Positions 1 to 64,000 of a DNA stretch of 64,000 nt are shown in pieces. A program made the translations under genes and the position numbers. Position 1 is the stretch's first letter. Every line of letters starts with the position of its first letter. Source of the DNA: Gautieria morchelliformis (taxonomy: Eukaryota > Basidiomycota > Agaricomycetes > Gomphales > Gomphaceae); NCBI GenBank assembly GCA_015179125.1, contig WHVA01000025.1, forward strand, positions 248,001 through 312,000, in the 5' to 3' direction. Below the pieces are notes generated by a model. It was not told where the DNA came from, searched no databases, and saw only the letters and a list, made by a program, of their open reading frames with translations.

Positions 1-1878
1 GAGCGCCAAAGATGAAGCGCTCAAACACTTCGAGACGTACAAGGCATTCCTCGAGACCCAAACAGGTCAGAAACTGAAGAGGTTTCGCTCAGATAATGGA
101 GGGGAATATGTCAATAAGAATTTCAAGGAATTTTGTGCAAAATATGGCATTATCATGGAGACTACAGCTCCATACTCCCCAGCCCAGAATGGAATCGCCG
201 AACGACTCAACCGAACCTTACTCGAGCACGCACGGGCAATGATATTTGCCAAGAACCTGCCTAAAATACTCTGGCCCGAGGCCGTGGCTTACGCGTGTTA
301 CATCAAAAACCGATCACCCACGCGAGCGCTTGGAGATGACGCAACGCCGTTCCAGGCACTATTCGGCAAGAAGCCGAACATAGCACGTCTAGAGGAATTT
401 GGGACAAATTGTTGGGTTATGGTGCCGGATCAACGACGAGCTAAACTTGATCCAAAAGCAGAAGAACACATCTTCGTCGGAGTAGCAGAACATGCAAAAG
501 CATGGAGGTATTACAATAAAGCCTCAAAACATGTTCAAATTTCGAGAAATATCACATTCGACGAAAATGACAACCGACTCTACCCTATCCCAGACAACGA
601 CGATGATGACACGGCACCGCTCGAGGGGGAGCACTCACCGCGCGAGCATGTGCCGGACCCGATCACATCTACCCCACAGACGTCATCACCCCAGACAACA
701 CCCGTTCCTGATCCACCTGAACAAGCGCCAGCTCCAGAGATCCGACGGAGCGCGCGTATCACTCAGAGACCGGATTACCGGAAACTGAATAATTCAGGAC
801 GCACCGAGCAGGTTTACATAACGAGAGAAATCGTCACTGAACCTGAGAATTACAGAGCGGCGGTATCACGTGATGATGCGCCGATCTGGGAGAAAGCGAT
901 GGAAATTGAGATGGAACAACACAAAACGTTAAGAACATGGGAATTAACAGAACTACCACCCGGACGAGTAGCTATCGGTTGCCGATGGGTATACGCCGTT
1001 AAAACGCAACCGGATGGACAATTTGATAAGGCTAAAGCAAGGGTCGTGGCTCAAGGATTCACACAGAGGCCAGGGATGGATTACTACGAAATTACCTCAC
1101 CCGTGGTCAAATTCGATTCACTACGTGTTCTATTAGCCATCGCAAACACACTCGATTGGGAAATCGAAATGATGGATGTCAAAGGCGCCTACCTCAATTC
1201 AACCATAGATGAGGAGATCTACATGCGCCAGCCCGACGGATTTGATGATGGATCTGGACGCGTTCTAAGAATATACAGAGCGCTCTACGGACTCAAGCAA
1301 TCGGGACGAGCTTGGCATCAGCGCTTACGCAAATTACTACTCGATCTCGGCTTCCATCAAAGTACAGCCGATGAATGCGTCTACATCAGACAAGATAAGG
1401 ATTCAATCGAAGTCATATCTGTATATGTGGACGACTTCGGACTATTTGCTGACTCCAAGGGAGGGATGATTAAGCTCAAGGGGGAGCTTCATGGAAAATT
1501 CCCCTTAACAGATTTAGGAGAAATGAAGAAAATATTGGGAATTAGAGTTGAGAGGAATAGGGATGAGGGAACGCTAATCATGTCTCAAGGACATTACATC
1601 GACATCATACTCGATCGATTCAACATGACAACGGCTCATTCGGTATCTACACCCCTGCATAAAATGATCAAACTCACGACACCCATGGACTCAACAGGTC
1701 CAACTGCCGAAGTACCCTACGCCAAAGCGATCGGATCACTCATGTACGCAGCACTCAGCACGCGACCTGATTTGGCTTTTACCGTACAACACTTGAGCCA
1801 ATTCACTACTACTTATGGACCCGAGCACTGGACGGCGATCAAACACGCGCTCAGGTATATTTACTCCTTCGTTCTACA
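1..1878 (+). mobile_element. Ty1/Copia retrotransposon fragment (integrase to reverse transcriptase)
   Basis: One open frame enters from the left edge of the window (frame of base 2). It reads the second half of a Copia integrase core (FRSDNGGEY, then NGIAERLNRTL) and a long Ser/Pro-rich linker (about bases 590-800). A Copia-type reverse transcriptase follows, with WVYAVKTQPDGQ, MDVKGAYLNS, ALYGLKQSGR and YVDDFG. The element is cut by the window edge on the left. On the right it ends before the RNase H domain, where it runs into host-gene sequence (see 1879-2195). No LTR is visible in the window. It is a fossil fragment of uncertain age. The family call is firm; the full extent is unknown. 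Confidence 0.93.
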
Positions 1879-2195
1879 CAGAAAACTGGGACAGTGATGG
1901 GTTATGCAGAGTCGGAAAGTGAGTCAGCAATGGTGATATGAGAAGTTCCAAATATGGTTTAGAGGACTTGGACACTGACAGTGGTGCAAAATGAACTGGC
2001 GGCGGCAATATGAGAAGGTCCAAAGTATTAACAATTTTTTCTTCTGCGTAATAATAGATAGACTCAGAGCTGTATCCTATGGAATTTGACTGAGATTGCA
2101 ACCCTACCGTCTTTTGAATTCTGAGGCTCGAGAAATTATGCAGTTTCAGCTTGTTCCATGGGTCTGCTCTTTAAAAATCGATTTGGGTAAGAATA
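1879..2195 (+). pseudogene. Stray copy of the 3' end of the FAD-linked oxidoreductase gene
   Basis: This segment matches, in inverted orientation, the last coding bases and 3' flank of the oxidoreductase gene at 56051-58161 (partner region about 55790-56105). It begins with CAGAAAACTGGGACAGTGAT, runs through the stop codon, and continues about 250 bases into the downstream region. Similarity stays clear up to ATCGATT near 2190. It carries an extra stretch of about 50 bases near 1982-2030 that partly repeats its own neighbour (an ATATGAGAAG word). It sits exactly where the Copia frame loses homology, so the last few residues of that frame come from this host sequence. It contains only the C-terminal end of the protein and cannot make an enzyme. 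Confidence 0.85.
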
Positions 2196-2243
2196 ATTCC
2201 ACGTTTGAGTCAAATATGTCGTGTAAACGTGCAAGCAGCATAC

Positions 2244-2504
2244 TTTTTTAAATTTATTTTTAATCCAAGTTATCGTCTTTTGGGGCGGGCGCGGCCCTAT
2301 GTAAGACGTAGCTACAAAGACCCGGTCAATATATGTTGTGTCCAGACTTTCCTTCTCTATCTCCGCTTGTGCTCCTTGGGCGAGGCCCTGGGCGTGTCCG
2401 TGCCTTCGACGGCCACTCTCCTTCCCTCGCTCCCCGGTCTTAGCGGGCCCCCTCTATTCCCTCCGCGGCTTCCTTTCCTTACTCTCGCTGCCTCTCCTCT
2501 TCCC
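2244..2504 (-). mobile_element. 5'-truncated LINE 3' end with 9-base target-site duplication
   Basis: On the minus strand a GC-rich segment ends in an A-rich tail, seen as T-rich plus-strand sequence at 2244-2265. The segment is flanked by direct repeats GCAGCATAC at 2235-2243 and 2505-2513, as expected for target-primed insertion. The last 130 bases resemble the insertion at 36592-36722: both carry TCTTACATAG, AAAAGAYGATAA and GGATTAAAAA. The family is probably a Tad1-like LINE 3' untranslated region. A SINE sharing that tail cannot be excluded, because no coding sequence is included. Confidence 0.7.
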
Positions 2505-2619
2505 GCAGCATACACTATTTCTAAATCATCTTTGCAAGTGCATTGCAGGGATGAAAGTCAGTCAATGAAGAGACTCAGTGAAATGCGCATTGACTGCGAG
2601 TTGGGATTAGAGGACTTCA

Positions 2620-2945
2620 TCATTTTGTCAGTACCGGACCATTGTCAGTCAGCTCGAAATGTCCGCGCACACCTGCGATCTTGAGAAGCGTCTCGAAACC
2701 TGGTTGCGCCATCATCTTCTCCCATGCCTCTGCCTCACCCGTGGGTTCGAAGCCGTGTTGGCGTCGCTCCCGGGGCCTGTGCACGTGGAACTCGCAGCCG
2801 TCGTGCTCTCACTGACAGGGGTCGAAAAAACGCTGCCAGGGTCATTCGGCGAGGTCTTGATGGCCACCGTCACAATTCTTCTGCCAACTGCGAGGTTCGT
2901 GGGGGTATTCTTCAGGTATGCACCGTCGTTTAAGGGATTGCACAC
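2620..2945 (-). pseudogene. Small host-gene remnant, unrecognised
   Basis: On the minus strand a frame ending at the stop 2620-2622 reads EHDGCEFHVHRPRE, then a Glu-rich stretch with EAWEKMMAQPGFETLLKIAG, and ends GPVLTK. Upstream on the same strand another frame reads NDGAYLKNTPTNLAVGRR and KTSPNDPGSVF. The two could be exons joined by a short intron, or one decayed frame. Composition and residue use look like a real protein rather than noise. I do not recognise the family; a small monooxygenase-like protein is only a guess. No start codon is convincing, and the region lies between transposon debris, so a broken gene is most likely. Confidence 0.35.
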
Positions 2946-3203
2946 CGGAGAGGCGGATCCAATAAGCTATTATGTCCCTTCTTGCCCTGCATTCCCCTCC
3001 GTATCGCCTTCACGCTGCCAGCAATCCGTAGGAGAAATACTCGTTCCAATACTCACGCTCGTGCCAAGTCCTTTAGCATGTGAATGGGTAAGTATTCAGC
3101 GTTGAATCGCCTTCTGTTAGGGTGGTCCTAGTTTACAGACGACTTTCAAGCCGAAGCTCGCATTCAAAAATACACATTGTCTACTAGACAATATGTCATT
3201 TTT

Positions 3204-3287
3204 AAATATAGGCGTAGAACAGGCTCAGACAATCAATGCTTCTCTTGACTTGTCTGAGTCTGTTCTGGCAGACACGCCTATATTCTT
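3204..3287. repeat. Long imperfect hairpin (inverted repeat)
   Basis: The arms AATATAGGCGT...GAACAGGCTCAGACAA and TTGTCTGAGTCTGTTC...ACGCCTATATT face each other around a loop of about 17 bases. Pairing covers roughly 30 bases per arm with a few mismatches. There is no coding context. It could be a tiny MITE remnant or a structured transcript end. Confidence 0.6.
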
Positions 3288-3603
3288 ACGAAGATTGGGG
3301 CTACGCAGGGACTTGGCTGGCTATCGGAATGTCGGAAGGAATGCTAAGTTGAAAGTTTGGAGGGTGCAGGACGTAAGACGGGAACTGATATGAAAATGGT
3401 AGCTGGAGTTTCTGAAGCAGGAAGATGCTACTGTAGACGCTTGAGACGACGGGAAAACATTGTTCCTGTTGAGACCAGGAAGAGGTGACCGCCTGGCCAG
3501 TGGCACCACTGTGACTCAGTGGGATTGGAGGCGATGGGCGTTTGACTTGGTGGAGATGGCCCCGGAAACTCCTGCAAGTGTGACTGTCCCATGGTTTTCG
3601 GCC

Positions 3604-3713
3604 GTGTCCATGGACCTGGTAACCCTAATTCGTTAGGAAGATGCGTGTACATGTGGGGGCGACAATAATAGATACATACCATTGCCTCACACAGGCGACT
3701 CGGGAACTCGACC
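3604..3713. repeat. Dispersed repeat, copy 1
   Basis: This stretch shares the near-identical core CCATGGACCTGGTAACCC and its following 80-100 bases with 58348-58454. The shared sequence includes CTAATTCGTTAG, AAGATGCGTGTAC and GGCGACAATA, and ends near CGGAACTCGA. Both copies are in the same orientation. The second lies just upstream of the FAD oxidoreductase start. No coding content or terminal structure is evident. Confidence 0.7.
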
Positions 3714-3948
3714 GCGTCGTTCCCCATAACGTCGCGCTCGCTGTTCGTTGAATACACGTCGGCCCTGAGCTCATCGCCCGCCACAACGAGCCGCCTTAAG
3801 CCCGCGTTTGGAAAACGTTCCTCACGGCGACCGTGTCTCGGAAGGCTTCCCTGTACGACACATCGCACCGGCCCAGATCCCCATGTTATTTTCACATACG
3901 ACATTCCCTCACCTGCGTCCTTTGCCGCCTTTTCTCCTGTCCTCGTCG

Positions 3949-4356
3949 ATGGCCCAACGACGTCTGCTTTCAGTCCTGGTCGAGACGCCTGAGCTAGCTG
4001 AGCTTCCATTTGACATTCTCGTAACCTTCGTAGGCCTTATTCGACACGTCAAGCCACGTCTCATGCGGAACCAACACTCCCAGATCACTGATCCCCTCAA
4101 CACACTGCCTGTCAGCATCCATTGCTTCATGCGCGACGTGTTAGATATCACCGATGACCTCGGCAAGGTGTTGTGGGAGACATTGCAGGGTTGCGGAACC
4201 AGAGGACAATATGAACAAATGGCTCATGAAGAGGTCAGTACAGCCAGGATACCGAGGCCCCAGCTACCGTATGTGGAATGGCTCTCAAATATGTCTCGTG
4301 AGTCTGCACTGTCGTCCGTCTGTCCGCCGAACCCACTGTTCTGCAATCTAGTTTAA
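3949..4356 (+). CDS. CxC5-like protein fragment of the kind linked to KDZ transposons
   Basis: The frame starts MAQRRLLSVLVETPELAELP and continues with FDILVTFVGLIRHVKP, DPLNTLPVSIHCFM and DDLGKVLWETLQ. Helical spacing, the length of this N-terminal block and its residue pattern resemble the N-terminus of the cysteine-cluster (CxC5) proteins encoded next to Kyakuja-Dileera-Zisupton transposases in mushrooms. That likeness is from memory, not from a search. The start was chosen at the methionine before the conserved block; the longer upstream frame looks non-coding. A donor-like GTGAGT follows SNMS near 4298, so the true gene may splice on, but no cysteine cluster or transposase is visible downstream. 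It is probably a truncated relic. Confidence 0.4.
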   Translation: MAQRRLLSVLVETPELAELPFDILVTFVGLIRHVKPRLMRNQHSQITDPLNTLPVSIHCFMRDVLDITDDLGKVLWETLQGCGTRGQYEQMAHEEVSTARIPRPQLPYVEWLSNMSRESALSSVCPPNPLFCNLV

Positions 4357-5042
4357 TCACACTTGCCGTAAAAACGCAGCTTTGACGATCATAATGCACC
4401 ATGCCTGCGTTTCTACGCCCCCCTCGCGTTCTTATTCGACGGCTTCAGCTGTTTGGCTGCTCAAGGGAGGCATCTCCATGGGAATCGCCATCTCTCGAAT
4501 AGAGAAACTACATCATATACATCCGACTGTGAAACCTAGTGGCCATCTCGTAACGGTTCTATGCAGGTGCCTACCTCGCCCATGTCCACAAATTACGCCC
4601 TAGGCCAATGGATATACCGTGTCCGACGAGTGGGTCGTGAAGTGTTTAGCAATGATTGTTGGAAATTGGTCGTAACGGGTAACTGGGACTCAGTTGTCAT
4701 TTATCGGTTCAAATAGTGAATGGGACGACACGATGGTTCACTTGCATCCAAATGGCCGCGGTCAAAGGGAGGAGGGAAAGACAAAAATTTAGATCCAGCG
4801 GGTAGTATTACACAATTGGTCTAGATATGGGCATGGACATGTGGCAGACACCGTAATATCCTCGCGGTGAAAAGGGGGCATATGAAAATATTTTAGTTCA
4901 GCTGCCTAATACCCATCTGTCTATATATGGCAGATATGGACGCGTTTGGTTCATGGGTGGGCGTGGTTCGTGGGTTCAGTGGGCGTTATGTAAGATCACA
5001 TGACTTTATGTTTTAGGGTTTGTGGGTCCATGGCGTGTCCAT
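4357..5042. other. No gene recognised
   Basis: Short frames only. The AT/GT-rich stretch before the Gypsy LTR at 5043 has no repeat partner that I can see in this window. Confidence 0.5.
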
Positions 5043-5270
5043 TGTGGACATGGAGTGTGCCAGGAAGAAGCGAGACAAACGTAGATGGTGTCTAAATAGT
5101 ATAGAGAACGCGAACACGCAGTCTAGTAGGGAAAACAAAGCTAAGGCTAATCTAAGTTCCCCGTGGTCTCCGCTGCTGTACAGTATCTAAGATAGGAACT
5201 AACTACCTCGAACTGTGGGCGCTCTGGCGCTAGATGCGGAGAGGTGCGTGAACACGTCTCATTGTCTACA
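5043..5270 (-). repeat. 3' LTR of Gypsy element 1 (228 bases)
   Basis: It runs TGTGGACATGG to TGTCTACA on the plus strand. On the minus strand it is preceded by the purine run CTTGAGGGGGAG, the polypurine tract that sets the element's direction. It matches 19459-19620 plus 20306-20368. Confidence 0.88.
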
Positions 5271-5499
5271 CTCCCCCTCAAGAAAAGCGAAACAACGATG
5301 TTGTGAGCGATATGACTGAAAAGGAAGAAAGAATAGGAAGTGGAGGTTGGTGATGGGAAAGCTTGGTAACAGTGTCATGGATCGTCCATGGACATCGGAA
5401 CTTGGTTGGGTAGGATCCCCGACTCTCTCCGAAGGAGAGGGAGGGACCTGTCGACCCAAATGTCTAAGCTTCCCGCTTACGCGGAACAATTTGTACTGA

Positions 5500-7281
5500 T
5501 TTTATTGGCCGCCGCATGCTATTCGTTTTTCCTCCCTGTGAGTCATTCCCTCGTGTTAGCCGTTCTGTTCCGACAGGTGCCGCTTTCATGCCTAGGGTAA
5601 TCGCTGTCCCTTGTCCCTTGCCGGACTGTGCCGACACGTCCCCGTCACCTGTACTGAGGACTCGGATATATGGTTTTCACTTTTCTCGGCTTTCATCATT
5701 TTTTCTCCTGCTTTGATTTCTGTTTATATTCAAGGGCGAAATCCAGTAAGGAAGTTGGTGTGGGCCCTAGATCACTTTAATTATTAAATCACCACGCAAG
5801 TCACATTTACCACTAATCATCTTAACAAAATCAGAGAACACAATCAGAGAACACAATACTACAGAGTACATCGTCGATATTATACATGGACATTGTGCGT
5901 ACAACTCCTTCATTCTTCGCGTACAACTCCTTCATTCTTCGCGTACAACTCCTTCATTCTTTCTGCAATCGTTTTGCCCCCTTCATTAACGTGCGACTTC
6001 AAAGGAAGTTATTTACTAACTTTCTTCTTAAAGGTTGGCATTTTCATCGCGGGAACGGCAGAAGATGTGAACGTCCCCACTCCCAACAACGTACGCTTGG
6101 GTGCTGGTGCCAATGGTGGTGATTCTTTGCGCTGAACATCGTTGTCACGTCCGTGCTTCAAAACAGACGAAGACAACCCCTCAAGACGATCTCTTTCCAC
6201 ACCGTCCGTGGACTTTAACGCCAATTGAACTCAATTAATCACCAGCTGATACGTGTTTGTATGACGAGGAGTTCCTCGCTCTTGCGTTGTTATATCCCAC
6301 CTAGTTAAGTATTAGAACATCACAATCAACACGATAATCGTTTCATTTCTCACAACGTTGGCGTCACTTGAGCCACAACCCATGATCCGGGAGTGAAAAC
6401 ACTGTGGATTTCCAAAGGATTAACGGCCTTTCCGTACAAATCGACAGCGTTGATATCGTCATTTACCAACCAATTGTTGGTCACAATTCCACTCCCGTAC
6501 GGGTGATAAACAACCTGACTCATTCGTCCAAAATGTGACTCCTTTACAACTACAATCCATTAAATAAATAAATTCCTTCATCCTTACAGCACAAAAACAC
6601 ACCATTTTTCACCTTCTCCTTATACAAATATGACTCCTTTGATTGCTGACGATACACCTTCCACAGCGCAGGTGTAACTGCTTGAATACGCAACTCTTTA
6701 TTTGGACTGTTTGGCGACTCCAGCGACATTATCCACAAATGTATGTTGTATGGTTTAAGATTGTCTTCCAACAATCCTTGGCCATTACCATCCAACGATT
6801 TCCTTCAGTGAGTCGCTCCAAACCATCCAAAAAGCGAAGCTGTTTGTTCAGCATTTTCTTCGGGTCGCCACTCAAATCATCTTCGAGTGACACTGGGAAG
6901 TCCAAGGCAAATTTTAAATTTAGCTTCGTTAACTCCTTCGATTTTCCTTTGATGTCTTCCTGAGTAGACTCCAAACATCATCGAAAGAATGTCCTAAAAT
7001 ATCCCAGCTCCATAACTTACCCCTGTAAAAACCGCTGACATCCGATCTCCCAAAAGCCCAATGTGAGAGTCCTTGCTAACCTCCCCCACCAGAAATCCTG
7101 TCAATTCTCAATTCGACGATAGGCTCGAATGACGCCATTTCAATTGGCCGCGCCTTTGCAATTTCACCATGTAATCCCGAACATCTAAATTCATAAAGGC
7201 GTCTGCTTCTTGTTGAACGTGGTTCAACAAGGCCATGACATTCGCTGGATTAACCGTTTGCTTGACATCCGCATCCGCCAT
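5500..7281 (-). other. AT-rich extra tract with unknown frames inside Gypsy element 1
   Basis: This tract lies between the integrase and the 3' LTR, where most Gypsy elements have little. On the minus strand a frame begins MADADVKQTVNPANVMALLN at 7281. Further frames follow, with SKDSHIGLLGDRMSAV, LDFPVSLEDDLSGDP, LKPYNIHLWIMSLESP and a Lys/Pro-rich MKMPTFKKKVSK tail near 6009. Base composition is clearly more AT-rich than the flanking pol genes. I recognise no family. It could be an accessory gene of the element, a captured host gene, or a separate insertion whose ends I cannot define. Several breaks are present. Confidence 0.45.
5896..5961. repeat. Three tandem copies of a 22-base unit
   Basis: The unit CGCGTACAACTCCTTCATTC (plus TT) occurs three times head to tail with almost no change, inside the AT-rich tract of Gypsy element 1. 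Confidence 0.85.
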
Positions 7282-7346
7282 GATCGAGTACGAAAAGACA
7301 AAGAGAACTATTAGGAGTCAACTGAAACCTCCTTAGTAAATGTTCT

Positions 7347-8997
7347 TCAATCTCCGAAGGGAGAGAGTCGGGGACCGGCGGCAGCCGCCGCCGCTACGAT
7401 CTGATTATGTTTGTCGTGAGTGTGGACATACAGGTTCGCAGCTGCAGCTGCATGTCTTTGGAGCCTATGTCCTATGGGTTGGTAGGGCTCTGTTGTATTC
7501 TCCAGTGCTTCCTCTGACGTTCTTGTTTGTGTTCGATCGTCTAGAGATTCCTCTTGTTCTTCCTGGGTTACGACGTGGTACTGTGGTTCTTCTGTGCCAT
7601 CCTCCCATAGATCTTCTAGTGTCCGTAGCAGATTGTCTTCAAGTCCTACTGCGGCTTCGGTATCTTGTTCCTGCGGAGTCACACATGCCCTGAGGTGGAA
7701 TTTTTTGAGGCGGTTCGCATGTACTCTCCCTGATGCTTTTCGACCTGATAAGCATTCTAGGTAACAGGAGTTGTTGCTCTTCCCTGTGATTCTCAACGGA
7801 CCTAGCCATGGTGCTGAGAGTTTGTACTTGGTCTCTCTTGATGTGTCGAGTTTCGAGTTGTGCACTAGGACAAGGTCTCCTATGTCGAATGTCACAGGTT
7901 TGGCCTTTTTATCGAACCACAGTTTCCTCTTCTCTTGAACGGATTGCAAATGTTCTCTTGTGACATCTCTGTCAGCTTCTATGAACGCGAACAACCGATG
8001 TTGAAGTCAAGGTCTATGATACTGTCAATATCAAACAACCCGTCGATGGTACCGAACATGATTGATTTAGGTGATGTATTCAGGACTGGTGTCTTCCTCT
8101 CGTTCACTAGTGAGATCGCTTTAGGCCATTTCTTCAGCCATACTGTGGTGATGGCTTCTGTGTGATCTGGGTGTTCTGAGGCGCACTCTTTTCCTAAGAT
8201 CGACAGCAAGAGTTTGTTTTCATTCTCAATCAGGCCATTGCAGTGTGGGGAATATGCTGTGGCGACTTCGTGTTCAATGCCGAACTCCAGCAAGACGGCG
8301 GTCATATGGTGTCCTTTGAAGTGTGATCCCCCGTTGGTGAGTAAGTGTTTGGGTGATTGCCACTCGTGACATATCGTCTGTAGCGCTGTTGCTGAGGCTA
8401 GGCCTGTTCCCAATTTTTTGAAGATGAACCCCAGACGTATCTAGTGAAGAAGTCAATGAAGACTAGGGCTTCGGAGTAACCTCCTATCCCTTTGGGTAGT
8501 TTCAGATAGTCTGCTGCTAGCATATCGAATGGGTGTAATCGGATAATGGGTTGGAGTAGGAAATTTCGTAAACGGGGGCCAAATTGTTGGCAGCTAGGGC
8601 ACTCTGACGGTATTTCCATGCAATTGCGTCTTAACTGGGGCCAGTCGTAGCCGATGCGTAATTCCAACGTTAGGATGTCTCTTGCCCAGTGGCCAATGTT
8701 CTTATGGGTTTCGAGGGACGGCTTTTGCTCGGCCTTTGACCTCTACAGCACTTCAACTGGGTGCATCATTCCAGGTCTCATTCTCCATAGCTTGTTGTCC
8801 TCGATGAAAAATTCTTTGGCTCGGCGCTTGATCATTTCTCTTTCTCTCTCCGACACGTCTCTTGGCAACGCTAGTTCAAGGAGCCAGTTGAGTATGGCTG
8901 TCTTGTCAGTATCATCCTCGAATCTTTTCATCAGGTTCGTGTATTCTCTGTTCGGGGTGAGTAGTTGGCAGGAGACTTGACAGGTGCCTTTTTGCAT
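7347..8997 (-). mobile_element. Integrase region of Gypsy element 1
   Basis: Minus-strand frames show an integrase zinc-binding remnant (SECPSCQQFGPRLRNFLLQP), core motifs (AADYLKLP, HLLTNGGSHFKG, AYSPHCNGLIENENKLL) and a C-terminal DNA-binding part (DLVLVHNSKLD, WLGPLRITGK). It ends in a Thr/Gln-rich tail near 7347. No chromodomain is seen. Its 5' neighbour on the element, the RNase H end, lies 6 kb away across the DIRS insertion. The reading is broken in a few places. Confidence 0.85.
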
Positions 8998-9077
8998 TGT
9001 TGGATATTTGTAGCGCCCACAATGAGCTAAGCGAATTGGGTGCTACAAGAAGGCTGACTAAGAGTCCCACTCCCCAG

Positions 9078-9092
9078 ACCTATAAAGGTCGG
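9078..9092 (+). promoter_or_regulatory. TATA-like box of the DIRS element
   Basis: CCTATAAAGG lies in the element's left end, about 160 bases upstream of the first gag-like frame. Confidence 0.35.
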
Positions 9093-12000
9093 CCCTTCGC
9101 AAGACTGCAACTCACCGTTCCTTTCCCCCCCCCCTGCCACGACCTGGTCGCAGCAGCCAAAATCTCTTTGTGAACTCTCTTTGCTCATCACTCTAGACGT
9201 TCCTCTCGCCAACCCACTCATCATTCTAGACGTTCCATTCATCATTAAAGACGATGGACCTCTGCTCCTCCGGGATCTGCTGGCCACAACGCTGGCAGCA
9301 TCGCGAACACCGGCAGCGTCACCAACACTGGCAACGTCACCAACGCGGGAGGTGTCGCCAACAATACCCCCACCACCGCCGCTCCCACCGGCTCCAACGC
9401 CTCTGATAGATCCACCGCCGCCATCGCGGAAGCTAGGAAGAGAGTACGTGAAAGAGCCCTAGATGATATTAACAAGCTACGCGCAAGCAGGAATAGCAGT
9501 AGGGCGGCTCTGAGGACGATTGGTGACCCCAATGTCTCCGACGACGAGGAGATCCTCACCAAGGAAGGTTTTAACACACTACAGCCAGCTTCCTCTAACC
9601 AAAGGCCACCCTCTCTCCCCGCACCTGCCCCCCTCATTACCCCCACTCCCAACCCTTCTTGTACTGCCACCTCCTCTCAAACCCAGTGGGCCTACACTGA
9701 CGCCATGGCTGCTCAGAACACCCAGCAACCATCTACCCACTCAATCCCTGCACAGCTAGTCACCATGGTAAAGAACCCGGTATATGTTCCCCTGTCCTTC
9801 TTTTTAGTCGAAAGCATGGACCGCATCAGGTTGGAACGTGACTTGAAATCATACAAATCCCTCACAAAGCCGGTCCGCATCATTGACGCGTCCAACTTCA
9901 TAGACGAACACCTACTTGACTTTCCGCAATTCACGCAAGCTTATCATAATTTCCTTATATGTATGCAGATATGCATGGAACCCGGCTCCACTCTCCCTCT
10001 CGCGTGGGAAGACCACTTCATGAACTCCATTCAGGACCCACAAATGGGTCGAGTTCAAGGTTTACCTATACATGGACATCACTATGAGACAGCAACTCGT
10101 CGATACCCCTTTTGCCCCCGTAGTCGACAGCCCCCAATACCTCGAGGCCTATGCAACAGCCCATAGGAAGGTCAACGAGGAATGGGTGGCAGAGATGGTA
10201 GCAGCGGCAGTCAGGTCTGAAATGTCTTGCAGCGGCTGCATCCTCACCAACCGCGAAAACCGCTTCCACCCTTATGCCAGCACCATAACATCCTCAAACC
10301 ATGGGGCAGGTAGCTATAACAATGTCACAAGCAGCTCCTTTCTGAACAAAAACAACTATGGGGCATCGGGCAAGGATTCCTTTCAAGGCAAATCGAGCTT
10401 TCCAAAGATCTGCCTCTGCTGCAGATCCGACGCCCACCTCTCCTCCGACTGCACGGCTACCCACCTACATAAGCACCCGGAGAGGAAGACATGCGTCTCC
10501 GTCAAAGACAAAAAGCTTGTATATGACTCAGACAACGCCGCGGTCTGTTTCAAATTCAACCTCCACAACAACTGTACCGCTGACCACTCCAGACACCCCC
10601 CTCACCGGTGCTCCTTGTGCCTCGACGGTTTCCATGGAGTGGCGCAATGCCCTCGTCTCTGAGCTTTACAAAATCCCCACACCGTACATAGCTGATGGAT
10701 TTCAACGCCTACTCACAGTTACCAGCCTTCTGGACCAGTACCCTAATCTTGTCCATGACATAAAACACGGCTCCCCGATTGGATGCCCCCCACCGCTCCT
10801 TGAAACATTTATACCACAGAACATGAAATCAGCTCTTGATCACCCTCACATCGTTGACGAACACATCCGCGAAGAAACTGAGGGAGGCCGCTTGTCGGGC
10901 CTGTACTTGCTAGACGAGGCGCGCGTTATTTTCGGTGGTCATTTTAGAACCACCTCTCTTGGTCTCGTTGAGAAAGAGCCGGGCTCTGGAAAGTGGAGGC
11001 TGGTGAAGAATGCCTCAAAAAAGGATTCTCGCGGCATCGCAGTCAATGACATGGTCGATTCAGACCATTTTCCAAGCCGCTGGGGATCGGCCTGGCTCGT
11101 TGAGCAATATGTGAGTACCACGTTGCCCTCCCCCCCCCCCACCCCCCCCTTTTCCTACCTTTCCTGCACTTACCTTGTTCGAGACGCCTTGCGTTCAACG
11201 TGCCTCTTCTTCTTGGCATGTCCCGGCATGCGTCTTTGTTCCTTTGATGACACATGCCTCATTGTTGGTGGTAACTACTTCCTTTCACCAACATCACACT
11301 TCCATCTTCCCGAAACTCTCCTAGCCACGTACGCGCTCACTGCATGCCTAGCAGGGCCTAGCAGCGCACACCCATATTCCCTACTCCCATCTCTGCATTT
11401 GTCACCGCTTGGCTGACCTTATCTCTGGCAGCTGCTGACCGCGCCGCCGGGCACCCAAGCGGCAAGCATGGACATACAGTGAGCATTTCGCAATTCGCCT
11501 GTCCTACCTGCACACAAACGCTACATCCCCCTCTTCTGGAGGGGCGCAGTCTACGTCGATCATGTTCTGCCCTTCGGTCTCACGACCGCTCCTGGCATTC
11601 AGGGCAAAGTAGCAGATGCAGTCATTGACATCCTCGAATTCTTTGGCATCAAACCCACATTCAAGTGGGTCGATGACTTCATATACTTTCGTGAACCGCT
11701 TAAGTCAATCCTGGACACCGACAGTCCCCTTCATTACAAATACGGACATCCTGTTTATCACAGCTATCCTAGGAATCCCTTGGCATGACATCCTCACCAA
11801 GGGTCAGGGCTTCACGTTCTTGCTGAAGTACATTGGTTTCATATGGGATCTACTGCTTCACACTGTCTCTATCTCCGAAGAGAAAAGACTGCGCTACCTG
11901 GCTCGGGTAGCCTTTCTGTCGCAGACAAAGGTCACGCTCGAGGAAGCCATGAAACTCCTCGGCACCCTCCAGCATGTTACTTTCGTCTACACCTTGGGTC

Positions 12001-12608
12001 GTGCCCACCTCGCTTCACTCTCACGTTACATCACGTCCTTTGAGGGCGACAAGTTCAAAACACGTTTTGTGGACAGGAATGTCCGAAGGGACCTCCTCTG
12101 GTGGCAGGAGACCCTTTCTCAACCAAACATCTCCCGCAGCTTGAAGCCTTGCACCACAACAGACCGCGACCTGTGGGTTGATGCCTCCACGTCATGGGGC
12201 ATTGGCTTGATGGTGGGCGGTAGATGGGCAGCTTGGCGGCTGACAGAAGGATGGGCAAGCGAAGGTAGAGATATTGGATGGGCAGAACTAGTAGCGATCG
12301 AGCTTGCAGCTCTCTAGATCGCTGCAGCTGGCCTCCATGACTCACACGTCCGCATCTACAGCGATAACATGGGCATCATCGGCGCTCTTGCCAAGGGCAG
12401 GTCCTGCAATTCCCAGTGCAACGAATGCATCAAACATATCGGCTTCCTACTCGCACCCCTGAACATTACCCTTGATCCTAGCTACGTTGCCTCAGCCTCC
12501 AATAGGGCAGACTCCGTCTCTCGCGGCGAGTTCGGACCTGCCGAAATGCGGTTGCCTGTTGATTGTTCTCTCCCATGGGAGCTCACTCCGCTCTTGTCCT
12601 ATGCTTAG

Positions 12609-13639
12609 TGTCAAGATTGGTTTTTAGGCGTTAATATCGTGTATTAGTGAACACAGCGAATGCCTGAATAACTTGTGTGAATAAGTATGCCGTTTGGCGA
12701 ATAGGTGAACCAATAAATGTTCACAAGATAAGGGGGTTGCCTGAACGGAGCTCGCCCTATCTACAGTCATAGCGAAATGGCCTGTGACTCTTGAAGATGT
12801 ACCGTGCAAGGTGTCACGGAAGGGCCATCTAAGTAGCGACAGTCCCTTCACCGGCGAAGGTGCGCCTTCGGAACACTTTGCCGACAGCACAGAAAATAGT
12901 TCGAAGGCTAAGGTAATGAAGATGAAGTATGAGAACTCACCAGTGAGGCCTAAGTCCTATGCTGGTCGAAGATAGAAAGCTCCAAGAGAAGGCTCAAGAC
13001 GATGATCACAGCGAGGTCAAGTTTGCACAAGATGGACGACGTATGATAATTGAACTGGGGAATATACATGCGAATGTAAACTACTTATATCGAATGCTCG
13101 TAAGGTATCAGCGAATAGGAAAGAGGCCATCATGAGTTAGGGATGGATAGGGGTGTGCAGTCATGATACTAAGGAGATGGAATAAACATACAATAGAGTG
13201 AGGGAAGAGTGCGAACATGAAACGACGGAGAGTCAAGGTGGCGAAGGCACTTATGTACGAAACCATGTCTTGGGACCCGCATATATGCTACCCTGCATGG
13301 GCTCTTCGTCCACTGGGTTGATCCCACATGACCTACGGAAAGGACGTCCCGCGAACACACTTTGGCCATATGAACACCCAAAGGGGTTGGACTAAGAAGA
13401 TGATGGGGCTAGTGATGAACCATCACGCCGGGTCAATGGTATCGATCGTATTTGATCGCGTGCCTGCTGGCGAAATGTGCGAGCAGCGAATAGCGATTCG
13501 GAGAATGGGGTGAACAGCGAATAGAGTGGATGTAGGGGAAGAGTGGTCGGAGGGTGAGGAGAACTCAGGCGAAGGTGCTAGGGAGTGATGAGGGGGAACA
13601 TAGAGGCAGTGGGGTAAGAGAAGTGGACAAGTCATGACA
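12609..13639 (-). mobile_element. Solo LTR of the Gypsy element 2 family, 1031 bases
   Basis: It runs TGTCAAGATTGG to AAGTCATGACA and is flanked by the 5-base duplication CTTAG at 12604-12608 and 13640-13644. It matches 20637-21667 along its full length with a few percent difference. It sits inside the DIRS element, between the RNase H part and the recombinase, so it is younger than that element. It lacks any internal region and is a product of LTR-LTR recombination. Orientation follows the family (3' LTR at 20637). Confidence 0.93.
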
Positions 13640-15232
13640 CTTAGACGGTGTTCTGAAATAGCCGCACACTCTCAGGCCGGCCTTTCGTCATTGGGTGGGG
13701 AGGACATGGCACCTTCACCCCAGCTGCAGCCCGACAGACGTCAAAAGCCATGCACTTCAAAGAACCAAAATAATTTCATCGCTCCTTCTGCTCTACACCC
13801 AAAAGTTCTCGCTTCTGACAGAATCCTCGCCTGGCAATCCCCTCACTCAATCCAGAACCGTCTCACTCTCTCTAAAGCCTTCCCCGCATCTCACATTTCC
13901 CGTCTTGAGGAAGTCTGTACCAGCGCAGCAGTCAAGCAGACTAGAGAAGGCTGGGGTGTGGGCTTGCTACGTTTCAACCAGTATTGTGATTCCATTTCTA
14001 TCACAGAATCAGATCATTGTCCTGCTTCTGAAACCCTTCTGTCCATGTTCGTCGCAAACTGCGGAGCCAGAAAAGTAAGCGAATCCTGCATGGCAACATG
14101 GCTAGCAGGAATACATAGGTACCACCAAATCCATGGTGCCCCTTGGCACGGAGGGGCTGCCCTGGCCCTCACGAAGAAAGGCACGGCAAACGTTGTGCCT
14201 CCAGATTCCAAAAGACCACCTCGTGCTCCCATTACCATAGACGACCTGACCTGATTACACATGAAACTTGACCTGTCTAACTCCTTCGATGCAGCGGTCT
14301 TCGCTATTGCCTGCACACCATTCTGGGGGTGCTGCCACCTGGGTGAGCTGGTAATCCCATCAAGGAACTCTTTCAATCCAGCCTTCCACGTCTCCCGCTC
14401 TGCACCGATATCACGGGGTGTTGCTAAGCATGGCCGACACTTCACAACCTTTCATATACCTTTCTCAAAAACAAAACATTCAGCAGGCGATGACATCCAC
14501 CTCATCGAGATCGATGCGGCCACAAACCCTATCGCCGCTCTCGATCACCCCATGCAATGTCACTTCGGCGCCTCACTGCCGGTACCCATACCACTGTTTG
14601 CATTCGAGACAGACGATGGCAGCTGGGCCCCCATGACGAGGGACTGGTTCTTGAACCGATGCCAAGACATCTGGAAGGACTCTTCGCTTGGCACAGTCGA
14701 CGGACACAGTTTTCACATAGGGGGCACCACTCACCTCCTACTGCTAGGCATAGACCCTTGGATCATCATGGTCATAGGGCGGTGGACCTCTAGTGCCTTC
14801 CTACTGTACTGGTGCAAGATTGAAGAGATCCTGCCGAACTTCATCAGTGAGGCTTTCGATAATGTTTCATCACTTACCGCTTGCATGTCTAGACTATCAC
14901 AGAACCTTAGATAATACCACACTTTACCTTCCTCTCTTTCATAAGTACGTGGGGTGAGGGGGTGAGGTTCCAGAGGAACTCACAGTCTGCTAAAAACAAC
15001 GGATTTGCGGGTGTTGGAGTTTTCCTCTGAATCCTCACGCACGAGAGCTGACACGCTCAGGATGGCGCCACCTGCGGGTCACGTGACCTGGAATCACGTG
15101 CCCCGGCTGGTTCAGGTTAAGCGCCCTCCAAAGCCTGCCAGCTCCTCCCCCTTCCCCCGCTAAACTGAGAGCTCGCCACACAAGTCACTGCACCGATCAG
15201 TTTAGCGAAGTTCTCGGATTTCATGGACTCCA

Positions 15233-17420
15233 TTAGCCAGCGTAGAGGTCATTGATGATACCGAGTCTGTGTTCCCACCCCGGTTCTATGGAATCTTTGT
15301 CTGGCGGTCCTGGGGTTAAGCCGGAGCGTGATAGGCCGTCGGCTGGGTTGCTCTTGCCATCTTGGTGCAGGAAGTCGACTATATCGTGTGCTAATATCGC
15401 TTCCTTGTACCTCGCATGGGTTGGGGGCAGGGTCTTGTTCGAAAGGAAGTCCTTCACCACTCGGCAGTCTGTTTTCAACACAATCTGATGGCCCCATATG
15501 AATTTGTGGAATTTGTCCAACGCCCACTTCACTGCTTTCAGTTCTAACTCAAAGGAGTGTTGTTTCTGTTCAGCCAATGAAGTCCTGCGGGAGGCAAATG
15601 CGATTGGGCATAGGGCTTCTTCCATGGTTTCGGTTGCGCTGGTGATCAGCTGGTATTGTGCTAGGTATGCTGCCAGATCTTTCACGCTCGCATCTGTTCC
15701 TACTACTAATGGTTTGCCTTCGATGATTGTGGACAGCACCGGAGCTTGCATCAGTAATCCTTTGAGTTGCACAAATGCTTTGTCTTGGGGTAGCTGTCCA
15801 CCTCCCTTCGAGCGAAGCGTTGATCAGAGCTTTCTTGTATGTCCCTTTTTTTTGTTTTTTTTTTTTTGACTCTCCTGATTTGGTGATCTGGATCCCTCTG
15901 ATCATCTCATAGAGGGGGTCTGCTACGATAGCGAAGGCTGGCATGCATGCGTGGAAGTGGCTGACGGTGCTGAGGAAGGCAAGTGTTTCATGTGCTGTCC
16001 TCGGTGTGAGCCAGTCTAAAATCGCTGTGACTTTAGAAAGGTCAGGGCGAATGCCGTCTGCTGACAATTCTACTCCCACCCATAGAACGTGGGAGCAGAA
16101 TAGGGAGATCTTCAATGGTGTGAGTACCACATTTTTCTCTCTACACCTTTGGAAGACTTTGCTCAGTTTTGCGAATAGGTCTTCGAAGGTATCAGCTCCT
16201 TGGCATATATCATCCATGTAGTGTTCTAGGTCTTGTCCAATCATCCTTTCAAATGCTCTAACCATCATTTCCAGGAAGGTGCTCGGTGCCCCTGTCAGGC
16301 CGAATGGCATGCGCACATATGTATAGTAGCCAAGGTCTTCTACTCGAAATGCTGTGAGTCCCCAATCGCTTCGCCTGATGAGACAGGCATGGTACCCCAT
16401 GGCTAAGTCAAGGACATTGTATAGCTTGTACCCGCTCATCTGATGTTGTCTTCTTGTCAGGTTGCCAACTGGGAACGATGGGGCTTGGGTGTGTTTGTTC
16501 AACGCTCCAAAGTTATTGCAAAGGTGCCATTGAGTGGGAGCTGGTGGTGGTAGAGGTCAGACCAGCTTTTTGTCTGCTGGTGAGTTGGGGTGTGGTAATT
16601 CAACTCCAGCGTCCTGACATGTGGCGTTAGCTAGGATTCGAAGTTCTTCTAATTATCGGGCTTGGTCATGTCTCGGTTTGGGGGCTAAAACGATTGGGCT
16701 GATGCAGCGGACATCGTTGTATGGGATCCGGATGATGATCCCAGCCTCTACTAGCTTGTGGGTGTGTTGATGCAGCCACTCTCACTGTGAGACCATGAGT
16801 GGGCAAGAAGTGTCGACTTTCGGCAGTTTGACATCTTCTGGTATGTCAATTCGATGCTCGATGAAATCTATTGGTTTCACTTTGCTCAGTTGCAGTGCGA
16901 AAATGTCAGCATATCTCGCTATGAGGTCCATTATTTGTTCTCGTTGCTGTGGGAGGAGGGTGTTGCTGATCGTTACACTCTTTTGGATCGTCGCGATGCG
17001 GTCTGGGTCAAACTTGTCTTCTGTTGGGGCTGAAGGGCGTAGCTGGTTGACAAGCTTCGCTGTGTAGGCTACGTTTGGTAGGTCATCTCCTGGGTCTATG
17101 ATGCTCGTTGTTGTCTGACGGTCGAGGCATGTAGTATTGGGATCTGGAGCTGGTTTGTACCAAGAACGTGATATATTGCTAGTGTCTATATTGTTCGACA
17201 TGTAGTTGGGTACGTCTGGAGACAAGGGTCTCATGTTGGGGTTCTGACCAAGATGCATGCTGCTGGGGGCACCAATACCAAGAAAGCTCTGATGTGCTGG
17301 GGTTCGACTGGTTTTAGGTTGCGTGTTGTTCGTGTCTCCCAACGATGTTGATTCTCCTCGGGAGACCGTTGAGAGGAAAAGGGAAGAGTCTTGGGGTCTA
17401 GGAGAAGTACGGCTCTTCAT
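15233..17420 (-). mobile_element. Protease, reverse transcriptase and RNase H region of Gypsy element 1
   Basis: Minus-strand frames carry the pol start (16782-17420, ending near FIEHRIDIPEDVKLP). Gypsy reverse transcriptase follows (YNVLDLAMGYHACLIRRSD, MPFGLTGAPSTFLEMM, HYMDDICQGAD). RNase H comes last (LVVGTDASVKDLAAYLA, ELELKAVKWALDKF, VLKTDCRVVKDFL). A poly-A/poly-T slip-prone run lies near 15847-15868. The region is broken in a few places and ends at 15236, where the DIRS element begins. Confidence 0.88.
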
Positions 17421-19384
17421 ACATATTCTCCTCCACCATTTTCCGATTCATCTTCTAACCCTCCTTCCACGCCGTCTAGTTGTGATGCATCTCCTGTCTG
17501 GAGATACAATAGCACCCGCTGTTGTCCTTGTCGGTTGGCTCTAGCCATCGCTCTGGACGCCGCCTTCCCGACGATTTCTCTGTATACTTGCTCGGGCCTA
17601 GGTAAGGACTTCTGTGGATCACACATGGGGTCTCCTTTTCGATGTCCTTGTATCCTGCATGTCCAGCATTCTTGGCTGCCAGGACTTGGGAAGCCGGGGG
17701 ACAACGGGAACGGTCTATCTAGTGATGGTGTTGCATTTGGACCGTGAGTTGAAAAGAATAATTTGACTGCTGCATCGTATTTCCTTTTGCCTTCTGATGA
17801 CTTGTCAAATAGGAGGTCTACGGGCTTCGTCGTGTGTCCCCCTGGGGCTGTTGGCTGGCGTGATACAGAGTTGTTTGGGAGTGTGATGATAGGTGCTGGT
17901 TGATGGTTTGGGATAGGTGCGCTCTTCCTGTCTCTTTCCAGGGCTTCCATCCTGGCCACATTGCTGGCTAACTGGTGTCCTAGGTTGCTAACTTGGAAGT
18001 CTACGGATGCTCTCATCGCCAATCTTTGGTGATCTAGGTTCCTTAGCGTGAGGAGCAGAGTCTCGAAGTTGGGCATGTTCGAGTGATCGAATGGGAGTGC
18101 TTCTTGGACACACAACGGTAAGTTTTGGAAGACATAATGAGATTTCGTCATGGAGTCCATGCCCGGGAGTCTGGCACCTAGTTCGCTCAGTGTTTGGGTG
18201 AACTTCACTAGGGCCCATGCCGGCCTCTGTCCTTTGTCTATTGTTTTTGTCAATAGCTCGACCTCGGAGATGTGTGCGTTCTGCCAGTCGCTAAATATTT
18301 CTGTGATGGTGGGTAGTATTTCACGGCTTGGGTAGACTTCTCCCCACTTCGTCGTGAATGCTGACCAGGATGCTCTGCAGGTGGGGTCCCATGACTTAAA
18401 CCGGCGCATCGCTTCGCCTGAGAGGCACAACTTTAGGTACTTGAGTTTTTCAGCTTCGTCCGCATCTATTCCTTGTTCATAGCAGGCTTTCTCGAATGTT
18501 TGTAGCCACTCGTCTCCATCTTGTCCTGGGTTGCCTTTGAAAATGCTAACTTTGGATGCCATGTGACTAGGAACCTTTTGTGCGCTGGGATTGGTGGTTG
18601 TCAGGGCAAATGTAGGATTGTGAGGTGCTGCGGCCTTGGTCTGAGACACTCATGGGATATGCGGTGGTGTGAGTGTGGAGTTGGATGCGAGTACTAAGGG
18701 TTGACCTAACGGGGGGCGTCGTGTAGTGGGAGACAGATGCGGTGGGGTGTCTCGGAGTGATTTGGCTGTTGAGTGGGAAGCTAGTCGTGGTGGTGTTGTT
18801 GTGGTTTCTGACCTGTCTAGGTCAGAGAGGGGGGATGAGAGGTGTAATGGGTCTCGGCCAAAGCTAGGTTCTTCTTTTGGTGTGGGGGACTCCAGCATTG
18901 CTGCTTATGTCAATGCTCCGTAGAACTGTTCTATTTTCTCACAGACCATACATATGGAGACTGGAGTTTGGGCATCTCCTGGCGATGTTCGGTAGATCCA
19001 CACGAAGTGCCACTTCTCGTGATTTTGTGTAATAGAGAAGATGACTCTCTCGATTTGGTCATTTGGGAAACCGAGTCTGATGACTTTAGCTGGTTTGGTG
19101 AGCTGGGTGGTGGCGATCTTCCACGCTCTGAGTTTGAGTGTGCCTGGGTAATGTATTCCAGTCTCATAGATTTGGTCCCACCACTCGGCCCACACGAGTA
19201 GTGGAGCTCGTCCCGATATGGGATTGTGAAAAATGGTCTTGTTTTGGCTGACTTTGATCTTGGGGTCGACTGCGAATAGGGCACGTGTTTGAAGTTCTCT
19301 GATAGATCGTATCGGTGCAAACGGGATTGTTGAGTCTGGGTGATGACTAGTTTCTAAGGGGATCTCTGGCTGATCTTCTTTCAT
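17417..19384 (-). mobile_element. Gag region of Gypsy element 1
   Basis: The downstream frame (17417-18649) reads a Gypsy gag core: KVSIFKGNPGQDGDEWLQTF, YLKLCLSGEAMRRFKSWD, WSAFTTKWGEVYPSRE. It ends with a cysteine cluster (CWTCRIQGHRKGDPMC). Upstream, after the 5' LTR, lies a 159-residue frame (18905-19384) with LLVWAEWWDQIYETGIHYPG and TPVSICMVCEKIEQFYGALT. A Ser/Thr/Pro-rich linker joins the two. The upstream piece is probably the gag N-terminus, but could be a separate small protein. Confidence 0.75.
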
Positions 19385-19458
19385 TCACGGGTGGTCTGGA
19401 ACGTGGAAGGCTTGGGCTGTAAGGCTTCTGGTGATTTATGATCTCACCATTGCCACCA

Positions 19459-20368
19459 TGTGGACATGGAGTGTGCCAGGAAGAAGTGAGACAAGTGTAG
19501 ATCGTGTCTAAATAGTATAGAAAACGCGAACGCGCAGTCTAGTAGGGAGAACAAAGCTAAGGCTAATCTATGTTCCCCGGTGGTCTCTGCTGCTGTACAG
19601 TATCTAAGATAGGGAACTAACTACCTGTTATGGCTGTTCCGATCACCCATCTCCGCACACCTCCGCGCCACCTCCGCGCCACCTCCGACTCTATTCCGAC
19701 ATCCGCAATATCCACAACCCTCCTCCCTTGTTCTTTCAGTACCCCTGGCCACCTCCAGATACCGGCCCCCATACTCGACCCTGAGCACAGCAAGATACCA
19801 TTTCCATAGTTCCGTTTCTTCCGATGCCTATTGTACCTACCCGCCTTGTTCTTTGCCATTGTACTTACCCTACCCTGCACCCCCCTTGTCAACCATTGTT
19901 CCGTATTAGTTACTTACCCCGTATGTCTATCTGATTCCCGCACTCTCCGGAACTTGCTCAGTATCATACCATTACTTGTTGTTTCTGCGCTTTGTATAAA
20001 ACCCCCTCATGTATGTCTGTTATTCTGCAATCAGATAATCACCTTCGATACTTGATTTCCTTCGCTCCATCTCCTGTTCTTAGTACAGCGAGTCTAGCAA
20101 GACCTCAGTCTCTCCGCCTTGCGTCTTCCGTCTTCTGCCTCAGTTCCGACTCAAATTCCGACCAACCTCTAGCCCAGTACTTTCTGACTTCCGACTCATT
20201 TCCAAAAGACTTAGGACGATAGTTCATTGGGGGCGCAACCTACAAGTTGAAGCCGCTGTCCTTTCCAGTTCCGACTTAGCAGAAATCTTGATACGTAACA
20301 CTACCTCGAACTGTGGGCGCTCTGGCGCTAGATGCGGAGAGGTGCGTGAACACGTCTCATTGTCTACA
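19459..20368 (-). repeat. 5' LTR of Gypsy element 1, split by a solo LTR
   Basis: It has the same TGTGGACATGG to TGTCTACA termini as 5043-5270. The 675-base solo LTR at 19626-20300, plus one target copy, interrupts it; without these it is about 230 bases. The sequence next to it on the internal side (TGGTGGCAATGG on the minus strand) is a plausible tRNA primer site. Confidence 0.88.
19626..20300 (+). mobile_element. Solo LTR of another family, 675 bases
   Basis: Its termini TGTTATGGCTG and ATACGTAACA form a short inverted pair. It is flanked by the 5-base duplication CTACC at 19621-19625 and 20301-20305, and removing it restores the LTR of Gypsy element 1. It is rich in TTCCGAC words, like the third Gypsy at 29.5-34.2 kb. 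No internal region is present. Strand is arbitrary. Confidence 0.92.
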
Positions 20369-20370
20369 CC

Positions 20371-20636
20371 CTAGACTGGGTGCAAGCGGCCGGGCCTTTC
20401 TGGAGGGCTCAGGCTCCCCAAAATTGAAGCCCAGCCCAGGACGAGGGCTCGGGCCAGGCTCAGGCTGGGCCGGGCTAAAGCCCGGGCCTGTGAGGGAGGG
20501 AATTTTTCGATAAATGTACATATGGTAGATATTTAACTACATGATGACCGTTTCATCCAGGACGTTTTCCAATTCAATCTCAAGGTCACTGTCTAAATCC
20601 ATGACCACTTCACTTGAACCGGGCACTTTGCCATTG
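20371..20636 (-). mobile_element. Fragment of a hAT-like DNA transposon end
   Basis: The minus strand shows an acidic C-terminal tail (SSEVVMDLDSDLEIELENVL) ending at the stop 20537-20539. About 150 bases of sequence dense in GGGCC/GGCCC words follow, including the near-palindrome GCCGGGCTAAAGCCCGGGC. An acidic tail followed by GGCCC-rich subterminal repeats fits the 3' end of hAT transposons. The rest is missing: the LTR of Gypsy element 2 begins at 20637 and the LTR of Gypsy element 1 ends at 20368. The family call rests on general resemblance only. Confidence 0.42.
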
Positions 20637-21667
20637 TGTCAAGATTGGTTTTTAGGTGTTAATATTGTGTATTAGTGAACACAGCGAATGCCCAAATAAC
20701 TTGTGCGAATAAGTATGCCGTTCGGCGAATACGTGAACCAATGAATGTTCACAAGATAAGAGGGTTGCCCGAACGGGGCTCGCCCTATCTACAGTCGTAG
20801 CGAAATAGCCTGTGACACTTGACGATGTAATGTGCAAGGTATCACGGGAGGGCTGTCTAAGTTTCGACAATCCCTTCGCCGGCGAAGGTGCTCCTTCGGA
20901 GCCATTCGCCAACAGCACAGAAAATAGTTCGAAGGCTAAGGTAACGAAGATGAAGTATGAGAACTCACCAGTGATGCCTAAGTCCTCTGCTGGTCGAAGA
21001 TAGAAATCTCCAAGAGAAGGCTCAAGACGATGATCACAGTGAGGTGAAGTTTGCACAAGATGGACGACGTATGATAATTGAACTGGGGAATATACATGCG
21101 AATGTAAACTACTTATATTGAATGCTGGTAAGGCATCAGCGAATAGGAAAGAGGCCGTCACGAGTCAGGGTTGGATAGGGGTGCGCAGTCATGATACTAA
21201 GGAGATGGAATAAACATACAATAGAGTAGGGGAGGAGTACGAACATGAGACGACGGAGAGTAAAGGTGGCAAAGGCACTTATGTACGAAACCATGTCTTG
21301 GGACCCGCATACATGCCACCCTGCATGGACTCTTCGTCCACTGGGTTGATCCCACACGACCGCTGGAAGGAACACCCCGCGAACATACTTTGGCCATACG
21401 AAAACCCAAAGGGGTTGGATTAAGAAGATGATGGGGTTAGTGATAAACCATCACGCCGGGTAAATGGTATTGATCGTATTTGATCGCGTGCCTGTTGGCG
21501 AAATGTGCAAGCAGCGAATAGCGGTTCAGAGAATGGGGCGAACAGCGAATAGAGAGAATGTAGAGGACGAGTGGTCGAAGGGTGAGGCAAACTCTGGCGA
21601 AGGTGCTAGGGAGTGATGAGGGGGAACATAGAGGCAGTGGGGTAAGGAAAATAGACAGGTCATGACA
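20637..21667 (-). repeat. 3' LTR of Gypsy element 2 (1031 bases)
   Basis: It has the same TGTCAAG to TGACA termini and length as the solo LTR 12609-13639. The polypurine tract AGGAGGGGGGTA (minus strand) lies directly against 21668, which fixes the orientation and shows that it belongs to the internal region on its right. Confidence 0.9.
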
Positions 21668-21916
21668 GTACCCCCCTCCTAGATTCGGAGTCCAACGACG
21701 CTGCGTCCTGTGGTGGGGTGGAGCCGTTAAAGACGTAATGGGTCTCCCGATGGGATCTCTGAAATCTGGGCCCTGCATAGCTGCGTGGCCCATGCATGAC
21801 TTCGTTTTCTGTTTAAAAACGCGGCGCGGGACGGGGCTATGGGAACCATTAAATCGCCCCAGCAAAGCGTACTGCCCCTATGACGATGCCTGGATACTCA
21901 ACTCTCCTCGATCGAT

Positions 21917-22577
21917 CGCAGACCGTGTCGAAGGTCAGGCCGGAGCTTCGGAGAGAGTCGCGTGAGGATGTGGAGCAGTGGTTGGTCGATGCAGCAGCAG
22001 TTTGGGTGAGTACTGCTCCAATCTTGTATTGGCTTTCGTTCGCTCAGTGATGAGGTCTAGGAGGAGCTTCGGAAAATGCTGCAGGCCGAGGAGGTGGTCA
22101 ATCGAACGTTCGACAGACCGTCCGAAGTAGACAAACTGGTGAAGGAGATCCAGAAAGCGAGGGTGTGGTTGGAGAGTTCGGCATCGACCTTGGAACAAGT
22201 ACCCGCAGAAGCAGATATCGATTCGACCCCGGCCCCGATCTTCTCATTGACGTTGAAGGGGTGTGAAGGAAGGGAGGTGACTAGGAAGGACCCGGAAGGT
22301 ATAGTCTCTTTTTCTCAGTTTCCTTGTAGTGACTTATGCTAACCCGGTAATGCATTCAGTGAAAGCTGCAGAGCCTGTTAAAGTGGAGCGACTGTGCATC
22401 TGTTTTGCTCCCGATGGGGAAGGTAGGAGGGCGTGGTTTGTGAGGGCTCTGGTCAAGACGATGGCCAAGCACAATGCACAACCTTCGGGTACTCTCACTA
22501 GCAATCGAGGGGGGAGCGCAGAGGTTGATGAGGGGCTCGGAGCGTCTGACGAGGCATCGGTTGCAGGAGTAGAATGA
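21917..22577 (+). other. Antisense coding-like tract in the 3' region of Gypsy element 2
   Basis: On the strand opposite to the element, coding-like segments read SREDVEQWLVDAAAVW, then MLQAEEVVNRTFDRPSEVDK, KARVWLESSASTLEQV and FSLTLKGCEGREV. They end with VKVERLCICFAPDGEGRRAW and WFVRALVKTMAKHNAQ up to the stop near 22577. Intron-like GTGAGT/CAG and GTATAG/CAG borders lie between them. The Glu/Lys-rich helical pattern looks like a real protein of roughly 200 residues. I recognise no family. Antisense accessory genes are known from some plant Gypsy elements. This one is broken. Confidence 0.5.
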
Positions 22578-22670
22578 GTCGAAGGGAGTTGGGTGAGGAG
22601 TGATTAAGGGTGTTGAGTCTATAGATAAGATATGAACAGAGTGTTGTTTTCTTGGGTTTTTCATAAACGT

Positions 22671-24132
22671 CTAAGTCTTGGGTTTCTGGGGGTACTTCGC
22701 ATGAAATTTGGTGAGTCTGCGAGCCGAATTGGTAACATTCGAAGAGGGTTCCCAAGATGTAGCGTTGGAGGTGTGTTCGTATCCCTTCCATTCTACTAGG
22801 TACTCCAATCGCTTTTGGCGAATGTGACTATCGAGGATTTTCGTGATCTCGTATTCGTCGGCGGAGTTGATTTCGATAGGAGGTGGGGGGTCCGCATGTC
22901 TACCTGGGATAGTAGACGTCGTGGCGGGTTCGAGCAGGGATACATGGAACACAGGGTGGATCTGGCGAAGGTCTAATGGTAAGCCTAAGCGAAACACATG
23001 AGAAGATATTTTAGCCGTGATAGGATATGGGCTGAGTCTTCGATGGTCGAGTTTCTTCGAAGGCCGTTTTGTGCAAATATTTCGCGAGTCGAGCCATACT
23101 CTATCGCTGACCTGAAACTCAGGGATCGGAATGCGGCGACTGGTTGTGGCTGAAGCGTACTGGGTAATTGATTTCTTAATTTGATCTTGAAGGTATTGAT
23201 GAAGGTCCTTGAGATCTGCCGACTGGCGATAAGCGTCTTCAGAAGCGACCGATGTGAGTGATACTTCGAGCTTTGGGTGGTAACCTTTGTTGGCGAAGAA
23301 GGGTGTGACCTGGGTCGCCGAATGGGCTGTGTTGTTGTAAGTGAATTCAGCGAGAGGCAGGAGGTCGACCCAATCGTCCTGCTGGTAGTTGATGTAGACT
23401 CGGAGGTACTGCTCAAGGATTTGGTTTACTCGTTCGGTCTGTCCATCGGTTTGGGGGTGGTAGGCTGTAGAAAGGTTGCCTTCGATGCCGAGGATTTCGC
23501 AGAGAGAAGTCCAAAATCGGGATGTGAAGTGCTTCCCTCGATCGGAGATGATGTTGCTGGGGCTACCATGCTTAGCGAATACGTGGCGCAGGAAGAGCAT
23601 CGCAACGTCCCCTGAATCGATGCCTGAGAATGTCAGAATGAACAGGGCCATCTTCGTGAGCCTGTCAACAATGACGAGGATCATATCGCGTCCATCCGAC
23701 GGGGGGAGTCCCTCGATGAAGTCCATAGAGATCGAATCCCAAGATCGTTGGCTGATGGGCAGAAAGCGAAGCAGACCGAAGGGTTTGTAATGAATGGATT
23801 TAGCGTGGCGACACTTGGAACAGGAGCCGATGTAGTTGGTGACGAAGGTGGACATGTTCGGCCAATGATACTGTCTCCGAATGTTCTTCATCGTTTTACT
23901 GATTCCTGGGTGGCCTGCTAACTGATGATCATGCAGCGAGCGAAGGATGTCCAAGCGAATATCATTATGATGGGGGACATACGTTCGCTGTTTGTATAAC
24001 AGCATTTTGCCATCCTCTCCAAGTGACCAGGGGTCTGACTTCACATTCAAAGGGGTGATTGCCAATGACTGAGACTGAAGATGAGTGATCTGGGCTGAGG
24101 ACAAGGGATCAGTCAACTGGCCCTGTTGGATG
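22671..24132 (-). mobile_element. Integrase and chromodomain of Gypsy element 2
   Basis: A long minus-strand frame shows the integrase zinc finger (HDHQLAGHPGISKT, CSKCRHAKSIH), catalytic core motifs (DSISMDFIEGLPPSD, NIISDRGKHFTSRFW, YHPQTDGQTERVNQILEQYL) and the C-terminal domain (IHPVFHVSLLEPA). It ends in a chromodomain (YEITKILDSHIRQKRLEYLV, EWKGYEHTSNATSWEP). Chromodomains of this type target insertion to heterochromatin. The N-terminal end is cut by Copia element 2. Confidence 0.95.
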
Positions 24133-24630
24133 TGTGGAGGACAGGAATTATAGGCAGTAGGTATGGACTTGTTATTCAAAAGAATAGACTAGAAATCAAT
24201 TCACTCTCTCAGTGAATTTAGTGGTCACTGTAAATATATTATACACTACCTAGAAATCAATTCACTACAGAGGATTTCTAGGTCAATTAATGCAAAGACT
24301 ACTAGACTAATTTACTTGCCTCTCTCAGTGAATTTAGTGGTCACTGAGAGAGGGGGAAATGTGTTCCACTGCGCATGTACTACTACCCGGCCCTTTAGCG
24401 CCCAAGAGCTCGCGCGTCGAAGTCATTTCAGACTCCGCTGGGTGCAGCCGCTTGTAAAAGTAGGAATAACAAGATGAAATAGAGAGATAAGGAATGAGTG
24501 GAAAATTTCGAAAATAACCAGAGAAATGGATGCATAATACAAGAACAATGTGAGAAGAAATTGGAAGGCCACACAACAAATTGGATATATTATGCTTGAT
24601 TTTGGTGCAGGAGCATAAATGCACCCAACA
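24133..24630 (-). repeat. 3' LTR of Copia element 2
   Basis: Its termini are TGTGGAGGACAGG and GCACCCAACA on the plus strand. It contains two direct copies each of TAGAAATCAATTCACT and of CTCAGTGAATTTAGTGGTCA. The second of these forms a hairpin CTCTCTCAGTGA...TCACTGAGAGAG. Confidence 0.95.
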
Positions 24631-24643
24631 CGCCCCCTCAAGC

Positions 24644-27600
24644 TTAATATATTCCAATTTGCTCGTTGAGAATCTTCACTCTAGGACTAGGAAGTCCTTT
24701 AGTGAGGATATCTGCCAACATTTGTTCGGTTGGCAAATAAACGAGCTTGGCTTGTTGATTTTTGATTATATCTCGAAGGAAATATAATCGGATGTCGAAA
24801 TGCTTGGTTCTCGTGTGTTGTTGGGTGCCATACGTGATGGCAATGGCTGATTGATTGTCTGAATAAACTTGGATGGGTCTGTTCAGTGATTGGAATATTT
24901 CAGAAATAAAATGGCGCATCCAAAGAGCCTCTTTGCCCGCATGGGTCAGGGCGACGAATTCGGCTTCAGTTGATGAGAGGGCTACTATCGACTGTTTCTG
25001 GCAACTCCATGAAACAGTGCCTCCATCAATCTGAAATAAGTATGCCGAATACGAACGCCTATGACTCTGTGAACCCCAATCCGCATCTGAATACCCCATC
25101 AAGCCGTCTCGATTTCTTCCAAGTGTGAGCTTGTAATGCTTCGTGCCTTTCAAATATTTGAAGACACGTTTGACTGCATTCCAATGTGTGCCACCTGGAT
25201 TTTCGAGGAATTGCGAGAGTAATGACACCGCAAATGCAATGTCAGGTCGAGTGGCTACAGCCGCCCACATCAGTGATCCTATAGCTTGCCTGTATGGAAA
25301 CTTCGACATGGCTTTCTTGCCTCTCTCTGTAGAAGGACATTGGTCTTTAGATAATTTTACGGCTGGATCAAGAGGCGTAGCATAAGTCTTTGCATCTTCG
25401 AGATTAAATTTTTTGATGATCTTCTCGATGTATGCAGGTTGTGAAATTGCAATGGTCTTCTTCTGCCAGTCTCTTTCGATTTTGAGATTCAATAGCCAAT
25501 GAATCTCGCCTAGATCTTTCATACTGAAGATCTGAGCAAGATCTCGTTTGACTTCGTCCAGGACTGACTGATTCTCAGCTGTGATGGTAAGGTCGTCCAC
25601 AGCTGTTGCAATGATCACATGCCCCTTTCCGCCACGTCTATAAAATACAGCCCCGTCTGTGGCTGACGTAGTGAATCCTAACTTGTGGAGTTCACCACTT
25701 AGACGTTTGTACCATTCTCTTCCAGATTGCTTGAGGCCGTAGAGTGCTTTCTTCAAAAGTAGCACTTCGCCTTTGTCTCCTGACTCATATCCATACGGCT
25801 GCTTCATGTAAATAGGTTCGGGCAACGTAGCATTGAGGTATGCATAGTCCACGTCCATTTGATGGATAGGCCAGTCATTCCTAGCAGCAATGGCGCATAT
25901 GATCCGTAGGGAGGATAACCGAGCAACAGGTGAGTATGTCTCATCATAGTCGACTCCAAACTTCTGTGTGAAGCCTTGGGCGACCATTCTCGATTTAGGC
26001 ATTATTGGTTTCCCTTCTGGATTACGCTTCCAAAGGTAGACCCATTTATTACCGACAATATTGGCTCCAGGAGGTGATTTGGCTCGTTCCCACACTCCCT
26101 TGTCGATTAGGGCCTCATACTCTTTGTCCATTGATTTCTTCCATATAGGATTATTCAGAGCTTCGTCTGCATTGCTAGGTTCAATTTGATTCAAATCCGG
26201 CGCCTTGTTATTGTTTTGACCGTCGGTTAGAAACGCACTGATGGCACACTCATAGCTACTGATGCCATCAATCTCGGAGGATAATTCTTGGTCGAATAAA
26301 ACTTCTTCATGGTCCTCAACGTCCTCGTAAGCTAGCGTAGTCATATGTGCGCCAGCTTGTCTCTGGGTTTGAGATCTTGTTACGGGACCTGATGGGGCCG
26401 GCTGCACTTGTTGTTGACGGATCCTTTCGCTTCTCCTTATCGGTTCAGCTTCTCTAGGTCTGTCATCAACTCCCTGAATAGGTTGCAGTTTTTCAAGATA
26501 TTCTTCCGGTGCACTTTCATCAATTTCTTCGATCTTTGCCTCTTCGCTGACTAAGCGACCGGGCACAGGCACTGATGCCGGAATGGCCTTCTTCTCTTCT
26601 CTAGACGTAGGTAGCTTGGATTCCTCAATAGAAATGATTGGGACCTTTCCCTTCTTCATCTCTGAATCAAATACAACGTTCCGCTCGACAGAAACTTTGT
26701 GCGAGTCAGGCCAATAAATATAATGACCATGGCTCTGCGCAGAAATTCCTATCCAACGAGCTCTCTTGGCACGAGCTGCCAATTTATCTCCCTGAGTGAT
26801 TTTAACATAAATTTCAGTTCCCCACGCGTGAATGTCTTTGAGATTCGGTTTTTCATGGTGAATCATCTCGTAGGGCGTTTTATCTGGTAGAGCTCTTGTA
26901 TGCGTCCTGTTCCTAAGATAATTGGCATGCTGTATCGCATAGCCCCATAATATCTTAGGAAGGCCTGATTCTAGCAGCATGGCACGAGTTCTCTCAGTGA
27001 GAGTTCGGTTCAGGCGTTCCGCAACACCATTGGACTCTGGTGTGTCGTGTACCGTCAACTGATGCTTCGTGCCTTGTTTGGCTAGATGCTGTTCGAATTC
27101 AGAGCTCATATACTCGCCCCCTCGATCAGAAACAAGTGCCTTGATGTGCACATTTCTCTGTCGAAGCATTAAAGCCTCGTAGAGCTTGTACTTTGAGAAT
27201 GCTTCTGATTTGTTCGCCATGAGATAGATCACCGATTCTCTTGAGTAGTCATCGATAAAGGAGACATAATATGACTTCTTATCGATCGTGAGGTGTCTTG
27301 CAGGTCCCCAGACATCAGAATAAATTCTGTCACCGAATTTTGATGTTCGGTCTCTGGGTTCTCGAGGAAGAGGTTTGCGCGCAATCTTGGCCTGAATACA
27401 CGCATCACAGACAATTCTATCGCCTGTGGAGCTCAGTTCAATGCCCAATATCATGCCATGATTTAATAGATGTTGTAGGGACTTCTGCGAGATGTGCCCC
27501 ATCTTTTGATGAATTTCCATGGCAGATAAACACATATGGGCTTGAGCACTTGGTGACTGGAGGTCTAGTCGATATAAACCATTGACCTTCGGTGCTTGCA

Positions 27601-28888
27601 TCAATACCTTTCCGGTAGCGTTAGATATTGTGCATTTCTGGCCACCGAGTCGAATGTCGTAGCCAGCATCATCGCACCGACCGATCGAGACGAGGGTAGC
27701 AGCAATTTTGGGTGCATAGTATGTATCTTGCAACGTGACTTCTACTGTTCTATCTCCAACCTTATTGGATAATACGAGCAGTCCTGAGCCGAAGGCATCA
27801 AAAGTACCTTTGTTGGCTGCTCGGATAGTCCTCGGCTGTGAGAATTGACAGTAGTCCCTCAATAAATTTTTGTGAGGAGTCATATGCGATGTCGTTCCGG
27901 TGTCGAGTATGACTATAACTCCTGAGGATGTGCTCAAATTGAAATTAGAGCACTCGTCGAAATTGGTGAAGGCAAGATGCCCATCACCACTTTCCTCAGA
28001 AGTAGACTGTTCTTCGGCAACATTCGCTTTTGCTTTACCCTTCTTCTTCTTCTTGCCTTTGGCTTTCTTCTTCTGACGTGGTCCTTGGCCTTCTTTACCA
28101 CCTCCTTTAGCCCAGCAATTTTCGATGGAATGTCCAGGCTTTTTGCAGTTGGTGCATACATGCGCCTTCTGCCCCTTCTGGTCCTTCTTAGTAGATGAAC
28201 CAATAAACACCTGCTCTTCTTGCGGGAGTGTTTTCTTCCTGTCATACTGAGCCTTTAGTACCCTAATAATATTATCAGGGACCAATGGCATCCCGCATTC
28301 TTCAAGCGAAGTGGTAAGGGCGTTCATGACTGCCTCATAGGATGGTGGAAGTGACGCAAGGATGATGTCCATGAATTCTTCTTCAGAAACTCTAGCTCCC
28401 ATCTCATTAAGACGAGCATATAGGTCTTGGGCCTTGTCCAAGTGATCTCTCAAGTCTCCATCCTCAGGACATCTCATACTGCGGAGTTGTCTCTGCAGGC
28501 TGGTGAGGACCATCTTGGGCTTTTTGGTCATCTCATTGACCAGTGCATCCCAAGTCTCTTTTGCTGTCTTCTGCTTCTGTAGCATCAGGGCTAATGACTC
28601 TGACACTGAGACAATGATTTGGGTCTTGGCTTGTCCTTCTCTAGCAAGGTATCTCTCCAGCTTCTCCTCGGCCTTATCCATCTGAGTTTCCTCAGCTTCT
28701 GTTAGAATATGGCCTGGGGGCATGACTGGAGGATCAGGAGGTCGAGTGACTCTCCCTTCTACATGCTTGAGCAGATTTTTGGACTCGAAATAGCTGATGA
28801 GAGTGGCTCGCCACAATGGCCAATTACTTCCATCAGTAGCAAGCTTCTCAACACCCAACAGCTTCTCAGAAGTGTCTCCGGGGCCCAT
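24644..28888 (-). CDS. Copia polyprotein (gag-protease-integrase-RT-RNase H), 1414 residues
   Basis: Domains run in Copia order. Gag is N-terminal (LATDGSNWPLWRATLISYFE), with a CCHC knuckle near residue 245 (CTNCKKPGHSIENC). Protease shows LDTGTTSHM near 325. Integrase shows an HHCC finger (HQKMGHISQKS, CDACIQAKIA) and core motifs SDVWGP, VSDRGGEYMSSEF and NGVAERLNRTL. A Ser/Glu-rich linker follows. Reverse transcriptase shows WVYLWKRNPEGKP, MDVDYAYLNATL and VDDLTI. RNase H shows YSDADWGSQ, SSTEAEFVAL and YSDNQSAI near the end. The start methionine lies five bases inside the 5' LTR edge at 28893. The frame is continuous from start to stop, which is unusual in this window and fits a young copy. 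Confidence 0.95.
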   Translation of the reverse strand: MGPGDTSEKLLGVEKLATDGSNWPLWRATLISYFESKNLLKHVEGRVTRPPDPPVMPPGHILTEAEETQMDKAEEKLERYLAREGQAKTQIIVSVSESLALMLQKQKTAKETWDALVNEMTKKPKMVLTSLQRQLRSMRCPEDGDLRDHLDKAQDLYARLNEMGARVSEEEFMDIILASLPPSYEAVMNALTTSLEECGMPLVPDNIIRVLKAQYDRKKTLPQEEQVFIGSSTKKDQKGQKAHVCTNCKKPGHSIENCWAKGGGKEGQGPRQKKKAKGKKKKKGKAKANVAEEQSTSEESGDGHLAFTNFDECSNFNLSTSSGVIVILDTGTTSHMTPHKNLLRDYCQFSQPRTIRAANKGTFDAFGSGLLVLSNKVGDRTVEVTLQDTYYAPKIAATLVSIGRCDDAGYDIRLGGQKCTISNATGKVLMQAPKVNGLYRLDLQSPSAQAHMCLSAMEIHQKMGHISQKSLQHLLNHGMILGIELSSTGDRIVCDACIQAKIARKPLPREPRDRTSKFGDRIYSDVWGPARHLTIDKKSYYVSFIDDYSRESVIYLMANKSEAFSKYKLYEALMLRQRNVHIKALVSDRGGEYMSSEFEQHLAKQGTKHQLTVHDTPESNGVAERLNRTLTERTRAMLLESGLPKILWGYAIQHANYLRNRTHTRALPDKTPYEMIHHEKPNLKDIHAWGTEIYVKITQGDKLAARAKRARWIGISAQSHGHYIYWPDSHKVSVERNVVFDSEMKKGKVPIISIEESKLPTSREEKKAIPASVPVPGRLVSEEAKIEEIDESAPEEYLEKLQPIQGVDDRPREAEPIRRSERIRQQQVQPAPSGPVTRSQTQRQAGAHMTTLAYEDVEDHEEVLFDQELSSEIDGISSYECAISAFLTDGQNNNKAPDLNQIEPSNADEALNNPIWKKSMDKEYEALIDKGVWERAKSPPGANIVGNKWVYLWKRNPEGKPIMPKSRMVAQGFTQKFGVDYDETYSPVARLSSLRIICAIAARNDWPIHQMDVDYAYLNATLPEPIYMKQPYGYESGDKGEVLLLKKALYGLKQSGREWYKRLSGELHKLGFTTSATDGAVFYRRGGKGHVIIATAVDDLTITAENQSVLDEVKRDLAQIFSMKDLGEIHWLLNLKIERDWQKKTIAISQPAYIEKIIKKFNLEDAKTYATPLDPAVKLSKDQCPSTERGKKAMSKFPYRQAIGSLMWAAVATRPDIAFAVSLLSQFLENPGGTHWNAVKRVFKYLKGTKHYKLTLGRNRDGLMGYSDADWGSQSHRRSYSAYLFQIDGGTVSWSCQKQSIVALSSTEAEFVALTHAGKEALWMRHFISEIFQSLNRPIQVYSDNQSAIAITYGTQQHTRTKHFDIRLYFLRDIIKNQQAKLVYLPTEQMLADILTKGLPSPRVKILNEQIGIY

Positions 28889-28893
28889 AACCC

Positions 28894-29391
28894 TGTGGAG
28901 GACAGGAATTATAGGCAGTAGGTATGGACTTGTTATTCAAAAGAATAGACTAGAAATCAATTCACTCTCTCAGTGAATTTAGTGGTCACTGTAAATATAT
29001 TATACACTACCTAGAAATCAATTCACTACAGAGGATTTCTAGGTCAATTAATGCAAAGACTACTAGACTAATTTACTTGCCTCTCTCAGTGAATTTAGTG
29101 GTCACTGAGAGAGGGGGAAATGTGTTCCACTGCGCATGTACTACTACCCGGCCCTTTAGCGCCCAAGAGCTCGCGCGTCGAAGTCATTTCAGACTCCGCT
29201 GGGTGCAGCCGCTTGTAAAAGTAGGAATAACAAGATGAAATAGAGAGATAAGGAATGAGTGGAAAATTTCGAAAATAACCAGAGAAATGGATGCATAATA
29301 CAAGAACAATGTGAGAAGAAATTGGAAGGCCACACAACAAATTGGATATATTATGCTTGATTTTGGTGCAGGAGCATAAATGCACCCAACA
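28894..29391 (-). repeat. 5' LTR of Copia element 2
   Basis: It is 498 bases and identical by eye to 24133-24630. It is followed on the element's strand by GGGTTATGGGCC, which overlaps both the likely primer-binding site and the polyprotein start. Confidence 0.95.
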
Positions 29392-29793
29392 GGATGGATG
29401 TCAACAGTGATGCAGAGTCAAGGATGATGGCGCGAATGAGTTGCCCGGTCTTAAACATCGACTGGAAGTTGTGCGGATTTGCCAATGCGTAAGCACCATC
29501 CCCCCCTTTTAGGTACACGTCGCCCTTAGGAACCATAGCCCTCCTCCCTCGAAGAGTGGCCCTGCCCCGATGGATGTTGACCGCATGCGCGGAATTTATG
29601 TACAGGCAGCAGGGGCACACATCTCACCCGCTGCGTGTCACAAAATCCGACGCATCTTCCGCTTCCGGTGGACCATGTTCCGCATTTTCGGAAATGTCTT
29701 CCGCAGTGGGCACTCCGCTTATGTCCGCAAGTGCGAGGAACTCTGGAAGGAGCTCTAGTTTCTCCTCTGTGGTCATAGCCGGACATCAAAGGC

Positions 29794-32265
29794 TTGGGGG
29801 CATTCGCGAGCATAGTGGCCTGGTTGTCGACAGCGGAAGCAGGTGATAGTTCCGTGGCTGCCTGTCTTGAAGTAGAGAATGAAAAGCCCCCACTCCCCTC
29901 ACTTCGTACAGACCCACCGGATAAAGTCACACAAAAACCAAATCCGACACCCCATCCATCCCGCATCCGCCCTTGGGAGAGACGCCTTCCGAAGCGCTAT
30001 GTTGTTGCTGCCACCCCTGGCCCCAAGTCACTAGTCATTAAGGTGGAGATCCAGACGACAGATACCGCGGAAGTCAAATCCGGACCTGCCCTTGTCGATT
30101 GCGGGGCCACTGGTCAGTTTATGAACCGGGACTACGTGGAACGGAACCGACTGACCACGCGGAAGTTGCAACGTGCAATCCCGGTGTTCAATGTGGATGG
30201 AAGCCCCAATGAGGCAGGGTCCATCACGGAGATAGTAGACACAATTCTCCGCTACGATGGACACTCAGAACGCACTTCCTTTGCAGTCACCAGCCTGGGG
30301 AAGCAGGACATCATCCTCGGGTTTACCTGGCTTCAGGAGCACAACCCGGAGATCAATTGGCAGATTCGGAAGGTACTGATGAGTCGATGTCCAGCCAAGT
30401 GTCACATGTGCAGGTCGGAAGTGCGGAAGGAGCGCCAAGAGCAGCGGAAGACCGAACGGCTCATACAGACATGTCGTTCTGGCCCCCATCCACTGCTTGC
30501 AGAAGAAGACTCGGAAGCGGAATTTGAACCGGATCCCACTTCCGATTCCGATTCCGATTCCGACTCCGACGTCATCCGACTCGGCCCGGAAGACATTCTG
30601 GCGGAAGGGGAGCGCTTGCTGTACGTAAACCTTCCGCCGGAAGCGGAACACATCCGCGCCACCGGAAATATTTCACAACGCCTTGCTGAAGCCTCCAAGA
30701 GGCATGATAGAGTAGAGGCGGAAATTCCGGAGTACCTGCGAGAGTTCGAGGACGTCTTTTCCAAGGAGTCGTTTGATACCCTGCCTCCACGGAAGCTGTG
30801 GGACCACGCCATTGAGTTGGAGCCTGGGTCAAAGCCCACCAACTGCAAAGTCTACCCGCTGTCACCCAAAGAGCAGGTAGAGCTCGATGCATTCCTTGCG
30901 GAAAACCTCCGTACAGGGAGGATCCACCCCTCCAAGTCACCCATGGCATCTCCGGTGTTCTTCATCAAGAAGAAGGACGGCTCGCTCAGACTTGTGCAGG
31001 ATTACCGGGCCTTGAATGCGATCACGATCAAGAATCGGTACCCCATTCCACTCATTTCCGAACTGATCACACAACTCCGCGGGGCGAGGTACTTCACTAA
31101 GCTGGATGTCCGCTGGGGCTTCAACAATGTCCAGATCCGGGAGGGAGACGAGTGGAAGGCCACATTCCGCACCAACCGAGGACTCTTTGAGCCACAGGTC
31201 ATGTTCTTTGGCCTCACCAACAGTCCCGCCACGTTCCAGACAATGATAAATGACATTTTCCGTGACATGATAGCAGAAGGGGTTGTCTGCGTCTACCTCG
31301 ATGACATCCTCATCTTCACAAAAACAATGTCCGAACATCGGGAAGTCATGCGGAGAGTGCTGGAATGGCTCCGGGAGTACAACCTGTGTCTCAAGCTGGA
31401 AAAGTGCGAATTGGAGCGGACGCGGATAGAGTATCTTGGGGTGATTGTGTCAGAAGGAAAGGTGGAAATGGACCCAGTCAAAGTTTCCGGTGTATCGGAT
31501 TGGCCCGTGCCGCGAAACAAGAAGGAGGTCCAGTCCTTCATTGGGTTTGTCAATTTCTACCGGCAGTTCATCAAGGACTTCTCCTGCCACGCCCGTGCCC
31601 TCTTCGACCTCACCAAGAAGGAGGTTGGATGGCGGTGGGGAGAGCCCGAACAGGCTTCCTTTGACAAACTCAAGGAGCTGATCACTTCCGCCCCGGTCCT
31701 GATCTTTCCTGACGACTCTCGCCCTTATCGAGTCGAGGCGGATTCTTCCGACGCAGCTACCGGAGCGGTCTTGTCACAGCAGTCATCGGAAGATGGTGGG
31801 GGGTGGCATCCAATTGCCTTCTTCTCTAAGAGCCTTAGTCCGGTCGAGCAGAACTATGAGATCCATGACAAGGAGATGCTGGCAATCATCCGAGCGCTGG
31901 AGGAGTGGCGACACTTCCTCGAGGGTGCTCTATGCCCTTTTGAGATCTGGACAGACCACAAGAACCTCGAGTATTTCCGCACGTCTAAGAAGTTGAACCG
32001 ACGACAAGCACGGTGGTCCCTACACCTGTCCCGGTTTGACTTAATGCTCCACCACCGCCCCGGCCGCACCATGGGCAAGCCCGATGCCCTATCCCGCCAC
32101 GCGGATCATGGAAGCAGAAGTGGAGACAACGCGGATATGACACTGCTCCGCCCAAGTCTCTTTGCAATCCGTGCCCTAGAAGGAGTGACTGCAGTTGGGG
32201 CGGAAGCGGAAATGCTCCGGGATATCCGGAGGCAGTACCGGAATGGAGAGAAGGAGGAGTGGTGA
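29794..32265 (+). mobile_element. Gypsy element 3 protease, reverse transcriptase and RNase H
   Basis: Protease carries LVDCGATGQFMNRDYV. A Ser/Asp repeat (TSDSDSDSDSD), encoded by tandem GATTCC units, precedes the reverse transcriptase. That domain shows LRLVQDYRALNAITIKNRYP, TKLDVRWGFNNVQIREGDEW, MFFGLTNSPATFQTMINDIF and VYLDDILIFTKT. RNase H follows with VEADSSDAATGAVLSQQ and WTDHKNLEYFRTSKKLNRRQ. Confidence 0.93.
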
Positions 32266-33737
32266 AGGCGGTGGAGGAACTCCGGAAAGGGCACTCACGG
32301 TCTGTACGGACAGCGGAATGGTCGGAACGTGATGGACTGCTCCACTTCAGAGGCAAGGTCTATGTTCCAGGTGGGGCAGACCTCCGCCGTCGCATCGTGT
32401 CCCAGCACCATGACACACGGGTCGCTGGGCATGCTGGCAGGTGGAAGACGCTGGAGTTAGTGGCTCGGAATTACTGGTGGCCTCAGATGTCCCGCTACAT
32501 CGGACAGTATGTGAAGACATGTGACCTTTGTCTCCGAACCAAAGCGCAACGACATCCGCCCGTCGGAGAACTTGTTCCGCTCCCGATTCCCGAATCCCGC
32601 TGGGACACCATCAGTGTCAACTTCATCGTTGAACTCCCAGAGTCTCATGGCTACGACGCGATCATGAACGTCGTGGATTCGGTAAGCAAGGTGTCCCACT
32701 TCATTCCGATGCACACGACGATCACAGCCCTCGGAGCGGCCCGCCTGTTCCTTGCACATGTCTGGAAGTTGCATGGGCTCCCGAAGCAAGTTGTTTCCAA
32801 CCAAGGTCCGCAGTTTGTCGCGGAACTGACTCGGGAGCTCTACTGCCTGCTCGGCATAAAGCTGGCTACCACCACAGCGTACCATCCGCAGGGTGATGGA
32901 CAGACGGAACGGGTCAATCAGGAGTTGGAGCAATATCTCCGCCTCTTTGTCAATGAGAGGCAGGATGACTGGGATGAGTTACGTCCACTGGCGGAATTCC
33001 AATACAACAACCATGTCCATTCTGCCACGCAACAGACTCCCTTCATGCTTGACTCCGGACGACACCCGCGGATGGGCTTTGAACCACGCCAGGCTGACTC
33101 CCGACTCAAGACAGTCAATGAGTTCCGAGACCGCATGGACTCCACCCTTTCAGAAGCCAAGTCGGCCCTTGCGAAGGCCAAGGACGACATGGCAAGGTAC
33201 TACAACCAACGCCGGGTTCCTGCCCCGGAGTACCAAGTTGGAGACAAGGTGTATCTAGATGCAAGTGACATCCGCACCACACGCCCTTCGCAGAAGCTTG
33301 CCCACCGCTACCTTGGGCCCTTCACAGTGACGCGGAGGGTTGGACGGAATGCATACCGCCTCCGACTTCCGATGTCCATGTCCCGCCTCCACCCCGTCTT
33401 CAACGTGGTGAAGTTACTCCCTATGCTTGAGGAGCCAATTCCAGGTCGGAAGGCTCATCCGCCACCTCCGCCGGAAATTGTAGATGGGGAAGAGCACTAT
33501 GTGGTGGAACGGATCCTGGACAGCCGGTTTGTGCGAGGACGACTCCAATTCCTCATGAAATGGGAAGGGTATGGGTACAAGGAGAATTCGTGGGCCCGGA
33601 GCAAGATGTTTCCGCTCCAGACAAACTCCGTGAGTTCTATAGGACGCATCCCAGTGCCCCTCGCTGAATCCGCTCGCTGGCATTTCAATCCCTCGTGTCC
33701 CGTGCTTCGAGGACGCAGCATGCTAGAGGGGGGGTGA
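32259..33737 (+). mobile_element. Gypsy element 3 integrase with chromodomain
   Basis: The integrase zinc finger (HDTRVAGHAGRWKTLELVAR, CDLCLRTKAQRH), core (WDTISVNFIVELPESHGYD, YHPQGDGQTERVNQELEQYL) and C-terminal domain (LHPVFNVVKLLPM) are visible. A chromodomain follows (YVVERILDSRFVRGRLQFLM, KWEGYGYKENSW). The frame overlaps the end of the preceding pol frame by seven bases. Confidence 0.93.
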
Positions 33738-34196
33738 TGTCAGGGGACACCCTGTTTTCCATTTCCAGTTCCGACACCACACCCAGTTCCGACTCCATTT
33801 CCGACTCCGCTTCCGGTTCCGATTCCATCTCCGCCTCCGCTTTCGGAAATGATTCCGCTTCTGGGAGAACTTCCACCAGTTCTGTTCGCCTTGCCAGTTC
33901 CACCCCAATTCCTGACTTCCACTCCTGGAACAGTGTCGGAAATCAAGCGACTCGCATAATAGGTGACATCAAGGGTCGATCAAGGGTCAGGGGGATGCAG
34001 GGTTGATGGCGGGTGCCAAGTGTTGTCCCTGGCTGCGCAGGGTAGTATAATACGGGCTCGCTGACATTGGGGGTCCTTAGACTTTTCTCTTTGGATTTCC
34101 CCTTGTCAGGTGAGAATCCCCTCTCTTGTATACTCCGTTCATTTATACATACTTTGGATTTCCCCTTGTCAGCTGTGTGGTAGTGTGACCTCCACA
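33738..34196 (+). repeat. 3' LTR of Gypsy element 3 (end approximate)
   Basis: It begins TGTCAGGGGACACC directly after the purine tract. It is rich in TTCCGAC words in its first 150 bases. It contains two copies of TTGGATTTCCCCTTGTCAG 62 bases apart near its right end. The right border is inferred from the start of LINE sequence at about 34228. Confidence 0.7.
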
Positions 34197-34227
34197 ACTA
34201 GCCAGGGTTGCCCTTACACCCCCCCCC

Positions 34228-34955
34228 CATTGGCGAGTTTCTTCGCCCTGATGAACTTGTCACCACCATCGTCTTCCCTTCCATCCTCTTCCATCTGGCT
34301 GACTGCCTCGTTGGCCTTGGCGACTAGTTCTTCTTCTGTGAGCTTATCTAGGGCATTCGACTCCACGCGTGGGTCCTATCAATGAGTATTTGGCATCCCC
34401 TTGCCCTTGCTCCTGCCAGGTTATTAGGGTGTGACAATGGCAATACCTTTCAGAGCTGCAGCATATGTTATACCTGTTTCGCCCCCACCTCTCCTTTTAT
34501 GCTGTTAATGTGTTCTATCACTTTGTAGGCCCCTTCTGTCGCAGCTTTAGTGACCTCCACTACCTCCTTTGCTTCCTCGATTGCTGCTGCGACCTTGGTG
34601 AGGGCCGGCTCTAGACTCCTCTCTACATGCTTCATCACCGCCGCTCCTACTCCCTTCACCGCTTCCTCCAGCATCAAGACTGCCACTGCTCTAATGCCCT
34701 CCTGCAGTGTCTTGCCACTAGCGTTGTGTGCCAGGGACAGTAGCGCGTAGCTGAGTTGCTCTGCGGACAGCGTATCATCCTTTGCATAATAGCCATACCT
34801 GTCGAGGAACTGTCTAGCCTGCTCTCTGGTTCATACTGACACATTCGGTTCAGCCAGTAGCTCGGACCTTGTCTTCGTGCTGCTCTGCTGTGCGGTGCCT
34901 GCCCTCGTGCGGTTTTGTGACGTGGTGGGCACCTGTGGGTCGGCTCTCGGTGGCA
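34228..34955 (-). mobile_element. LINE (Tad1-like) ORF1 N-terminal fragment, decayed
   Basis: On the minus strand the start ATG at 34955 opens MPPRADPQVPTTSQNRTRAG, followed by TRSELLAEPNVSV and an in-frame TGA at 34831-34833. The frame continues ARQFLDRYGYYAKDDTLSAE, LSYALLSLAHNASGKTLQEG and a coiled-coil-like Lys/Glu/Val-rich stretch (VEVTKAATEGAYKVIEHI). After frame changes near 34390-34440, ESNALDKLTEEELVAKANEA and FIRAKKLANG appear. This resembles the ORF1 N-terminus of mushroom Tad-like LINEs, from memory of the family. ORF2 is missing: the piece ends at a poly-C run at 34219-34228. Confidence 0.6.
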
Positions 34956-35099
34956 TTGATTTTTTGGAGGCTTCTTTTTCGTAGGAGCCTAGTGCTATCG
35001 CCGATTGTTGTCAGTGATCCACTAAGAAGTGGTGTAGCTAGTGTGTATATAGGAGAATGAGGAATTTGGTTTTTTAGGTTGTTGTGGTAGGTGTGAGAA

Positions 35100-35437
35100 A
35101 GTTTGTCTGCTGGGTTGATCCCACACGACCTATGGGTAGGATGTCCCGTGAATGCATTCCGGCCATACGAACACCTAAAGGGATTGGATTGGGAAGATGA
35201 TGGGGCCAGTGATGAACCATCACGCCAGGTAGAGGGTGTTGATCATGTTTGATGGTGTGCCTGCTGGCGAATGATACAAGGAGTGAATGGTCGTTTGGCA
35301 AATGGGGCGAAGGGCGAATGGAGAGAACATAGAGGAGGAGTGGTCGAAAGGTAGGGCGAACTCAGGCAAAGATTCAGGAGGAGCAATGAGGGGGAACATA
35401 GAGACAGCGAGGTAAGGGAAATAGATGGGTCATGACA
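35100..35437 (-). mobile_element. Partial LTR of the Gypsy element 2 family
   Basis: It matches the last 335 or so bases of the 1031-base LTR (compare 13300-13639), including GGGTTGATCCCACACGACC, AAGATGATGGGG, ACCATCACGCC and the GTCATGACA terminus at 35437. The rest of the LTR is missing on the left, where LINE-linked sequence begins. It is diverged more than the other two copies and is the oldest of the three. Confidence 0.85.
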
Positions 35438-36933
35438 GTTTTCTTCCTTCACCATAAGTGCCATTACTGCTTCATCAAGTCTATCATTCAACTCTTCTGC
35501 AGTAAGTTCTATGATTGAGTGAATAATTGGGCATGGGTTACATGGCTGCATGATTGAAAAATCTGCAGGGTAAGTGTTTCCTCTTTCACATACTTCAGCT
35601 ACTAATCTATTCACCAAGTCATTAATTGTGCAGCCGTCCCTATGGAGATTTACTTTGAACCTGTCCTTGATAAGCTGTCCAGGTGCATGTATATTCTTGG
35701 CACCCACTGGACATGCAGGATTTTGACAGTCCTCTTTTGCCTTTGATGGCTCACTCTGATTTTCACAGTACCATTACCCTTCAATTGCACCTCCACACCA
35801 TTTGCGGCAGTGAAGGACCTAGGACTCGTAAATGTGACAAAGTCATGTAAGTCCTCTATTTTTGGTGTGAAATTTCCTGACGTGGCTGTATCAATAAAGC
35901 AGCACCACGTAACAGGACTATCACCCAAAAACATTGATGTCTCAATGGCTGAGAATAAGCCACATGATGTAGAAGGGTTCCCTTTGGTCTTATTCTGGTC
36001 AACAGATGGTGAGTCCTTATTTGTGTCTTGATGCAAACCACCGTCCCTCTTCTTCTTCAGAGAGGGGCAATCCTTTGCAAAATGACCTTGACCTCCGCAA
36101 TTATACCATTTTCCAGAGTGTCCTGAAGACTTCTTTGGTTTCTCCCCTTCACGTCCTGTAAGATGGCCTCCTGCAAGGTCAAAGTCAAGGTCGTTCTGGG
36201 CTTCTGCTGCTTCTTCTTTGCTACAGCAAATGCTGAGCCCTCTGTCATGGTACACAGACCCTTCTTATCTCTACTTGATGCAAATTACTGACCAATTCTG
36301 CCACCATGTCATGATCCCAATCAATGATGTTGGTGACTGCGTCAAACTCCTCTGGGAGTGTATTGAAAGAAGCTGACTCTGGAATAGGATGGCCAGCTTC
36401 TATTAGCCTCAAACGTAATGAGTCCATCCTAGCTTTATGCTCCATGATTCCGGAACCATCGTATTGTATGTGAGTGATTTCTCCGAGCAGCGATGCTCTC
36501 GTATTTGCTAAACAGTTGCCATACACCATATGCAGTGTGTTCCATGCCAAACGTGAGTCGCAATTACCACAAATTGCCATCCACTGCTGATCTTTTTTTT
36601 TTTTTTTTTTTTTTTTTAATCCTATTTATCATCTTTTGGAGTTGAGCTCTATGTAAGACAGTAACTACACGTCGCTCAACATATGTATCCATTTCCTCTT
36701 TTGTCTCTATCTCTGCTAGTGCTGCTGATCTTCAATACGCAGATCTATCTCTGTGTATGTGCGCTCCTTCTGGAGTGCCCAAGCCTCTTCTAGCTCTAGC
36801 TCCTCATGAGTAGGAGCCTTCGAATCAGCACGTGTTGGACTGGGGAATCATCCTATCACGACCTCCCACTGGTTGAGAGATCTCAGCGTTGACTCCATGC
36901 TGCACTCCATGAAAAATAGTTATCATGGTGCAA
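35438..36933 (-). mobile_element. Ty1/Copia element 3 fragment (gag and protease), broken
   Basis: On the minus strand the gag start lies near 36897 (MESTLRSLNQWEVVIG). It is followed by PTHEELELEEAWALQKERTY, WNTLHMVYGNCLANTRASLL and LRLRLIEAGHPIPESASF. A zinc knuckle (CGGQGHFAKDC) and a protease-like segment (CFIDTATSGNFTPKIEDLHD, FTAANGVEVQLKGNGTVKIR) follow, and it ends with the integrase-proximal HAPGQLIKDRFKVNLHRDG near 35650. Integrase core and reverse transcriptase are gone. A short LINE end is inserted in gag (36592-36722). Several breaks are present; age is old. Confidence 0.82.
36592..36722 (-). mobile_element. Short LINE 3' end (or SINE) inserted in Copia element 3 gag
   Basis: A minus-strand poly-A tail (plus-strand T run at 36592-36617) follows about 105 bases similar to 2244-2380. 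The target duplication CTGCTGATC(TT) appears immediately before the T run and again at about 36722. The Copia gag reading resumes across the two sides. The body is more AT-rich than the copy near 2.3 kb. Confidence 0.72.
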
Positions 36934-37200
36934 TGTTGGAAATACAGTGTAGGCACTACCAGTACTTGACTGGTAGTTATTCATTTTATTGAGAGACATA
37001 GCTGGCATTACCACTGTAAATTGTGCATTCAGAAGGTAGGGCCAGGCCCATAACCTAAAGACAGTAGTTAAACCACAAGCTAGTTAGCTATACATCTTGT
37101 TATACAAGGTATACACTTACTTCCCAGTGGCAGCAAATAGACACTGGGAAGATTGCTACTATACATACACGCAGACATATATGCATGTCTCAGAATGAGT
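36934..37200 (-). repeat. Probable 5' LTR of Copia element 3 (right end uncertain)
   Basis: It begins TGTTGGAAATACAG just upstream of the gag start. TTGCACCATG lies between, in the position of a primer site. A partner LTR is not in the window, so the far end (near TGTCTCAG at about 37190) is a guess. Confidence 0.45.
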
Positions 37201-38298
37201 AAGGTAGCGAGCACTGACGATTTCCTCTCGACGTTCGTCTCTCTACAGATGGATGCAGTGGGAGAAACCGGGAGAAATTGAAAACTGTCGCAGAAGTAGA
37301 CGAGGAGGAAGAGGCAGAACTTCTAGGGGCCACTGTGCACTGAAGGAGCGTTGACAACATCTTGGTGATCTTCCCAGCAAAGCCATGGTGCTCCGGTCCC
37401 GCAACTGATGATGATTTAATGGTGTTTTGAGAGTAATCGCTATCTTATTGTAAAGATGTTTCCCTGTTGAAATATTTAGGTATGTATTTGTGCTGATTCC
37501 ACTCAGGCTATCCTACTTATTCTCACCTGCAGCACTCATGCACTCATGGATCGACGTAACTAATATCTATCACAGACACAGTAAAGAACAGATGGAGGCG
37601 AGGATGGTTTTTCCAAGCGTTACCCTGCAAGTCCTGCTACGATCTGTCTGGTTCCTGTGGCACGTAGACACAAGAAAGTACGTCAAGGACAAATTGGAGT
37701 GGCGACAACGGAAACTCATCTAAAGGATGACCAAGAGCAATCGCGCCACCGTTGACATTCACTTTTCCGGGGTCCAGACTGAGCTTACCGTACGAACACA
37801 GTAAACATACAGGGACGCAAATGCCTCGTTGATCTAAAGGACTTCAGCATCGATCAACACATGGACATCAGGTTGCTCACCTCAAGCAGGCCAACGTCAT
37901 TAACAGAGAGCCCCGTGAGTCCAAGTACTCTGGGAGCTGCATAGGTTGGACCGATACCCATGGACGTTTCTGATTTTATTCCCAAACCAATATGCGAATG
38001 ACTTAACTGCAGCTCGGGCGGGTACAAGAGAGCCAATCAAACTCTAAACACAGTCAGATGGATAAGTATCAATAAATAATGTCGTAACATTTAAACCAGA
38101 CGAGCTGGTTTAACGCGTGCGCTGGTCATATGAGCTGGAGTCTCCCTCTCGCGTCCAGATCAGATAAGCTATCCTTGATCCTAAGGTGTACCTTTTCCCT
38201 CAGTCCACCCTCAGGGTTGCCGTAAGTCACGAATAATACACTTGTGAGCCGTGAAAAATCGCTGACTCTCTCTGAACAACGAAGCGAGTTGGGGAAGC

Positions 38299-38631
38299 TC
38301 ACGCAAGGTAAGTTCTTCCGGCGTGTTGAGAAAGAATGTTCCTGATCCATCCGGCACTAGGGGTGGATGCTTCTGTATCGTCACCATATAGAATCAAACT
38401 GGGGAATGTCATGGAGCGGAGGGAAGAGTTGGGTGTTAATTCAGCGTGCTGACCGAATATAGCTATGAAGAAAAGCCGTGTAAATTGAATGAAATTCAAA
38501 GAGAGAGAGACTGTATGTACCTTCTGTGTCTCAGGGAACAAAGGTGTAAAATGGGAGATTGAGGTGCTCCAGACAACGTCCAGACGGTAGAGTAAGCTCG
38601 ATACACAAGGTACTTCCTCTGGAGTGACCAT
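38299..38631 (-). CDS. Small hypothetical frame inside the broken thiolase copy
   Basis: From ATG 38631 the frame reads MVTPEEVPCVSSLLYRLDVV and WSTSISHFTPLFPETQK. A possible 72-base intron follows (GTACAT at 38520 to CAG at 38449), then HAELTPNSSLRSMTFPSLIL and a short tail to 38299. An overlapping frame further on reads NTPEELTLRELPQLASLF. Splice borders look reasonable, but I recognise no family and see no conserved domain. It lies in the foreign stretch that replaced thiolase exon 5, so it may be a fragment of another host gene moved with it. Confidence 0.25.
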   Translation of the reverse strand: MVTPEEVPCVSSLLYRLDVVWSTSISHFTPLFPETQKVHTVSLSLNFIQFTRLFFIAIFGQHAELTPNSSLRSMTFPSLILYGDDTEASTPSAGWIRNILSQHAGRTYLA

Positions 38632-38666
38632 GGTGAGGTATATTTGAAATAGGATGTTGAATGAAC

Positions 38667-38775
38667 GGTGTGTATATTTGGAATATGTTGTTGAATGAAC
38701 GTGTGTATATTTAGAATAGAATATTGAATGAGGAATCAACACTATATTCCAAATATACACACCGTTTAGTTCAAA
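38667..38775. repeat. Hairpin with 28-base arms
   Basis: ACGGTGTGTATATTTGGAAT on the left is answered by ATTCCAAATATACACACCGT on the right. The interior carries a decayed third copy (AACGTGTGTATATTTAGAAT). The second arm ends at the point where thiolase homology resumes, so this may be the end of the inserted sequence. Confidence 0.75.
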
Positions 38776-39128
38776 CATCTCTTGTTTCTGTGCCCGCTCG
38801 GCACGTTAACAAGAGCTGCTGGGGCTGTGAGTAATTGTGTAGTGAATATGGTAGCTAGCGTACATTTCTGTGAATTAGAAATCCACCTGGCTGCCAGCGC
38901 ACTGAGATGCCCCCGTGCATTGTCTTCCATTCTGGCAGCATTTTAAACAGCCTCGCCTGATACATACGCGACACTCGTACACATGTCACGTGGCGTCCTC
39001 GCGTATGGCGATTCTACTTAATGGCGATTCTACTTAAAAGTCAACGTCAGTGCACTTGCCGCAACACTCTACCTTTCCCTCTCGCATCCTTCTTACCATC
39101 CTGCACGCCAGTTCACTTGGTTTTGAAC

Positions 39129-39271
39129 GTAAGTATTAAGAATTGTTCTGATTTTCCTCGCATCTCCATTTTCCCTGTGTTGTTGTCACTCAACCTCTTC
39201 ACCTCTGTCGCAAGTCGCAAGTAATCTGTGTTGCCTCTCTTCCGATACTGATCACGTCTCTGCCGCACCAG
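39129..39271 (+). other. Predicted 5'-UTR intron of tandem gene A
   Basis: It runs GTAAGTATTAAG to CCGCACCAG and ends ten bases before the ATG of gene A. Gene B has an equivalent intron, and the flanks TCCGATACTGA and CACGTCTCTGCCGCACCAG are nearly identical in both. Confidence 0.6.
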
Positions 39272-39281
39272 GACGCACAAA

Positions 39282-39773
39282 ATGGGACATCCCACCACCA
39301 GCGATAACAAAACCGACTTACCGTCCCTTCAGGAATTGGGCCTCCTGAGCCTCACCCAGGCCGATGCCCTCGCATACAGGGAATATCTGGCCAATAGGCG
39401 TCTTGCTCTGCCGCCTCTCCCAGGCAATGCACCAGATAGGCCTCCATTATCGTTGGGCTTGCCTAAATGCCCCAGAAGGTCATCAGGGGAGAAAGATGGC
39501 GGTGAAGCTCGAGCAAGAGACAAAGGGAAAGGGCGAGTAGCACGACGAGAGACACCACGCGTACTCCCCTCACAGCACCAAATCTTAAACAACCGCACGC
39601 TGGGTTCGAGGCTCGATGGAAGCCTCGAGGCAGCGCCGGTGGAAAAATTCAATGGCGCAGCGAGGAGAGTCGATGAGTCCCCGACCCTCGTTCGGATTGA
39701 TGAATCCATCCCCGGCATGGCCGACAAGACCATATTGGAGGGTGAGGCCACTCAGGGAGACGGGGGGAGGTGA
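39282..39773 (+). CDS. Tandem gene A: small basic protein of unknown function, truncated by a stop
   Basis: It starts MGHPTTSDNK and has the paired motifs LPSLQELGLLSLTQADALAY, LPPLPGNAPDRPPLSL and LGSRLDGSLEAAPVEKFNGA. AARRVDESPTLVRIDESIPG follows. The frame stops at TGA 39771-39773 after QGDGGR. In gene B the matching codon is GGA, and in gene A the same frame stays open past the TGA for about 47 codons with the same C-terminal pattern (EGSSRRTTRREYKFCACYF, then WVEH). So gene A looks like a full-length paralogue cut by one nonsense change. No signal peptide or membrane segment is present. It is Arg-rich and probably partly disordered. The family is unrecognised. Confidence 0.6.
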   Translation: MGHPTTSDNKTDLPSLQELGLLSLTQADALAYREYLANRRLALPPLPGNAPDRPPLSLGLPKCPRRSSGEKDGGEARARDKGKGRVARRETPRVLPSQHQILNNRTLGSRLDGSLEAAPVEKFNGAARRVDESPTLVRIDESIPGMADKTILEGEATQGDGGR

Positions 39774-40564
39774 GAAGGGAGCAGCAGGAGAACAACGAGG
39801 CGAGAATACAAATTTTGCGCCTGCTATTTTACGGAGGATGGAATGAGGATGAAGTGGGTTGAGCACGCCGAGCGTTCCCGTCCGGAAACGCCCGCGGGTA
39901 TCGATTCCTAAGCTCTGTATGCATATCGGTTCCATTTAATCGATCATCTTGTGATTTCGGCGATGCGACTGAAAGGTCGAAATACCTGACGGACAGACCA
40001 AGTTGAGGATGACTCCTTTATGCTTACAACGTTTATCGTTGGAACTGCAAACTTGCGGACACTCCGGATTCCTTTGCGAGTGACGTTATAGTACTAGTAT
40101 CTGTTTACCATCTGAACTTACGGGCACTTTTGCTTCGACCTTGTGAATAGCGTATGCCGCTTTTGAATCAAAAATGCGGTGGCAGTCCTGTCGTAGCTGG
40201 ACAGTCACCCAAATACATTGTCCATTATGAATTGTGCCTCTCATACTTATCTATAACCGGGCATCAAAGAGGCACAATGGCTAAGTATAAACCTTAACAT
40301 ATATATCTTCCTCAGACGCCTATTGGCCTGTTTTGAGGGATAACAGTTCGCGGCCATTGTCTAATTCGCTTCCATTCTGACAACCTGTATATACTATATC
40401 AGGCGAGGCGTGGAAACGACACCCATGTCAGGTGGCACCCTCACATATGACATTTCTACTTAAAGGCTTAATGGTACACTGACATGACACTCTACCTTCC
40501 CCTCGCCCATCATTCTCAGCACCCTGCGTGATCAAGTTCACCGTGACAGGCCTCTTTTTAAAAC

Positions 40565-40661
40565 GTACGTAGTAATCTTGCCACTCGACCTCTTCACCTT
40601 TGTTGTTTCTTATGTGTTGCCTCTGTTAGTTCCGATACTGACCACGTCTCTGCCGCACCAG
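40565..40661 (+). other. Predicted 5'-UTR intron of tandem gene B
   Basis: It runs GTACGTAGTAAT to CCGCACCAG, 97 bases, and ends 13 bases before the ATG at 40675. It is homologous in position to the gene A intron. Confidence 0.6.
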
Positions 40662-40674
40662 CATCTTGCACAAC

Positions 40675-41196
40675 ATGACCTATCCCAGCAACAACGACTT
40701 ACCTCGCCTTCATGAGCTGGGGCTTCTGACCCTGACGGACGCCGACGTATTGGCATTCCGGCTAAACATGGGCAATGAGCCTGTGACTCTGCCGCCTATC
40801 CGAGGCAACGCGACGCATAGGCCATTATCATCATCGAGCCTGTCTAGCAGTTCATCCCGGGGTCAAGCTCGAGCGAGGCGAGCAGCACGACGAGGGACGC
40901 CATACGTGCACCCCTCACCACAAACACCAAATAAAATCAACCGCATGCTGGGTTCGAGGCTCGATGCAAGCCTCGATGCAGCGGCGGTGGAGCGATTCGA
41001 TGACGCAGCGAGGAGAGTCCGAAACGAGACGTCGACCCTCGTTTGGATTATCGAGTCAATTCCCGGCATGACCATCTCTCAGGGAGACGAAAGGAGGGGA
41101 GAAGGGAGCAGCAGGCGAAGAACGAGGCGAGATCAGTTTCGTTGTTACTATTATAATGAGGACGGGCAGAAGACGGAGTGGATTCATCATAGTTGA
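40675..41196 (+). CDS. Tandem gene B: small basic protein of unknown function, intact paralogue
   Basis: 173 residues. The start ATG at 40675 aligns with the gene A start. Motifs are MTYPSNNDLPRLHELGLLTL, TDADVLAFRL, LPPIRGNATHRPL, a Ser run, an Arg/Ala-rich stretch (RGQARARRAARRGTPY), LGSRLDASLDAAAVERFDDA and LVWIIESIPGM. The C-terminus is basic, then aromatic (GSSRRRTRRDQF, CYYYNEDGQKTEWIHH). About half of the residues match gene A by eye, and the 5' and 3' flanks (for example TTTCGGCGATG, GACGGACAGAC) also match, so a unit of about 1.3 kb was duplicated in tandem. I recognise no family. The Arg-rich middle could bind nucleic acid, but that is speculation. Confidence 0.65.
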   Translation: MTYPSNNDLPRLHELGLLTLTDADVLAFRLNMGNEPVTLPPIRGNATHRPLSSSSLSSSSSRGQARARRAARRGTPYVHPSPQTPNKINRMLGSRLDASLDAAAVERFDDAARRVRNETSTLVWIIESIPGMTISQGDERRGEGSSRRRTRRDQFRCYYYNEDGQKTEWIHHS

Positions 41197-42061
41197 AGGC
41201 GAGCGAGCGTTCCCGTGAGCCCGGAAACGCCCATGCAGGTCGATTTCCTTTCTAGCACCCACAGGCTCTGCTTTTTGAGTTGTCTACTGTTTGTATCGAA
41301 TATTCCATTCATCATTTCTTGATCGATCACCTGTGATTTCGGCGATGTGTTCATGTGCGAGCTTGGAGGTCGAAATATCTGACGGACAGACAAAGGTGGG
41401 TCCTTGGCCAAGTGCTTCATGATGTCATATGATCATATCAGCACAAAGCAGCAGCTTCAGAGTCGCTGGCTGAGCTGGTTATTTGAGGTTTCGAGCTGCA
41501 AACGCGCAGGACTGTTATACCTAATGTTCACTGTCCTGACTACAAAGTTTTGAGTTGGTCACCAGGTATCATGAGACGTTCTCACCCAATTTACAGACTG
41601 AGAGGGTGGGAGCCTTAGACGACCTACGAACGTCTATACCGCGAAACTTGTCAGCCATAACTCGTGACATACCTTTACAATTCATCTCGTCACTAGGGCA
41701 TCTTATTGGATACTATGGGGCGTTGCTAGATGTCATCGCAGAGGCGAAAGATATCACAGGTTGAAGTCACAGGAGGCATGCGGTGATAGAAACCGAGAGT
41801 AGTCGAAAACCGCCACAAAAGTAGACGAGGACGCGGAAGAGGAGGAAGACCTTCGAGGGGCCAACTTGTGAAGGAGTGTTGACAACGTCCTGGTGATCTT
41901 CCCAGCAAAACCATGGTGTTCCGGTCGTGCAACTGACGATGATTTAATCGGGCTTTGCGAGTCATCGCTACCAGTATCTTATTGTAAAGATGTTTCCTTG
42001 TTGAAATATTGTTGAAATATTTAGGTATGTATTTGTGCTGCTTCCACTCGGGCTGTCCTAC
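41197..42061. other. Intergenic; one weak frame and the thiolase 3' flank
   Basis: A short plus frame at 41555-41764 (LDDLRTSIPRNLSAITRDIP, LIGYYGALLDVIAEAK) looks protein-like but has no support beyond that. From about 41790 the sequence repeats the flank of the broken thiolase copy at 37260. Confidence 0.4.
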
Positions 42062-43721
<1,660 letters not shown>

Positions 43722-43801
43722 GGTGAGGGAGTGCTGTAACTGACCGGGGCGCTTTATGGCTCTATTTTTTGCCAACCACTTGTTCCTTGGTCAGACGGTA
43801 G

Positions 43802-43822
43802 ACCGGTACCACCGGTACCGGT
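43802..43822. promoter_or_regulatory. Palindromic repeat in the divergent thiolase/FAS1 promoter
   Basis: ACCGGTACC is repeated directly, and the second copy extends to ACCGGTACCGGT. It is the most structured sequence in the 341 bases between the two divergent start codons. It could be a regulator site; no known factor is assigned. Confidence 0.4.
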
Positions 43823-44062
43823 TATGTAGGTGATTAGAATTGCATGAAAACACTCAATGAGAGAAAATAAACGCCATAGTAGCGTTCTACTACCTCCCAA
43901 CTCCTAATCCGAAATTTCCTCCCTGCAAGTACAGCAAGGCGTAGGCGATAGCGTGGCTAATTAGGCTGGGATCCGCAGTGGAACCGGCATCTCCCGACGC
44001 ACCTGCGTCACAGCGCCCGGCAGCCCGCCCCACCTTTGCCATTGACCGAGTGGTCTCCCATA

Positions 44063-46878
44063 ATGCGTTTCTGCCTGCCTCTCGCAGTGCTGACCTTCCT
44101 TCCCACCTCTTTCGCTTCAGAATCGCAGCTTCCCTTCTCTCCCCTTCATCCTCCAGTCATCCAGTCAACGACCCTGATCGACGCCCTGGATGGGAACTAC
44201 ACACGTCTTATTCGTCTGCTGCAGCGCTCACGCCTTGTCCCAACTCTCAATCGGCTCAACGGAAGCACATTCTTCGCTCCAATAAATGACGCCATCCAGA
44301 AGCATCCGCTTTGGAACGCTGCTAGCGCGTCGTCCACTGACTCATTCGCGAGTCTCGCAGACAATGTACAAGAAAAGCTGCGCCAGCAGCTACTCTACCA
44401 TCTTCTTAATTATTCAGTCGTCTCGCCCCCCACCCTGCAGCAGCCACAGGTCCACAAAACTCTCCATTTTCCTCGCACTCCTATCGGGCCTCCCTCAAAT
44501 CATCCACCGTCGAATTCGCCGTGGCTCCCTGTGCCTGGTGGCTCACTAGGTGGAGAGCCTCAGAGACTGAGGTGGGCAGCTAGAGAGGGCGCTACTTGGA
44601 TTGGCACAGACTACGCCGGAAACGGGGGCATACAGATCGTGAGGCCGCCAGTGGAGACGGGAAATGGCATCGTGATAGGTATTGACGGTGTCTTGGACCC
44701 TCCAAGTGACCTCAGTGAGTGTTCGCGCATCTGGTGGGTGCCGTCTAGCTTACATGTGACTCCCCAGCTCATGTTGTGTCACAGCAGCCTTCTTTATCAT
44801 ATTTCCATAAGATCCTTCCCTCAAGTATGATGGAAGCACTGAGTAATTCTACGGAATTGACCCTATTCATGCCTCAAGACTCAGCATGGGACGACCTCCA
44901 CCCAGTCGAAAGGCTTTATCTGGAGAGCAAGTTTGCCGATGACGATATCCAAAAGATCCTGGACATGCATTCGGTTGTGAAACATGGCGTACGGTGGTCA
45001 GACACGCTCGAAGACTCTAAACAACGTGAGCATCCATTTAACACGAGTATATGCGCCCCTTTACCCTTACCCCTGCAGTAACAACTGTTTACGGTAACAA
45101 CCTGACCCTCCACGTGTCATCTAACGTGACGAATGTATCTTCTTCATCCATCATCCAGCCCGATGACTATGCGTCCAATGGTGTCCTCCACGTTGTTTCG
45201 TCCTTGCTGATCCCTCCAGAGAATCGGCAGCTCACGCCCGAGAAATATCTTCTTGCGCTTAATTGCACCAGTTTCGTGTCGTTACTACGTTCTGTCCAGC
45301 TCTCCTCTCTTGTCAACACCACCAATACCTCTTACACTATTCTTGCGCCCCGCGATGACGTTATCACTTTAATAGGCGATGACTCATTACCAAGTCCGGG
45401 TAGCGAAGAGCTTGAACACATGTTGAGATACCACTTCTTGCCTGGGCAGTGGACAGCAGAGGATCTCCGTGACGGTATGCTCCTGGAGACCGCCTTGGAG
45501 GAACCTGGTTTGAACGGTGGTAAACAAGTTCTGGATATCACTGTTACCGGTAAGGGGTCCAATCGCGAGTTGACATTTGGAGGGGCAGCAGTAATAGGGG
45601 GCAAACCCTGTAAGCGTTTCAAGGTTGTCATGCTTTCCCTGTACTGATGGTGTTTCAGTGGTTATCAACGACACAATTATATACCTCATAACTCGAGCCT
45701 TGATACCACCTGCGGATGCGCTTGTCACTGCACTGCCTTCTATTGAGTTTTCCACTTTCCTGGCGTCTGTATTTTCCTCGTCGCTCGCTGAGAAACTCAA
45801 GAAATACCCCAACACGACATTGCTTATTCCGCAGAACGCCGCCTTTAAAAGACTGGGGCTGGTGACAACTCATCTGCTTCTTCCGTCTTCCACGCCGGAT
45901 TTGGAGAAGATGATCCAACATCATGTTGTGACAGAGGTTGCTTATCGCGACGCTTTATTCAACGGCTCCCGGAAGTCATATCCAACCCTCGAGGGCTCGG
46001 ATCTTCACATTGAACGTAGTGATAATGGAAGCGTATACATTTCTCCTAGCGGGGGTTGGGTTGGTTTACAGGGTAGTCTTGGCTCAGGGAACTTGCTCAC
46101 ACGAACTGGTGTCATTCACGAAGTCTCGAGTGTACTGCTGCCCCGCAGTCTCGATATCTCCATTGGGAAGCTTGCTTTAGCGGCAAAAGGGAGCACGATG
46201 GCCAGCCTTGCAGTCAAGGCCGGCATGGAATGGATTCTTAATGGGACTACACCACCAGCAGGGTCCGAATGGGCTGATGCCGGTCTTACAGGATCTGGTT
46301 GGACCCTACTGTGCCCTACCGACAACTCGTTGAAAGGAGTTAACATGTCGCAGTTGTGGAATGACGTAGAGGCGATGCGGCGTCTAGTCTCGCAGCATTT
46401 GATCCCCGCGCCTGGGAGAAAGACTTCCGACATGGCACGAACGCTTGCAGAGTCTGGCGACCCAAATAGACCGATCTATCTTGACGGAAAGGCGACATAC
46501 TCGACGTTGCTCTCGCACAACTCTGTGTATGGTGACATTGTGTTCCGACCTGTAGACAGCAAGAACCCATCCTCGGGATATCTGGTTGGGATCAAAGACG
46601 CTCGAGGCACGGATGGACAAAATGATTGGGCAAATGTGCTCTCGTGGGGTCGAAGTACGACTGGAGCCGATGTCGGTGGCGTTGTACAGATCGATCGGCT
46701 GCTCGTGCCTTACCGCCCAGCTTGGTGGATCGAGTATGGTCCGCCTGCGGCTGTGGCTGTGGGAGGTTTGGTACTGATGGCAGGCTTTTTCTGGGCGGTA
46801 ACTCACTTCTGGCATCGAGAGACTGGGGAGGCGACGTATGAACCTGTTGGAGGGTTTGACAGAGAAGATGATGACTAG
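44063..46878 (+). CDS. Fasciclin (FAS1) repeat membrane protein, 886 residues
   Basis: It starts with a signal peptide (MRFCLPLAVLTFLPTSFA). Five FAS1-like repeats follow, at about residues 32-217, 218-350, 350-497, 500-645 and 645-815. FAS1-type blocks recur: STFFAPINDAIQKHP, ELTLFMPQDSAWDDL, SYTILAPRDDVITL, NTTLLIPQNAAFKRLG, GVIHEVSSVLLPRSL. A membrane segment near 828-850 (AVAVGGLVLMAGFFWAVTHF) and a short acidic cytoplasmic tail end it. Predicted introns are 44715-44767, 45026-45078 and 45610-45658; exons sum to 887 codons in frame. Many Asn-X-Ser/Thr sites fit a luminal or extracellular face. The layout resembles yeast YLR001C and fission yeast Fsc1, a vacuolar-membrane protein needed for autophagosome fusion; that role is inferred from family likeness. 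Confidence 0.88.
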
Positions 46879-47439
46879 AGTTTCCCATGCATGTGCCCTA
46901 TTTCCTTTTCCTTTTTGCAACCCTGTTGTATGACTTTACATGATTTTAGCTATAGCGAACACAACATAACCAACCCTCGTTACCTGTCTATAGACTATAC
47001 AGGAATGCAGGCTGTATACTGTTAGCTGTATGATTTAAGCAATTATGATCTGTGATTGAGTTAATAATCGGGGATCAAGGATTGGTGGATTCATGTGGGC
47101 GTGGGGGTATCCCAAGTTTGCCGCTTGTTCGCCCTAGGTTGGCAGCTTCTTGCGTTTTCGAGACTGGCTCAGCTCGGTTTGTCCCCGTCGCAACGCACGA
47201 CGACCTCAACCAGTAACAGGTGCGGCCTTTCTGCAGCAGTTACGCTCCCTCACGACAAATCAGTAAGCGTGGCCGACGCCTACAAACGCTCAAGTCAGCC
47301 ACACTGGCTGTGTGGTTAGACACCATCTGTCAGGAAACGCAATTGCTGCCCTGTGGATACCTCCAGACAGTCTAAAGCTGTTGACGATTCCCTGATTATC
47401 AGTCAAATCAAATCTTCGCCGACAAGAACCACTGAAGAT
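46879..47439. other. Intergenic, no gene recognised
   Basis: Terminator/3' UTR of the FAS1 gene and promoter/5' UTR of the next gene. A CAG-rich acceptor-like stretch lies before 47440, so an upstream non-coding exon is possible. Confidence 0.5.
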
Positions 47440-50400
47440 ATGGATCTAACCAGTCCGCTTCCATTTCGCCATCAGAGAGAGGCACGCATGCCAAAACCTT
47501 TGGAAATCCCTACGACAGTGCTTCCTCGCGAGCCAGACGATATTGACTCCCAACTAGGGCTATATCCTCGATCGAACTCGCCTCCAAACTCAACGCCCCC
47601 GCCACGTTCCCCACTGCCACCTCATAAGCTTGCGAAAATCGCGAACGCCCTGGGTGTGAATACTCCAATGCCAGCCTTTTTCCGTTCACCCTCGCCCTCT
47701 GGGTCTTCCTCGCTTCGGACGCCCTCCAGGTATCTTCTCCACGTCGTCCCGCCCATTTTCCTGCCCTCAGATGAAGATGACGATGGATCAGATCCAGACG
47801 GCGCAAGCGCAGTTTCGTCATCGAGTTATCGTTCCCAGTTCCGCCGCGGCACGCTTATTCCCCTCTACCCAACTCTCCACAGCCAACTTGGCGCAATCGC
47901 ACGCGAGTATAACCTCCCCAGCACGGGCGGACTCGTGCTGTATCTCGCGCATTCCCCTCAGGACGCTGCCCAGGAGGGCCCGCGGATAACGGAAGATGTC
48001 TGGAAGCTCCTTTGGCACAAGGCCCTGCAGGCGGAACGTCAGGATTCGCAACCACGCAGTATATCTGCCTTTAATATGCGCTCAGGTCGCTCCACGCCCG
48101 CCTCGCCATTCACCTCAACTCGAGATGTTTCTCAGCCATTACCATCTACCCCACGCATCCCATCATCACCGTATCCATCTCCTTACACATCCTCGATGCC
48201 CTCCTCAGAGGTTCATCTCCCTCTGTTTGACAAAGACCCTTCATCAACGCCTGACCTTGGCTCCTTCGGTACTGAATTCACACCGAACGCCTTTTTGCCA
48301 ATTCTGGGCAAAATTGAATTTGATATCGACCGGCGGAAAGCCAGTTGGTTCGATGGGTGGATCCATGGTAAACGGGAACGTTCACGATGGCGGTCCGCTA
48401 GCGAGGGGGGTAGACTGGCACTCGAACTTCCCGAACGAGCGCGATCTCGTTCTCATTTACGGCCTGGACTTCAGACTAGGACGCCTATACCGAGTGAAAG
48501 CGGCGATTACATGGCTTTGGATGACGATGAGGGGGAAAAGACAGCTGGTGACGACGACCAGGAACAGGAGGGTCAGGCTACCGTTGCGCTGCGTAATATC
48601 GATCCCTTAGCGGATGTATTTGGCAACGATGCGACGACATGGGGCGAGATCCGGAGGGAACATATGCCTACCGGCACAGGCGTCATTTCTCCATATCCAG
48701 AGCTTGTGATTCCCCTGGTAGCGAGAATCTGGAAACCGAGGACGTTAAGGTGCGGGACGAAGATGAAGTTATTAAACTGTGGAACGAAAACAAGCGCCCC
48801 AAGCTCTCGCTCAATCCCCCAGATCCACGGGCATCATCATCACGTAAAGGGGCACCGCCACCACTCAATATCCAAACCACCCCTGACTCCACGTTGCGAT
48901 TACCTCCGACAACCAAGTCACATGCTCGGAATCCATCGAATTCCAGCAGCGCTGGGAGCGAAAAGTTTAGCGGCACACTAATGAAGCGACGTACAGGGAT
49001 GGTGTTTGGTGATTTAGAGGTGAAGATTGTTGCAGAACCTGAGCCGGTGCGTCTCCAGACATTATGAGGGCCTCTCTTGTCTGACTACCATTCGCCAGAT
49101 GACTGAAAAAGAGGCTGCTCATCGCTCGAGCCAAATCGTCATGAAGCACAAGTTAGATCAACTTGAAAAGGTGCAAAATTTGCTCTCAATTGTGTCATCC
49201 TCTTCCTGAGGCCAGTATTGTTTTCAGGAACTTGCACACCTGTCTCCCCGACAGTTAAATGAACATCAGTTGTCTCGAATGCCAAGTGAGGGGTTCCAGG
49301 ATTCGCCTTTGCGCTCTGCGCCTCCGGGCGTAGATAGGTTTAACCTCTCCCCGCCAAAGCACGTTAAAGGCGCACGCTCATTCAATCCATCTTCGCGCCG
49401 CCCCGAGATGTCTGAGACATCGACGCCTATTACACAGCAAGTTGGGGATGCAGGCCATTGGATTCCTCCCAGGAAGGATAGCCTGTCTGCAACATCCCAA
49501 ACATCCCACTCTCGACCGGCCCGGTTGCAGCAGCACACGCGAGCACGGAGTTCCCAAAGCTCGTCTGGGTAATGGTGTTTTTTTGTCTAGGTCGTCTCAA
49601 TACTTACCCGTGCATATTTCAGGTCATCATCTAAGTCTCACCATGAGCCGCCGCCAGGGGTCGCCTGGCCCTCTTCTTCCCATGCTCCCCTCCCTAGCCC
49701 TTCTTCGCCTCCTGCTACTCGACCCAACGTCCGGCGACAAGAGCGCTCACCGCCTCAGTTGACTCTTAAACGCGCATCGGCGGGGCAACAGAAAGTTGAG
49801 GTTTCTGAAGAAACCCTAGCACGTTCCCTTGACGACGACAACGATCTGTCGCATTCTTCACTCTCGAATTCTACGCTAACGGGAAACCTGACTTCTCCAG
49901 TCATCCCACTCTCTCCTGATCCCTTCGGCAAGCGACCCTTGGAGGATTTGCGGCCAGCTAGACTCTCCAACGAGAGTACGCATTCTGCTGAGAGTCGACC
50001 TCTGTCACGATTACAGGGCACTGTGCTGCCTCCTTCGGTTCCAGAGAATGCTGAGGGGGAAACGCAAACGAGTCGCTTCTCTGCGGACTCTGAACAAGGT
50101 TTTGAGCAACTATCAAAACAAAGACGTCAAAGGAGCAATTCTGTAATGTCTGTCCGTGGCATCCGTAATTTTTGGCGGAAGAGTACAATGCCCAGTAAGA
50201 GCACCGACGTTCCTCCGCCTGTTCCAAGAGAGCCAAACCCACCACTACCTCCCCATGCATTATCACTACATTCTCGAGCGGAGTCGTCCCTGAGCCAGCG
50301 CAGCGTGCAAACCCCTACGGACCGCGTCCGCCGACCCTCAACGACCCTGCGCCCAGACTCTGGCATGGATCCCTTCCAATTTGACAATACAAATATATAC

Positions 50401-50907
50401 AAGTCGGCTTCTTCGTCAAGCTTGGCGAGTGCCACTACTCTAGTCTCCTCAGGGGCCAACTACGCGTCAGCTACAGGTAGCATTGGAAGGTCAAAGGGGA
50501 TCCTAAAAGGCAGGCCGGGGAACGCAAAATCGTCTGACGCAGAAGCCCAGAGAATGCGTCATCCTAGCCCGGAACGTTCCATGTCGACAGCGAGCGCTTC
50601 GCTCTCAGACTTGGGGGAGCGTTCCACTGACTCACAACAATCTTCGCCGCCATCTTCCCCACCTGATGCTGATGCCCATCCCGTATCTATGCGGCATAAA
50701 CCGCCTATGGATAATGCGCCACTTTCGCATTCTTTACCCACTGCGTCGGCAATGGGCCTGTCAAGATATCCCGAAGCATTACCATCAAAATCGTCCCCCG
50801 GACCTAGCTTTGACGTTGGCACCATCTCTCAGTTATCAGAATTTGAGATTGTATCTCTACCGACACACTCCACACCTTCATCGTCTTACACTGGCAAAGT
50901 ATACTAG
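47440..50907 (+). CDS. Long disordered Ser/Pro-rich protein, about 1081 residues, function unknown
   Basis: Most of the sequence is low-complexity Ser, Pro, Thr and Arg with many SP/TP sites. More ordered islands are LIPLYPTLHSQLGAIAREYN with STGGLVLYLAH, PNAFLPILGKIEFDIDRRKA with SWFDGWIHGKRE, EEAAHRS-like helical MTEKEAAHRSSQIVMKHKLD, and SVRGIRNFWRKSTMPSK. Introns with good borders and matching phase are 49047-49098, 49171-49227 and 49569-49622. A frame change near 48.7 kb is best explained by an intron at 48682-48740 with a weak GTCATT donor. With it the exons sum to 1082 codons. No catalytic domain or membrane segment is seen. It could be a phosphorylated scaffold of polarity or cell-wall signalling, but that is a guess from composition. 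Confidence 0.7.
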
Positions 50908-51093
50908 GTACTATCACCTATTGCATTATTCATCTTGTCACCATGATTTCTCTTCACATAGCATTTTTCTCTTCCTGTTCTTGCACTCATTCAAACTCCA
51001 TTACTATAGGAAGTCTTGCGTGTTGTAAGCGCTCTTGTATTAGTGGATTCACCCCGAATGAATATTGTTATTGCATTCGTCTTTACTACCCAC

Positions 51094-53537
51094 TCAGAAC
51101 GAGTGCTCCGTGGAATCTTTGCCTCCGGTAGCAGTGCTAGAATTGCCAGAAGAAACAGCTGTAATATCAAAAAATCATCAACACACTGCGCATGGATAGA
51201 GCGGTATACGGCCTTACTCGTCAGGATGCGGTCGACGTAGCTCGCGCCACTCCTGCATTTATGAAATATCAGTACCCAAAAGCTCTCGACGACATGCTTG
51301 TACAAACCACTTCTGATGGGTGAGAACGTCACAGCTGATTGCTCTCTCCCTGCGCTGCACCTCATTCACATATGCTAGCATACCTTCTTGGTGAAACTTG
51401 CGGGAGAGTTCGACTACAACAAAATCATTAGTTGACGTGGAGGGTGTCAATGAGCTTCCAAACACTGGCCTGTCGCCGCGGCATTATTGTGAAGACCACC
51501 GAGTGAGACCAACTGGATAGCATATCTGCGAGATGATGAGAGATAATATTGTTTATCGATATGAAGATCGACAGACCCTTCCTTGGCAACGTCCCAAACG
51601 AAACTCTTGAGTTTCTCATCTAAATGTACGCTTTGTCAGTCCCAGATCCAGTTCCTTCTCAGTTAAAAAACGTTTACCAGTGAATCCATGAGCAGCCCAA
51701 TTGAAGCTAGGACTCAAGTTATACACAAACTGCCTGCCAATGTGGCTTGTGTTAGTCGAGTATGACTTGGTATGATCACAACAACCGTGCACTCGCTTTC
51801 CAGGGTATTCTGCTCTAATGGTACGTGCCACTTGCGTCGCTGCCTCCACACTAGGCGTGTTGGTTTCAAACCAGAGCAAATCCGCATAGGGTGCAAAGGC
51901 CAATAGGCGCTTGACAGCTGCCTGAAACGTCTCGATAAGACATTGGGCAACACCGAATAAACCTGACTAACCTCAGACCCTCCTGTAGTATGATAAAATC
52001 CCTCTTTCGTTCTCGGGACTGTTGAAAATGGGCCGTGAAAGAATTGACGAGTAAATATATAAGGTACATACGATCCCAATCCCAAAAGATGTCCTTGCCG
52101 AGGACCTTACGCGCAGCGTCTCTAGCATCTGCATTCGATCTACCTGACGCAAGAGACTTATATTTTTGCCACGCAGAAGCCTTGTCGGCTGTTGAGGACA
52201 ATTCAAGTTCCCTCTGTACCGCTGATCGATAGAAATTAGCAGGACAGGCCTTCCTCCTTATTGCTGCGTACCTTGATCAAATGTGACTAAGTGATTCTTA
52301 GAAATCCACTCAGCCTCAAGAGCGTCGATCTGGGAGGCCCCTGCCCCCTGCCTTTCAGCTTCCATTACAACTTCTGCTACGCCCTTGCCCGGAATCGTCG
52401 TTCCGAGGATAAATTCATGATCCGCAGGGTCCACATTCGAAGATAGAAGCCGGCCAGACTCCGCGTCGGTACGCGCGATCGTGAGCACAGGGGATTGAAG
52501 CATGTCCAACTGAAATCGGGAGGCTACGAGCCTTGAGATATGTGTACTGGTTGGAACGATAACTTTCCCTCCTTGATGACCGCACTAGACAACGATACGA
52601 AACGGCGTTGGAATAATGCAAAGTGTCGTTGTGATAAAGGGGTCAAACCTTTTTCCCTCCATGTAGTTGATCTTCGAGATGGAAAGCAGCAACACCCTAC
52701 ACCATTCAACTACGGGGCATTAGTAAAAATAAATAAGAGAACGAACAGACTCTGCAAAAAGCTTTGCTAGCTTCATGACCGTAGAGAGGCCTCCATGCCT
52801 TGAAAAGACCACCATTAGATACAACATGGACATCCGATTGACCATTGCATACCCAGTATCGCCATCAGCAATGATTGGTCGTAAGTAGTCCACATATTTC
52901 AACGTTGCTCGCTGTTCTGGCGGCATGGACATGCGTTCATCATAGTGCTTTCGATCATGCAACTGCTGGGCACGAAAAATGCGCTGCACCTGGTTAGGAA
53001 CTGTTGTATATGGATAATCGCTTGAACAGAAAGAGACTATCAACTTCGTATACAATTAACACTTGTCAATACCTCCACTCACGCCAAGTCCGGCCCAACT
53101 TCGTTGTTTCCAGTGGTCAAAGTACTGGAACATGCCCAACCCGAGAGGTATACTACCTCTTGAAGCTCTGCTTGTTGTGTCATTTGCACTGGATCGATGA
53201 CGCCAATAGTGTGCAACGGTCGACCGTCCTTCGCAGCATCTGCGAGGAGATTAAAGAGCTTATCAGCGACCAGGGCCGACGGTAACGGAACCGGTCTGTG
53301 CGACCCCTGTTTCGACACTACAGACGATGCAGAGTATGGTCGCTTAATTGCTGTAAATCGTGAAGTGTTAAACCAAGCCTCAAGTTCACGGACGCGTTGC
53401 TCAAACTCTCGGGCCTCCTCGTCCACTGCTGGAGGTTGCAGGGGGAGCTGCTTTAACACGCTCATCGAGCGCAAATGGGGCCGGATAACCCGACTCAACT
53501 GGAGTCTCAGTGTCGAGGGTCCAATTACTGGCAACAT
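51094..53537 (-). CDS. 2-methylisocitrate lyase, mitochondrial (isocitrate lyase family)
   Basis: It cleaves 2-methylisocitrate to pyruvate and succinate in the methylcitrate cycle, which removes propionyl-CoA. The family is clear: [10 protein letters not shown]-type block [50 protein letters not shown] then [13 protein letters not shown] (catalytic cysteine loop), [49 protein letters not shown] and CDVLTHQKW. The N-terminus [20 protein letters not shown] is Arg-rich without acids, like a mitochondrial presequence. The C-terminus ([10 protein letters not shown]) lacks a peroxisomal SKL. These two points favour methylisocitrate lyase over glyoxylate-cycle isocitrate lyase. There are many short introns (for example 53021-53082 by border and phase). 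It is tail-to-tail with the disordered-protein gene, 186 bases apart. Confidence 0.78.
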
Positions 53538-54113
53538 TGCTGAAACCAAACTGGGGATACACCTGTCGTTATAAACCAGAAACACGTCTACGTCACGCCT
53601 CCCGTAAGTCTTCTGGTACTTACTTATTGCTTGTTAATTAAGCTTCTTCTCGCGAGGCTTCGTGGACTGCTGCAGGGACGCAGACCGGGAAGTCACGGTA
53701 ACATTCAAGCCGGTTCCGCCTTCCGGCATAATATACAGTATACTGTACTTTCAAGAACCAGGCAAGCCTTCGGACAGAAAGGCAAATACATAAATAAATT
53801 CGGCATATTTTAACATCAACATGACTTGCAAGGGGACTTATGAAACTACCGGCCTACCTGCAGTACCTTCGGAGTCTGAATCAGCCACAAAGATCTCTGT
53901 TGACACCTTCGTACAAACCGTGCGTACCGAATATCAGTACGGTACACACATTTTTTGTTACGGACTGTGCGGCCCTGCAAGATTTCTTCGAAAAGTGGGG
54001 AAGTCGAATCTGGTGGTACTTGTACAAATGTATAGTGTCAATTTGCATTTCATGCTTTTAGTAATATACTTTTCTTATAGATTGCTGGTTACAGTAATGA
54101 GGCACACAAGTTT

Positions 54114-55574
54114 ATGTGGAACATGACGGACCAAAGCATTTTCAGCTTGAAGAAAGCATATGGGATTGCCAAAGCTTCACCGAATTCCAGCACCCTCGCA
54201 CTCGACTTGCTTCTGAGTCCACAGAGTGCCCAATATCAGAATGATCTTGTAAATGAATTGTTACTGGCGCCTCACTTTAGAGAATTTCCACCGTCGCGTG
54301 AATTTCGTCGCATGTTTTGGAAATGCGTCGTGGAATATTTAGAAGCGGGCGGCGAGGTGGGTAGAAATTTGATGAGCCTAACGATTCTAACTGCTATCTT
54401 GGTCACCAACGCGATTTCAGGAGGCGGATGAGAGGATATACGATGCCTACTTGAACCTTCTTTCCACAAGGTCTGCCAAATATGGGGTCCGCGGCAGCTT
54501 GGATTTAGACTTCATGGCCCATGCAGATCCTCCTCGTTTGAGATTCGACCACCTTCTCCGTCGTATAATACCCACTTCTGGTTTTCTGGTCCAGTTGACG
54601 GCACAAAAGCATCTCGTATGCGACTAACGACACTCTTGGAGTCACGTACTATGATTGAGGGTGGCACTACCGGTCTCCGCACTTGGAGAGCGAGCCTTGA
54701 ATTCGCTAGTTGGCTTGTGGGACATCCTGGTACTATGATCCCCGTGCGCCGTGATATAACATCGAGGGTGCTTACACCATTCATTCCCTAGACCTTGTGC
54801 AAGGCCGTAGAGTCCTGGAATTAGGATCAGGGGCAGGATTTCTTGGCCTTACAATGGCTACACTTCAAATGGATCGTTTGGACAATTTCAGTGGCATTTC
54901 CCTTCCAACCCTGGTTTTAAGTGATATCAATTCTGATGTTTTGTCGCGTTGCCGTCAAAATTTCCTGCTGCCTTGCAGTAAGATTCTCAAAGTGGCAGCG
55001 GCTGTGCTTTATGACTTACCGTAACCCAGATCGAATGGAGAGTCATCCATCACTAGATTTTCGTTTGCTGGACTGGTCGGATGCGCTTGACAGTGAAGGG
55101 AACCTCGATTTCAACTCAGCTGTCAATGAAACCTTGAAAGATGTGGATATCATTGTTGGCGCTGACCTCGTGAGCCATTCTTCTGCCCTCCAATACAGCT
55201 TTCTCAATATTGAGATGTCAGGTATATGACGCATCAATCGTTCCTTCCCTTGTCGCTGTACTAGCGCTTTTTTTTCGCGTGGAACGTGCAGAGAGCTCAG
55301 AATCAGACACTAAGAGCCTTTGCGCGTACATCGCAATAACAGTTCGAAGGGAGCAGACGGTTTCCGTGTTCTTATCCACTTTGCGTACGTTCGATTGCCA
55401 ACACCTAACTGATTCATGGTTGAAACGTCAGATTATTTGACAGTTCTTTATTCCTTGCAGTATGAGGAGATTAACATGAGTATGGCGCCTGCCGCTCACA
55501 AGCAATTTCTTGGCGGGGTAGATGACTCTGCTAATTGTACTATGAAACTCATAAAAATCACTTCGGCCTCCTGA
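54114..55574 (+). CDS. FAM86/EFM3-type protein-lysine methyltransferase (5' end uncertain)
   Basis: It is a class I SAM methyltransferase; family members methylate elongation factor 2. An N-terminal helical domain (DLVNELLLAPHFREFPPSRE, ERIYDAYLNLLSTR) precedes SRTMIEGGTTGLRTWRASLE, which matches the family's EGTTGLxTW block. SAM motif I is RRVLELGSGAGFLGL; LVLSDINSDVL and DVDIIVGADLV follow. The end is IKITSAS at 55572-55574. Introns with good borders include 54357-54420 and several of 50-60 bases. The chosen start MWNMTDQSIFSLKKAYG is only the first methionine of a frame that stays open upstream. Exons at 53.82-54.05 kb (PAYLQYLRSLNQPQRSLL) may belong to it. It is divergent from the lyase gene and convergent with the FAD oxidoreductase. 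Confidence 0.78.
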
Positions 55575-56050
55575 AAGGTGAGCATACATCTGGTGTCAGT
55601 AAGGATTGCCTTGCCGCTTATTAGTTTTAACGTCCACCGAAGGCTGCCAATTTGTCATTTGGTCTATCGGCTCTTTCCCAGGCTTCAGGAAATAAATGCA
55701 TAGTATCTATGGAGCTCAGTACGCGACGACCGTGAGCTATGTTTTGGCGGGAGTCGACTGATCTGTGTGGCACCGAGTGAGCCATTGAAATTCGAGACCA
55801 TTCCTACTCGAATCGATTTTATAAAGAGCAGGCCCATGGAAAAACTTGAAACGCCGCATAATTTCTCGAGTCTGGAGCTACGAAATAGAATTCCGAGGAA
55901 GGACATGTTAGGCTTGCAATCTCAGTCGAATTCCATAGGATACAGCTCTGGGTCTATTATCACGCCGATGAAATTTTTTTTTGTTAATTCTAGTGTCAGT
56001 GTCAAAGTCCTCTAAACCGTATTTGGAACTTCTCATACCACATTGCTAAC

Positions 56051-58161
56051 TCACTTTCCGACTCTGCATAACCCATCACTGTCCCAGTTTTCTGAGCCAA
56101 CCCCTGCGCCAACAATGAAAAGAGCCTCAGGATCATAATTATTCTTGATCTCGCTGAGACGCGCAAAATTAGGTCCAAAGAAAGTTGTCTGGAAATCTGG
56201 TTCGCGGACATCTGCCTCGTTCGAGTAGGAGCCGCCCCCCGGACCTGCTAACGCGCCGAGGATGGGAACCTGGCTGTGTGTCATATCTTCAAGGATCGTC
56301 TCGACCTCGTCCGGTGTTGTTGAATCAAAAAACTGTGAAGCAATGATGACCTTAATTCGTTCGTAACGTAACCATTTGAGTGATCGATAGCCCCGCAGGC
56401 GTGTGGTGGACTCACGTGTGTTTTAGCCGTACGCCATTTGGGAGTGACTGCAGAGCTTATGTTCGCATTTCTGGACACTTGCCCACCTGCAACCAGACAT
56501 TCGGTGATACTATAAGTTCGTGAGTCTCTAACAGTTCTCTGAAATATATTGCAAACGAACCTTATTATACCACCATCAAGTAGTGCCTTGTACGCGGCCC
56601 CAATCGCTGTCGCATTTTGACGATAAACGTCATTCGATAAGAGCCGCGACCCAAGAACTCCTTCACCCCCTGCTTGATCATCAAGAGTTTTACTGATCAG
56701 TATATCGTTTATGTTTGACTGATTGATTGAGATTTCGAAAGAGAACCCAAGTTCAGACACTGCATTCAAGAATGGCGCGAGCGATGCGTTCGCAGCTGCG
56801 ATAGTTGTGTTGGGGATATAGGTTTCAATAAACCCAATGAACGTCGGCGGAGTAGCGGCCCAACTAAGGAATTGACTAGGGTGCAATAGATCCATGTCGA
56901 ATATATGTTGCGCATGCAACGTGCTCACTGTGCTCACATCTTCCGTCGAGTTCAGTATAATGGTCGTAATATGATGGATAGCATCGAAGGTCGGGAATAC
57001 GCGGAAAGTTGCACTGATGATGACTCCCCAACTACCAGCACCGCCGCCTCGCAGGGCCCAGAAAACTGCACGCACATGGTAAACAGCGGCATGAAATCAA
57101 GTATGAATAGATCACTTACGATCAGGATTCGAAACTTCGTTGGCAGTTACAAGGCTCCCGTCTGCAATTACAATCTGGAACTCTGCGTAACGCATTAGGG
57201 TGTGTAAAAACACAGGTCTCTGTTTGTACCTAAGGCATTGTCTGCGGCAAGGCCAAGAGTGGGAGAAATCACGGAATGACCAGCTCCTTGAATGTATCCT
57301 CCTGCAGCGACCGCAGTGCTAGATGTTGCCCCCACGAATATTTTTCCTTGGGTTTTGGCGGCCAGATACAGTGTATGCATGCCCACACCACTACCAACAG
57401 TAACGGCACTACCCATATTTATTCCCCCTACTTGGAAAGACTCGTGGAAGGTGATATCCTGGAAGTTCCGTGTCCACAGAAGTAACGAATTCTTCGCAGT
57501 GGAGCGACCCAGAAGATCATGACCTGAAGCCTTAACTGCGACCCTGAGATTGTGAGCCTGAGCAAAGCGTACACCAGCCTTCCATAAGGGTTAGAGTGGA
57601 TAAATTCATTGAGAATATTGATCGAGCTCTCACCTGGATGTGTGCAGCCGTAGTAGCATTCACACCGAAAATAGGAACATCTCCTTGCCCGCAGTTGGTG
57701 GAGTTCCGGAAACAGAGCGATGGCGGGTTCGAATCATAGTCCTGACGTCGAGAACCGCAATTATAAGAGTTATACAGGTATAGTAATCCATCACAGTACC
57801 TGCTCCCAATTGACCTGTATATCCATAGCGCATACAAGGTGACATCAGTGTTCCTGATGAATAACGAGATGCTCACTTGAAGCATGGAACCCGGAATATT
57901 ATCTCTGAAAATACCACTTTGCCACTCGGCATCTGGACAGCCTCCCGGGAGGGTCATGCAAAGCTTTGCGGAAGGCACGACGTTTATTAAACGACCATCG
58001 ACTGAAGAATTGAATGCGGCCAGTTGATCACTTGTTGGGAAAGAGGAATCACCTGGCTGCGAGCGACATTTAGGTGATGACACTGCAGCTACCACGGAGG
58101 TCAAGAAAAGCTGGAAAAGCTGGAAGACAAGACGTTGTGAAAGGGCGAGACGAAGCATCAT
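56051..58161 (-). CDS. Secreted FAD-linked oxidoreductase (berberine-bridge type)
   Basis: The start MMLRLALSQRLVFQLFQLFL is a signal peptide. The FAD-binding (PCMH) domain shows LRVAVKASGHDLLGRST, with the histidine that usually carries FAD, then GAGVGMHTLYLAAKTQG-like VGSGVGMHTLYLAAK, GGYIQGAGHSVISPTLGL and FQIVIADGSLVTANEVSNPD. WALRGGGAGSWGVIISATFR follows, then a substrate domain. The BBE-type C-terminus SYSNEADVREPDFQTTFFG and EIKNNYDPEALFIVGAGVGS ends at TGA 56051-56053. At least six short introns are needed. Several Asn-X-Ser/Thr sites fit secretion. Such fungal enzymes oxidise sugars, alcohols or secondary metabolites with O2; the substrate cannot be told. Its last bases and 3' flank are copied at 1879-2195. 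Confidence 0.9.
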
Positions 58162-58347
58162 CGTACATCACCAATCCTGAGCTCGGTGACTTTATAGAAA
58201 GCGTGGATTTCAGATCCAGACCCTGTCAGTACATGTGACGGAGAACTTGAAGCGCGCGGCGCGCCTGTTCTTTGTTTATAAAGTAAGTATCCACGTCGCC
58301 GCTCGGACGTTGGGAAAAACGCGCCGCAAGCCGAGAGCACGCACGGC

Positions 58348-58454
58348 GTCCATGGACCTGGTAACCCTAATTCGTTAGTAAGATGCGTGTACAATACATG
58401 TGGGTGGCGACAATAGCTACATATCATCTATCATCACCTCTCGGAACTCGAGCG
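58348..58454. repeat. Dispersed repeat, copy 2
   Basis: Partner of 3604-3713 in the same orientation. It lies about 190 bases upstream of the oxidoreductase start codon. Confidence 0.7.
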
Positions 58455-59881
58455 AGCGGCCTTACGTAAGTTTTGCCTGCAAGAAGTCGCTCAAGCTGAT
58501 TAGATCCGGTCAGACTTTCACGGTGTACAGTTCAAATTCACTGCAAAGTTCATCATCTGGAGGCTGTTTATGTCAAAGTATCAGACTAGTCTAACGCTAC
58601 ATCGGCGAGATACTGCATACTTACAGAGCATTCCCCGTATTGGTTTTTACCTGCGTTACGACGCACAAGCGCTTGTCGGGTTGAGAATTAGGCAGCGCCA
58701 GTTTTTTTTTCTGAAGCGTGGACTTGAGAGCACCCCGGCCGTTGACACTCCGTCCATGGACGACGATGTCGTGGCTTGTTGTCCGTGTCCGTGTCTGTGT
58801 CCGTGTCCGTCATGCTGCTCGTTGTAACTGGCGAGTCAGGTCGGTGTGCTGTTTGTCTTAGTTTGGTGTGGCCGCGCTCTCTTCGCTCGGAATCCCCAGT
58901 ATTGGGATGCAAGGAACCTTCACGAAATTCAATGGAACAGTGCTGTGGAAACATGTCTGACGTTGAATCCAACCAGGTTAGCCCGATACAATCTAATTAT
59001 CGTATGACTGCGAAGCACCTTGGAAGTCCAATATATTCTCGCTGCATGTCGTCATTCTAATAATATCATACTAAGTTATAAAACTGCGACCACGTCGCAC
59101 CGATCCCCTCAATCGGGCCACCGCGAACAGCTCTACGTCACCAGACAGCTGATACACCGAATGCACCATGTCATGGATACCATGTTGTTGTGCCCCATGT
59201 CTTAGCTAGTCTTCATCCTCGGCCGACCTCTTCCACTACATCCAGGACGCCGAATTAGGAGCTTTCTCGCGTTTCCATATCCATAAATACTGCCACGATG
59301 ACATGACGCCTCTACTGAGACTATCTAGCATCGCCATAGAATCAAAACCTCGCGCACACTCAGGGCCTGGAACTTGCAATTTTAGGTCATAATCTTCTGC
59401 TTCGTCATGTTCATCTTTTCCCATCCTCATATATCTCACGGTGGCGATGTGGAACGATGCCATCTGCATCGGTCGTCTTCGTCATATGAGGCGAGCTTGT
59501 CGCGGTTTGCTTTCGTTGTTCTGCTGACGCTCACTCACTTACATGCCGCTCGACTTCAAATTCCTTGAAAGGAAAACCCTTCTGAATCACTTCCAGCCTA
59601 TGCCAGCCCGATGTAATAAACAATCTGCCGAAATTCCTCAGGCGGCTAACTATATATGATGCTTCTACGTTGCCTTAGCTGAATTGATTCTATCATCCAT
59701 CAGTCACGTCCCCTTGGCAAAAATCACTGATATAGAATGTTATATGCTGTGAATATCTATGACCTGGCAGCACCCATGCCAAGAATCTTATATATACACG
59801 TTCCGGGGTCTGCTACTCTAACCCACATCGCTACGCAAACCTTAGTACCTCGTCTGCATTCCAGTTTTTCTTTCTTATATC
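58455..59881. other. No gene recognised
   Basis: It contains a short GTGTCC microsatellite at about 58780-58811 and several short frames. A 77-residue minus frame (59236-59469) has protein-like composition but no recognisable motif. Confidence 0.5.
58780..58811 (+). repeat. GTGTCC microsatellite
   Basis: Five to six near-perfect GTGTCC/GTCCGT units in tandem. Confidence 0.8.
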
Positions 59882-61627
59882 ATGTCTCAGGCGGACCCCT
59901 CGGCTGTTATCCAGGCGCTATCAGACATGTACGTACTTACCACACTGAGTGAGATGCAGAAGAACTTACCTGGACTAGCTTTGCGGTCAACTTTACCATG
60001 GTCGCAGCGTCCGGTATGCGTACATGACCCCCTATCTAATTCCATGATTTCCATAGCTTGTTTACAGCACTGCTCATCTACGACACTCTTCTCACTATGC
60101 CATCTGAGATCAAGCACATTTGGTGCAAGACCGTCAAAATTGGCACCATTCTCTATTTATTTGCTCGTTACCTGTCCATCGTTGGGTCTCTTGTTATCGT
60201 ATGTGACATTTTATCTGCCGTGTCCTTTGAGGTATATTATGACAATGCTCTCATGTGTAACACCCTTACTGATTAGAATGAGTATCTAGTATGACTTGTA
60301 TTCTTTATGAAGAAGCAATCTAGAGACTCATATATTCAAAGGAGATGTAAGATTATAAGTCACCTAGTTAATGTTTTAGATACTCTTATTCTGATTGGTG
60401 TACAGGGTGAGTGATTATACCCATATATTTCTCAGGCAGAAGGATCAACACATTTTATTTCCTAGGCCTTCTCCTAGCTCGCACCTATGCTATTTCCCTT
60501 CAGAATCAAAGAGTTTTGGGTGTCCTTGGGCTGCTTATTCTTGGGGCTACTATCATTAATGTGGTATGTCCCTACGCAGGCTTTGTATAAATAGCATAAA
60601 TTCATTTCACTGCATATAGGATATTTCTGTTTTGGACAACTGCCCTCCCCATGGTTCACAATTTAATACATTGACATTATACTGAGTCTGATTTTCTGCC
60701 TAGATTAACACTGACAAATCCTTCAGGTGTAAGATCTAGGGACCTGTATTTGTCCAATTTGTCTCTGAATACCTTTGACAGTGTCTGCCATCAATAATGT
60801 TGCTGTAATCCTTTCTGACACTGGAGTTGTGATAGTAACCATTCTGAGCTCAATTCAAACCCTGAGGCTTTGGCAGAAAGGTGATATTTGGGATAAGAAA
60901 CTTCTTATTAGTCTAGTGATTTACCAAGGTGAGCATACAACATGTTGCTTATATACATGGACATATCACTAATATACAGGCAAGGCTTTGTCAGATATGG
61001 GTATGGAATATTATTCCTATGATATTTCATATGTCTGATTCATATTCAGATTTGTGCTTACAATTACTTTGACTAGTACTATCACAGCAAAGGTACACTT
61101 ACTTATAAACCTGTTGAGCTTCAGAGTTTACTTGATGTTCTCTCACAATTCAGGTGTTAAGGGTATGTAAGGTATTGACCATGATAATAAAATGCTAATA
61201 TCAGCTCCTTTGTGACATGAAGTCAAATGTTGCAGGCTGCTTAAACAATCTCCAGAACAGGTATCTTCTCACCAATTTAAGAAGGAAGATATGATTGTAC
61301 TAACAGTGCACATATAGCTTGTCAATAATTATTGTCTGCCAATTCCACTTAACTCTCAAAGAGAGACACAGTCAACGTAACAACCCCTCATTACCCTCTC
61401 TTTCATTCACCAGCTTCCAAGCAGCCAGACGAAGTGTCCACAATGCCATAGTGGCTGAATTTGGGAACCCTTGCTTGAGCCAGGATTTTAGTGCTGAGGC
61501 CTTAGAGCACAATGAGGCTGATCAGGAAAGCCAGCAGTCACCTGGTGAGGCTGGGTCAACTGGAATAGAGTTGGATGAATTTCCTTGGGCAACTGGATAT
61601 CCTGGAGATGTAGAAATGGCCAGCTGA
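59882..61627 (+). CDS. DUF6533-domain membrane protein
   Basis: The N-terminus MSQADPSAVIQALSD is followed, after short introns, by the DUF6533 block: LFTALLIYDTLLTMPSEIKH, IWCKTVKIG, TILYLFARYLSIVGSLVI. Later exons give further membrane segments: GLLLARTYAISLQNQRVLGV, LLILGATIINV, AINNVAVILSDTGVVIVTIL and FVLTITLTST. The hydrophilic tail has AARRSVHNAIVAEFGNP and an acidic end to the stop at 61625-61627. This seven-helix-like family is expanded in mushrooms; its role is unknown. Exons 1-3 have normal CpG content, but from about 60250 CpG nearly disappears while the membrane frames stay readable. Exon borders between 60.2 and 61.3 kb are not all certain. Confidence 0.75.
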
Positions 61628-62339
61628 TTGTCTCCAGTGAGTAGTTAGCATCTCCTTCAGGCATGGGTTAATGGTTCAGTAGGATCTGGAAGAACAGCGG
61701 AGGGTTAAGGACAGCATCCAAGCCAATGAGTCATAGCCATGATTCTACTATAAACCCCCTAGCAGAGTGACACACAGCAACTTACATCAACCTACCTTTC
61801 TAATCTATTGCACCCTTGGAAATTGGTAGCAATAGAAAATGTAGCTATTTGCTCACTCCCATACCATCAAAAACCTGTAGATACATATATATTCTGTGAT
61901 GTTTTGAGTTTGACTGTGTTCATAATTCATTATTACTGTGCTTACTGAAAATATTATTTGTGTTTTGTTGCTGGGAGTCAATGAACTGTGTACAGAGTAG
62001 GGAAGAATGACACAAAGCCACAGACAGTCATGCACATAATTCCCCAGCAACATGCCATTGTGGTTGAAGGACAAACAAACTAGACCAACCTTCCTTCCAC
62101 GGTCAGAAGGGCTGGGTGCAGAGGGGCAGTCAAGCACATTGAAGCACAGGGTCAAGAGCAGAAATATCAGAGAACGACAAACAGCTCCAGACAGTCATGC
62201 ACACAACCTCTGTGTTCCACCTTGATCAAAAAGAGAGTGAAAGGTTGGATCTATCAATGGAAGGGGGCCACGTCACATCAGGCTTGCTGCCCACATAGGC
62301 ATCCCCAAAATATAAATGGGGGATGTTTGGGAACATCCC
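61628..62339. other. Intergenic inside the CpG desert, no gene recognised
   Basis: Two copies of the word CAGACAGTCATGCACA (about 62022 and 62193) and a small hairpin CATCCCC...GGGGGATG near 62302 are the only structures seen. Confidence 0.45.
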
Positions 62340-63131
62340 TGAATGCATTCAAGAACAGGTCAAGCAGATGGCTGCTGGCCATCAGGTGGACAGAACATGG
62401 CACCCATTACACTAGACAGGGAGTTACTGGATTGAGACATCAATTTATGCTCAAGGGCTGTAATGTGACCTAGTTGGTCTCTCACAAAGTGAGAGACATC
62501 ATCAGCAGGGTTGGGGTCAATATCCCTTATGGACCTGGACAGAACATGCTTCTTCCTAAGAAGGCTGTCCTGTATGTCTTTTTCAGCACATGAGGTGATA
62601 AGAAGGCAGAGATTAGATGGCAGTTTTGCTGCTTCACTGCCAAGGACAGACAAGAGACCCTTGTGAGATTCCTCGTCCCTGCTCTCATCCAATGCATCAA
62701 TAACCATCACCGTCAGTCCAATGGTGGTTAGGCCCTGAGCAGGACCTAGAATGAAGTTCTCGCTGCTCCCGAACAACTTTCAATAATGACACTTTGTGTG
62801 CTGGATCTAGATCAGCCAGACCAGGAGCAATTGTGCTTAAGAAATTTTTGGGGGAACGTTCTGCCTTATGAGCATGGTCAAAACAGTACAACAATCCGAG
62901 ATGTTTGAGCCTGCCAAATCATCAAGTGACCTCATGAGCAATCGCAGATTTGCCAGCACCTGCAACATTGTTCAAGAAAAATATCCAGGGGATGTTGTCA
63001 CTATCCTGGTTGACCCAGATCTCCCCAACAACGTTCTCATGACCCAGCAGACAGCCTTTTTTAGGATCATATCCAGCTCCTGCTGCATAGGGCATGTCAT
63101 TAAGCTGAACTGCTCCAGCTGGTAGCAAGTG
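62340..63131 (-). pseudogene. NACHT-type NTPase relic (NLR-like)
   Basis: On the minus strand the typical mushroom NACHT entry reads AVQLNDMPYAAGAGYDPKKG, IPWIFFLNNVAGAGKSAIAH (P-loop GAGKSA), then CFDHAHKAERSPKNFLSTIA and LADLDPAHKVSLLKVVREQR. LTTIGLTVMVIDALDESRDE (Walker B) and AAKLPSNLCLLITSCAEKDI follow. The segments lie in different frames with stops between, including one directly after AHEVT. The N-terminal effector and C-terminal repeat domains are missing. It is therefore a truncated, decayed NLR-like gene. The loss of CpG (many TG/CA in place of CG) fits decay by C-to-T change. Confidence 0.78.
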
Positions 63132-64000
63132 TAAGACAGTGACACTGTCTAGTTACAGCTGTGGTTCACACAAGTGCCCACAAGTGCAAACAGTTATTGT
63201 TCTTTCCCTTTGTGACTAACCCTAAAAAACCGTTGCTTAATACTTGCTGTATCTTATCGCCAGTGCCATAGATAATATGATCATGCAACGTCCTCGCCGG
63301 CGGCGACGACCTCAGGTTGTATCAGTTGGAGTGGAAGCGTTGGCTGCACTGGTAGGGGATTTTGCGGAGGCGCAGCGACATTGAGTTAGGCTCAGGAATG
63401 GGCTACGGATTATCAAATCCATTCCTACACAGTAATTGTAAGGAAACACTGTGGGTTATATTGTCTTGAGGCCTTGACGGTGAGACGAGGTAGGATTTCT
63501 GTTTATATAAACACTCTCACACACCATCTAGTCCATACGCAGCGTCAAGCATATCATACATGCCATGGGTGCAGGGTTTGTGCTGTGGTATTTCTTCCAT
63601 GTCATCGTCATCGTCATCATCGCCCACTCCCTCCATTTTCAAACCGTGTGGCACTTCAACCTCGCTCGAAGATGGGACAGCGCTATCATCAGTTCTCACC
63701 CCTATGGTCCACATCTATCGGAATCTCACTGCCATGGGTGCCGCCTGAACTACCTGGTTGAGGAATCGGACCCTGATTAATCGCACCATTCCCGCACAAT
63801 ATGCATGCTTCCCCCATGGCAGACTCAGCATCAGGGGGCCCATTGCCTCATAGAGTGGGAACCCTTTGGCAGCATGGTGGCATGCTTAGGATGTGCCTGG
63901 ATACATGTTAGCAGTCAAAATATGTGTCGGCATGGAGTGCCACCTACTGCGAGGTATGACTGCCACACAGCATCATCCGTGGCTGCATTGATGCCAGATT
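63132..64000. other. No gene recognised
   Basis: It begins with the palindrome AGACAGTGACACTGTCT at about 63133. From 63290 CpG returns, with a short Arg-rich plus frame (MQRPRRRRRPQVVSV). A minus frame at 63517-63714 has an Asp run (GDDDDDDDMEEIPQH) but no recognisable motif. Confidence 0.45.

Follow-up and report, generated by a model that had tools for sequence, protein, structure and literature searches.

CpG loss from a fixed position in a repeated DUF6533 gene subfamily of Gautieria morchelliformis: a probable scar of CG methylation of gene bodies

Known forms of CG methylation and the Gautieria locus

In animals and plants, CG gene-body methylation covers the body of a gene, spares its 5' end and leaves a loss of CpG with TpG and CpA in heritable DNA. 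The locus described here is similar in that the body is affected, the 5' end is spared and CpG is lost to TpG and CpA; it differs in that one repeated subfamily is affected, whereas the other genes checked are not. MIP (methylation induced premeiotically), known from Ascobolus and reported for Coprinopsis, methylates repeats without the CpA mutation of RIP and is set up during the sexual cycle, when repeats pair. Repeated sequence as target without RIP-type CpA mutation is common to both cases, but MIP is expected to cover the whole repeat, and in the aligned copies of our locus the 5' 500 bases were spared. Transposon CG methylation is known from basidiomycetes and is matched here by CpG-biased decay in pairs of Copia elements, LTRs and NACHT-WD40 units. 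In the present case, however, a subfamily of protein genes is affected, most of its exons are open, and the edge is fixed within the gene. For the rust Puccinia striiformis, also a basidiomycete, the available part of one report links CpG methylation over gene bodies, measured by nanopore, to lower allele expression, with a difference around the start codon (PMC12129025). Our case, in contrast, is an evolutionary scar read from the sequence, and the start is spared. Gene-body methylation in fungi is described as largely lost or generally negligible in the accessible portion of PMC13297926. Among the matches listed for literature on DUF6533, basidiomycete gene-body methylation, CpG depletion or RIP, methylated mushroom genes and methylated multigene families of Agaricomycetes, the accessible text contained no comparable pattern.

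The CpG desert and its edges

The window, a stretch of 64,000 nucleotides of contig WHVA01000025.1, contains a CpG desert at positions 60250-63270, where 18 CpGs were observed. Composition alone predicts 136, and 109 are expected after scaling by the window's observed/expected ratio (O/E) of 0.80. The original prediction had counted 15 CpGs in 59890-60249, which is correct, and 3 in the following 1080 bases, where the count is 2 (60250-61329). The reported return of CpG near 63.28 kb was also observed, with 27 CpGs in the 530 bases after 63270, as was the excess of TG and CA, which together reached 1.37-1.65 of expectation in 60501-63000 versus 1.16 in the whole window. A step is thus present in the counts at both edges, and the observation as a whole was confirmed. 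The poorest 1700-base window inside the desert held 5 CpGs. No stretch of that size in the first 60.2 kb held fewer than 26, and the minima of ten 5-kb samples taken on other contigs were 17-77. Against a reading as methylation, runs of 400-base windows with O/E <0.25 made up 17% of a 51-kb sample, and CpG-poor stretches must therefore be called common in the genome.

The desert and its surroundings comprise the following features.

59744..60240, + strand: 5' part of the DUF6533 gene unit (promoter-proximal, ATG at 59882, exons 1-3), repeated in the genome and CpG-normal; ATG and exon bounds are our reading
60073..60195, + strand: exon 3, with most of the DUF6533 domain, the last exon 5' of the cliff; from the PF20151 match and frame reading
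60185..60278 (interquartile range, median 60241), no strand: CpG cliff, apparently at the end of exon 3 or in intron 3; from per-copy change-point fits in 27 aligned copies
60250..61996, + strand: remainder of the gene unit (body and 3' part), depleted in CpG with a mean O/E of 0.15 in 27 copies, repeated in its own genome
60468..60563, + strand: exon 5, in the desert, LLLARTYAISLQNQRVLGVLGLLILGATIINV; exon number and bounds read from splice sites
60784..60927, + strand: exon 7, in the desert, starting SAINNVAVILSDTGVVIVTIL; bounds are our reading
61051..61092, + strand: exon 9, in the desert; bounds are our reading
61415..61627, + strand: last exon with stop codon, in the desert, within the open frame 61304-61627; bounds are our reading
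61997..63133, - strand: CpG-decayed sequence standing in for the 3' tail that several other copies have; contains a NACHT-WD40 fragment (62443-63133)
63201..63300, no strand: right edge, where CpG returns (0 CpGs in 63101-63200, 5 in 63201-63300 and 7 in 63301-63400)

As proposed, a DUF6533 gene is cut by the left edge: the frame 60040-60273 matches PF20151 with E=2e-11 and 44.2 bits against a cut-off of 24.1, and exons remain readable on both sides of the edge. A DUF6533 protein, SNB1, is described as a seven-helix membrane protein in the accessible part of PMC10949477. Judged by its sequence, the window gene is a member of an expanded DUF6533 subfamily. Matches at many repeated places start at about 59744, and the 5' part has a mean CpG O/E of 0.77 in the 27 copies.

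The cliff recurs in nearly all the aligned copies of this subfamily. CpG was higher before the fitted change than after it in 26 of the 27 aligned copies, which are spread over 21 contigs; the median edge lies about 0.36 kb downstream of the ATG, and the fitted edge fell within 60034-60317 in 24 of the 27. As judged from CpG loss, many genes change at one common position from a spared 5' end to a covered body. The sole copy without a cliff, L014, stops matching the window at 60619. The edge of copy L035 is uninformative because its similarity to the window begins only at 60210, so that its edge is a junction. On the 3' side, CpG returned no more than about 0.5 kb from the end of similarity in 16 of 19 copies, with weak edges (log likelihood gain ≤5.1) in L033, L034, L037, L041, L042 and L043. 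All three diverged subfamily members (L055, L056 and L058) carry the cliff; it was absent from both canonical DUF6533 genes (L057 and L059) and from both P450 loci. Since the copies are related, the shared edge is partly a matter of descent. The original prediction had taken the edge for a domain boundary at this locus. A local chromatin domain was rejected, since copies on 21 contigs show the edge at nearly the same point in the gene; the edge is a property of the subfamily.

Transcription-coupled methylation of gene bodies of the ordinary animal and plant kind, independent of repetition, would account for an affected stretch that starts about 0.36 kb behind the ATG, stops close to the end of the gene unit and roughly matches the transcription unit. 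CpG stripping was not, however, a general feature of transcribed genes: the few others checked were CpG-normal, namely the frames at 56284-58167 in the window, the canonical DUF6533 and P450 genes above and the three DNA methyltransferase loci (CpG O/E 0.53-1.35). The NACHT fragment was hit as well, and such methylation is generally negligible in fungi, according to the portion available of PMC13297926. We consider this explanation unlikely. Removal of CpG by selection on transcript or protein, or by codon bias, would fit the position of most coding exons within the desert, but the stripping extends just as much to introns, to 3' sequence and to the NACHT fragment, and exons 1-3 of this gene have escaped it; of the explanations considered, this is the least credible.

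CpG decay in the NACHT-WD40 fragment and in the gene copies

The right part of the desert is, as had been noted, a fragment of a NACHT(NPHP3_N)-WD40 gene. The reference for it was the majority of eight copies elsewhere, seven of them at least 96% alike, with the direction of change assumed. The 54 majority CpGs had become TG in 19 and CA in 18 cases, 37 in total; 7 were kept as CG and 10 showed other changes or gaps. Non-CpG change was small (C>T 5/134, G>A 7/128). The eight comparison copies, left out in turn, were CpG-normal and each kept 45-54 of 54-57 CpGs. In the sister copy on contig C576 and the window copy, 9 CpGs were lost in one of the two only and 2 were lost in opposite ways; the fragment therefore kept decaying after duplication of the locus. 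CpG-specific loss with near-equal TG and CA is the pattern of long-term CG methylation, and on these sequence comparisons the loss is a symmetric CpG decay of the 5mC type, not CpA-type RIP.

The earlier attribution to a methylated or RIP-like domain thus stands for C-to-T loss at CpG and falls for RIP in the usual sense, which is not supported by the CpG-concentrated, strand-equal change in the fragment and the spared 5' part. RIP or a RIP-like hypermutation would share with our case the targeting of repeats and C-to-T change on both strands. C-to-T mainly at CpA with raised TpA was not found, though: change in the NACHT fragment clusters at CpG sites, TA in the body is not raised (O/E 0.88), the first 500 bases of the repeat have escaped, and exons 5, 7 and 9 are free of stops in all 27 copies. 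Hypermutation of this kind is very improbable.

CG turnover was compared in 24 copies (L005, L014 and L035 were left out), giving 276 pairs that are not independent, the copies being related. For pairs about 11% apart, CG was retained at 0.27 versus 0.77 for GC in the body, and at 0.62 versus 0.74 in the 5' part. For pairs 13-16% apart, the values were 0.20 versus 0.69 and 0.58 versus 0.70, respectively. Over all five divergence bins the log ratio of CG to GC ranged from 2.5 to 5.8 for the body and from 1.4 to 3.2 for the 5' part, and the gap between them was smallest in the farthest bin (2.5 versus 1.4). Two results speak against methylation: the 5' part, too, shows this CpG surplus of change, and the TG/CA surplus of the body (1.30/1.39) hardly exceeds that of the 5' part (1.30/1.31).

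The body of a founder copy might also have lost its CpGs long ago and passed the scar to all copies, with the process now inactive. Common descent together with the shared edge would agree with this, as would T-to-C change being equally frequent at TG and at other T: the share of C was 0.045 at body TG columns and 0.044 at other T columns. Because this share is not lower at TG columns, fast erasure of new CpGs is not indicated. A plain inherited scar is nevertheless improbable in view of the higher CG turnover in the body and of the NACHT fragment, which is CpG-rich elsewhere and apparently decayed at this locus, further so after duplication.

The signal of selection on the exons was mixed. 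Singleton changes in five exons of 26 copies comprised 231 amino-acid changes (225.5 expected), 98 silent changes (97.9 expected) and 6 stops (11.6 expected). Exon 3 alone had 5 stops versus 2.7 expected, traced by column to L035, the copy with an unrelated 5' end; exons 5, 7, 9 and the last exon had 1 versus about 9 expected. The last exon carries a column-frame stop in L008, L017 and L033 and has an off-frame length in L014, L018 and L037; it is frameshifted in 2 of 26 copies (L014 left out).

It had also been stated that no transposon to the left shows comparable loss. This does not fully hold: four CpG-poor runs, weaker than the desert, were found there, at 23901-24400 (O/E 0.34), 28251-29150 (0.28), 35351-36450 (0.24) and 36701-37200 (0.29). 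The first two take in parts of the LTRs of one Copia element. Two of the runs were listed as features.

28251..29150, - strand: weaker desert, LTR/gag end of Copia, the two LTRs 100% identical over 498 bp
35351..36450, - strand: weaker desert, gag-type sequence of Copia broken up among several frames

Divergence was CpG-biased relative to GC in most transposon or repeat pairs compared: 2.05-fold in the LTR pair, 3.8- and 5.3-fold in the Copia pair and 1.35- to 2.84-fold in NACHT-WD40 units; the repeat pair 37253/41778 showed no bias (1.08). NACHT-WD40 units that are 96-98% alike are CpG-normal despite their repetition, but since they are young and diverge with a CpG bias, they are neutral on repetition alone as a cause. 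The lack of strong CpG loss in transposons is probably a matter of age, since the pairs differ by about 1-12% and one Copia has identical LTRs, leaving little time for visible loss.

Probable gene-body methylation of the subfamily and its meaning

Three things are observed: loss in the fragment hit CpG specifically and both strands alike, CG has turned over faster in the bodies than in the 5' parts since the copies separated, and the edge recurs in copies on 21 contigs. Genes for both methyltransferases and an SRA reader were found in the genome: three DNA methyltransferase loci exceeded the PF00145 cut-off, contig C671 also carries a DNMT1-RFD domain (PF12047), and an SRA protein (PF02182) is encoded on contig C298. 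The desert is probably a scar left by mutation under long-term CG methylation, which would have covered the gene bodies of one expanded, repeated DUF6533 subfamily and spared the 5' ends. The cell would treat the repeated copies as targets of CG methylation, repetition being the presumed trigger, and the mark would be kept by maintenance methyltransferases and the SRA protein. Methylated C, if 5mC is the cause, would deaminate to T on either strand, so that CpG becomes TpG or CpA. The promoter and the first ~0.36 kb would stay unmethylated, probably through protection by promoter-type chromatin, and CpG would therefore survive there. The mark would stop near the end of the gene unit, and sequence landing inside, such as the NACHT-WD40 fragment, would decay as well.

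A body-only methylation scar in a protein-gene subfamily would be a clear fungal exception, legible from sequence alone, and would open the question of why a genome-defence mark passes over the initial few hundred bases of a repeat. Methylated gene families in other fungal genomes could be screened for cheaply by looking for a CpG drop that recurs at one position in the gene. More tentatively, well over 100 DUF6533 genes, probably seven-helix, may be managed by body-confined CG methylation, with promoters and first exons open, bodies methylated for long enough to strip CpG and most exons still open. If this is true, body methylation could silence members of the DUF6533 family, insulate them from recombination or select among them.

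The CpG-poor stretch in the window and in the genome

60250-63270, CpG-poor stretch ("desert"), whose left edge ("cliff") lies at about 60241
59744-60240, CpG-normal 5' part of the DUF6533 gene (exons 1-3, ATG at 59882)
60250-61996, CpG-depleted body of the same gene
62443-63133, minus strand, fragment of a NACHT-WD40 gene
C576:9304-12180, sister locus on another contig of the same genome (L002, L020), which repeats the desert locus and its NACHT fragment at about 92% identity

The CpG observed/expected ratio (O/E) of the whole window was 0.80. Between 60501 and 63000 it was 0.05-0.26 per 500 bases, with TG+CA at 1.37-1.65 of expectation. The original observation of a cliff near 60.25 kb and an abrupt return near 63.28 kb was borne out by the counts: 15 CpG were present in 59890-60249 and 2 in the following 1080 bases, and 27 were found in the 530 bases after 63270. 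The desert contains 18 CpG, where the rate of the whole window would give about 109. Over any 1700 bases the lowest number was 5 inside the desert and 26 in the window's first 60.2 kb; for ten 5-kb samples taken on other contigs it was 17-77.

A comparison sample of 11 loci (51,050 bases; one locus of only 1,050 bases) was chosen by hand, several on contigs from our own match lists, and is not random. O/E was below 0.25 in 9.3% of its 204 windows of 250 bases, and 17% of its bases lay in runs of 400-base windows below this value. CpG-poor stretches are therefore common in the G. morchelliformis genome; some of the sampled runs were Copia or other transposon-like sequence. In the window and the hand-chosen sample, however, the depth and length of the desert were unmatched outside copies of the DUF6533 gene.

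Transposons to the left had been described as lacking comparable CpG loss. Four CpG-poor runs, weaker than the desert, were found there; three of them lie in or overlap Copia-type sequence, and transposons here are therefore not free of CpG loss. In the Copia element at 24133-29391 the two 498-base LTRs are identical and a gag-pol frame of 1430 codons is open, which marks it as a very recent insertion; its LTR/gag end is CpG-poor, and the pol part mostly is not. The stretch 36701-37200 is a CpG-poor run with an O/E of 0.29. For the LTR pair 12608-13639/20636-21667 (about 1032 bases, 91.4% identical, 8.6% apart), CpG change was 2.05-fold over GC; similar sequence occurs in 5 of the 11 sampled loci (L047, L049, L050, L052, and L053). 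The CpG bias was 4.7 for the short repeat pair 19459/5043 (11 CG). A Copia pair differing by about 7% gave 3.8- and 5.3-fold in two of its parts, the second value from 19 CG; among NACHT-WD40 units the range was 1.35- to 2.84-fold. The repeat pair 37253/41778 showed no CpG bias (1.08). The compared repeats are young, as the identical LTRs of the Copia element show, which probably accounts for their difference from the desert. At 45598-46875, in a CpG-normal stretch, an open frame encodes a Fasciclin domain (E=5.9e-20).

The cliff in a DUF6533 gene subfamily

Searching the organism's own genome (122 Mb, 1113 contigs) with 60250-63270 gave at least 45 matches, the best 40 of 614 candidates being scored; these 40 main places are spread over 29 contigs. 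The majority begin at query position 1 or close to it and stop at about 1350-1760, near 61600-62000, with 77-92% identity. The exon just before the cliff, exon 3, carries most of the DUF6533 domain (PF20151), which is described as basidiomycete-specific and part of a seven-helix protein (PMC10949477). A PF20151 profile search yielded at least 150 places, all above the cut-off (best 150 of 637 candidates). The DUF6533 expansion is very large, and contigs such as C166, C206, C1, C284, and C448 each carry several copies.

Comparison of 29 fetched loci, after removal of the window itself and two duplicates, left 26 other copies, which together with the window gave 27 aligned copies on 21 contigs. 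In a change-point fit, CpG was higher before than after the change point in 26 of the 27. The median cliff position was 60241 (interquartile range 60185-60278), and 24 copies fell within 60034-60317, with outliers at 60502 (L036) and 60528 (L018). Only L014, whose similarity to the window stops at 60619, had no cliff. Similarity in L035 starts only at 60210, so its edge is the junction itself and says little. Five more DUF6533 genes were taken from the Pfam matches. Three group with the window gene in one expanded clade on the basis of their exons (L055 and L056, whose DNA is 77-81% identical to that of the window and to each other, and L058, with 19.5% body difference from the window), and in all three CpG drops directly after the DUF6533 exon. 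No drop was seen in the two genes checked that have a different motif, presumably the canonical type. Two P450 loci and the open frames at 56284-58167 were CpG-normal. The CpG cliff is a feature of this gene subfamily.

The right edge was fitted for the 19 copies with enough flank, the fit being weak (gain <=5.1) in L033, L034, L037, L041, L042, and L043. In 16 of 19, CpG returned no farther than about 0.5 kb from the point where similarity to the window ends: at most about 80 bases from it in L004, L006, L032, L033, L038, L039, and L043, 146 bases past it in L041, 232 in L040, and 400-520 in L003, L005, L007, L008, L035, L036, and L037. The exceptions were the window sister L002 (1293), L042 (570), and L034 (672 before the similarity end). 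A 3' tail is shared with L007 up to about position 540 of the compared stretch in L008, 510 in L005, 360 in L036, and 340 in L033, the first 100 positions being still within similarity to the window; L003 shares more than 1.1 kb. Tail end and right edge agreed roughly, about 75 bases apart in L008 and 130 in L005 and L036; L003 and L007 have the edge within shared tail sequence. After about 61997, the window and its C576 sister have other sequence with the NACHT-WD40 fragment instead of the tail.

CpG decay in the fragment and the gene bodies

The fragment has at least 36 other places besides the window and the C576 sister, at 76-85% identity (best 40 of 270 candidates). Eight fetched relatives had an O/E of 0.70-1.24 per 600 bases, and in one of them a frame of 746 codons codes for NPHP3_N and WD40 domains. 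Compared with their majority, 37 of 54 CpGs in the window fragment were gone by transition (19 TG, 18 CA) and 7 were kept, in line with the C-to-T change originally suggested. Change affected 19/52 C and 18/51 G at CpG, and 5/134 C and 7/128 G outside it; the loss is thus CpG-specific and strand-symmetric. Each comparison copy, when omitted from the majority, retained 45-54 of 54-57 CpGs. Of seven copies set against L022, six are 96-98% identical to it, so the majority reflects a single young group, and which way the changes went is an assumption; L021, 87% like L022, retains 46/57. The sister fragment retains 6 CpGs. Nine CpGs were gone in just one of the two fragments and 2 in opposite ways; decay therefore continued after the locus was duplicated. 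NACHT(NPHP3_N)-WD40 units of at least 3.2-3.7 kb occur in the genome (e.g. L021-L028) and may represent an NLR-like gene that spread recently, or else a mobile unit carrying one.

CG turnover was compared in 276 pairs, not independent, among 24 copies (L005, L014, and L035 omitted). In bodies about 11% apart, 0.27 of CG was retained versus 0.77 of GC, and in the 5' parts of the same pairs 0.62 versus 0.74; at 13-16%, the values were 0.20 versus 0.69 and 0.58 versus 0.70. CG/GC turnover on a log scale, from the closest bin (2 pairs only) to the farthest, was 5.8, 4.9, 4.3, 3.5, and 2.5 in bodies and 3.2, 1.6, 1.5, 1.55, and 1.4 in 5' parts. CG turnover is faster in the bodies. Two results were neutral or contrary: the share of C is the same at TG columns as at the remaining T columns, and the body has a TG/CA excess hardly above that of the 5' part.

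Exons were delimited by eye, on splice sites and reading frames. Exons 5, 7, and 9 had no stops in the 27 copies and were frameshifted in 2, 1, and 0, respectively. In the last exon, three copies had a stop, and three had a length that is out of frame. Singleton stops in these four exons numbered 1 versus about 9 expected; in exon 3 there were 5 versus 2.7, traced to L035, whose 5' end is unrelated. Amino-acid and silent singleton changes stood at the neutral ratio, and pairwise dN/dS was 0.5-0.8. These values suggest that the genes may mostly remain open, but weakly constrained or diversifying.

Possible origin of the CpG loss

From these patterns we infer 5-methylcytosine as the cause of CpG loss. 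In the genome, three loci exceed the cut-off for PF00145 (DNA methyltransferase), DNMT1-RFD occurs on one contig, and there is an SRA protein. RIP, or the RIP-like process originally named as an alternative to methylation, is contradicted by sequence context, the change in the fragment being at CpG, and by the spared 5' part. No family-wide CpG cliff of this kind was found in the literature searched, which covers few subscription journals. For the targeting step, the main rival to repetition of the copies is transcription-coupled body methylation. In fungi, according to PMC13297926, gene-body methylation has, with some exceptions, been largely lost or is negligible; in a rust fungus, CpG gene-body methylation is tied to lower-expressed alleles (PMC12129025). 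We think that repetition would be the trigger, because the other genes looked at were spared, and that the first few hundred bases of each copy would be exempted by promoter chromatin.
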